A stretch of 39,789 bases of DNA from Ferrimicrobium sp. (lineage in GTDB: Bacteria; Actinomycetota; Acidimicrobiia; Acidimicrobiales; Acidimicrobiaceae), in assembly GCF_027364955.1 (NCBI RefSeq), contig NZ_DAHXOI010000022.1, forward strand, positions 1-39,789, in the 5' to 3' direction. This document shows, one piece after another, positions 1 to 39,789 of this stretch. The notes under the pieces were generated by a model. The model saw only the letters and a program-made list of their open reading frames with translations. It made no database searches and was not told the DNA's origin. Each line of letters begins with the position of its first letter. The stretch's first letter is position 1. The position numbers and the translations under genes are program-made.

Positions 1-112
1 CATTCCAACATCTCTGCCTTCTCGCCCTCATTGATTTATTTTTTTAGCCGCGCACACACTGATACTGAGACCTAGGGAACTGCTGTCGCATCCAGTTGTA
101 ACTCCGTCGACA

Positions 113-532
113 GTGAACGTTCGAAGAGTCGACAATCTGGCCGAGGCCGCCGACCTCATCGCTCGCGCCACGGCGATGCAGCGGGAGGTGTTTAACGGTG
201 GCCACTCAGCAGAGGAGACGTTGGCTCGCTTGCAGCGATCGAAGGGTACCGAGCAGTTTTGGGTAGCGGAAGTCTCTGGCGAGATTGTATGTGCGGGTCG
301 GTTGACGCTGACTCCGAATGCTGACTTCGCGGGACTATGGGGCGGCGCTACTCACTCTGACTGGCGAGGCAAAGGAATCTACCGCGCCCTCACCGCCGCG
401 AGAGCTGGTGCTGCTTTGGCGGCCGGGAAGCACTATCTTCACAGCGATTGTTCCCCGATGTCTAGACCCATCCTCGAGCGCAGCGGTTTGTTCCCAGTTG
501 CCACGACGACTCCCTACATCTGGCACCGATGA
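113..532 (+). CDS. GNAT-family N-acetyltransferase (139 aa)
   Basis: Predicted acyl-CoA-dependent N-acetyltransferase of the GNAT superfamily; the acceptor substrate cannot be told. The C-terminal half carries the recognisable part: a beta-strand ending in WGGATHSDWRGKGIYRALT, which is the Q/RxxGxG/A acetyl-CoA loop (here WRGKGIYRAL), followed by a helix and the late motif with RPILERSGLFPV, typical of GNAT motif B. The start is GTG at 113 and no convincing Shine-Dalgarno precedes it. At 139 aa it is a short single-domain member. It stands alone, 181 bp before an unrelated hydrolase. The family assignment is from motifs; function is not inferred further. Confidence 0.8.
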   Translation: MNVRRVDNLAEAADLIARATAMQREVFNGGHSAEETLARLQRSKGTEQFWVAEVSGEIVCAGRLTLTPNADFAGLWGGATHSDWRGKGIYRALTAARAGAALAAGKHYLHSDCSPMSRPILERSGLFPVATTTPYIWHR

Positions 533-679
533 TCCTTTGGAACTGACTCACCCGTGCCACGCCGGGTCGGACCCGGGGGAAGTACGATAGCTGAGGGCGA
601 GGTGCTGAATCGAAGGACCACTCTCTGTTTCGGTCTCGCCTGACTATGACGACAGAACGGAAAAAACCCTCCAAGTCCC

Positions 680-707
680 TTTCGCGCTCCCTTTCCAAGG
701 CTATAGT
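680..707 (+). promoter_or_regulatory. Promoter of a leaderless transcript for the alpha/beta hydrolase gene
   Basis: A perfect-looking -10 box TATAGT lies at 702-707, exactly 6 nt before the ATG at 714, and no Shine-Dalgarno lies between. A weak TTTCGC at 680-685 could serve as the -35 element with a 16-nt spacer. This geometry predicts that transcription starts at or next to the A of the ATG. It is an inference from spacing. Confidence 0.5.
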
Positions 708-713
708 GAGAAG

Positions 714-1532
714 ATGTTGCTCGGTGAAACACTGTTGGTAGATCGTGGGTCAGTTCAGCTATTCGGGAAGCGTTTCCAGGGAGGGCAACCTATCGTCATT
801 CTCCTTCACGCAGGAGTGACGGATCAACGGAGCTGGCAAGAGGTGGTATCTGCCATCGGCGAGAGAGCTACCGTCATCTGCTATGATCGCCGGGGTTATG
901 GAGAGACGCCTCCCTCTCCGGAGGAGTTTTCCCATGTGAAGGATCTTTTTGCCGTCCTTGACGAGATCACCGATACCCCTGTGTGGTTGGTGGGAAGCTC
1001 TGCTGGCGGTGGGATTGCGCTTGATGTCGCAGTCCTTGCGCCAGAGCGGGTGGCAGGTCTCGTACTGTTCGCTCCGTCGGTGAGTGGTGGGCCCGACCCT
1101 GAACTCGACGGCGATACCGCCCGCTTGGTCGAGCAGCTCGAGGAGACGATCTCGGTCGGTGACCTAGATGAACAGAACCGCCTGGAGGCCTGGCTCTGGC
1201 TCGACGGTCCGACTCAAGGCGAAGGCAGGGTAGGAGGGCCCGTCCGTGAGCTCTTCTTTGACATGAACAGGGTCATCCTCTCTCACGGTGTTCCTGAAGG
1301 GACGGGAGCGAGTGGTATCGATGCATGGGGTCAACTTGAACAGGTGATGGCCCCAACACTCGTGGCTTGTGGAGCCCTTGACATTCCCTTCATTGTCGAG
1401 ACCAGCCACTCGCTGGCTGAGCGCCTTCCAAACGGCTACCATCGCCTGCTTTCAGGTATGGCTCACTTGCCCCAGCTCGAGGACCCGACGGTTGTAGCAG
1501 AACTCATTGTCCATGCCATCGGCGCCAACTGA
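714..1532 (+). CDS. Alpha/beta-fold hydrolase (272 aa)
   Basis: Single-domain alpha/beta hydrolase, probably a cytoplasmic esterase or lyase-like enzyme of unknown substrate. The oxyanion-hole strand is near residues 27-40 (VILLHAGVTDQRSW). The nucleophile elbow GSSAG is at 94-98, making Ser96 the nucleophile. The acid is probably Asp223 in the CGALDIPF segment, and the catalytic His is His251 in SGMAHLPQLEDP. Order, spacing and length all fit the family of about 260-280 aa. The start ATG follows a -10 box by 6 nt, so the message is probably leaderless. It has no operon partners. Similar proteins are often annotated as 3-oxoadipate enol-lactonase-like, but nothing here supports that substrate. 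Confidence 0.85.
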   Translation: MLLGETLLVDRGSVQLFGKRFQGGQPIVILLHAGVTDQRSWQEVVSAIGERATVICYDRRGYGETPPSPEEFSHVKDLFAVLDEITDTPVWLVGSSAGGGIALDVAVLAPERVAGLVLFAPSVSGGPDPELDGDTARLVEQLEETISVGDLDEQNRLEAWLWLDGPTQGEGRVGGPVRELFFDMNRVILSHGVPEGTGASGIDAWGQLEQVMAPTLVACGALDIPFIVETSHSLAERLPNGYHRLLSGMAHLPQLEDPTVVAELIVHAIGAN

Positions 1533-1845
1533 GCTACCAATCCCTGCTATGAAGTCCCAAACGTCTCATAGGCGAAGTGGACGAGGCGCAGGGGCTCGCC
1601 CCTGTAGTTGCTTGAGTGCTGATCGCCGTGCTGCCAGATTGCAAGGCATCTAGATCGCAAGGCATCCAGACCGCAAGGTCGCTTCCGGTATTGTCTACGT
1701 GACTGGTCCTGAGGGTCGAGGAGAACAGGTCGCCGTTCGCATCAGAGCTATGAGATGCGAGACGCCCAAGGTGGCGGGAGGAGAGAAGTCCGGCGGCTGG
1801 TAGTGTCGGGCCCTCAGCCGGAGTCGGCGAGTCAAAGGCGGGAGG
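1533..1845. other. Gene-free stretch
   Basis: No recognisable gene. It holds the 16-bp tandem repeat described separately; the rest shows no clear structure. Confidence 0.5.
1641..1680. repeat. 16-bp tandem repeat, 2.5 copies
   Basis: Units GCAAGGCATCTAGATC (1641-1656) and GCAAGGCATCCAGACC (1657-1672) follow each other directly. A partial third copy GCAAGGTC ends at 1680. The function is unknown. Confidence 0.7.
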
Positions 1846-2646
1846 ATGATGCAGTCAATGCGGTGGAGGCGAACGATATCCGTCGTCGTAGGGAGTGTGC
1901 TGTTGGGGGGTTGTGGCTCGACCGTAGCGTCGAACTCGGTCTCGAGCAAGTCTTCAGCCCCAAACTCACCGGCTCGATTCTCACGCCCTCGTACGAATCA
2001 GAAGATGATGACTATGGAGGTCGCTTTGACTCGGCTCCTTGCCACGACCGATGCGACGTACTACCGAGATGCACGGCGTCGCCAAGTCCCAGTGCTCCCA
2101 ACGGGATCGAGTGAGCGCCAATTTGTTGGGGCAAGGAGCAAAGTCGTTCTCCTCGACGGACGCTACGATGCGGTCGCCGCTTTTCCATGGGCGCCAGATG
2201 GGTTGCCAATCAAGATCTATGAGTACTCATCGAATCGATCATGGAACACGGTAGCGGCGCTGAAATCACCCTTTGGTTTTTCAAAAGGAGCGATGTATCT
2301 TGCCTCTGCCACGATTCCGGTGGCCTCGCTCTCTGGGCTTTCGGACCCGGCGTTTCTGATCCGAGAGGTAGGGGGTGGCTGCTTTCAGGGTGCGGTGGTA
2401 GCCTTTGTTGGGGGGCAGTGGACCTTGCTCAGCGCCTCGAATGCGGCTGATCAAGAGAGTCCAGAGATCGGTGGTGACCCGAGTTTTCGGCACGGCTATC
2501 TCTTCACGACGACTGTGTGTGGTGCGGTCCCGGCATATACCGGCGATACGGTCGCGTGGTGGAAGGTGAACCCAAGCGCCGGAGACTTCGTGATGGTGCG
2601 CCAAGAGGTGATCAGCACCGATAAGAAAGCCAGCAGCGACTCCTAG
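1846..2646 (+). CDS. Putative secreted lipoprotein of unknown function (266 aa)
   Basis: The N-terminus is a lipoprotein signal: a basic n-region (MRWRRT), a hydrophobic core, then the lipobox LLGGC with Cys23 as the lipidated residue, followed by a Ser-rich linker. The mature part has several Cys residues and Gly/Ser-rich beta-type sequence, but I recognise no domain. The start is ambiguous: ATG at 1846, 1849 or 1858. A GGGAGG ribosome site at 1840-1845 directly abuts the first ATG, so 1849 or 1858 may be the real start, and the signal peptide works from any of them. No partners lie nearby. It probably sits on the outer face of the membrane. Confidence 0.7.
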   Translation: MMQSMRWRRTISVVVGSVLLGGCGSTVASNSVSSKSSAPNSPARFSRPRTNQKMMTMEVALTRLLATTDATYYRDARRRQVPVLPTGSSERQFVGARSKVVLLDGRYDAVAAFPWAPDGLPIKIYEYSSNRSWNTVAALKSPFGFSKGAMYLASATIPVASLSGLSDPAFLIREVGGGCFQGAVVAFVGGQWTLLSASNAADQESPEIGGDPSFRHGYLFTTTVCGAVPAYTGDTVAWWKVNPSAGDFVMVRQEVISTDKKASSDS

Positions 2647-2710
2647 CCCGCATCCAAAAGTTTCGCAGCGGCACTCTCGCGCCGACCCCGCTTCAAAGAC
2701 TTTCCTCGTT

Positions 2711-2758
2711 TTTCTTCCAGTGGGCACCTTCAACTTTCTTCCAGTGGGCACCTTCAGG
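2711..2758. repeat. 24-bp direct tandem repeat, possible IS21-type end
   Basis: Two 24-bp units at 2711-2734 and 2735-2758 share the core CTTCCAGTGGGCACCTTCA and differ only in the last two bases. Tandem terminal repeats of about this length are typical of IS21-family ends, and such an end closes the right side of this window. No istA/istB coding could be recognised beside it, so it would be a solo remnant. Confidence 0.4.
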
Positions 2759-3372
2759 TTCTATCCCCGTAGCGGACAAGGAGTTTACGAGCCGCCTTCT
2801 CGAGTGTGATCGCTCGGTGGGAGCGGTGCAAGACCCATCGAGAATTGCCACACATGGGAGTGGCTGTTGCCAAACTCTTGAGCCAGCATGGGTCACTCCT
2901 TCTCATTTCAGTGATCTTCGGTGTCGATGAGCTACAAGCGGCGCTCTCGGCGGATGCACGAGCCCGTCAAGAAGCAATCTCGCGACTCGAAGGACCCTCC
3001 CTCGTAAGGACTCAGAGCCGAGAGAGGCCCGCAGTGAAAGAACGGGTCTACCCCTCACGTGAGGAGTACCCCAACGCCCACCAGCAGCCCAGCAAGTCGT
3101 AACTCACCTTCGTATCTCCTGTGTTCCAGAGCCCGCCCAACGCGGTAACGACACCCTGTTTGCTGTCAAGGATTCGTTGGGGAGCGTCAAGAGTCTCGAA
3201 CTATTTGTCGTGCTCTAGCGAACCCTCCATACCGTATCGGCGAGCCGAAGTCATCCCTGGAGCACTCCCTCGAAGCGTTCTGTGAGGACGTATTCCAGAG
3301 CGCCTGTCCGCGGTAGGTATGCACAGAGGTCGCTCACTCAGAGTTGGGTAATTCTGGGGTGGGAACTTTGGA
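2759..3372. other. Gene-free stretch
   Basis: An open frame at 2806-3102 exists, but it has no ribosome site and no recognisable domain. Nothing else is seen. It probably represents decayed DNA next to the tandem repeat. Confidence 0.4.
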
Positions 3373-3400
3373 TTGGGGGATGCAAAGGTTGGGCTAGCCT
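3373..3400 (+). promoter_or_regulatory. Promoter for leaderless GNAT gene
   Basis: TTGGGG at 3373-3378 (-35), a 16-nt spacer, then TAGCCT at 3395-3400 (-10). The ATG at 3408 follows 7 nt later, so the transcript would begin at or near the start codon. Confidence 0.5.
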
Positions 3401-3407
3401 CAGTCCC

Positions 3408-4181
3408 ATGTGGAACCGGGCACCCAATGCAGATGAGGCTGCGGCGGGGATGCTCGCGGCGTGTGAAGCCATTTCACGGGGCCGAGTTGGTGCCTGGCGT
3501 GACGTACGCCAGGGTTTGGTTGGCCTTATGACCACAGTCCCGGGGCGCCCCTATAACGGGATGTATGGTCTCGATAGGACCGCTACCCCCGAGGATGCAA
3601 GCGGACTTGCAGTACGACTCGCTGCCAGCGGAGTGTCCTGGGCCGCACGGCTCCGGCCAAGCGTGCCCGACGAAGTCGATGAGGCGCTAAGTGATATGGG
3701 GCTCTTCGCGGAGGATGAGATACTCTTGATGGCGACGTCGCTAGTCACTCACGAAGTTCAGGGTCAAGAATTACCTGGTCTCACTTTGAGCACGCGCCGC
3801 GCGCAAGACGATCTCGCGATCACCGAGGTACTCGGTGCTGTTTTCGGCACGCCGCCCGCAAACGCGACAAAGCTCTTGGACCCTGCACACCTCAAGTGTG
3901 ACGAGATCCAGTGGCACCTCGGCAAGGTAGATGGGGTGCTTGTTAGCTGTGCGATGTCGGTAGTAGCCGCCGAGGCCGTCGGCATCTTCGCGGTAGGAAC
4001 AGTTGCTGAGGCGTGTGGAAATGGCTACGGCTCGGCGGTGACTCTGCGCGCCCTCACTCACGGACTCACTGGGGGAGCGCGATTCGGGGTGCTCACCGCA
4101 AGCCCTGAGGTTCAAGGCGTCTATGAACGTCTTGGCTTCACGGTCTTAGAGCGCTGGAGGCGGCTCGTGCCATCACTTTGA
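3408..4181 (+). CDS. GNAT-family N-acetyltransferase, two-part (257 aa)
   Basis: Predicted acetyl-CoA-dependent acetyltransferase. The N-terminal ~120 residues are a poorly conserved GNAT-like half. The C-terminal half carries the acetyl-CoA loop with GNGYGSAVTLRAL and the terminal strand VYERLGFTVLERW, a standard GNAT signature. An upstream extension to 3282 is open in frame, but ATG 3408 is preferred: a -35/-10 pair lies just before it and the extension has no family character. The stop at 4179-4181 directly precedes the GTG of the next reading frame, a VirB4-like fragment. The substrate is unknown. Confidence 0.75.
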   Translation: MWNRAPNADEAAAGMLAACEAISRGRVGAWRDVRQGLVGLMTTVPGRPYNGMYGLDRTATPEDASGLAVRLAASGVSWAARLRPSVPDEVDEALSDMGLFAEDEILLMATSLVTHEVQGQELPGLTLSTRRAQDDLAITEVLGAVFGTPPANATKLLDPAHLKCDEIQWHLGKVDGVLVSCAMSVVAAEAVGIFAVGTVAEACGNGYGSAVTLRALTHGLTGGARFGVLTASPEVQGVYERLGFTVLERWRRLVPSL

Positions 4182-4574
4182 GTGACCGATGATGCGCGGG
4201 TATTTGCTTTGTCCGCCAGACTCAACCCCCTCGATGAAGGTCCGCGACCAAGCTCCATGACTGACGCCGAGTGGACGGCAGTGACTCGCCAACGCCGGCG
4301 ATCACTCACCGGTGCCCTCACCGAATCGGCCTTGGGTCGTGAACTCTTGGCAGTGGAACGCTCGGCCCTCGATGCAGCACTTGCGACCGCAGTCATGGAA
4401 AACACCACTCCCATTCTCCCCCATATCGTTGATGCGCTCTTTCGGCCAAGAAGAGCGGTAGCGGGTTCGAGTATCGAACAACTCGCCATCGACTCCCGGG
4501 AGATCGGTCATGCACTCACCCGCACGGTATCGGGTGATCTCGCCGGTCTTGGTCCCGACGTAGGTACGTGTTAA
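4182..4574 (+). pseudogene. Fragment resembling a VirB4/TraC-type conjugation ATPase
   Basis: This frame of 130 codons starts at GTG 4182, immediately after the preceding stop. It contains segments such as LGRELLAVERSALDAAL, then HIVDALF and a terminal GDLAGLGPD. In intact VirB4-like ATPases this interdomain region reads similarly and runs into GDLAGLFDGPT. Here it breaks off at exactly that point with a changed frame. No Walker A or B motif is present. I read it as a remnant of a type IV secretion ATPase left by an old conjugative element. The assignment rests on motif memory only, so a chance hypothetical protein remains possible. Confidence 0.4.
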
Positions 4575-4607
4575 AAGGGGATCGCCAACTGCAACAGGGC
4601 CGGCCCT

Positions 4608-5153
4608 TCAGTTTTCCGAGACCCGCAATCTGGTTGGTCGGTCGAGGCGTACGCGCAGGCCGGGGTTCGTGCCCTGATCGAAGCCGAGCGCTCGGTACAG
4701 TGGCTCTGCTTCCTGGGTAGCGTGCAACTCCACAGCGCGGACCTGCTGGTCGCCGAACCAGTTGATCAACGCGACGGTGATGGCGCGAGCCAGGCCGCGC
4801 CGACGCCAGGCGACGTCGGTGGAGATCCACTGGATGTAGCCAACCCGGGCGGATGGATTGTTCGGCCCCGGGAGTCTTGCGGCAATGGATCCCGCGCCGG
4901 TGGCGACCAGGTGGCCGGGGTGCGTCGGGTTCTCGACGACGAAGACCATAAGCTCGTCGCCGAGCCGACGGCGCACATGTTCGGCTGCGGCCTGTCGCCA
5001 CTCCGTTTTCGAAGTGTCCATCCCCATCTCCTCGTACATCAGCGAAGCCAAGCGGATCACCTCGTCGACGTCGCTGAGCCTTGCCCGGCGAGGTGGATCC
5101 GTGAGGCTCGCCGCAACCCTGGCGCCATCGGGTAGCTGGGGGTTGTTGCTCAT
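4608..5153 (-). CDS. GNAT-family N-acetyltransferase (181 aa)
   Basis: Clear GNAT enzyme. It has an N-terminal strand-helix region (RLSDVDEVIRLASLMYEEMGM), a central beta-hairpin, and the acetyl-CoA loop DVAWRRRGLARAITVALINW. The C-terminal signature is EAEPLYRALGF. The frame stays open upstream to 5285, but ATG 5153 is preferred. A TATGGT -10 box (complement of 5160-5165) lies 6 nt before it, and the upstream residues lack family character. A weak GGTGAT is the only ribosome-site candidate, so a leaderless message is likely. It is convergent with the VirB4-like fragment. Substrate unknown. Confidence 0.8.
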   Translation of the reverse strand: MSNNPQLPDGARVAASLTDPPRRARLSDVDEVIRLASLMYEEMGMDTSKTEWRQAAAEHVRRRLGDELMVFVVENPTHPGHLVATGAGSIAARLPGPNNPSARVGYIQWISTDVAWRRRGLARAITVALINWFGDQQVRAVELHATQEAEPLYRALGFDQGTNPGLRVRLDRPTRLRVSEN

Positions 5154-5203
5154 CAGATCACCATAACCGATCAATCCAAGACCCTCGACATCTGGCGTGA
5201 CCT

Positions 5204-6570
5204 TCAGCGATATGTGACGGGTTTCTGACAACACTCTGTGATGGGGACAACAGCGTCCCTTTTGACAAACCCTCTGCGCGAACACCCCAGTTCAGCGGGG
5301 TCGCGGTCGAGGAGCGTCCCGTTTACCCCGCCCGCAAGGATTTCCAGTGATGGGGCGCTATGCGCAACAGCGGCATGGGCCGACAAAGCTCTCGTGCGCC
5401 GAAGGGCGAAGCTGCTCGCCGGGGTAGTCAGCGACCGAGACAATGATCCCTCTCGCGTTGACGGCAAGTGGGCCGAGCCGACCGACCGAAGATCCAGATC
5501 GATGGTTCGGGCAGGGTGGCCGACAAAGTCTGGCAGTGGAGCTGATCCCCTGGACGCTGACACCTCGGGGTTGACTCGCAGGTGTTGCACAGATAGCCTG
5601 TAAGCGGGCCAGATTGCAGCAAGAGCTGGTTTGGTGGTAGCGAACCTCTAGGCACGATTGGGTCAACAACGTCCGAGAAGGAGTCCAGGTAACGTAGCCT
5701 GTTTGAGCGCTCCGACCCATGAGTGCGAGACCGCTGGTGTAGTTCCAAGCAACCTAGCGCAGACCTGAGGCGATGCTCTTGAACCCGCTGAGACGAAGGA
5801 GTAAGATCGCGAGCTTACACAGTGCTGCGAGCGTCTGAGGTGCCCACCGACGCGTACTTGAGAGCGGCCCGCGTCGAACACCCGGTGTCTGGTAACAGGT
5901 GTCGAGGTTCCGGGACGGGTCGGTGAAGTTTCCGACCATCACCACCGGATGACCTCATCAGGTCTGGAAGTTTGAAGAGAGCCGCTTGAGTATTGCGCTT
6001 GGCACCTGGCTAGCGAGGTTTTGGCGTCGGTGCCCATCGAGAATGCAGAACCTCTGGTCGTTGGCGATGTGGCGTAGTCTGCAGTAGTGCTAGGCGTCGC
6101 TCCAGCTCTCTAGAGCGCGCCCACAGAGCAGCGGGTCTAGGGCCCAAGAGCGCGCTAGGTGTCGTTCTCAACCGCGACGTAGCGCGTGACCTCGTCGACT
6201 AGTGAAGCACCGAGCCGGTGCTCTGTTCGCAGCGGTCTCATCGAAGCGCTCCCGTTCGCTGGGCGCGATCGGCCGCACTACGAGCAATGTAACTCGTGGT
6301 ACTTACCGGGTCGATATCCATCTCAAACTCACATCACAAGGGGACCGACCGTGCCAATCCTGTGGTACGAGGCCAGGCCAGGCAGCCGCATAAGAACTTT
6401 GTCGGAACCCTGAATGGTAGTGGTCTCAATGTCGGTTGTTGGGGTTGTCCTCGGATCGGCATCGCTGCGTTGTGCCTAAAGGACGCAGATGGCGGGTGTC
6501 TCGGCTCCAAAGGTCTATTTGGTGCCCACGATCAACATGGTACAAAATACGCTGACCCCAAAAGGTACCC
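5204..6570. other. Decayed intergenic DNA, no intact gene
   Basis: About 1.4 kb has only short overlapping frames on both strands without ribosome sites. The only recognisable content is the transposase C-terminal remnant on the minus strand, listed separately. The rest looks like mutated mobile-element DNA. Confidence 0.5.
5700..5945 (-). pseudogene. C-terminal remnant of an ISAs1-like transposase
   Basis: Read on the minus strand, the frame ends in a stretch like ALCKLAILLLRLSGFKSIA followed by GLR, a TAG, then VAWNYTSGLALMG. The C-terminus of ISAs1-type transposases reads like (M)ATLRNLAIGLLRLAG.TNIA..LRW.ARDPTRALALMG. The TAG sits exactly where a Trp codon (TGG) is expected. Upstream the similarity fades within about 150 bp. 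No terminal repeats were found. The family name is from memory of the C-terminal pattern. Confidence 0.5.
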
Positions 6571-7509
6571 TCAGTCTGGGGCTCGGACCTCATGCGAGAT
6601 CTGCCCAACTTGAACCAAGAACTCGGTGTAGAACTCCTCTATGGCTCGTCGCTGGGCCTCGGCATGCAAGGGGTAGGTCTTCCACGCACGCTGAGTCTGC
6701 TCGTCACGAAAGACAGCGATCGAACAACGCTCGCCATCTTGGGCGACGAAGGTCTTGAAGGACCGGAAGCCTGGTTGCTCTCTGGCAAGGTGCTCTAGCT
6801 CGTCGGCTAGTGACTCGTAATTAGCGTGGTCCTTTCGCAAGCGCGATCGAAAGACGGTGATGATTCCGAGGGGCTCGCTCTGTGCCATTGCAGGAGTGCT
6901 GGCGGCGAAGGGATCCCAGTCGGCTTTTTCGTGCCACTCATACTCTATCCCAGCCGCCAGCTCGCGTGCAGTTGGTTCGTCCACAAGTTGTGCAACTAAC
7001 GCGAGAGTCATGTCCATCCCGGCCGCCACTCCAGATGAGCTCCACCGGTCGAGATGGGCAACCCATCTGGCTTTGGGCTCCCACTGAACTTGGGGAGCGA
7101 CACTTTGTACCCAATCAAAGGCACGCTTGTTCGAGGTTGCTCGATACCCGTCGAGGAGCCCAGCCGCACCGAGGAGTGCGGACCCTGTGCAGATTGAGGC
7201 GATGATTTTGGCCTTGTGTCCATAGTCACTCAGCCACGCGAGGAACCCGAGGTTGTGAACGAGGGTTCTCGTCCCTTGGCCACCTGGCACCATCAACAGA
7301 TCCACCGTCGCAGCCTCAATGCGATCCACATCTGGGACGATCGAGACTCCTTGGTGACTCCTCACAGGCTGGCGGGACTCCCCGATGAGCGAAATGGTGA
7401 AGTTCCTAGGCAAGCGCCCGAGGATTTCTAATGGACCCGTGACATCGAGGAGCTCAAACCCGTCAAAGAGCACCATGCCGACGTGGTAGTGGCGATCAGC
7501 TAAATTCAT
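6571..7509 (-). CDS. DJ-1/PfpI-type protein fused to an ABM-like domain (312 aa), copy 1
   Basis: Residues about 8-190 form a DJ-1/PfpI (GATase1-like) domain resembling isonitrile hydratase-type proteins. DGFELLDVTGPLEILG lies at 16-31, and the nucleophile elbow SICTG has Cys107 followed by Thr108 and LLDGYRAT. Asp16 corresponds to the acidic partner seen in the isonitrile hydratase group. Residues about 214-306 resemble an antibiotic-biosynthesis-monooxygenase (ABM) ferredoxin-like domain (ITVFRSRL, QPGFRSFKTF). The chosen ATG at 7509 has an AGGGA ribosome site 6 nt upstream; an adjacent ATG at 7512 and a longer frame to 7635 are alternatives. It is divergent from the NCS1 permease operon and has a paralogue at 32594-33535. 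The substrate is unknown; a linked small nitrile or N-heterocycle pathway is conjecture. Confidence 0.8.
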   Translation of the reverse strand: MNLADRHYHVGMVLFDGFELLDVTGPLEILGRLPRNFTISLIGESRQPVRSHQGVSIVPDVDRIEAATVDLLMVPGGQGTRTLVHNLGFLAWLSDYGHKAKIIASICTGSALLGAAGLLDGYRATSNKRAFDWVQSVAPQVQWEPKARWVAHLDRWSSSGVAAGMDMTLALVAQLVDEPTARELAAGIEYEWHEKADWDPFAASTPAMAQSEPLGIITVFRSRLRKDHANYESLADELEHLAREQPGFRSFKTFVAQDGERCSIAVFRDEQTQRAWKTYPLHAEAQRRAIEEFYTEFLVQVGQISHEVRAPD

Positions 7510-7870
7510 CATGATTCCCTCGCTTTGGGATCCAGGGGCCTCACTCGATACTGGATCATTCAACTCTAAGTCCATGCAATCTTGGCCGCTGCGCTGGTCA
7601 GCGGATCCCGCTAGAAACAAACACCATGCTTGCAACTTTCGGCTCTACCGCCACCATCTGGATCTCAAACCTCACGAATCCTTCCTCTGTCTTGGGGGTC
7701 GACCTTGTCGGATCACAGGCCACTCGTTGGTAACAGCGAGTCCCATTCTGATTTGGAGGGCTCCTTGGAGACAGCAGACGGGCGATAGTGTCGAGATCGC
7801 CGCTGTCTCTGCGACCCTACTCGTGCTCTGCGAGCGCGCTCGCTGCCTCGGCGGAGGTGAGCGGAGCACA

Positions 7871-7894
7871 ATTGTTTGAAATCTTTCAATCAAT
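7871..7894. promoter_or_regulatory. 24-bp inverted repeat, candidate operator of the XRE-cupin regulator
   Basis: The core TTGAAATCTTTCAA is a perfect palindrome around TC. It extends outward to arms ATTGTTTGAAA and TTTCAATCAAT, with one mismatch in 11 pairs. It lies just upstream of the probable -35 of the permease promoter. The regulator encoded at the end of the operon is the obvious candidate ligand; this is inference. Confidence 0.6.
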
Positions 7895-7904
7895 TTCGTA
7901 TTTG

Positions 7905-7935
7905 TTGTAGTGAATGGCAAAAACGTTCGTATACT
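7905..7935 (+). promoter_or_regulatory. Promoter of the NCS1 permease operon
   Basis: TTGTAG at 7905-7910 and a strong -10 TATACT at 7930-7935, with a rather long 19-nt spacer. A 5' leader of about 25 nt with AGGAGG at 7953-7958 leads to the GTG at 7967. Confidence 0.5.
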
Positions 7936-7966
7936 ATTTGGCAACGACTAGCAGGAGGGGGCAGCA

Positions 7967-9430
7967 GTGGACACAGAACCACGTCAGCAGCAGCAGTTGG
8001 TACAGCCAGTGCGAGGTATCGAGGTACACTCGATTGACTGGATCCCAGAGCGCGAGCGGCATGGAAAGTTGTGGCACCAGGCACCCTTATGGTTTCTCGG
8101 CAACTTCCAGTACTTCACAATTCCTATCGGGTTTATTGGCCCAGCAATGGGCCTCTCGCTGTGGTGGACTGCACTCGCTGGTCTCCTAGGCATCGTTGTC
8201 GGTACATTCTTCATGGCATTCCATGGATCCCAAGGTCCAAAGCTCGGCCTGCCACAGATGATCCAGTCGCGAGCGCAATTTGGCTATCGCGGTGTCGTGA
8301 TCGTCTTGTTCGTCGCGCTCTTTACCTACATGGCTTTTAACGTCACTGATCAGGTCCTTCTTGCTCAGGGTATCTCTGGTGCGTATGGATGGAATCCGAC
8401 GGCTATCGCACTGGTGACGGTGATTGCCGCTGCGCTGCTCGCAATCTTTGGTCATGATTGGGTTCACCGGATCTTTCGAATCCTGCTCGTCATCTCCTTC
8501 CCCTTGATAACCATTATCACCATTGCGATCATCACCGGCCACGCTGGTGGCTTTGCACCCAAGGCTCACTATGGTTTCACCTTTACCGCTTTCATGGCAG
8601 AGTTCTCTGCGGCCGCTGCCTACAACATCACTTACGCACCCTACGTCTCTGATTACTCTCGCTACCTGCCCAGTAAGACCAAGAGTCGTTCCGTCATCTT
8701 CTCAGTGTTCTTTGGAGCGTCGTCGTCGGCTGTATGGCTAATCGCCCTTGGTGCATGGCTCGCCATCCATCTCAATGCGAATGACGGTCTCTTGGGCCTC
8801 AAGACGGCAGGGAACAATGTCTTTGGAGGTCTTGGCTCTGTCGCGGCACTTGCTTCGGCACTTGCGCTGCTCGCGACCATGGGAATGAATGCCTATGGAG
8901 CCTCACTGACACTGCTGACCGGAATCGACTGTTTCAAAAAAGTCACCCCAACTCGCGCCGCTCGGGTGATCTCCATCATTGGCCTTGCTATTGTTTGGTA
9001 CCTGATCGGTGACGTGATCACCACGAGCGCTGTGAATACCGTCTTCACAGCCCTGACGCTCATGCTGTATCTGTTGGTGCCTTGGACCGCGACAAACTTG
9101 ATTGACTTCTTCTACGTACGTCGTGGACACTATGCAATCACCGATCTGTTCTCACTTGATGGCATCTATCATCGCTGGAACTGGCGGGGCATTACCGCCT
9201 ATGCGATCGGTTTTGCCGCCGAGATTCCGTTCATGGTGTTGCCGCAGCTCGGCTCGCTGAGTTACATCGGACCGGTAGCGAAGCTGCTCCACGACACTGA
9301 CATCTCATGGCTGGTGGGTCTCGTCGTCACATCGATCGCCTATCTCCTTATTACTCGGGGCTTTGATCCCAAGACCGAGGAGCAAGCTATTGCAAAGAGC
9401 GAGGCGACCCTTAAAGCTGACTTCGGCTAA
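7967..9430 (+). CDS. NCS1-family nucleobase/cation symporter (487 aa)
   Basis: Integral membrane importer of the NCS1 family (cytosine, purine, allantoin, hydantoin or thiamine-precursor permeases). The soluble N-terminus carries IDWIPERERHGK and the family-typical LWFLGNFQY. About twelve hydrophobic segments follow, including GPKLGLPQMIQSRAQFGYRG after TM2 and the AAYNITYAPYVSDYSRYLP loop characteristic of NCS1. Length is normal for the family. The start is GTG 7967 with AGGAGG 8 nt upstream. The gene is followed after 17 nt by the XRE-cupin regulator, so they are co-transcribed. The exact substrate cannot be read from the sequence. Confidence 0.9.
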   Translation: MDTEPRQQQQLVQPVRGIEVHSIDWIPERERHGKLWHQAPLWFLGNFQYFTIPIGFIGPAMGLSLWWTALAGLLGIVVGTFFMAFHGSQGPKLGLPQMIQSRAQFGYRGVVIVLFVALFTYMAFNVTDQVLLAQGISGAYGWNPTAIALVTVIAAALLAIFGHDWVHRIFRILLVISFPLITIITIAIITGHAGGFAPKAHYGFTFTAFMAEFSAAAAYNITYAPYVSDYSRYLPSKTKSRSVIFSVFFGASSSAVWLIALGAWLAIHLNANDGLLGLKTAGNNVFGGLGSVAALASALALLATMGMNAYGASLTLLTGIDCFKKVTPTRAARVISIIGLAIVWYLIGDVITTSAVNTVFTALTLMLYLLVPWTATNLIDFFYVRRGHYAITDLFSLDGIYHRWNWRGITAYAIGFAAEIPFMVLPQLGSLSYIGPVAKLLHDTDISWLVGLVVTSIAYLLITRGFDPKTEEQAIAKSEATLKADFG

Positions 9431-9447
9431 GCCAACAGAGAATCGCA

Positions 9448-10041
9448 ATGTCAAAAAAGTACCCGCTGGGCCCACGGCTCTTGAAGGCTCGTGAAGCTTC
9501 TGGTCTCTCACTCTCTGATGTTGCAGGAAAAACAGATCTATCCAAGGGCTTCCTCTCTCGTGTAGAGCGTGGGATCGTGAGCCCTTCGGTGGACTCATTG
9601 ATTGCGATCTGTGAAGTTGTCGGTCTCTCTATGGAAGACCTTTTTGCTCCACCTGTGTACCAGATAACCCGCGCATCTGAGCGTCAACGCGCTGTTCTGC
9701 CGGGAGAAATGATCTTTGACACGCTTCTCACCTCCTCAACTGAGAAACATGTGACGGTGATTGAGACGGTCGCGGGACCAAGAGGGAACGGAGGCGACGC
9801 GCTCTATTCGATGCCGACCGAGTGCGAAGTCTGCTACATCGCTTCGGGGAGCATCGAGTTCCTTCTCGACGGCGAAGTGCTTTCACTCGGTTCTGGGGAC
9901 GCGCTTACCTTCAATGGAACAACGCCGCACACTTGGCGCAACGTCTCTGAGACCGAAGACGTTCGACTTCTCTGGATCCTCGCTCCTGCCTTACCGAACC
10001 CATGGATCACAGGGGCAATTGCCGGACCCAGAGACCAGTGA
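9448..10041 (+). CDS. XRE-family regulator with C-terminal cupin (197 aa)
   Basis: Residues about 8-62 form a helix-turn-helix of the XRE/Cro type (LLKAREASGLSLSDVAGKTD, then LSKGFLSRVERG). Residues about 110-185 form a small cupin-2 barrel (GSIEFLLDGEVLSLGSGDAL, TPHTWRN) that probably binds a small effector. Proteins of this build usually control a neighbouring transporter or catabolic operon and often themselves. Here the gene lies 17 nt downstream of the permease, and an inverted repeat lies in the shared promoter region, which fits autoregulation. The effector is plausibly the transported compound; that is inference. Confidence 0.9.
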   Translation: MSKKYPLGPRLLKAREASGLSLSDVAGKTDLSKGFLSRVERGIVSPSVDSLIAICEVVGLSMEDLFAPPVYQITRASERQRAVLPGEMIFDTLLTSSTEKHVTVIETVAGPRGNGGDALYSMPTECEVCYIASGSIEFLLDGEVLSLGSGDALTFNGTTPHTWRNVSETEDVRLLWILAPALPNPWITGAIAGPRDQ

Positions 10042-10077
10042 CCTAAGCCCATTGGGCGGGAGGGGAGGCGCCAGTCC

Positions 10078-11180
10078 ATGCCCTCGCGCTCCGTTCATGC
10101 AGCAGTGATCGACGAGCCCGCCAGCTTGTGCGAGACACAGATCCAACTCGATGATCCAGGTCTCAATGAAGTAGAGGTAAAAGGAGCTGCTGCTGGTGTT
10201 TTTCGCTCTGATCTCCATGTGTGGCCTGGCGAAAGGGACACTCACTTCCTAGCGGTACTGGGAGATGAAGGCTCAGAGTAGGTCTCGCGTGTAGGGGAAG
10301 GAGTTGCCCATCTCAATGTTGGCGACCATGTGGGATTGAGCTCGAACCCACCCTGTAGGACCTGTCGACGTGGTCGTGTGGGACACTGCTATTCCTGTCA
10401 GCGCGCTTCAGAACTCCTCGACCGTTCAGCGTCTGGTTGAGGGAACCACTCGTTTCCATGAATCTGGGAACGGCGCCTTCCTCTACCTCGGAGTCTGATC
10501 GTGTGCGGAAGCGGTCGTCGTACCGAGTGCAGGTGTGATTCGCATTCCCTCGACCGTAGCGCTCGACAGCGTGGCTCTCGCGGGATGGGTACTGCCCACC
10601 GACATGAGAGCGGTTCCCAAACCGGCGAACCTTAGGAGCGGAGCACACGTATTGGTTGTTGGCTGTGGGGGAGTTGACCTCTCCTGTTAGCAGGGAGCAT
10701 GTCTTGGACATGCGGCCACGATTGTGGCAATCAGCCTCGACTCGTCCCGACTCGAACTTGCATTAGACATGGGAGCGACTGAAACGATAACGATCACCTC
10801 TGCTGCCAAAGTGCGAACAACACTGCGTTACCATTACCCTGGTGGTTTTGACGTAGTCTTTGATGCCATCGGCGCCATCGACACGATATCTCTGGACATT
10901 GACCTCCTTGGATTGATAGGTCCCCAAGTTGTCGTGAGGCTGAGTTCATCAGGCTCCGTTTTGGCGATTCTTGCGCTCTATCTTGCGATGAGTAATCAAC
11001 GAATACTGGAGTCAAACTACGGGTCGTTTGACTCCAGAAACCGACATTCTACGCATCATCTCACTAGTACAAAATGGTCCCATCGAGGTTGGAGCACTGA
11101 TCACGTCGTGAGGCGCTTGTGGACGCTGAAGGTGGGCTGGAGGACCTTGCAAATAGTCGAACGTTATGCGAACTGCCTCT
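10078..11180 (+). pseudogene. Zinc-dependent alcohol dehydrogenase, multiply broken
   Basis: The first 68 codons read as the N-terminus of a medium-chain zinc ADH (EVEVKGAAAGVFRSDLHVWPGE), then a stop. Other frames continue the same protein: GEGVAHLNVGDHVGLSSNPP, then the structural-zinc remnant PCRTCRRGRVGHC, near 10294-10400. A nucleotide-binding segment VLVVGCGGVDLS follows near 10645-10680. ATIVAISLDSSRLELALDMG with FDVVFDAIG lie in the frame from 10724, and a C-terminal GGLEDLANSRTL lies near 11130-11170. Several frameshifts and stops make an active enzyme impossible. It starts 37 nt after the XRE-cupin gene in the same direction, so it was probably the catabolic member of the permease operon. 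Confidence 0.85.
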
Positions 11181-11268
11181 AGGAAGTGGTGGGGATTGAA
11201 GCGTCCAGACACGTTGCGGCGATGGTCGGTGTTAGTAGATCAGTTGTGAGAATCATTAGGCAGAACGC

Positions 11269-11658
11269 TCAAAGCTCGGGATGTGACAGGTGCTCATGAA
11301 TGACAAGCCAGGCGCCACTCTGGTTCTTGCGAAGGACAATGGTTTCTCGTTCCGTGAGCACTTTGTGTTCGCCGGCCTGGCTAACTTCCGTGTGCACATC
11401 GTGTACAAAGAGCCCGACATCGTTGCTGATCTCCTGAATTATACGGTTTGACGATTCACAACTCAAGACCTCAAACCCTTCGTTGACCCAGTCATCCCAA
11501 AGCCGTTGATACTCCTCGATCCCCATCACGTTTGGGCTGTAGTAAATGGCAACGGTCGCTTCAGGGTCAAAGCTATCGAAATAGGCTCTTCGGTCAAACC
11601 GACTGAATGCCTCGATCACGTGATCTGCTGAGGCGGCAATTTCGGTACTGATATCCAC
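11269..11658 (-). CDS. NTF2-like (SnoaL/DUF4440-type) protein (129 aa)
   Basis: A small alpha+beta cone protein by pattern. It has an N-terminal helix (IAASADHVIEAFSRFDRRAYFDSF), then DPEATVAIYYSP, then an LWDDWVNEGFEVLSCESSNR strand-turn segment. The final strands are ERETIVLRKNQSGAWLVIHEHLS, where a C-terminal His is typical of SnoaL-like folds. Such proteins act as small-molecule isomerases or cyclases or just bind ligands; no function can be assigned. GTG at 11658 has AAGGAG 8 nt upstream, which decides the start. It is convergent with the ADH pseudogene. Confidence 0.75.
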   Translation of the reverse strand: MDISTEIAASADHVIEAFSRFDRRAYFDSFDPEATVAIYYSPNVMGIEEYQRLWDDWVNEGFEVLSCESSNRIIQEISNDVGLFVHDVHTEVSQAGEHKVLTERETIVLRKNQSGAWLVIHEHLSHPEL

Positions 11659-12087
11659 GCTTGTTACTCCTTTTGAACTCTGGTGTTGGACAAGGGGCTC
11701 ATGTCGGTGCTGACTATTCCAGCCAGACTACCCCCTTGCTGTCATGACTCTTCGTGTAGGGCGGTTGAATGTTGTGTGGTCAGCTACGACGTCTTTCATG
11801 GAGTCTTTCCTCCTCTCACAACAGATCACGACCGCCGCCAGGGACAGTTGTGAAGGTGCGCGGCGAGGGACGAATTGGCGTTGTATGTTCTTGCACAATA
11901 GCTCATTAGGACAGTGTGAACTTCATTCTCCGAGCTGAGAGCCAACTGCCACTTGAGTGTACTCGTATTGCAGGATCACAGACCGACCATACTCGGTGGT
12001 AGACATTGTTGTGATATCGGCCACAAAACTGGTTTTCACCCTTCCCTCGTTGGGAACGCATGGCGATCATCCTTGGTTGGCGTCAAC
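11659..12087. other. Gene-free stretch
   Basis: It contains the ribosome site of the NTF2-like gene and no recognisable coding sequence. A frame at 11744-11938 has no support. Confidence 0.4.
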
Positions 12088-12543
12088 TTAGCGGTTGCCT
12101 TTTCGCGCCCAACGGATCTGTGATCCCTCGAAGTCATCCAGCCGCCACCCTAGTGCAGAGGTGGGATTGAGTGAGAAGAGCACGTCATAGGAGGTATCCG
12201 AGGAGGGCAGGTAGTCGTGATCGCCCGGCTGATCATACTTTTGCTCGAGGGCAGTCAGCACGTCGGGATGATGCTGTGGTAAACCCTCATCAGTGGCGTT
12301 TCCGTAGACGATGAGAACGTTCTCGGCACTCTCAAGATGGAGACCGACATGGGGTTGACGGATGATGTTCCGCGCTTTTCGCGATACTCGGGACGTGTAG
12401 AATAGGAACCGATCTTCTAGCACCACACCCCAGATAGGTGCAACGTGGGGCGTATTGTCTAAGTTCACCGTGGCGAGCCAGAAGTTGCGGTGCTCGTCTA
12501 GTTCTACCGCTAATTTCGTCCAATGACTTGTTGAGTCGTCCAT
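12088..12543 (-). CDS. Pyridoxamine-5'-phosphate-oxidase-like flavin-binding protein (151 aa)
   Basis: Split-barrel protein of the PNPOx-like superfamily, which binds FMN or F420. The first strands read NFWLATVNLDNTPHVAPIWG followed by FLFYTSRVSRKARNI, the typical phosphate-binding region. Next come PHVGLHLESAENVLIVYGNA and a C-terminal WRLDDFEGSQIRWARKG. F420-dependent reductases of this type are common in actinobacteria, but the cofactor cannot be decided here. ATG 12543 was chosen because the longer frame to 12588 lacks family character. An AGGAGA lies about 13 nt upstream; a TTG just before the ATG could also be used. It stands alone. Confidence 0.75.
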   Translation of the reverse strand: MDDSTSHWTKLAVELDEHRNFWLATVNLDNTPHVAPIWGVVLEDRFLFYTSRVSRKARNIIRQPHVGLHLESAENVLIVYGNATDEGLPQHHPDVLTALEQKYDQPGDHDYLPSSDTSYDVLFSLNPTSALGWRLDDFEGSQIRWARKGNR

Positions 12544-12699
12544 CAATGTGCATTCTCTCCTCTTGTAGAACTGCGTGGACTCTAGCATAAAGGGCAGGCA
12601 TCGACCTTGTTGCTCTCTCCGAGGGGTTCACCATTTCTGTTCGATTGGCGTCGATGTACTGAGTCTATTTGCTATGTGAGTAGAGGATATCAGCACATA

Positions 12700-12961
12700 T
12701 TGAAAGGCAAGAGTCCTGCGTTCGCGAGCAGAACATGGAAGTCGTTGACCTCGGCCGGGGTCTCAGGCATCTTCTCCATCAACGGGGAGACTTGGCAAGC
12801 AAGTTGTACGCCTGCGTCGAGTCAGGCTTTTCGAATACGAGACTAGATTCGGGATAAACTCCTATGACGTCGCCAAAGGATTCGACATGTTCAGCACTTG
12901 GATTGGCGCGGTGATCGCGTCGTTGATGTATCTGAGGGTGAAACTCGGCGCCACATCCTAA
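12700..12961 (+). pseudogene. Possible DsrE-like remnant with a frameshift
   Basis: One frame gives LRHLLHQRGDLASKLYACVE. A shift near 12840 leads to RFGINSYDVAKGF and a terminal GAVIASLMYLRVKLGATS. The order YAC... FGI... D...G resembles DsrE-family proteins, which have a conserved Cys before the third helix. No start codon with a ribosome site is apparent. The likeness is weak, and this may be non-coding. Confidence 0.2.
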
Positions 12962-13359
12962 CGCGTGGCCCATTGTGCCCCGACGATACCGATTCCTGCT
13001 CTCCCCTTAGAGGCCTTGGGCTGGCACCAAAGCTTTCGGTAAAGGGGGCATGACGGTAGCTGACACAAAGCTCGGCGTGTTGGAAGGCCAATCCCTTTGC
13101 ATCTCAATTATCTCGGGTGTTGATGAATCAGACGCGTCGTTCTTTGCGGTTGCACGAGTTCGACGAGAGACAACTCAAACAACTCCACGAGCCTTTGGAA
13201 TACGACTCGCGGACGGCTAGTGGTGGCGCCGGATTCCCCGTGGCCAGTTGGTGCAGGCCAACGCAGCAGACGACGCAAACCCTCAGCGCCAAAGTCGTCG
13301 ATGCCAATTCAGCAAACCCTGCGGAGGTGTCTTGGCAGCGTTCGCACCTTTCATCTGAC
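12962..13359. other. Gene-free stretch
   Basis: Nothing recognised between the possible remnant and the 3' end of the solute-binding protein gene. Confidence 0.4.
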
Positions 13360-15192
13360 TTACCCCTTGAAGTACCAGTCCTCGGGAGTGATGTCTAGAT
13401 AGGGGTTCTGAGTGACTCCACCAAGCTTGTTTGAAATGAGCGAGATAGCAGCGTCAGGTAAGGGTCGATAGATGTCTGGAAGTTCCTTTGCCATAAAGTT
13501 CTGATACGCATCGAGCGCGGCTTGCGGATCAGAGGAGGTGTGCGTTGCTGCGATCAACGCGTTCGCCTCGGAACTCTGGTAGTTCCCGTAGTTGGAGCCA
13601 GCACCACTCGCAAACAATTCACCGCCCGTCGGGTAGTTGTCAGGGCTGTACTCCCAGGTTCCCGCCAAAATCATCTCCCATTTACACGACGGTTGCGTAG
13701 GAGTGCAAGGAGCCTCGTCAGCAAAAACGGTGTTCCCGTTTGCAGAAGACAGGATCACGTTGATGCCTGCCTGCTTTGCCGCTGAAGCATAGGCGGTCAT
13801 CTCTTCCGTCAGGGAGTTGCTGCCAGAGTAGTACTCGAGGTTGAGGTTGAGCGCGAGGCCCTTGGAGATCCCAGCACCGCACTCAGTCGCTGAGCTCCCG
13901 GGGCTCTCGCAGGTCATCACTCCATTAACCATCTTCCAGCCATGCGAGGTCAGCAGGTTCTTAGCCGCTGATGTCGAGTAGGGATAGTGGTCTGTCCTCG
14001 ATGCGGCATCAGCAAAGGGGTTTGACGGTGTGACAGGGACCGGCGAATAATTCGGGACTGCGTCGCCATGCAGGAAGCTTGTGATCCAAGCAGGTTGGTC
14101 GACAAGGTGCTGCAGCGCCTGACGGATATAGAGTTGTTTGAATACTGGTCCGCAGGTGGGGTTATTGAAGTTCATGTTCCAATAGGAGAAGCCAAACTCG
14201 GTCCACGGTTCCACGTTGTAGCCGATCGACTCCACGTAGGACTTCTGACTGGCATCGGAGTTTGGTAGGTATCCATAGGTAACGGCATTATTGCCCGCGC
14301 GCAAAACATTGAACTCAGCCGAGTCCGAGGTAAAGGGCAACTCGACAAACTCGGACAGGCTCGGCTTGACCGGCCCGGAGTACTTGGTATTGGGGACAAA
14401 GACCGCATGTCCTGCAGAGGAGAAACTTGCGAGCTTCCAAGGGCCATCCACCACGGACCAGATCGGGCTTGATGCGTAGGTGGAGAGATCCTGGGCCTGT
14501 GCGTTAAGGAACTTATAGACCGCCTGGGCTCTAGCGGTAGTCATATCCGCAATGCTCGTGGTAGATGGGTTCGGCAATGGAGTGCTGAGCGACGTGGTGT
14601 CCCAAGCAAGGGGAAGGGGGGTGATCTGGCTGAGCTCGTTATAGGTAAACCAGGTCGGGCTGTAGGACTGGTTCAAGTGAAAGACCACCGTTGATGCGTT
14701 TGGCGCAGAGTAGGAGACGACATTGTCAGGAAAGTCCCCAGGGACGTAGGCCCCCCAATCGACTTTATTGGCCTTGAGGAGGTTCATCCAAAAGATGACA
14801 TCGTTCGATGTTACAGGTTGACCATCGGACCATTGGTACTTCTTCAAGGTAATCGTGACCGTTTTGTCGTTGTTGGAGTAGACCGGTGCGTTCCCGATCG
14901 AAAGGTTGTAGTTGATCTCGGCCTTGTCCCCTTGCCCAAAGAAGTACAGCGGCCGGTACATAAGGATCTGAAACTGCGCGAGGTTGGCGATCGAAAATTC
15001 CGCACCTGATGTGAGTGGGAGAATGTAGTTCGGGTTGGCTCCGGCGGCCTCTGCGTAGTAGGCAATACCGCCTTTCTTGGTCGTGGTCGACTGTGGCTTA
15101 GCCGATGACGTTGATCCGCAGGCTGCCAGGAGCATCGATCCAGCTAAAGCGGCGCCCAAGATCACAGTGGTTCTCGTACCCGTTCGTTTCAT
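13360..15192 (-). CDS. Oligopeptide/dipeptide-type ABC transporter solute-binding lipoprotein (610 aa)
   Basis: Family 5 extracellular solute-binding protein. Its signal peptide has a basic n-region (MKRTGTR), a hydrophobic core and the lipobox LLAAC, so Cys25 is lipidated. A Ser/Thr/Lys-rich linker follows. The mature part carries the usual landmarks: YNLSIGNAPVYSNNDKTVTI, LKKYQWSDGQPVTSNDVIFW in the first lobe, and later YIRQALQHLVDQPAWI. Length is right for the family. ATG 15192 has a GAGGGGGGATC ribosome site directly upstream. No permease or ATPase genes flank it, so it is an orphan that must share a transporter encoded elsewhere or be non-functional. The ligand is probably a peptide or other small solute. 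Confidence 0.9.
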   Translation of the reverse strand: MKRTGTRTTVILGAALAGSMLLAACGSTSSAKPQSTTTKKGGIAYYAEAAGANPNYILPLTSGAEFSIANLAQFQILMYRPLYFFGQGDKAEINYNLSIGNAPVYSNNDKTVTITLKKYQWSDGQPVTSNDVIFWMNLLKANKVDWGAYVPGDFPDNVVSYSAPNASTVVFHLNQSYSPTWFTYNELSQITPLPLAWDTTSLSTPLPNPSTTSIADMTTARAQAVYKFLNAQAQDLSTYASSPIWSVVDGPWKLASFSSAGHAVFVPNTKYSGPVKPSLSEFVELPFTSDSAEFNVLRAGNNAVTYGYLPNSDASQKSYVESIGYNVEPWTEFGFSYWNMNFNNPTCGPVFKQLYIRQALQHLVDQPAWITSFLHGDAVPNYSPVPVTPSNPFADAASRTDHYPYSTSAAKNLLTSHGWKMVNGVMTCESPGSSATECGAGISKGLALNLNLEYYSGSNSLTEEMTAYASAAKQAGINVILSSANGNTVFADEAPCTPTQPSCKWEMILAGTWEYSPDNYPTGGELFASGAGSNYGNYQSSEANALIAATHTSSDPQAALDAYQNFMAKELPDIYRPLPDAAISLISNKLGGVTQNPYLDITPEDWYFKG

Positions 15193-15589
15193 GATCCCCC
15201 CTCGATGACAACTTCACTCAAGCTGTTTAGTCGACACAGTAGCATGGTTCCAACTCAGCTACTGCACGATAAATGTCAAGATTCTGTTACTTCGTAATTT
15301 CTTATACAACACGTTTCGTCAAGCTCATGTCGACTCCAGTCTTGCTTCTTTTGGATCACCGAAGTCCTTCCTGCGGGGTTGGCTTACCTCTGTCGCGCAG
15401 CGAGTTGGCATGGTGGAAGGCGGGGTCATGCGTTACCATCATCGTTGTAGACAAGATCGCCTCCGAGGCGATGAGGGAGCCCCAATCGGGTGCTGGGTTG
15501 ATGACATAGTTTTCTCCTTGCTGGTTGGTTCGCCATTACCGCGACGGCGCAAGGCTGGAACTTTAAGGGTCTGGGTAAGTCTTGGCCCG
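15193..15589. other. Gene-free stretch
   Basis: The upstream region of the solute-binding protein gene. Apart from its probable promoter, which I could not define, nothing is seen. Confidence 0.4.
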
Positions 15590-15960
15590 ACCAATCCGGC
15601 TCGGGGTGACCGACCCCAAGAGTTCACCGTTCAAGATCTCATCTCGTAGTCTCGAGTTGAACGTCTCGGACTTTCCGTTCTGCCCATCTTTTTCCGACCT
15701 ACGTGTACGGGGGATCTAATTCCCCTGCTTAGGTAGCATGAAGTCTTCCAATTGTTTGTCCATTGTCTATTCTGATGCAGGAGAGGGTATAGCACACTCT
15801 GCCACAATCCCACAGAGGGCTGTAGTGACCGCTTCGGCGTCGCTGGAGCGATCAACGAGGGTTGCTACGTACTTCCCCGGGGTATTCGTCGACGATGTTC
15901 CACTACTTCTGGACCTTCCTATCTGCGCTTGTATCGAACTGAAAATCCATGGCTCAGGTG
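15590..15960 (-). pseudogene. IS3-family transposase (integrase core) remnant
   Basis: Minus-strand frames read together as an rve integrase core. MDFQFDTSADRKVQK then a stop then WNIVDEYPGE starts near 15950. KYVATLVDRSSDAEAVTTAL with CGIVAE follows in a second frame, and GQNGKSETFNSRLRDEILNG in a third, near 15640-15690. The intact family pattern is MDFQFD...LNIVDEYTRE...VDRSI.AD.VV..L and ...NGY.ESFNSRLRDELLNGE. Two or more frameshifts and stops are needed, so it is dead. The N-terminal HTH part and the terminal repeats were not found. Confidence 0.8.
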
Positions 15961-16101
15961 ACATTGGCACCTATGGAAGAAGGAGCTTCCAGGGGAACCC
16001 CAGCGCGCAAATCGATACAGAGGGAAGTGAGAACGATCCTTACCGCGACAACGAGCTATTCCCTCAGCCCTAGCTCTTTTGGTGGTGGCAAGATAGACTC
16101 C

Positions 16102-17322
16102 ATGCCCATGCGGCCACACCCACCCAGACGAGCCAAAGCTATTGTTGCTTTGCCGGTGGCGTTAGCGTTGCTTGTCTCTGCGTGCTCTGCCACGGCTTCC
16201 TCCAGTTCGCGTCAGACCGTCTCGGGGATCCATGTTGCTCAGATTGCGATCCCAGTTGGTTCTCCGGTTTTCCTCGGTGGTGCTTCTTTCGGGAATGGTA
16301 ATGGCTTGCTGACCTTTAATCCTCAGGTTCCGTTTTCCAATACGCCAAAGCATTTCTTCCCACCGGACTCTGCTTTGTTGGCCGGCGTATCGAGCAGCGG
16401 CCAACTCAGACCACTGTTGACCGTTGCGCAAGGACGTACGCTCATGTCCCCCTACAAGCACTCGGGAGGGATCTTTGTCACGTCAGCATCATTCATCAAC
16501 GCCGAGGACGGCTGGGCTGCGCTTTGGAGTGGAGCGTCAGCGCTAGGAGTGGTTGCCAGAACGACCAACGGAGGGCGCTCTTGGGCCAAGATTCAAGGCT
16601 CCTACAGCGCAGGGAATGGTTCGAGTCTGATTGTCAGCGCGGCGAGCACAGCAGCCGCTTGGTTGGAGGTCACGCCAGCAGGAGGAAACGAAAGCGATTA
16701 CTTCTATCACGTCACCGGAGCAGGTCAGCAAGTCCAACCGGTATGTCTCTGTGACGGTGGGCCGACCTTAGTCGGGGTGCTCGGTCACAACAGTGCGGTT
16801 GGTGCGGTGGAAACCATGGACTACCTACCGTCCACAGCTGCTCCTGTTGCATTCTTCATATTCTCCGGCACCAAGAGCACGACATGGAGTCCTGCAAACC
16901 CTGTGCGCTGTACGCTCGCTGTCGGAGACCTTCAGGGGCAACCTGAGATTGCGGGGGTTGTCACACTCCCATACAGAGGTATCAACAACGTCGTGGTGGA
17001 GACAGACCACACCGTGAGGACAAAGATAAGGCTCTCGGATAGTCGTGACGTGCCTTCCGCAGCCTTTGGCCCTCACGGCTCCCTACTTGTGGGGTGGGTC
17101 ACCGAGCAAGGTGACGCGAAGCTGGCACTGTTTGCCCCGGGTCAAAGCAGGCCATACAAGACCGCGAACCTGGGTAGTATTTTGCCGAAACACGGGGGAG
17201 TGGGTCCGATTGGAGCGCAACCATTGAGCGTTCAAAGGGCAGGCTCGTCGTTTCTCGTGTTGAGTTCAGCATCGCTTCGCAACTTTGGCGTTCTCAAGCG
17301 TGCTTGGATAGTGTCCGGTTGA
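16102..17322 (+). CDS. Lipoprotein with BNR/Ycf48-like beta-propeller character (about 406 aa)
   Basis: The N-terminus MPMRPHPPRRAKAIV followed by a hydrophobic stretch and the lipobox LVSAC (Cys28) marks a lipoprotein. In the mature part, SFINAEDGWAAL followed by RTTNGGRSWAKIQG is a BNR/Asp-box repeat (S/TxDGGxxW type). This pattern is seen in sialidase-like and Ycf48-like propellers that often sense or bind extracellular ligands. The frame is open upstream to 15949 over the IS3 remnant. The start is therefore placed at ATG 16102, or ATG 16108, which lies 8 nt after a TAGACT -10-like box at 16094-16099. It has no operon partner. The function is unknown. Confidence 0.65.
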   Translation: MPMRPHPPRRAKAIVALPVALALLVSACSATASSSSRQTVSGIHVAQIAIPVGSPVFLGGASFGNGNGLLTFNPQVPFSNTPKHFFPPDSALLAGVSSSGQLRPLLTVAQGRTLMSPYKHSGGIFVTSASFINAEDGWAALWSGASALGVVARTTNGGRSWAKIQGSYSAGNGSSLIVSAASTAAAWLEVTPAGGNESDYFYHVTGAGQQVQPVCLCDGGPTLVGVLGHNSAVGAVETMDYLPSTAAPVAFFIFSGTKSTTWSPANPVRCTLAVGDLQGQPEIAGVVTLPYRGINNVVVETDHTVRTKIRLSDSRDVPSAAFGPHGSLLVGWVTEQGDAKLALFAPGQSRPYKTANLGSILPKHGGVGPIGAQPLSVQRAGSSFLVLSSASLRNFGVLKRAWIVSG

Positions 17323-17431
17323 GAGTCGGGTCAGTATTGTCTTACATAATGAGCACTGAGATGAGAGACAATCGTGTGGTCAAGTCAATGAGAACGCTGA
17401 GGAGGGAAGTAGCTACTGAGCTGGTGTTCCT

Positions 17432-17477
17432 TGGTGGAGGTGATGGGACTCGAACCCATGAACCTCTTGACTGCCAG
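17432..17477 (-). other. 3' half of a tRNA (tRNA-Ala(GGC)-like), probable attachment site
   Basis: Read on the minus strand from 17477 to 17432, the sequence is CTGGCAG (anticodon loop, anticodon GGC) and TCAAG (3' anticodon stem). A variable loop, the T-arm ATGGG-TTCGAGT-CCCAT, the acceptor strand CACCTCC, A and an encoded CCA follow. The expected partner CTTGA of the anticodon stem is absent upstream: AGCAA stands there instead, and no D-arm or 5' acceptor GGAGGTG is found. A break exactly at the anticodon loop is the classic crossover of tRNA-targeting tyrosine integrases. The element should therefore lie to the right of 17477. The variable loop is 6 nt, one longer than usual, so the amino-acid identity is tentative. 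Confidence 0.7.
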
Positions 17478-18021
17478 TTGCTTACCCCACGTCCTTGGGG
17501 ATCCAGCTGGACGTATCAGAATGCAGATGAGCAGGGTATATGCCATGCTGGCGTGAACATAGCAGTTTAAGTAGGCTGAAGGATAGGCAACCGGATAGGC
17601 AACCGGATTAGCGCATCTCCCGTGTGTCAGTTTTCCACATCATTGCGCCACCACTCGTAAGGATGGCTCTTTGGTTGGGGTAGATGACAGTTCACGAATG
17701 CATCCCTATAAACTTTCTGGTCGTCTCATCAGAGAGATGCTCTCGCCCCCACCCACGTGTTCTGTAACCCCGCCTAGGGACGGATTCAACACGAGAACAC
17801 CTCGCGATCGAGACCGTAACAACGGCCGAGGTGCCGTTGGCGATCTCCTCCCGGTCGCGTTTCCATCGCTCACATTGCCATTTAGGCATTTAACTGGTTG
17901 AATGTAGCTTTTGACGCATGCCGTGGTGGTCTTGAGCTTTCTCGTTAAGCGAATGGTCTAAGGCTTCCGTCGTCGAGCACGGTGTTACAACTATTCGAGA
18001 TCTGGCAGCAGTGTTTGTTCT
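17478..18021. other. Element-side region after the tRNA fragment, no gene recognised
   Basis: It contains a 12-bp tandem repeat and, on the minus strand, an open frame at 17692-17889 with no recognisable domain. No ribosome site supports it. Confidence 0.4.
17581..17608. repeat. 12-bp tandem repeat near the attachment site
   Basis: GGATAGGCAACC at 17581-17592 is repeated exactly at 17593-17604, and GGAT follows at 17605-17608. Its place about 100 bp from the tRNA scar suggests an arm-type integrase or excisionase site, but this is not shown. Confidence 0.5.
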
Positions 18022-19755
18022 TCATCGCTGGTCACGTGTGACCAAGGTGGTGAGAGTTGCGCCAAGGACGATGAGCAGGCTCCAGAGCACAGCGGGTTCA
18101 ACCCACCGCAGTACCCGTACGACGATCCCCCAACCGTTAGTCGCGTTTGCCCGCCAGGCGTCGATGCCAGGAAGGTGGACGAACGGGAGGAGAAGCGCGC
18201 CGAACGCATAATTTGCTGCCGAGAAGGTGGGGTAGGCGGCGGTGCTACGCAGCGGCGAGGGAGAGGTGATTGTTCCAGCGAGGGGTGTGGCTACGATACC
18301 CCCATGGTGGACTGCAATTGCGAAGACGAATGTGGCAATGAGATAGACGAGTAGTGCCCAAAGGGGGGCGAGTTGGGGGCGAAAGCCATAGCCGACAGTA
18401 ATGTCTGAGAACCAGCCGACCGGTCGGGAACGTCGGCGGCGCTGCCTAGTTAGCTGACGAGAGCGCTCGAGTAGTAGTTGCCTCGCGAGTCGTTGGCTAC
18501 CAGTGTCGCGGAGAACACGCGCAACGGTCGTGAAGGATCCCGGGTAAATCCCAGCGTTTGCTGCATTCTCCTGCTGTTGACTGACCAAGACAGCACGATA
18601 GAGCACCCCTGGTAGACGCTCGAGTTCACTCGTTCCGCGAGCCCAAGCCAATGTCCTCTTGGCCCACGATGACTTCACTTTGTCTGTTGCCTGCGGACCA
18701 GAAAGTCCACCGTAGATGGCGCCCTCGAGCAGCAGGGTAGATGTCAGTTCGATCGCGTTGGAGCTCGGAGAGCCCGTGACTGTGAGCTCAAGATATCCGA
18801 GCCGCGCCCCTTGCAAGCTAATTCTCGATCGAGGCGGCGCAAGATGTGAGGGCGACTTCGACGACGAGGGGTGCGCGTCTTCTGCCCAGGTGAGCGGGAG
18901 AAACACACTATCCTTCACCTCTGCCCTGTCCATTGACAGCGCATCTCCTAGGCCGTTGAGCTGTGCGCCGGTACACATAAGCTGCCCTCCGATGGTAGCG
19001 CCAGGGAGGCGGACCGTGCCGGCGGCGGTGAATCCCTCGTCGAGGTACACACCATCCTTGACCTTGATCCCATCCATTAACAGCGCATCTCCTTGGCCGT
19101 TGAGCTGTGCGCCGCGGAAGATAAGCTGCCCTCCGATGGTAGCGCCAGGGAGGCGGACCGTGCCGGCGGCGGTGAATCCCTCGTTGAGAAATACGCTACC
19201 TTTCACCTCTGCCCTGTCCATTGACAGCGCATCTCCTATGCCGTTGAGGTGCGCGCCACGGCAGCTGAACCGCCCTTCGATATTGGCATCGAGGAGGTCA
19301 ACCTCGCCGGTGATAGAAGACTTCTCAAGGCGAAATTCCTTACCCACTCGGAGCAAGGTACCGTCCAGAGCCACACCAGATCCATTCGTTGTGCCAAGCG
19401 TCGCTCGGTCAAGAAGCACGCCGTGTGTAACGACCGCTTTGTCGATGAAGATAGACGGCAACACGCACCGGCGGAGGTCAAGCAGGTGCAGCTGAGCTCG
19501 AGAGAACCGAAGCGGTAGCTCAAACCGACAGGACAGCAGCCTGAGTGGTGATGTGATCGCTAGGTCGCTGCAATCTAGCTCACCCCGGATGGTCACGCCG
19601 ATTATGACGATACCGCGTTCCTGATAGACCCTCTCCTTGATGAGTCGGTACAGGAACGCAGCTGAAATGACTGAGGATTCTCGCTGGCTCGGACTGATAC
19701 ACATTGGCTGTCCCGAGCGCACATTCCGCTCGATGGCCGCCTCAAAAGTCACCAC
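18022..19755 (-). CDS. Membrane-anchored beta-repeat protein, 'membrane-associated oxidoreductase'-like (577 aa)
   Basis: The N-terminal ~380 residues are built of short beta-helix-like repeats (RLPGATIGGQL, GAQLNG, GDALSMDRAEVKGSVFL). Two consecutive 48-residue units are nearly identical in protein and DNA. A basic segment RQRRRRSRP follows. The C-terminal part then has hydrophobic segments (about LWALLVYLIATFVFAIAV and AVLWSLLIVLGATLTTLV) that anchor it to the membrane with the repeats cytosolic or external. Actinobacterial proteins of this build are often labelled membrane-associated oxidoreductase, but no redox motif is visible. The start is GTG 19755, with a GGAG 4 nt upstream. It lies between the tRNA scar and the integrase, so it is probably element cargo. 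Confidence 0.65.
   Translation of the reverse strand: MVTFEAAIERNVRSGQPMCISPSQRESSVISAAFLYRLIKERVYQERGIVIIGVTIRGELDCSDLAITSPLRLLSCRFELPLRFSRAQLHLLDLRRCVLPSIFIDKAVVTHGVLLDRATLGTTNGSGVALDGTLLRVGKEFRLEKSSITGEVDLLDANIEGRFSCRGAHLNGIGDALSMDRAEVKGSVFLNEGFTAAGTVRLPGATIGGQLIFRGAQLNGQGDALLMDGIKVKDGVYLDEGFTAAGTVRLPGATIGGQLMCTGAQLNGLGDALSMDRAEVKDSVFLPLTWAEDAHPSSSKSPSHLAPPRSRISLQGARLGYLELTVTGSPSSNAIELTSTLLLEGAIYGGLSGPQATDKVKSSWAKRTLAWARGTSELERLPGVLYRAVLVSQQQENAANAGIYPGSFTTVARVLRDTGSQRLARQLLLERSRQLTRQRRRRSRPVGWFSDITVGYGFRPQLAPLWALLVYLIATFVFAIAVHHGGIVATPLAGTITSPSPLRSTAAYPTFSAANYAFGALLLPFVHLPGIDAWRANATNGWGIVVRVLRWVEPAVLWSLLIVLGATLTTLVTRDQR
18949..19236 (-). repeat. Two 144-bp (48-codon) in-frame repeats
   Basis: Units 19236-19093 and 19092-18949 encode successive 48-residue blocks that begin with GDAL and contain EGFTAAGTVRLPGATIGGQL. 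A partial third unit follows (GDALSMDRAEVKDSVFL). The central part of about 60 bp is identical between units, suggesting recent duplication or conversion. Confidence 0.8.
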
Positions 19756-20334
19756 TGAACTCCACTCGCGATCCCTTGGTAGGTCATTACTCGGTTAGGA
19801 ACAGATCTGAGGTTTAAAGTATTGGCGACCCGTGCGAAGCCACGGCGGCCCTTCACTCGTCGTTCGAAAGTCGTCATGCCAACTTGTGACAGGTAAGGTC
19901 CACTGCTACACTACCGATGTTCGCCAATACCGACAAAAGGTCTGCTGCCGAAGACCGTGTCGCCTAACGGAGCTGGACCGACGACCCATGTCTTGGGTTA
20001 ATCGCAGGTCCTCGAGAACGGGAACTTCCCTTCCACGGCCGTATTATACCTGGTTGGACGTGTCGCTGTATCATTTTGGTAGCGGAAACGGCAAAGATGA
20101 ACGCCAAGGGGCAATCAATTTCTCGATAGAGGTGGTTGCATCCAACGTCGATAGCTTGATGGAAGCTAGCTCGATGTTTTGAGTTTCCTTAATATCTGGT
20201 CAACTTTCTCCAGTGGCATCCCTGCTTCTAACGATGGTGCCGCATGTCCGGTATTACTCGATGCGCTGGCGACCAGAACGTTGAGGTAGACGTGCTGCAG
20301 CCAGTTCGGTATGAGGTAAGACCCGAAAGACGTC
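19756..20334. other. Gene-free stretch upstream of the integrase
   Basis: Frames at 19832-20182 and from 20244 are open but lack family character. The latter is just an upstream extension of the integrase frame. Nothing else is recognised. Confidence 0.4.
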
Positions 20335-20369
20335 ACACCTTCAGGTGTATGATCGATAACGATTATAGT
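20335..20369 (+). promoter_or_regulatory. Integrase promoter overlapped by a palindromic operator
   Basis: ACACCT-TC-AGGTGT at 20335-20348 is a perfect 6+6 palindrome and covers the expected -35 region. The -10 box TATAGT is at 20364-20369, 6 nt before the ATG at 20376. A repressor bound at the palindrome would block the promoter, and the message should be leaderless. Confidence 0.55.
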
Positions 20370-20375
20370 CAACCC

Positions 20376-21533
20376 ATGAGTACCCGCCGAACCCGCGGCC
20401 AGGGAAGTATCTATCGTTCCGATAACCAGTGGCGTGCCCTCCTCAAGTGGACTGGTCCCGATGGTCGTGTCATCACCCGGTCAAGGCGATGTCGCACCAA
20501 GGCAGAGGCCGAGTCAGTCCTAGCCCAATTCCGTGGTGTCCGTGACGCTGGAGTGACGGAGAATGCCTCAACCACGGTCTCAGGGCTCCTAGACCGATGG
20601 CTAGCGATCCATGAGGGCGATATCGCAGGATCTACCCAGGCCCAATATCAGTGGGCTACGAACCATATCAAGTCCCGCCTTGGCCATGTTCGCATTGAAC
20701 GTCTCACCCCCACCCACGTCGATACCTTTGTTGATCAACTGAGCGCAGCCGGCCTCTCACCCCGCTCTCGTCGACTCATTCGCGTCGTACTCTCCCAGGC
20801 CTGCAAGGCAGCCGTTGGCTGGCGATTGATTGCATCAAACCCCTGTGATCACGCACGCCCAATCAAACTCGAACGCAAGGAACAGAAATCTTTGAGCGTC
20901 GAGGAGGCTCGACAACTCCTCAGTGCCGCCAGAGACGATCGCCTCGGAGTCCTGTGGTTATTACTCCTTGCCCTGGGACTGAGACGTGGAGAGGCACTTG
21001 CGCTTCGCTGGAGTGATGTTGATCTCACCTCCAAGACCCTTACCATCTCACGAGCCCGTGTGAAGTCAGGCTCCAAGGTCATTGAAGGCCCCACCAAGAC
21101 CGCACGATCGACCCGCACCATCCCGCTTCCAGCCTTCCTCATCGAAGCCTTAGACCACCACCGAGACTCCCAGCAGCGAGAATACGACTATCTCATTGAG
21201 CTTGGCTTTACTCCAGCCCGAGACTATCTCTTCACCTCAGTGACCGGAACCCCCTTAGATCCCGATAACACCTCGAAAGCCTTCCAAGCCTTTGCCATAA
21301 AGGCCGGCCTTGGTCGACGCCATGTGCACGAGCTCCGCCACGCCGCAGCCTCTCTGATGCTCGCCGCTGGAACACCGCTCCCCGAAGTCTCCCGAGTCCT
21401 TGGCCATAGCTCCACCCGAGTCACCGACGAGGTCTATGCCCACCTTGGTCATGAGGCACTCCGTGGAGCCGTAGATCGGCTGGCGGGAGTGTTGGAGCCA
21501 ACCCAGGGCCAGGCTAGGCCAACGCCCCAGTAG
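20376..21533 (+). CDS. Tyrosine recombinase / integrase of the mobile element (385 aa)
   Basis: Site-specific recombinase that would integrate and excise the element, probably at the tRNA 3' end found at 17432-17477. The N-terminal part has an AP2-like arm-binding domain (RGQGSIYRSDNQWRALLKW). A SAM-like core-binding domain follows at about 65-160. The catalytic domain has Arg203 (GLRRGEAL), a Lys near 241, His318-x-x-Arg321 (HELRH), His344 (LGHSS) and the nucleophile Tyr354. All catalytic residues are present, so it looks functional. ATG 20376 was chosen because a -10 box and operator sit just before it and the domain starts there. It converges on and overlaps the next gene by 20 bp. Confidence 0.92.
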   Translation: MSTRRTRGQGSIYRSDNQWRALLKWTGPDGRVITRSRRCRTKAEAESVLAQFRGVRDAGVTENASTTVSGLLDRWLAIHEGDIAGSTQAQYQWATNHIKSRLGHVRIERLTPTHVDTFVDQLSAAGLSPRSRRLIRVVLSQACKAAVGWRLIASNPCDHARPIKLERKEQKSLSVEEARQLLSAARDDRLGVLWLLLLALGLRRGEALALRWSDVDLTSKTLTISRARVKSGSKVIEGPTKTARSTRTIPLPAFLIEALDHHRDSQQREYDYLIELGFTPARDYLFTSVTGTPLDPDNTSKAFQAFAIKAGLGRRHVHELRHAAASLMLAAGTPLPEVSRVLGHSSTRVTDEVYAHLGHEALRGAVDRLAGVLEPTQGQARPTPQ

Positions 21534-22233
21534 CCCACTCTCCGATGCGTCGATTGCGTGCGTGGATGAACTCGATCGTTTGGGCTCGATACGCCCGATA
21601 ACTCTCGAGATCACTGGGTACTGCATTCGAATCGAAGTCGGTAAAGGGATGTAAGAACTGTACTCGTGAGAAGTCCGGCTCGACCAGATCTTGGTGGAGA
21701 AAGAACTCGACGTACCCAGCGAAATCGCCGAAGAGGTGGAAGAACTCCCGATAGCGCTCCAGCGTTGCCCCTAGCGGACTCTCCTGGCCCAAATAAAACA
21801 AGCGAATACACTCAAGGGAAAGATCCATTCTGTCGGCGATAGATCGGGTCAACCCACGAGCACCATTCAAGGTAGGCAGGTTGTTCACCTGGTTGCTGGG
21901 CAAGACCATCATCCCGCCAATGGTGTAGCTCAACCCTCGAAAGGCATCATTTTCGGACTCCGAGTAGTGCCCGACGATATCGGCCATCCGCTTCCAACGG
22001 GTGAAGGTCGTAATAATCGAGTCGCTTGACAAGAAGAACTCACCAAGATCGGACCGATGGTGCAAGTAAACCTCTGGGGTCGTGGCATCGAGCTCAAATG
22101 GTATTCCACTCGGGAGTGGCTTGCTCCAGAGCATCTGGTGATATCGGCGAAGGGTTGGACTATGACTATCGGGATCCTTCCCTCTGGCATCGGAGCGAAA
22201 GTCAAATGAAGTATCGATCGCCAACTCGCTCAT
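21514..22233 (-). CDS. Conserved protein, DUF6994-like (239 aa)
   Basis: The N-terminal pattern FDFRSDARGKDPDSHSPTL with RRYHQMLWSKPLPSG, followed by LHHRSDLGEFFLSSD, matches my memory of the DUF6994 group in actinobacteria. It is a soluble protein without signal peptide or membrane segment; its biochemical role is unknown. The middle part (NQVNNLPTLNGARGLTRSIADRMDLSLECIRLFY) is conserved in that group, and the end (FLHPFTDFDSNAVPSDLESYRAYRAQTIEFI) is likewise typical. ATG 22233 lacks a clear ribosome site. Its 3' end overlaps the integrase gene by 20 bp tail to tail, so the two were probably inherited together or the overlap arose by stop-codon drift. Confidence 0.6.
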   Translation of the reverse strand: MSELAIDTSFDFRSDARGKDPDSHSPTLRRYHQMLWSKPLPSGIPFELDATTPEVYLHHRSDLGEFFLSSDSIITTFTRWKRMADIVGHYSESENDAFRGLSYTIGGMMVLPSNQVNNLPTLNGARGLTRSIADRMDLSLECIRLFYLGQESPLGATLERYREFFHLFGDFAGYVEFFLHQDLVEPDFSRVQFLHPFTDFDSNAVPSDLESYRAYRAQTIEFIHARNRRIGEWATGALA

Positions 22234-22719
22234 CGTGCTCGGGCCCCACGTGGTTGCTCGGAGTTCCGCATCACATGAGACCCCAACTCCGCTTTTCTAT
22301 CCATCATGCAATATACCAGACCTCTCGGGCCGAATCGGTGAGAGAAAGTTTGGGGTTTTACACCTACACGACTGCTTGTATCAATCGGTTCAGTCAGCGA
22401 TGGCTGCTCACCTCTGTTGTGGGAGGGTTGATTCATGACTTGTCTGGTCTAGGTATTTTCGCCGCAGTTACAGCATGGCTGGTCAAACATGGCGTGGCAT
22501 TGCGTCGTTTGAAGAGTGCGGGAACTGTCATGTCGCCGGGATATGTGTGGATGTTCATGGGATTTAGCATGTGTAGGGCTCAGGGGTTGATGAGGCAAAT
22601 TGTGGTGGAAGCTTCGGTTCCTCAATGGTGCAGAACGCTGGACCATGAGATATCCTCTGGCTGTCACGGGACCACAATGGCCTGTACTGTGGTAATGTCC
22701 TGGAAGGAGGACTTACTTC
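22234..22719. other. Gene-free stretch
   Basis: A long plus frame (22026-22730) exists, but it is the shadow of the neighbouring gene for its first part and has no domain. The AAGGAGG at 22704-22710 belongs to the next gene. Confidence 0.4.
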
Positions 22720-23757
22720 GTGCTAGATAGTGACTATGCAGGTCGTCTTGCCCAACAATACGGTGAACGACCGCCTTGGGCATTCCCATCAATCTACTCT
22801 ATCGCCACTTCAGCTGATCGAGAAGCACAGCGCATCTGGTTGAATCAAGCCTTATGTGCCATTCCTGAAACCGACCGTGACCGTCTTCTAGGTCGTCTGG
22901 AAAAAGAAGCCAACTTTCTATCCACATATAATGAGCTCGCTACCGCGGCGATTTTTCTCCAGGCCGGTTACTCGTTCCGCTACGAGGCGGAATTGGGCGG
23001 GAGGACACCCGATCTCCTCATCCCCAGCGGGGAAGACCACCCGATGTTACTCGTGGAGGTGGTAACAAAATTCCGTAATGATAGCCTACGTCGCATCGAA
23101 CGGCAGTGGAAAGAGTTGGCAACACGCGTCGAGATGATCTCTGTGCCGCTTGTACTGTTGGTCCGCGGTCTTGGTCGCGGTCGGCCAGAACCACCGGATA
23201 GTGGAACAGCGAAACGAGTGGTTTCGGAACTTCAGAAAACCTTGCTTGCCACCCCAGTTGGGATTGGAGATGAGATTGAAATTGAAGATTATGTCTTTGT
23301 CATAGCAGGTCAAGTACCTGGTGCACGCGCCTCTCTGGCAACACCTGCTGGTGCGTCCACATACAACGCTGATCTGGTGCTTGAGGCAGTTCGGGAAAAG
23401 GTCTCAAGGTATTGTTCAGGAGCCGACCGAGTAGGGGCCGCTCTCATCGTCGTCCTTGCTGCCGAATCTCAGTCGCCGCTTTCCATCGACCTTCTCCGTA
23501 CGGCACTGACTGGGGCCCAAACAGTCACGATGAGTTTTGATATCTTCGAACCTGGTCCAGTTAGCTCAGGTCCCTTTTCGATGCGTGCAGAGAACATTCC
23601 CCCAGCGTTCCATCCCTCTGTATCGGCGATAGCTTGGTTGGAGCCAGGCATCGAAAATCCAGGGACACTGACTCTGTTCCCGATCGCCAGTGCTGAGCGG
23701 CAACTACGGTTCCGCCAGTCTGAGAGGCTTGTCATCGAGCAGATCGCCAAGAACTAG
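22720..23757 (+). CDS. Orphan protein with a PD-(D/E)XK nuclease-like core (345 aa)
   Basis: Residues about 65-120 look like a restriction-endonuclease-like core. Glu72 lies in a helix (STYNELATAAIFLQAGYSF), strands carry RTPDLLI (Pro97-Asp98), and LLVEVVTKF has Glu113. In the canonical motif Glu-x-Lys follows; here Glu113 is followed by Val, Val, Thr, Lys117, so the lysine is displaced or lost and activity is uncertain. The C-terminal 200 residues are unrecognised. GTG 22720 has AAGGAGG 9 nt upstream, a strong site. It lies between the integrase and relaxase genes, where defence or anti-plasmid functions are often carried. It could also be a non-catalytic DNA-binding protein. Confidence 0.55.
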   Translation: MLDSDYAGRLAQQYGERPPWAFPSIYSIATSADREAQRIWLNQALCAIPETDRDRLLGRLEKEANFLSTYNELATAAIFLQAGYSFRYEAELGGRTPDLLIPSGEDHPMLLVEVVTKFRNDSLRRIERQWKELATRVEMISVPLVLLVRGLGRGRPEPPDSGTAKRVVSELQKTLLATPVGIGDEIEIEDYVFVIAGQVPGARASLATPAGASTYNADLVLEAVREKVSRYCSGADRVGAALIVVLAAESQSPLSIDLLRTALTGAQTVTMSFDIFEPGPVSSGPFSMRAENIPPAFHPSVSAIAWLEPGIENPGTLTLFPIASAERQLRFRQSERLVIEQIAKN

Positions 23758-23759
23758 CC

Positions 23760-23969
23760 ATGCTTCGTGAGCCTGTCGAGCTCCTCCGTGAACTCAGCAC
23801 TATGAGGCAGCAAGGTCGTACCTGTACGTTCATTTCGGCGTTTGAAAACGACATGAACTCGGCTGACACTGCAATTTGTCGGTTTTGCAAGGTCAAGCCC
23901 GCTTTAGCTCGGATTGTGACAAGGCTGCCGTCAAGCGGTCCCAAACGTCGGGCGTCAGGGTCTGGATGA
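23760..23969 (+). CDS. Small hypothetical protein (69 aa)
   Basis: The ATG lies 2 nt after the stop of the PD-(D/E)XK-like gene, which suggests translational coupling. The N-terminus MLREPVELLRELSTMRQQG is helical, and a CRFCK pair lies in the middle. No family is recognised. The C-terminus is basic and could be the result of a frameshift. It may be the truncated start of a lost gene. Confidence 0.35.
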   Translation: MLREPVELLRELSTMRQQGRTCTFISAFENDMNSADTAICRFCKVKPALARIVTRLPSSGPKRRASGSG

Positions 23970-23971
23970 AC

Positions 23972-24008
23972 GTGCAGGGTTGCTCCACTTGATGTATGAC
24001 CCCTGCAC
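23972..24008. terminator. Hairpin between convergent genes
   Basis: GTGCAGGG (23972-23979) and CCCTGCAC (24001-24008) form a perfect 8-bp stem with a 21-nt loop, just between the ends of the plus-strand small gene and the minus-strand relaxase. No T-run follows, so termination is only suggested. Confidence 0.35.
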
Positions 24009-24033
24009 CGTTATCATTTGCCACCGCTGCACT

Positions 24034-27000
24034 TTATAGCGTTGGAATAGGCGGCCAACCGATACCACGATCAGATGGCGGGGTGCGATGGAGGTCGACA
24101 GTTTGACTCTCACCTGGAGCGCGAGCGGCGATCTCAGCGAGGCGCCTCGCTCGGTAAATCGCCGTACGAACTTGCCTCGTCTGGCTAGCTTGTTGCGGCG
24201 CTATTGCTGCCATCGTCCCTCGTGCGCTCGATGAATCCAAAGAGACTCCCCAGAGTTCGCGATAGGCGGCAACGGTTGCAGTATAGGTTTTCCACTTGAG
24301 CGCAAGCCTTGGATCCCTCGGCACCGGACCGAGTCCCAGAATCCAGTCCTCCCTATCCTCAAGTGCCCGATCCACCAAGGCAAAGGCTCGCTCCCTTATA
24401 GCCTTCTCCCTGTCATCGAGCGCTTGTACAAAGTCTGCATCATCAACCCCTCTGGCCTTTGGCATCAGCCCAACGATGAACTCAGCCTTGCCCAATTCGC
24501 GCGACCCATGCTTCTCGGTCCAACTACGCACTCGTTCGGTCACGAGCGCTATTGGGTCTTTGGCTCCAGCCAATTGATCCTTCTCCTCACCAACCAAGAC
24601 CGCCAGATCATGTTCAAGGTCGATGCCACGACCCTCGGCATCACGAAATGCGGCGGATAATGATCCATAGGACTCGCTTGTGCGTAGCTCTTCAAACCCT
24701 GGAATCGCGAGAGCTTCCAACAACCTCCCATATCGCGACTCCTCGGCCAATCGGGCGATCGTCTCGTACTCCCTATAGAGACGCCCAATGCTCTCGGCGT
24801 CCTCTTGCTCTGCGCGAATCGTCTCCCTAGCGCCGAGTTCGATTCCAGAGTTTGTGAGACATCCAACGAGAACCTCGCGTGCACTTCCCAGCTGTTGACT
24901 TGGTCCATGAGAGGTGCTCTGATCGTCACCGAAGCCGGTATCGACATAAAGGTGATTGGTCTCTCGACCTCTCGTGACTCCGACATAGAGCACTTCTCGG
25001 GTGGTGCCCACACCGATCAAGGTATGAGCACTGGTAACGGTCCTCCCCTGGGCTCGATAGACGGTCATGGCATAGCCGAGTTCAACTGAGGAAAGAACGT
25101 ACTCACTTGGTAGGCGTACCTCGCCCTTCCCATCGATGCGTCGAACCCAGAGGGATCCATCGGTATCAATCGCGCTCACGCTCCAGCGATCCCCGTTCTT
25201 CACCCACCCGTTTCGGGTTCCAAGTAGTCGATTGTTCTCTCTGGTGACGATGTCATCCCCAGCACCACACATGGTGCCATCTCTGAGCTTCACTCCAGTT
25301 GCGGAGACCTCTCCTCGCTCGATTCTCTCCTCCCGGGCTCTCACATTGAGCTCTCTGACACTGTCACGATCGGGTGCAATCATGAGCGAGTCCTTGCCGG
25401 CCAAAACATCGGCCTGCCACCCGGCATACAGCGCATCCAACATCGCATCACGATCCCCACCGAGGATTCGACGATGGGAACCCTACACATCAAGAGCGCT
25501 CGCATCCCCAACTCTAAGCTTCACGCTCGCTTCTCGTTCCCAGTTCTCGCAGAAGCGTCGCACCTCACCCAACCTTGGAACATCACCCTCGCGCTCTCGC
25601 ACCAGTGCGCCAAACATACCGCCAGCCCCAACACTCCCAAGCTGTGCTGGATCCCCAACCAGTACGATCTTGGCCCCTGCATCTCTCACCATCGTGATGA
25701 GTTCATCGAGTTCCAAGGTTCCAACCAATGATGCCTCGTCAAGGATGATCAACTGCCCTTGGCGAAACTGCCAGCGATTCAGTTCACTACGGAGTACGTC
25801 GACCTGTCTCTCAACCCCATGACGTTCTCGACTCCCCAACGACAGGTGGGGGAGGAGGGCACTCAAACGCTCCACCTCTTGCTCTCGCGCCTCCCTTTGT
25901 CTCAATTCATGCAACCACTTGGCACTATTCTCAGCACCAATAGCGAGCTCAGCTCCCAGTACCTCAGCAGCCGTTGCCGATGGTGCGATTCCCAAAACGC
26001 TACCTGGACCATACACGCGCTCCCAGAGGGAACGAAGCCCTGCCATGGTCGTGCTCTTACCAGTACCGGCGGGACCAACCAAGAGATCAACTGCTCTTCC
26101 AGATGAGACGATCAACTCAATCACCCGTCGTTGTTCTGAGCTCAAACGAACACTGGAAACACCTGACTCTAAACCTCCCCCTTCCGCCAATCCAATGACA
26201 CCCTGAGCGATGAACGGCCCCCCAAGATCGTCACCTGCCGCAAAGATCCGAGCCTCAGCCCCAAGGAGTTCTCGCGTGGTATAGCGACGTCGATCGAGGC
26301 TTCGAAGACGCGAGGCGCCATCGGCTCGACGAAGCACTGCTGGGGTGTGATGAAGCTCAGGAGGAGAGAGCTCGACGGCACGCTCAAGGGTCAAAACAAC
26401 AAGGCGTTCACCGACATCGATGCGCTCGGCTGGATCGACAAAACGCATCCCTTGGAGATAACGGTGAACCTCGGCTAGGACATTGGCGCGGGTAAAGGTT
26501 GCATGATTCTCCCCAACACAGCGGAGGATTACCCCCGCGCTCTCAGCCAACATCTCATCCCCAAAATCATCAGCGCAAAGCACCGGTAGGTCATTGGAGT
26601 CACAAACATGTAGAACCAACTCACCTGGTTCAAACCCGAGATGGTCGCATGCCCGCTCACGCCACAGCTCACTCATCTCCAAAAGGGAGCGGTGAACCTT
26701 TTCCTCTCTTGTCTCCAGATTGGCCCGCTGAGAGAGTCGAAGGATCTCGATCCCCGTCGCCTCTCTTCCGTGGCTCTCCCGAAACGCTCCGATGAGCTCT
26801 GCTCTACGGGTCCTAATTGCCTGTACTCGTTGTGAGAAGCAATCCATCAGAGAATCCGGTACCCCCTTGATCTCAGACTTTCTCATGCCACCGGGAGTCA
26901 CTCGTTCCTCCCATGCAACTCCAAGTGCCTCCGTCAAGAGATCAGCCAGGATCCCCTCATGTAGGACCCCAAGGGCGACTACCGAGGAGTACAGCCCAGC

Positions 27001-27654
27001 CCCATCAATCGTTCTCCACTTCCCATCTGAGACTGACTTCACTCGATTCCAGACGATGACGTGATCATGAAGTTGGGGATCCCCAGCACGTGAGTCATAG
27101 TGGGTAAAGCTTGCCGCCGACACCCCACGGACGTCTTCTTGGACCACGCCATTCTTCCCAGATCGTGAGTGAATGACCTGGCCCTCAGCGTAGGCAAGAG
27201 CCAGATCAATCGCCCTCTGGTGACACCCATAGATCCTCGCTTTGGTCGCCTCATCAGCCAAGGCCCAAAGCGTTGAGACCGACTTTGGTGGTGAGAACGT
27301 GAGATCAAATCCAGCGACGGGCTTGGCGCCAGAACCAGCAGAGCTCACACCCTCCCCAACAACAGACCTTGGCCGCGCAATCGCCTGGCCAACACTCTCA
27401 CCTGTGATGGGGTCAGCGATGAGACCAAGGAGATTCCAGAGCTGGGACTCGCTCACCTCTGACCCCAACTCGATCCCCACTCCATCTCCCAAGTCAGCTA
27501 AGCCAGCCCCCTTCCACCTCCCAGGTGGCGTACCAGATTCTGCGTAATAACGAGTGAGAGCCGATCCAGGTTCGCACCCACCATCCCCAACAGCAATGGA
27601 GTCCATCAGGTAGCGATACCCCTGGCCAATGCTGAGCTTCGCGATACTGAGCAT
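24034..27654 (-). pseudogene. MobF (TrwC/TraA-type) relaxase-helicase interrupted by one in-frame TAG
   Basis: Conjugative relaxase that would nick oriT and unwind the transferred strand. The start is ATG 27654 with AAAGGG 8 nt upstream. The TrwC relaxase domain (about 1-300) has an early Tyr pair (YRYL, Tyr13 and Tyr15) and the metal-binding histidines His185, His196 and His198 (PQLHDHVIV). The RecD-like helicase has Walker A VGPAGTGKST (526-535), Walker B IILDEAS and the motif VGDPAQLGSV. Codon 724 is TAG (25485-25483). Reading resumes in the same frame with GSHRRILGGDRDAMLDALYA and continues 482 codons through the late helicase motifs (ELGYAMTVYRAQGRT, VLYVGVTRGRE). Total length is 1206 codons, normal for the family. 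A Tyr codon is usual before GSHRRI-like sequence, so TAC/TAT to TAG is likely. Confidence 0.9.
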
Positions 27655-27941
27655 GCCTACAACCCTTTACCATCGAGTGAACCCATCCTCACCTCATGGG
27701 CACGAAGAGGAGGAAATCAGTCGCACCAACACAAACCGAGGAGACAACCCCAGCGCCAAGCGCTCGCCGGATGCAAGGTGTGTGGTTGCAAAATGGGTGG
27801 GGGAGCAGCGATAGTTCATGGGAGGTGAGGGTGCGAGTCCGGAGGCTCTGGTTAGGCCCGGGTGTCGGCTCCGAGTTGAGTAGTGACTGCTTGAGGGATC
27901 TGGTCCCGGTTGACAGGTTCTCTGTTGTTGGGGATCTTGAC
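27655..27941. other. Divergent region upstream of the relaxase, candidate oriT
   Basis: MobF origins of transfer usually lie next to the 5' end of the relaxase gene. This 287-bp stretch has an imperfect inverted repeat: CCTCACCTC-ATG near 27689-27702 and CATGGGAGGTGAGG near 27819-27832. A small repeat AGCG-CCAAG-CGCT lies between them. No known nic sequence was recognised. An open frame runs through it from 27696 into gene A, but it lacks a ribosome site. Confidence 0.3.
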
Positions 27942-28403
27942 ATGAGGGATAATGAACGCGCAAAGCTAGCTAATCTCTGGCACCGTCGAGAACTGGCCTT
28001 TCAAGATTGGCTCCTCGCAAAGGAGCAACTCAAAGCCTCAGCCGCTCAACACCGCCGAATCACTGCCGCCAAGGCAGCCGCCTTCCGAGCTCAAGGGATC
28101 TCCGAAGCGCAACTCGCGCGGTACCGATCCTGGCACGATCACCAGTCGCTGCCCCGCGATCCAAGGACGATCGAACGCTACGTCCGATGGCGTAGTGTCA
28201 TCACGCTGATTGACGCGCAGTGGGAATCCAAGCTCAGCGTCGCGACCGTAGACCTCAAGTGCTCCACCCTTTGCTTGGTAAAGGCAACGTCAGAACTGCT
28301 TTCGGTGATGCCGCGCGCAATGGTCGTGGAACTGTCCGGAGACACGGCACGCTCACTGGTGGCAAAGCTTGCCCCATTGGGAGATTTGGCTCATGCTTCA
28401 TAG
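27942..28403 (+). CDS. Gene A: helical protein of unknown function (153 aa)
   Basis: Alanine-, arginine- and leucine-rich helical protein, divergent from the relaxase. The N-terminal part (LANLWHRRELAFQDWLLAKE) and the middle (AAKAAAFRAQGISEAQLARY) look like a coiled or bundled helix followed by a turn. The C-terminus has TSELLSVMPRAMVVELSGDT. I recognise no family. ATG 27942 has GGGGAT 6 nt upstream; the frame is open upstream to 27696 without support. Its last ~50 codons recur, frameshifted, at 31332-31500. Proximity to the relaxase suggests a transfer or maintenance role, but that is inference only. Confidence 0.55.
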   Translation: MRDNERAKLANLWHRRELAFQDWLLAKEQLKASAAQHRRITAAKAAAFRAQGISEAQLARYRSWHDHQSLPRDPRTIERYVRWRSVITLIDAQWESKLSVATVDLKCSTLCLVKATSELLSVMPRAMVVELSGDTARSLVAKLAPLGDLAHAS

Positions 28404-28471
28404 CTGTGGTAGCCCATGAAGCTTCGTCCTGCCGGTGAGTGGGAGTCTCCAAGAAACCTGGGTGTTATTTA

Positions 28472-28493
28472 AGGAATCAGATGTCGGATTCCT
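28472..28493. promoter_or_regulatory. Inverted repeat before the DUF4232-like lipoprotein gene
   Basis: AGGAATC (28472-28478) and GATTCCT (28487-28493) form a perfect 7-bp inverted repeat with an 8-nt loop, 24 bp before the ATG at 28518. It could be an operator or an attenuator-like hairpin following gene A. Confidence 0.4.
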
Positions 28494-28517
28494 AAGAGGT
28501 GATAGAGTCAGAAGGAA

Positions 28518-29498
28518 ATGAAAGTTAGACGATCACTGAGACTCCTAACTGTCGTCCTGATCGGGGCGTTGGTCTTGGCGTCGTGCACCTCACCAGCAAA
28601 GGGCTCAGTATCTTCGGTAATCAGCAATGGGACCTCAACGCTGCGAATTCCCAAGTCATCGTTGACCAAGCGCTTTCTCATTATCAAAGGTAGCTGCACC
28701 ACGACGGCTCACACCCCTGGTTTGCCGGTCTTAAAAATGCGGCTGTCGCTGACACACCAGTCCGAGGCCGTCACAGCCGCATTTTGTCATGAGCCACGCT
28801 CTACGTTCGCGTACTACCTTGACTCAAGTCGATTTCCACCCGATGCGACAATTCAGCTCTTTTCGTTTCCTCCGCAGATCAAATGGACGATTGCGTTCTC
28901 ACGATCAACTACTCGTCAAGGAGCCAAGAGCTTTTCGATCTTCTCGACCTACGTTCCGCCTGCACCCAAGCCACCTGTGCTACCTGCTAGGGCACCCACT
29001 TGCACTCCGAGTCAGATATCGGTGCGCATTACCGGTGTTGGGGATGAGGCATCTGTGGTAAACGCCTACCTTGCCGTTTCAGATCTCTCATCGAGTCCCT
29101 GCAGCCTAGACGGGTGGCCGACGATCTATGGGGTCACGGCAAGTGGAGAGTCTATTCCTTTGGTTCGACAGAGCGCCATGGGCCAGAACGGACATATCCT
29201 TCACCATCCATCGTTCATCGTTATCAAGAGGGATGTTCAAGCTGCTTACAGTCAAGTGACATTTATGCCAGACTGCATCGGCGGCAATACGGGAGTAATT
29301 ATTGAGAAGAACTTCACTTCGCTCAGCGTCACGCTGCCCAATAATCTGGGCAAATATTCGATTGCATCGTCGGCATTCAATCAAGGATCCGCCATCCAGA
29401 CTCCAGATAGCTGCTACTACGCCTCTGGCAAGCTCTACTACGGCACGATCTATGCGTTCTTTGTTCCTTCTTTCGGAGAGCCCGCTCACGCTCTGTGA
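28518..29498 (+). CDS. Lipoprotein with a DUF4232-like C-terminal domain (326 aa)
   Basis: The signal peptide MKVRRSLRLLTVVLIGAL followed by the lipobox VLASC gives Cys23 as lipid anchor. The first half of the mature protein has two Cys residues but no known domain. The second half, from CTPSQISVRITGVGDEA onwards through SSSPCSLDGWPTIYGVTASG to PDSCYYASGKLYYG, has the pattern of DUF4232, a domain frequent in actinobacterial secreted proteins. It follows gene A in the same direction, and AAGGA lies close before the ATG. In the second copy of the module a different exported protein occupies the equivalent place. It is probably surface-exposed; a role in exclusion or cell contact is only a guess. 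Confidence 0.7.
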   Translation: MKVRRSLRLLTVVLIGALVLASCTSPAKGSVSSVISNGTSTLRIPKSSLTKRFLIIKGSCTTTAHTPGLPVLKMRLSLTHQSEAVTAAFCHEPRSTFAYYLDSSRFPPDATIQLFSFPPQIKWTIAFSRSTTRQGAKSFSIFSTYVPPAPKPPVLPARAPTCTPSQISVRITGVGDEASVVNAYLAVSDLSSSPCSLDGWPTIYGVTASGESIPLVRQSAMGQNGHILHHPSFIVIKRDVQAAYSQVTFMPDCIGGNTGVIIEKNFTSLSVTLPNNLGKYSIASSAFNQGSAIQTPDSCYYASGKLYYGTIYAFFVPSFGEPAHAL

Positions 29499-30030
29499 TT
29501 CCGAAGTACTGGCGGTGTTGGACGCTTGCTATTGGTAAGAGCGTTCGAGGAGGGTCACCATTGCGTGCGATGCGGGCGAGAGCCGAACTCCTGCGTATAC
29601 CCATAGCTAACTTCTTGTTTGTGATACCCGGATACCTCACAGATCGCAGAGTCGATATCGGTGACCATGGGGTCATCTCCGGGGACCAGACCCACTTCTC
29701 AAACCCCTAGGTCTCAGTATCAGTGCGTATGGATGCCCATATCCAGGCAATTTGTCGTTGCTAGGTGCTCGCTGATTGAGTCCGAAGTGGCCGAGAGATT
29801 CCAGATGGACTAGTCTTACCGAATCCGAATCTGATGGTCGGTTAGCAATGCTACCCCGTGGGCTGTCCAAGACCGAAGGCGATCAGGTGCTCGGTCATAG
29901 ACACCTCTGGCCTGCTCTCTATCATGCCTGTAACGCTCGCTAGCAAATTTATTGGTCTACCGCCGGGCCAAGGTTTCTTCACTTGTCCGGCCTATTTTTA
30001 GCAAACAGTTTGTGCCAGCTACAGAGGCGT
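29499..30030. other. Gene-free stretch
   Basis: No supported frame between the lipoprotein and the decayed gene B copy. Homology to the second module copy begins only around 30031. Confidence 0.4.
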
Positions 30031-30099
30031 TGCATGACCACCGACTACTTCCCATAACATCCGTACAACGGGCGAGCGCAGCTATCCGGTTGACTCCCC

Positions 30100-30336
30100 G
30101 TGAGCCAAAGACAACCGACCATGGCGACAGAGCCCACCGACGCACACCCACCGACCCACAGCGTAACATCATGCGAGAAAAGGCCAAGGCCGATACCCGC
30201 GCAATGGAGGGAGGAGGCGCTGATTGCCAGAGAACTCCTCAATCGGGGCCAGAGGACTCGCGAGGCAGCTATCGCCGCGGCAGGGGAAGCATCGGATAGG
30301 TCAGTTCCAAAACCCTCGAGTGGTATCCGGGAGTGA
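30100..30336 (+). pseudogene. Decayed copy of gene B with compensating insertions
   Basis: The DNA from about 30031 to 30300 matches the region of intact gene B at 31530-31765. Relative to it there is a 14-bp insertion, which is a tandem duplication (CCCACCGACGCACA at 30133-30146, CCCACCGACCCACA at 30147-30160). A 4-bp GGAG duplication follows near 30206-30213. Together they add 18 bp, so a middle segment of about 20 residues is read in a wrong frame while both ends stay in frame (MATEPTDAH; EEALIARELLNRGQRTREAAIA). The conserved C-terminus is lost. The frame stays open, so a short protein may still be made, but the sequence character is lost. Confidence 0.7.
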
Positions 30337-30539
30337 TTGTGCCACGAATCCTACGCAAACATTGGGCAGTTGGTGTGGTAGCGGGAAGTGCGGCGAATTC
30401 TTTGGTGGGCATAGTGGCGGCGATGGCATGCTATTTCATGACGACGGAGCCAGAAGAGGGGAGAACTTCGATACCAGTTACTGGCGATATCCACAATAAA
30501 GAGTCATTAACTTCTACTGCGAAGGGCAACAGAGGCTAG
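30333..30539 (+). CDS. Small single-pass membrane protein (about 68 aa)
   Basis: The frame starts at GTG 30333 (or GTG 30339). A basic n-terminus VPRILRKHW precedes a hydrophobic span of about 22 residues (VGVVAGSAANSLVGIVAAMA) and a short polar tail. It could be a small membrane protein or an uncleaved signal. It ends 24 nt before the next exported protein and starts inside the end of the decayed gene B copy. No family is recognised, and the ribosome site is weak. Confidence 0.35.
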   Translation: MIVPRILRKHWAVGVVAGSAANSLVGIVAAMACYFMTTEPEEGRTSIPVTGDIHNKESLTSTAKGNRG

Positions 30540-30563
30540 AGTATCAGAGATGGGAGCGGAATT

Positions 30564-31322
30564 CTGATTAATAAGATTTGGAAACTTGCTTCAGTCGTCG
30601 TGATTGTACCTATTGGTGTAGCAGTTTATTTTGGCGCCCACTCGTCTGGTATAAAGACCATAAAGCGATCATCAACCTCTCAGGTAGCGAAAGCCAGGAT
30701 TTCGCCGAAGTCGAAGTTTTCGACGCAACCCACCGCGAGCACGAATGCGCCCTCATGCACAGCGGCTCAACTGACGATTACTACCCCAACTGATAGTGAC
30801 GACTATAGAGCTCTTTACAACGCCTACATCCAGGCGATCGGCATGAACCAGGAGTTCCATGCCAAGATGATCGAGAACACCTCAGGAACGAGCTGTTCAT
30901 TGGGTGGTGGTATACCCAAAATGGAACGCATTGTTGTCACTGGTTCCCAGTCCGAGGCGCTGTCGGCAACGTCGCCACCTCTACCCGATGGTGTGACGAT
31001 CATTGTCGAAGGTCAGCCTCCAGCGGGTCCAGTCTTTACCCTGGCACCAGCAGCGAAGGCTGAGATCTGGTACGGGTCGGACAATGTGAAACCGAACCCA
31101 GCTGGGCATGTCAACTCCGCGACTACGCGTTTGACCGACTTGGTCTCCTGCGTCGAGGTCTTCTCGATACCGACGCCATCGGGATCCGTGAGCGTTCCAG
31201 GACCGGTCCAGAAGTGTGACAACTTTCAGCCACTGTTTCTCAACAACTACGGCTACTTCTTTCCGCTGTCCCCAAAGTTGACCACCGTCCTCCCGAAGTC
31301 GGACGTCTCCCTTCTTCGCTAG
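30564..31322 (+). CDS. Exported protein of unknown function (about 252 aa), non-AUG start
   Basis: The frame contains a signal-like N-terminus: NKIWKLASVVVIVPIGVAVYFG, written in two parts as NKIWKLASVVVI and VPIGVAVYFG. A Ser/Thr-rich linker and a beta-rich domain with paired Cys follow (SCTAAQL, SCSLGG, SCVEV, KCDNF). No ATG is available upstream. GGGAGCGGA at 30552-30560 precedes CTG 30564 and ATT 30567. The GTG at 30600 would cut the basic part of the signal, so a non-AUG start is proposed. The next sequence after its stop is the decayed tail of gene A, so the gene was placed upstream of a module copy. The exported proteins of the two copies are unrelated except in being exported. Confidence 0.5.
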   Translation: MINKIWKLASVVVIVPIGVAVYFGAHSSGIKTIKRSSTSQVAKARISPKSKFSTQPTASTNAPSCTAAQLTITTPTDSDDYRALYNAYIQAIGMNQEFHAKMIENTSGTSCSLGGGIPKMERIVVTGSQSEALSATSPPLPDGVTIIVEGQPPAGPVFTLAPAAKAEIWYGSDNVKPNPAGHVNSATTRLTDLVSCVEVFSIPTPSGSVSVPGPVQKCDNFQPLFLNNYGYFFPLSPKLTTVLPKSDVSLLR

Positions 31323-31331
31323 ATTCTCCTG

Positions 31332-31500
31332 TGGGAATTCAAGCTCAGTGTTGCGACCGCAGACCTAGAGCAGGCCACCCTTCGCTTGGCAAAGGCAACT
31401 TCAGAACTGCTTTCGGTGATTCTGCGCGCAATGGTCGAGGAACTATCCGAAGAGACGGCACACTCACTTGGCGATGCTTGCCCCATTGGGGGAGAGCGCA
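31332..31500 (+). pseudogene. 3'-terminal remnant of a second gene A copy
   Basis: The sequence begins at TGGGAATTCAAGCTCAG, matching gene A at 28221. It continues as WEFKLSVATADLEQATLRLA, then SELLSVILRAMVEELSEETA. A 2-bp deletion relative to gene A near 31475 shifts the end. The first two thirds of gene A are missing. The order remnant-A then intact gene B probably shows the original adjacency of A and B, while the lipoprotein gene of the first copy is an insertion between them. Confidence 0.8.
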
Positions 31501-31601
31501 GTGGGGACTACTTAAGAAGTCATGACGACTTTCCACGACATCGGCACAACGGGTGAGGGGAGCTATCAGCTTAACTCCGCGTGAACCAAGGAGATCTGAT
31601 C

Positions 31602-31877
31602 ATGGTGACAAGGCCCACCGACGCACAGCGCACCATCATACGAGAAAAGGCCAAGGCCGATACCCGAGCAATGGAGGAGGCGTTGATTGCCAGGGACCGC
31701 CTCGATCGGACCGAGAGGACTCGCGAGGCGACTATCGCCAAGCTAGACCGAGCAGTTGGCGAAGCTAAAGCAGCGTATCAGCTCGCACTCGATGGGCTCA
31801 CGGCTCGTGTTGGTAAAGAGCTTGTGGCTGAGCTACTTGGGACAGAGCTCGTTCGATCCCCACGACAGAGGTCATAA
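31602..31877 (+). CDS. Gene B: small helical, charged protein (91 aa)
   Basis: MVTRPTDAQRTIIREKAKAD opens a charged, almost entirely helical protein (EEALIARDRLDRTERTREAT, then VGEAKAAYQLALDGLTARVG). It is likely a coiled coil or small helical bundle, with no Cys, no signal and no recognised family. ATG 31602 has AAGGAG 8 nt upstream, a good site. A decayed copy lies at 30100-30336. It follows the gene A remnant by about 100 bp. It may act as a DNA-associated or partner protein of gene A; this is inference. Confidence 0.6.
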   Translation: MVTRPTDAQRTIIREKAKADTRAMEEALIARDRLDRTERTREATIAKLDRAVGEAKAAYQLALDGLTARVGKELVAELLGTELVRSPRQRS

Positions 31878-32044
31878 ACCTGATGGAGACCCTGGCGATG
31901 TCTTGCTTTGCGAGAGTAGTGCTTAAAAGACTGTCGATGGTATTCCACTCCGGGTCGGAGCGTTGCGCTCGAGCTTCAACATCGTGGGCGATGCGTCCGT
32001 CAGAAGGGATTGAGTCCGACTAGGTTTGGTCGCAGGAGGCATGG

Positions 32045-32224
32045 ATGCTTGTTATCACGCGTAAGGAAGGTCAGCGGGTACGAATTGGCAGCGATATTGT
32101 GCTGACGATCGTCGAGGTGGACGGTCATTCGGTGCGCATTGGCATTGAAGCACCTTTGAACATTCACATTGAGAGGCCAGTTGATGATCAACCAGAAGCC
32201 GCGGACGAGGTCTTGAGCGGGTGA
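32045..32224 (+). CDS. csrA: Carbon storage regulator CsrA (59 aa)
   Basis: The protein opens MLVITRKEGQRVRIGSDI and continues VLTIVEVDGHSVRIGIEAP with a C-terminal LNIHIERP. This is the complete CsrA/RsmA fold: the N-terminal RNA-binding strand LVITRKEG, the central strands and the signature RIGIEAP. The usual Arg-rich C-terminal contact is here HIERP. CsrA is an RNA-binding dimer that represses or protects mRNAs by binding GGA motifs at ribosome sites. ATG 32045 has AGGAGG at 32034-32039, itself a GGA site that could mediate autoregulation. No fliW or flagellar gene is near. It is the only obvious global regulator in the cargo region. Confidence 0.9.
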   Translation: MLVITRKEGQRVRIGSDIVLTIVEVDGHSVRIGIEAPLNIHIERPVDDQPEAADEVLSG

Positions 32225-32418
32225 ATATTCGGTGAATGCATCGTTGGGGTCGGCTGGCGTTGCTGCGAATGACGAGCTTCTCATCACGGCGTGTTCTTGA
32301 TTACCAATGCTCGCATGCCGATGTTCTAGTGGAAGGCCCGGTGTCAGAGGCTCCGCTCTCGGGCATGTACTGCTCATGAGCCTCACAACTTGGTGAGCCC
32401 ATCAATTGAATTACGCAG
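32225..32418. other. Gene-free stretch
   Basis: No coding sequence is supported between csrA and the DUF4440-like fragment. Confidence 0.4.
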
Positions 32419-32580
32419 TTGGTAACACTCGTGGATCTCGCCGAAGTAGTTCGCCGTGAGCGACAACTACTTGACCCATCAGTGCGAGCGCTGGGCGAGT
32501 CTGCGGTAAAGGCGCGATACGCTGACTTGGTGGCGTATGGGGCGTCTGGTCACATGTGGTGCTCCGCGATCATTATGTCA
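32419..32580 (+). pseudogene. Truncated duplicate of the DUF4440-like gene at 34134
   Basis: From TTG 32419 the frame gives VTLVDLAEVVRRERQLLDPS, closely matching the gene at 34134-34490 (VTPEDLAEVVRHERQLLDPS) in DNA and protein. The original GTG start has become TTG. The likeness ends at about 32580, where the ribosome site GGAGGA of the DJ-1-ABM copy begins. It is therefore a 5' fragment cut off by whatever event placed the DJ-1-ABM gene here. Confidence 0.8.
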
Positions 32581-32593
32581 GGAGGAATTCCCG

Positions 32594-33535
32594 TTGAACC
32601 AGCGACCATTACAGGTGGGGATGGTCCTCTTTGAGGACTTCGAGCTGCTTGATGTCACTGGTCCCCTGGAGATCCTCGGGAAGCTTCCCGAAGCATTCGC
32701 GATCACGTTGATTGGCCAAGAGCTCAAACCCACGAGCAGCGTTCAAGGGGTCTCCATCATGCCCACTGCCGCGATGTCGGAGGCACCAAGCGTTGAACTC
32801 TTGATGGTTCCGGGAGGAATGGGTACGCGCAGATTGGTCAACGACAAAGCATGGATCGACTGGCTAGGCTCCTACGGACGCCAAGCATCACTCGTCGCCT
32901 CGATCTGTACCGGTGCAGCCCTGCTGGCAAGAGCTCAACTCTTAGATGGCTACCGTGCAACCACCAACAAGCGTGCCATGGAGTGGGTCCAAGAGATGGC
33001 CCCGAACATCAGTTTTGAACCAAGGGCCCGGTGGGTAAGAGATCGAGACCGGTGGACCTCCTCGGGGGTGGCTGCCGGCATGGATATGACGCTCGCCTTG
33101 GTGGCTCATCTCTTGGGTGAGACCCAAGCACGAGAGGTGGCCAGTGCGATTGAATACGAGTGGAATGATGACCCAGATCACGATCCCTTTGCCAAGGATG
33201 AGGACCACGAGGGACTCCCGGGTTCCCAAGAGGTTCTGACGGTCTTTCGCTCCCGCCTTAAACCAGATCACCAAGACTACGAACTCGTTGCTGACGATCT
33301 CGAGCAGCTCGCCCGGAACCAACCCGGGTTTCGATTCTTTAAGACCTACCAAGCCCAAGATGGTGAGCGATGCTCAATCGTAGTGTTCGACAGTGAGGAG
33401 TCCCAAAGGGCTTGGAGAGTCAATCCCCGCCACCTTGAGGTCCAACGGCGTGCGGCTCGTGACTTCTACTCTGAGTTCTCGGTCCAGGTCGGTAGTCTCC
33501 TTCGGGAAGTGAAGGTGGAGGGCTCCCAATCCTGA
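32594..33535 (+). CDS. DJ-1/PfpI-type protein fused to an ABM-like domain (313 aa), copy 2
   Basis: Paralogue of 6571-7509 with the same two-domain build and length. It has a DJ-1/PfpI domain (about 6-190) with SICTG, Cys105 as nucleophile and Thr106 next to it, and LLDGYRATTNKRAMEWV. An ABM-like domain (about 218-305, LTVFRSRLKPDHQDY, QPGFRFFKTY) follows. At the position of the acidic Asp16 of copy 1, this protein has Glu14 in FEDFELLDV. The start is TTG 32594 with GGAGGA at 32581-32586, 7 nt upstream; this choice makes the N-terminus match copy 1. It sits directly after a truncated DUF4440-like fragment. The two copies may have different substrates. Confidence 0.8.
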   Translation: MNQRPLQVGMVLFEDFELLDVTGPLEILGKLPEAFAITLIGQELKPTSSVQGVSIMPTAAMSEAPSVELLMVPGGMGTRRLVNDKAWIDWLGSYGRQASLVASICTGAALLARAQLLDGYRATTNKRAMEWVQEMAPNISFEPRARWVRDRDRWTSSGVAAGMDMTLALVAHLLGETQAREVASAIEYEWNDDPDHDPFAKDEDHEGLPGSQEVLTVFRSRLKPDHQDYELVADDLEQLARNQPGFRFFKTYQAQDGERCSIVVFDSEESQRAWRVNPRHLEVQRRAARDFYSEFSVQVGSLLREVKVEGSQS

Positions 33536-34120
33536 GGACATACCTTCGAGTTGTGATTGCTTTGGTCGCCCTGGCCTCGTAGCGATAGGTTTCTAGCCAC
33601 CCGTCATCCTCTGCGCCCGTCGCCCCGGCAGCCGGTGCAAGGGCCGTATGGTAGAGCGCCAGCGACGTGATACCAGATTCGTCAGACGTGAGGGCAGGAC
33701 TCCTTAAGGTAGCCAGACGACTACCAGGGGGTCGAGGCTCCAATGCAGGAGCTCGAATCGAACCCTCCATATTTAGTCATCAATTATCATCAGTGCAGTT
33801 CAGAAAGGAGTGTTCCTCGCGGCCTGTCATGAATTACCACGGTTTGGCGAGATTCCATGACGCAAAATATGACACGCTCTCTGCTGTTACAACCGCCGGA
33901 TCGCTGGCATCCCCTCTCCGACTCTCGCTGTTGTCGCGAAATTGAGGAACTGGTGGCGAATCTCTGATGTCTGTCGGGGTGATGCCGATCGTATTCGACT
34001 CCGATCTCACTTTCTTGGTGAAATTATGGCTACGGACCTATTCACAGGTCCCGCGTTGTCCGATGCTCCGGTTGCGTTAGGGATCCCTTCGTGAGCCGCA
34101 CCCCTTGATCAGGGGGCCAA
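33536..34120. other. Gene-free stretch
   Basis: Open frames on both strands (for example 33420-33770 minus) have no domain or ribosome site. No structure was recognised. Confidence 0.4.
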
Positions 34121-34126
34121 TAGAAT
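34121..34126 (+). promoter_or_regulatory. -10 box for leaderless DUF4440-like gene
   Basis: TAGAAT lies 7 nt before the GTG at 34134, with no ribosome site between. A -35 element was not recognised. Confidence 0.4.
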
Positions 34127-34133
34127 TTCGCAA

Positions 34134-34490
34134 GTGGTAACACCCGAGGATCTAGCCGAAGTAGTACGCCATGAACGGCAACTACTTGACCCATCAGTGC
34201 GCGCGGTGGGCGAGTCTGTGGCAGAACTCCTGCATCCTGACTTTGTTGAGCACGGGGCATCTGGTCGCATCTGGGACTCCGCTGTCATCACATCTGCTCT
34301 CAAGGCCGACCCGGGAGTGTCCGGGGAAGCCGTGGAGTTTTCGCCCGTGGCGCTTTCGGAGGATGTCGTGCTACTGACCTATCGCATCGTCGGGAAACCA
34401 GGGTCTCTTCGAAGTTCGATTTGGGTGAAGGATTCGCTGTCTTCCTGGCGCATTCGGTTTCATCAGGGGACCCGGCTGACCACTGATTAG
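34134..34490 (+). CDS. DUF4440/NTF2-like protein (118 aa)
   Basis: Small NTF2-like protein of the DUF4440 type. It has an N-terminal helix (LAEVVRHERQLLDPSVRAVG), then LLHPDFVEHGASGRIWD, the family-typical strand-turn. The C-terminal strands are VVLLTYRIVGK and SLSSWRIRFHQGT. Such proteins bind small ligands or act as isomerase-like enzymes, or are fused to other enzymes; the specific role is unknown. The start is GTG 34134. A truncated duplicate lies 1.7 kb upstream at 32419-32580. It is followed by a HAD hydrolase with its own promoter. Confidence 0.75.
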   Translation: MVTPEDLAEVVRHERQLLDPSVRAVGESVAELLHPDFVEHGASGRIWDSAVITSALKADPGVSGEAVEFSPVALSEDVVLLTYRIVGKPGSLRSSIWVKDSLSSWRIRFHQGTRLTTD

Positions 34491-34572
34491 CATCGCGGGA
34501 TGTAGCGACCGTCCAACATTGACACCCTCCCAATGCACCATGTGAGTCGGTGAAGATTTCCCACACCGGGGG

Positions 34573-34578
34573 TAACCT
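34573..34578 (+). promoter_or_regulatory. -10 box for leaderless HAD gene
   Basis: TAACCT lies 6 nt before the GTG at 34585. No Shine-Dalgarno is seen between. Confidence 0.4.
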
Positions 34579-34584
34579 GAAGTC

Positions 34585-35259
34585 GTGACACGACTTAAGA
34601 ACCCACCCAATCCGAAGATTCGAACCGTTGTATTTGATGTCGGGGAGACTCTTGTTGATGAGTCTCGAGAGTATGGGTCATGGGCTGACTGGCTCGGTGT
34701 TCCTCGCCACACCTTCTCGGCAGCCTTTGGGGCGATTCTTGCAAGAGGTGGCGATTATCGAGATACCTTTCAAGTGTTTCGCCCAGGCTTTGATCTCGCT
34801 GTCGAACGAGAAGCCAGAGTGCAGGCGGGGCGTCCTGAGACCTATGACGAATCGGATCTGTATCCTGACGCGAGACCTGGCCTCAAGGCACTGCAAGACG
34901 CAGGCTTTGGTGTTGGCATCGCGGGTAATCAGACGATTCGTTCCGAGGCGATCCTGCGTCAGCTCAACTTCGCTGCCGACTGGATTGCTACCTCCGATGG
35001 CTTAGGGGTGGCGAAACCGTCCAGCGAGTTCTTTCGCGCGATCATCGACTTGGCTGGCGTTGGAGCTTCTGAGATTCTTTACGTAGGGGATCGACTCGAC
35101 AACGACATCGCGCCGGCGCAAAGGATTGGAATGGCGACCGTGCTCATCCGGCGCGGACCGTGGGGATACGTCATGGAGGATCCAGAGGTCGAGAGGCGTT
35201 GTCTTGCCACGATCAATTCGCTCACGGAACTGACAGCCCTGCTAGCCAACCCCGAGTAG
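34585..35259 (+). CDS. HAD-superfamily hydrolase (224 aa)
   Basis: Haloacid-dehalogenase-type phosphatase or hydrolase. Motif I is FDVGETL with Asp18 as nucleophile; the usual second Asp (position +2) is Gly20. Motif II is the IAGNQT segment, motif III Lys is in AKPSSEFF, and motif IV is GDRLDND. A helical cap lies between motifs I and II (about 35-95). HADs with DxGxT lack the general acid/base Asp and are known as a subgroup, so activity may be different or slow. The stop at 35259 overlaps the end of the convergent XRE-TPR gene by 18 bp. Substrate unknown. Confidence 0.85.
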   Translation: MTRLKNPPNPKIRTVVFDVGETLVDESREYGSWADWLGVPRHTFSAAFGAILARGGDYRDTFQVFRPGFDLAVEREARVQAGRPETYDESDLYPDARPGLKALQDAGFGVGIAGNQTIRSEAILRQLNFAADWIATSDGLGVAKPSSEFFRAIIDLAGVGASEILYVGDRLDNDIAPAQRIGMATVLIRRGPWGYVMEDPEVERRCLATINSLTELTALLANPE

Positions 35260-36477
35260 TTCCCGCTCGCGCTCACGGAGATCTGTTGCCCAAGGAGTCC
35301 CTCGCAAGGATGCTTCGAGCGTTGGGAGCCGATTGATTGCCATGAGGTAGGGTCGCTCTCTGACGAGCGTGAGTCCCTCGGTGACATATTGCATGGATTG
35401 CTCGGGTGCCGTGGTGCTGTAAGCGATGGCTAAGTCAAAGCACACAACCGCGCGTTGTTTGATCTCTGTGATCTGTTCCAGTGCGTCGGCAAGGTGCTGG
35501 GCCGCCTGTTCTGACCTACCTGCTGCGAGTTCGACTGTTCCTGCAAAGGAGGCGGTTCGTGTTTCGTCGTACCAGTCAAACCATTGAGGCATCTCTCCTT
35601 GGCGATTCAGTCCTTCATCGGCAGCGCGCATTTGTTTGAGCGCCGTACTAGGATCTCCCGCGATCGCTGCGAGTTCAGCGCGCACGCAATGGAGCCAGGA
35701 CCTCAACATGGGCTGGCCGCGCCGCGGCGCGGTTAGGTCGGCGCGTCGAAGCCATCCGGCTGCGCCCGCGTGGTTACCTCCAAAACCTGCAATGAATGCA
35801 CGGTGGGCCAAGATTGCCGCCAGTAAGGGATTGTCCCTTGCGGTCTGTGCTAATGCAGCTGCGGTTGCAAAGTGCGCCTCGCCGGTGTCTGGATCATTAC
35901 GATCAAAGAACGCCAACCGTCCCGCGAGCAGTGCGACCCAAGCTGTGGCAACGGCGATGTCAGCACGTTGCCTTCTTGCACTCGAGAGATATGAGAGACC
36001 TTCGCCTAGGAGATTGACTGCCTCAGTCTCCACGGACTGCGGCCGCCCACCTCGATAACGCTGTGCTGTCTGGTGCACTCGTTCCTGATAATCGGCGAGA
36101 TCTGTCCCCTCAAATGAAGCGATGGGGGAGAGGGAGAAGCGCGCGACTGTTCCAAGCGAACGGGCTGAGGCTGCGGATGCTGACAAGGCGGTGATTCCAA
36201 CCGTACCCATCAAGAAGGTACGTCGCGTCATAGGGGGATGCACGTCTCCATCATCGGGTGGCGCCGAATCAGGTAAGACATTGTGCAGGTAAGGCCACCA
36301 GTGGGCACTTGGCGACGACGTGCCACGCTCCCACCGTGCTATTTGACCTTGCATATTTTCTGCTCGCGTTGGTCCCCAGTCCTCTCCAGCGGCCCTGATG
36401 GCCTGGAGTAGCAGCTCAGCTAATTGCATCTGAGTGAGACCAGCAGCAGTTCTAGCCTCGCGAAGAGTACGTGCCAT
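35242..36477 (-). CDS. XRE-family regulator with TPR-like C-terminal domain (411 aa)
   Basis: An N-terminal HTH of the XRE type spans about 3-60 (LREARTAAGLTQMQLAELLL, then IARWERGTSSPS). An interrupted twin-arginine-like motif MTRRTFLMG with a hydrophobic tail lies at 83-100, deep inside the chain. The C-terminal ~300 residues are helical repeats resembling TPR (AEAHFATAAALAQTARDNPL-like spacing, and AAGWLRRADL). Proteins of this build in Streptomyces and relatives act as regulators of morphology or element functions. ATG 36477 was chosen over the open extension to 36588 because a TACAGT -10 box (complement of 36485-36490) precedes it by 7 nt. It is divergent from the HTH_17 gene and probably controls it. 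Overlaps the HAD gene by 18 bp. Confidence 0.8.
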   Translation of the reverse strand: MARTLREARTAAGLTQMQLAELLLQAIRAAGEDWGPTRAENMQGQIARWERGTSSPSAHWWPYLHNVLPDSAPPDDGDVHPPMTRRTFLMGTVGITALSASAASARSLGTVARFSLSPIASFEGTDLADYQERVHQTAQRYRGGRPQSVETEAVNLLGEGLSYLSSARRQRADIAVATAWVALLAGRLAFFDRNDPDTGEAHFATAAALAQTARDNPLLAAILAHRAFIAGFGGNHAGAAGWLRRADLTAPRRGQPMLRSWLHCVRAELAAIAGDPSTALKQMRAADEGLNRQGEMPQWFDWYDETRTASFAGTVELAAGRSEQAAQHLADALEQITEIKQRAVVCFDLAIAYSTTAPEQSMQYVTEGLTLVRERPYLMAINRLPTLEASLRGTPWATDLRERERELLGVG

Positions 36478-36484
36478 GGCACCA

Positions 36485-36560
36485 ACTGTAGCATAATCAA
36501 CGCGAGTGGGGTGGCTGAACAAACACAATTTCACATATTTGTGAGGTTTTTCACATATTA
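36485..36560. promoter_or_regulatory. Divergent promoter region with direct repeats and a palindrome
   Basis: The minus-strand -10 TACAGT is the complement of 36485-36490. TCACATATT occurs at 36531-36539 and again at 36551-36559, exactly 20 bp apart, which is two helical turns. CACA-TATT-TGTG around the first repeat is a perfect small palindrome. These fit binding sites of a dimeric regulator, most simply the XRE-TPR protein, controlling both directions. Confidence 0.5.
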
Positions 36561-36603
36561 TTGCCCGGTAATCGAATAATTCGTCCACGCTTTACTGGAT
36601 GGT

Positions 36604-36879
36604 ATGACACACACCACACCCAGTATCGATCAGACCCTATCCGAACCTCGTTCCCAATCACCTGTTGGCATCTTGCTTGACATCGATGAGGCAGCGACCG
36701 CATTACGCATCAGCCGCTCTCGTCTGTTTCAACTCGTTGGTTCTGGTGAGCTTCAATCAGTGAAGTTGGGACGGAGACGATTGTTTCGACGATGCGACCT
36801 GGAAGCCTTTGCTTCTGGCCTTGCGACGACTCCCATTGCCAACCGTTCCCGAGGAAGAGTCTCGGGAGCGAGGAGGTAG
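36604..36879 (+). CDS. HTH_17/excisionase-type DNA-binding protein (91 aa)
   Basis: Small winged-helix protein of the MerR-like excisionase group. Residues about 24-73 read LLDIDEAATALRISRSRLFQ then LVGSGELQSVKLGRRRLF and RRCDLEAFA, the standard HTH_17 pattern. In actinobacterial integrative elements such a gene lies just before the replication genes or acts as a directionality factor with the integrase. ATG 36604 is used. It ends 7 nt before the next gene, so the three plus-strand genes probably form one operon controlled from the divergent region. Confidence 0.85.
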   Translation: MTHTTPSIDQTLSEPRSQSPVGILLDIDEAATALRISRSRLFQLVGSGELQSVKLGRRRLFRRCDLEAFASGLATTPIANRSRGRVSGARR

Positions 36880-36886
36880 GGGTGAC

Positions 36887-37768
36887 ATGGCGACCCTTGT
36901 ACAACTCGTTCAGGGTGCCCCGGAACTGCCAGTAGCGTTGCGCGCGGCACCGAGTGTCTCCATGGGGAGCGGTTTACTTGACCGAGACTACAAACTCCTA
37001 GCAGTCGTGCTCCAGCTTGACCTCATCTGGTCGGCAGAGGTTCAGAGCTACGCTACTCGGCATTTTGCCGGCGATGATGCCGATCGGGCCGTACGGCGCA
37101 TCTGTGCGGCCACCGCTCAGGTTCAGGCTGGAAAGCTGAGCCTTCAGGAGGGAACAACTCAAGCTTTACGTGTAACTGCTAGGCGACGGAGGGTGGACTT
37201 CTATCGACTAGCTGAGCGTTTGTCCATCGAGAAGCCCAATACCCGATTCTCTGACTACTTGAGCGAAGATGTGGAGCTGGATGCTCTCTTGCCAGCTTCC
37301 TTGGAAGCCCTGCATCACTTGACTGGTTTCAGTCCAACCGAGGCTGCGATCTGTTGGTTGCAGACGTTGTGGCCACCTCTAAAGTCTGTGTTGTTGGAGT
37401 ATCCCTATCCCCGTTTGCCCTCATCCGCCTTTGCGGCAATGGATCAGCTCTGTCCTCAGTCGCTCCCAGAGGTATCTTTTACTGCGATTCGGCGCCTCTT
37501 TGCTGGAACCCGCCCCGATCATCGGTCGCGTCTTCGTCCATCTCTCCTGGCCGCACATTCCCAAGGGTTGTGGAACTCAGACTGGACGCTTGTTCGCGCT
37601 CACGTTGCAGATTTGGTAAGAGCAGACCCTGCGGTTGGCGTGCTATCACCGGTTGCTCGTGATGTTGCTGTTCGTCCCTTCATTCGTGCGTTGAATGTTC
37701 TCGCATGTGCTGACTCGGATGTCGCCGAGTGCGAACCGACCATCTCCATTGACCGGATTGCGCTCTAG
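36887..37768 (+). CDS. Conserved element protein of unknown function (293 aa)
   Basis: Soluble protein in the replication operon. The N-terminal part MATLVQLVQGAPELPVALRA leads to a mostly helical chain (DYKLLAVVLQLDLIWSAEVQ, then ATRHFAGDDADRAVRRICAA). I recognise no catalytic motif; a replication accessory or DNA-binding role is suggested by context only. ATG 36887 has AGGAGG at 36871-36876, 10 nt upstream. The frame stays open to 36809 but overlaps the preceding gene there. No membrane segment or signal is present. Confidence 0.6.
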   Translation: MATLVQLVQGAPELPVALRAAPSVSMGSGLLDRDYKLLAVVLQLDLIWSAEVQSYATRHFAGDDADRAVRRICAATAQVQAGKLSLQEGTTQALRVTARRRRVDFYRLAERLSIEKPNTRFSDYLSEDVELDALLPASLEALHHLTGFSPTEAAICWLQTLWPPLKSVLLEYPYPRLPSSAFAAMDQLCPQSLPEVSFTAIRRLFAGTRPDHRSRLRPSLLAAHSQGLWNSDWTLVRAHVADLVRADPAVGVLSPVARDVAVRPFIRALNVLACADSDVAECEPTISIDRIAL

Positions 37769-37845
37769 CCGATCTAGCTGCGACGAGGCCTCTACAGCCC
37801 AGTTTCGTAGCTGCGCTGGTGCGACTAGAAAGGAAGAGTTCTCCA

Positions 37846-39501
37846 GTGAACAGCATCTTGCACGATAAGTCTGATTTCCTAGCGTCAGAGACCACTGATG
37901 CACCAAGCGATACTGTGTGGGACGATTACGGAGGAGAGGAACCTTGCGCAGCCGGGCCAGCCCTTGATACTCCTTTCCGAGTGGTTGCTGGTAACGATGT
38001 TCCGTTCCCGCGCACCTATCGCCCCAAGGATCAAGCAAACCGTAATATTGGTGCGCTGACGTACTTCGACGGGAAGGGAACTCACACCATAACGAATGCG
38101 CCAAAGAGGCTCTACGCAATTCTCTCTGCCTATTTCTGGCCAATCCGTGATGCGGCCGGCCAAGTTTGGCTCGTTCCACGCCGCAAGTCCAGGCGCCCGT
38201 TGGGTGGAGTGTGTGCTCCCCTCATGGATGACTGGACGATCAACCGAGCTATCGCACGCTTCGCGGAGTTCTTTCCACATGCCAATCTTCCCGGCAAGGA
38301 TGCGGTGATCACTGCGCTTCGAGCGTTGGGCGGGGAGGCTCACCCGGTTGGTGAGCTCTGGGTGAGATGGGGTCGCTCTTCTGACGGTGCCTTGTGGTGG
38401 GATAGTGGGAATGGCCACGAGTTTGTTCGTGTCGATAGAGATGGCTGGTCGGTACATGCCCAGCCCGAGTGCTTCTTTCGAAGCGGACCAGCGCGCGCTA
38501 TGGCTGTTCCTACACGCGGAGGCAGCCTGGATGATCTTTGGGAGTTCGTTCCGGTAAGACCCGTTGATCGCCCCCTGGTTGTCGCGTGGATGCTGACCGC
38601 CATGCACCCCGATCGCGAGACCGCCGCCGGCATTCTTTACCTAAGCGGCCCAGAGGGATCTGGAAAGTCGACGGCTGCTGACAAGATCACTGAGGCGATT
38701 GGATCGCCAGTCGCTCGCAAGAAGCTTGACATGCGCCGAGGCGATGACCGTGATCTCATTGTGGGTGCCTCTGCAGGTTGGGTGCTCGGTCTAGACAATC
38801 TTTCAACCCTTACGGCCGAGCAGCAGGATCTGCTCTGCACCCTTGCCACCGGCCACGAGGAGACGTATCGGGTTCTCCACACCACCACTGACACCGTGAC
38901 CCTTTCTGTTCGACGTCCGATCACCATGACCTCGATTGAAGTTCCTGTGCTCCGCCCAGATCTCATTTCACGAATGGTTCCGGTCACCTTGGGTGGATTG
39001 GATATTGTGAAGCCTGAGGATGAACTCGCGAAGGCCTGGCGCATCGCGCAACCGTTCATCTTTGGTGCACTACTCGACCTACTGGTCGAGGTCATGGGTA
39101 CCCCAACCCTCACCTCCTCTCATTCCATGCCCAGGCTTGCCGCCCTCGGTCGGATCGCTCTTATTGCAGATCAACGACGGGGGACCGATACCCTGTCCCG
39201 TCTTGCCGTAGCGACTTCAGCACTCCTTGGCGATACGGTGAGCGACGATCCCTTCTTCGACGCCCTAACAGCCACGATTCGTGTTGCGTGGAGTGGCACG
39301 GCTGCGAACCTACTGGCAATGCTGGACCCAGATGATGAACTGGCTCGTCGTTATGGACGGTCCTGGCCCACCGCGAAGGGAGTGTCTGCACGCCTGAAGA
39401 GGTCGTGGCGGGCCCTAGAGGGAGCGGGATGGAGGCTTTCGGTCGATCATCTTCCCAATAACCGTGGCCAGCGGTGGACGCTGATCCCGCCATTGTCGTA
39501 A
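37846..39501 (+). CDS. P-loop replication ATPase/helicase of the element (551 aa)
   Basis: Probable replicative helicase or primase-helicase-like ATPase of an integrative element. The N-terminal third is unrecognised (LYAILSAYFWPIRDAAGQVW). The ATPase domain has Walker A GPEGSGKST (about 268-276) and Walker B VLGLDNLS with Asp317. A sensor region follows (TDTVTLSVRRPITMTSIEVP). This resembles D5/SF3-like helicases of phages and plasmids. GTG 37846 has AGGAAG about 9 nt upstream; the frame is open to 37819. With the XRE regulator and HTH_17 protein it makes a replication-control block that would let the excised element replicate. Its C-terminus has YGRSWPTAKGVSARLKRSWR, typical of DNA-binding tails in such proteins. 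Confidence 0.8.
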   Translation: MNSILHDKSDFLASETTDAPSDTVWDDYGGEEPCAAGPALDTPFRVVAGNDVPFPRTYRPKDQANRNIGALTYFDGKGTHTITNAPKRLYAILSAYFWPIRDAAGQVWLVPRRKSRRPLGGVCAPLMDDWTINRAIARFAEFFPHANLPGKDAVITALRALGGEAHPVGELWVRWGRSSDGALWWDSGNGHEFVRVDRDGWSVHAQPECFFRSGPARAMAVPTRGGSLDDLWEFVPVRPVDRPLVVAWMLTAMHPDRETAAGILYLSGPEGSGKSTAADKITEAIGSPVARKKLDMRRGDDRDLIVGASAGWVLGLDNLSTLTAEQQDLLCTLATGHEETYRVLHTTTDTVTLSVRRPITMTSIEVPVLRPDLISRMVPVTLGGLDIVKPEDELAKAWRIAQPFIFGALLDLLVEVMGTPTLTSSHSMPRLAALGRIALIADQRRGTDTLSRLAVATSALLGDTVSDDPFFDALTATIRVAWSGTAANLLAMLDPDDELARRYGRSWPTAKGVSARLKRSWRALEGAGWRLSVDHLPNNRGQRWTLIPPLS

Positions 39502-39713
39502 TTCTTAGGCTGCTGGCCCTATCTGTCACTCATCTTGCTCGGGAAGCCTTGGGAGGGTGCGGAGGAGTAGCCTCTTCATTGATGTGTTTTGGTTGCTATC
39601 GATTCAATTTAGACATGGGGAGCCAGTACACGCCTCAGTGCTTTGAGAATGGCTTCGTCGAAGCTGATCTTGGCATTTGTATAGATCTCGCAAGGCATCT
39701 TCTCGAAGAATGG
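39502..39713 (+). other. Open region cut by the IS21-like element
   Basis: A frame runs to the TAG at 39717-39719, which lies in the IS end, so a host gene may have been interrupted here. No domain is recognised in the residues before the junction (NGFVEADLGICIDLARHLLE). Confidence 0.25.
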
Positions 39714-39789
39714 TGTTAGCGGACATCCAAAACTGCATGCTGGCGGCCAAAGAATTGCACGCTGGCGGACATCAAAACTGCATGGCATT
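39714..39789. mobile_element. IS21-like element end (element continues outside the window)
   Basis: Starting at TG 39714, three related units of about 22-24 bp follow: AGCGGACATCCAAAACTGCA-type (39717-39740), GGCGGCCAAAGAATTGCAC-type (39741-39762) and GGCGGACATCAAAACTGCA-type (39763-39786). Multiple terminal repeats beginning with TG are the mark of IS21-family ends. The transposase genes would lie beyond 39789. Confidence 0.65.

Follow-up and report, generated by a model that had tools for sequence, protein, structure and literature searches.

Apparent duplication and decay of a small gene pair near the relaxase of a putative integrative conjugative element in one actinobacterial genus

Two small genes, here called A and B, recur as an A-B pair, are under selection at several loci, and occur as tandem whole and broken copies with differing genes between them. 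In the locus described here, a genuine gene pair appears to have undergone ordinary duplication and decay. Our preferred reading, to which we assign a probability of about 0.58, is that A-B is an accessory pair sited between the relaxase and the regulator of a T4SS-type integrative conjugative element (ICE) found in one actinobacterial genus, and that it was duplicated as cargo entered, the redundant halves then decaying. Its interest lies in two selected orphan gene families from an ICE lineage, and in how several loci of a single genus show, as a natural series, states of duplication, of cargo insertion and of decay.

Structure of the duplicated locus

The window, by which we mean the whole stretch of DNA analysed (39,789 nt), is contig C22 of genome G000 (3.08 Mb); other loci are labelled genome:contig. 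Comparing the window with itself by blastn aligned 28220-28384 with 31331-31493 for A (84.8% identity, 165 columns, E 3e-46) and 30043-30276 with 31524-31739 for B (76.9% identity, 234 columns, E 3e-47). These repeats are far above chance and bear out the duplicated A-B module of the original prediction, whose coordinates were off by at most 3 bp for A and 26 bp for B. Complementary decay was also seen as described, copy 1 having a whole A and a decayed B, and copy 2 a remnant of A and a whole B.

All six features of the locus lie on the forward strand. Gene A1 (27942-28403, 153 aa) is intact and open from an ATG at 27942 to a stop at 28403, inside a longer open frame, with orthologues in G004 (92%) and G001 (72%). 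It is followed by lip1 (28518-29498), an exported or lipoprotein-like open reading frame (ORF) lying between A1 and B1 that also adjoins A in G004 and G001; its lipoprotein-like start was judged by eye, and its match to PF14016 (DUF4232) is sub-threshold (24.3 bits, cut-off 27). The decayed B1 (30043-30276) was delimited by self-alignment. Its DNA homology reaches about B codons 1-46, the second half of B being absent, and insertions of 14 nt and 4 nt scramble its middle while jointly restoring the frame. Between B1 and A2 lies exp2 (30600-31322), an exported-type ORF of uncertain start, which is present at 97% in G004 and gave no match in a Pfam search. A2 (31331-31493), also delimited by self-alignment, is a 3' remnant of A covering codons about 94-147, with a 2-nt deletion in the window copy. 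Finally, gene B2 (31602-31877, 91 aa) is an intact ORF with a longer frame from 31581, and has relatives in G003, G004:C47, G000:C40 and G028.

In copy 1 the A homology stops at 28384 and the B homology starts at 30043, with lip1 between, and in copy 2 the matching ends at 31493 and 31524 are only 30 bp apart. Since copy 2 has the plain A-B spacing and copy 1 contains lip1, at least two events are required; no recombination junction was observed. In our preferred account, recombination would have brought in DNA with a second A-B copy plus cargo (lip1 and exp2), giving rise to the duplication. The redundancy would have allowed each gene to decay in one of its two copies, and by chance A would have survived in copy 1 and B in copy 2. 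Elsewhere in the window, a broken and a whole DUF4440 gene (32374-32573 and 34089-34288) flank another gene, an arrangement that fits the same process of cargo gain and decay.

The orthologous locus G004:C53, from the closest relative, has in common with the window both the A2 remnant and the decayed B1 with its identical lesions, which places most of the decay before the split of G000 and G004. There B2 is frameshifted by a 4-nt insertion identical to that of B1, which may be ancestral and lost in G000, an independent event, or a product of conversion. Gene conversion between the copies was first suggested by divergence windows and was not borne out by polarised sites. At four B sites B2 of G004 agrees with B1 against B2 of G000; three are private to G000 and none favours conversion. 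The 13 such sites in A comprise four that favour conversion, six private to G000 and three undecided. Nor is the dip over A2 between G000 and G004 (86-89%) unique, as values of 87-91% occur near 32065, 32265, 32465, 32565 and 33465. Some sequence exchange between the copies is possible.

A-B pairs at other loci and selection on them

Within a set of 60 genomes that includes the window's own, A had matches at E ≤0.01 in six (G000, G001, G003, G004 and, weakly, G033 and G034), of which the G034 match contains three stops and was discarded as noise, and B in four (G000, G003, G004 and G028). When profiles of these sequences were run across the order, A turned up in 4/397 genomes, all within the genus, and B in 6/397, comprising three genus genomes, G028 and the distant G077 and G155. 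A wider search for B in 396 genomes of the phylum returned three, namely G000 and weak matches inside long frames of G049 and G619. Among plasmid records A had one match at E 0.1 and B none, and neither gene was matched in the phage records or the viral contigs searched. A further search of genome contigs found no locus with A alone as query and one with the A alignment, the same match as G001:C103.

A, B, lip1 and exp2 were searched for in 11 records, five of which (the window, G004:C53, G003:C31, G004:C47 and G000:C40) carry both A and B on one record, always A then B. This constant order and the synonymous excess found in several comparisons (see below) argue for A-B as a real two-gene module, as originally proposed. 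At G003:C31, G004:C47 and G000:C40 the two genes are adjacent, so that A and B do occur together beyond the window. At G003:C31 the pair (A 2039-2524, B 2600-2878) is followed by a PIN-type toxin and an antitoxin, both with open frames, and then by a fused A'B' remnant. The order at G004:C47 is A, then GNAT and antitoxin genes, then A'-B', with A' truncated at its N terminus and B running from 3584. These tandem copies with other cargo support the account of duplication, cargo entry and decay. The same toxin/antitoxin pair as that of G003:C31 is found at G000:C40 next to a truncated A and a B; this A starts only at about residue 84, and B is open and has no usual start codon at the aligned position. 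The toxin, antitoxin and GNAT family names were assigned on the proteins of G000:C40 and G004:C47.

Unpaired copies are also found. A stands by itself at G001:C103, where the contig stops before the B position, at G001:C51, where it stops inside A, and in the first A of G004:C47; a truncated A (G003:C44), a 28-residue remnant (G003:C11) and a fragment (G033:C181) are likewise unpaired. In G028:C14, from another genus, B occurs alone, with no A match at E 0.01.

Selection was assessed by one-sided exact tests on synonymous excess, with sites treated as independent. For A, dN/dS was 0.41 between G000 and G004 (p 0.03), 0.28 both between G000 and G001 (p 4e-8) and between G004 and G001, and 0.42 between G003 and G004:C47 (p 0.002), rising to 0.57 against A' of G004:C47. 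For B it was 0.17 between G003 and G004:C47 (p 4e-5) and 0.07 for the C-terminal part of B2 between G000 and G004 (p 2e-4). The synonymous excess shows A and B to be selected proteins at some loci. Values of 1.10 (G003 against G000:C40) and 0.82 (G003 against G028) suggest that the B copies at G000:C40 and G028 are relaxed, and the A2 remnant showed no significant synonymous excess between G000 and G004 (dN/dS 0.78, p 0.35). Both lip1 (0.22-0.28) and exp2 (0.29) look to be under selection.

The exported proteins had been put forward as partners of A-B. Neither lip1 nor exp2 was found beside other A-B pairs: among the 11 records lip1 is confined to the window, G004:C11 and G001:C103, and exp2 to the window and G004:C53, and no match to A or B lies within 1.5 kb on either side of a lip1 relative at G004:C77.

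The idea that selection keeps the split intact pair may be put more generally, the intact halves being jointly maintained, with the choice of copy neutral and loss of the last A or B prevented. The purifying selection on A and B in several comparisons agrees with this, as does the presence of A in all three genus genomes that have B. However, B2 is itself frameshifted at the orthologous G004 locus (though A'-B' at G004:C47 could serve instead), A of G001 has no B match (though the contig stops short there), and G028 has B without an A match. We regard joint maintenance as possible, with the odds well against it.

Family and structure searches

The A and B proteins of the window are basic (pI 10) and have no match in Pfam at E 1, and none in NCBIfam or PHROGs. 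The best Pfam match among their relatives was SAM_SMF for A of G003 (E 0.0043, 17.7 bits, cut-off 27), and the best PHROGs match of relatives had an E of 0.034. A search of the literature found nothing on these genes. Homology between A and B was not supported by profile comparison (probability 3.9%, or 1.0% with the wider B set). By eye, the C terminus of the distant B-like proteins resembles a helix-turn-helix (HTH), and the one from G155 matches HTH_Tnp_IS1 of Pfam below threshold (E 0.0072, 16.4 bits against 24.9).

A and B are predicted to be two small helical proteins. The AlphaFold model of A, built with 8 sequences, is a helical hairpin of two long helices, with shorter helices in between and short C-terminal ones behind (pLDDT 89.5, pTM 0.73), and that of B, built with 5 sequences, is a single helix over residues 7-85 (pLDDT 89.7, pTM 0.50). 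Foldseek searches with the A model against the PDB and viral models gave nothing at E 0.001 (best PDB match E 0.56), and VIA-align gave Z scores of up to 8.8 against long-helix proteins, within the chance range for helical models; neither search lends support to DNA binding by A on the basis of its fold. Coiled coils were considered and rejected, as neither B nor the two helices of A showed periodicity above that of shuffles at p 0.05 (lowest p 0.053, B of G003).

Could A-B serve the ICE as an addiction pair, of the toxin-antitoxin or a similar kind? The genes are small and adjacent, lie on a mobile element in several degenerate copies, and two such copies adjoin a PIN/RHH-like toxin-antitoxin pair. 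On the other hand, A and B have no toxin, antitoxin or defence family above cut-off in Pfam or NCBIfam and nothing significant in PHROGs, and PADLOC returned one match for window B (E 0.03) and none for A. The A and B genes are separated by a gap of about 75-100 bp rather than overlapping, and at G028:C14 there is a B, perhaps relaxed, without an A. Taken together, we consider an addiction pair quite improbable.

More speculatively, A-B might itself be a recombination platform, its copies acting as homology arms by which ICE cargo is captured or swapped, and its proteins, perhaps helical recombination or annealing helpers, promoting the exchange; we think this very improbable. The tandem broken and whole copies with changing cargo would then be the footprint of active gene capture. 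If the capture reading were true, ICEs could acquire genes with no dedicated transposase or integron involved, and A-B would offer a testable route. A transposon or MITE carrying A-B was also considered and rejected, as the sequence that second-A-type copies have in common ahead of the A start extends for just some tens of bp, and inspection of the flanks by eye revealed no common inverted ends.

The relaxase and the surrounding element

Besides A-B, the window encodes a tyrosine-type integrase of the phage integrase family (20244-21533, forward strand; PF00589, E 2.8e-25) and a MobF/TrwC relaxase (24034-27654, reverse strand; NF041492, 207 bits, cut-off 100), which an in-frame TAG interrupts in the window but not in G004, G001 or G003. 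The region from which the relaxase and A1 diverge (27655-27941) is conserved in three genomes and is a candidate oriT; its one palindrome (27754-27769) is short, imperfect and seen in the window only. To the right of A-B are an HTH-type protein and an ATPase/primase-like gene, both recognised by sub-threshold Pfam matches only, and the A-B locus lies between the MobF relaxase and the regulator side of the element. Positions 34617-37188 and 38067-39491 are syntenic with G003:C31 (65% and 70% identity), which carries an NlpC/P60 gene and a T4CP (PF02534, E 3e-27; AAA_10, which would mark a VirB4-like ATPase, scores 17.3 bits there, cut-off 27.5); the window contig stops before any coupling protein or VirB4-like ATPase. 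No tRNA was found within the window and no RNA families at 23000-36000, and promoter and terminator scans scored no higher than shuffles. We read the putative element as a T4SS-type ICE.

Relaxosome accessory proteins such as TrwA and TraY are small, basic and encoded beside the relaxase. A and B resemble them in size, charge and position, and differ in having no family match and in that relaxases of the same kind exist without A-B. A and B might accordingly be relaxosome proteins needed for transfer, with oriT between A1 and the relaxase. Consistent with this, A1 and the relaxase are divergently oriented in G000, G004 and G001 and likewise, at a distance of about 1.6 kb, in G003; at G003:C11 the A remnant and a relaxase fragment also diverge. 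However, co-occurrence with relaxases does not support a link: PF08751 is present in 50/60 genomes and in all seven of the genus, of which four have A and three have B, that is, in 4/4 genus genomes with A but also in the 3/3 (G002, G005 and G006) where neither A nor B was found. The flanks of the same-type relaxases of G002 and G005 gave no A or B match except one of 22 residues in G002 (E 0.02), and these relaxases without A or B weaken a relaxosome role. Conversely, the window relaxase had no match around A or B at G000:C40 (12.0 kb), G004:C47 (4.4 kb), G001:C51 (4.5 kb), G028:C14 (8.0 kb) or G033:C181 (4.1 kb). We hold an essential role in transfer to be unlikely. With low confidence, position and charge lead us to suppose that A and B may be dispensable accessory proteins that work jointly close to the relaxase or the origin of transfer. 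Of the original interpretation the two-gene module stands, while selection for the intact split pair, the exported partners and the tie to the relaxase are not supported.

The closest described setting is that of the T4SS-type ICEs with MOBF relaxases of Actinobacteria (PMC3218068), with which the element has in common an integrase, a MobF/TrwC relaxase and, on the syntenic G003 contig, a T4CP; no named counterpart was found for A-B, lip1 or exp2. For the FtsK-type class (AICEs), the screen in the same paper reported none in Acidimicrobidae, a group to which this host may be close. A second comparison is with the accessory-gene hotspots of ICEs, where the cargo varies and the interval that holds it, flanked by conserved genes, is fixed. 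The locus shares this arrangement, and differs in that copies of one gene pair, some whole and some broken, lie on either side of its cargo.

Repeated and broken genes in the window

The arrangement of the A-B copies is seen a second time in the window, where a truncated and a whole copy of another gene (32374-32573 and 34089-34288), the whole copy containing DUF4440, stand on either side of a gene that we take to be DJ-1/PfpI-like. Direct repeats at offsets of approximately 144 and 288 bp, with 82-90% identity, are also present at 18898-19281. The csrA gene (32045-32224) lies directly downstream of B2; the window's genome has five CsrA matches, four of them above the cut-off, and at least one such match was found in each genome of the genus (7 of 7).

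Insertions near the A-B copies

Sequence comparison with the window revealed additional IS-like DNA between lip1 and B1 in the congeneric genome G004, the flanks of which overlap by 4 bp (window 29761-29764), and two G004 contigs start at this DNA (records L029, 1-434, and L030, 1-950). In comparison with contig C31 of G003, contig C40 of the window's genome has about 116 bp of MITE-like DNA inserted behind B (L009, 6023-6138), with an 8-bp overlap between the flanking alignments.

Relaxase reading frame

The MobF relaxase frame is broken by an in-frame TAG at window 25443-25483, which may be a sequencing error; uninterrupted copies occur in G004, G001 and G003. Two G003 contigs share 520 identical terminal bases (L033, 1-520; L034, 13477-13996), which suggests that they adjoin; a full relaxase gene would then be oriented divergently to A, B and a mycothiol-transferase-like gene.

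Distant B-like proteins

Judged by eye, the C termini of the B-like proteins from two distant genomes of the order, G155 (L052, 1432-1698) and G077 (L053, 1429-1662), are helix-turn-helix-like. The G077 gene adjoins an ATPase-like gene, and the genes adjoining that of G155 presumably resemble HicA/HicB.
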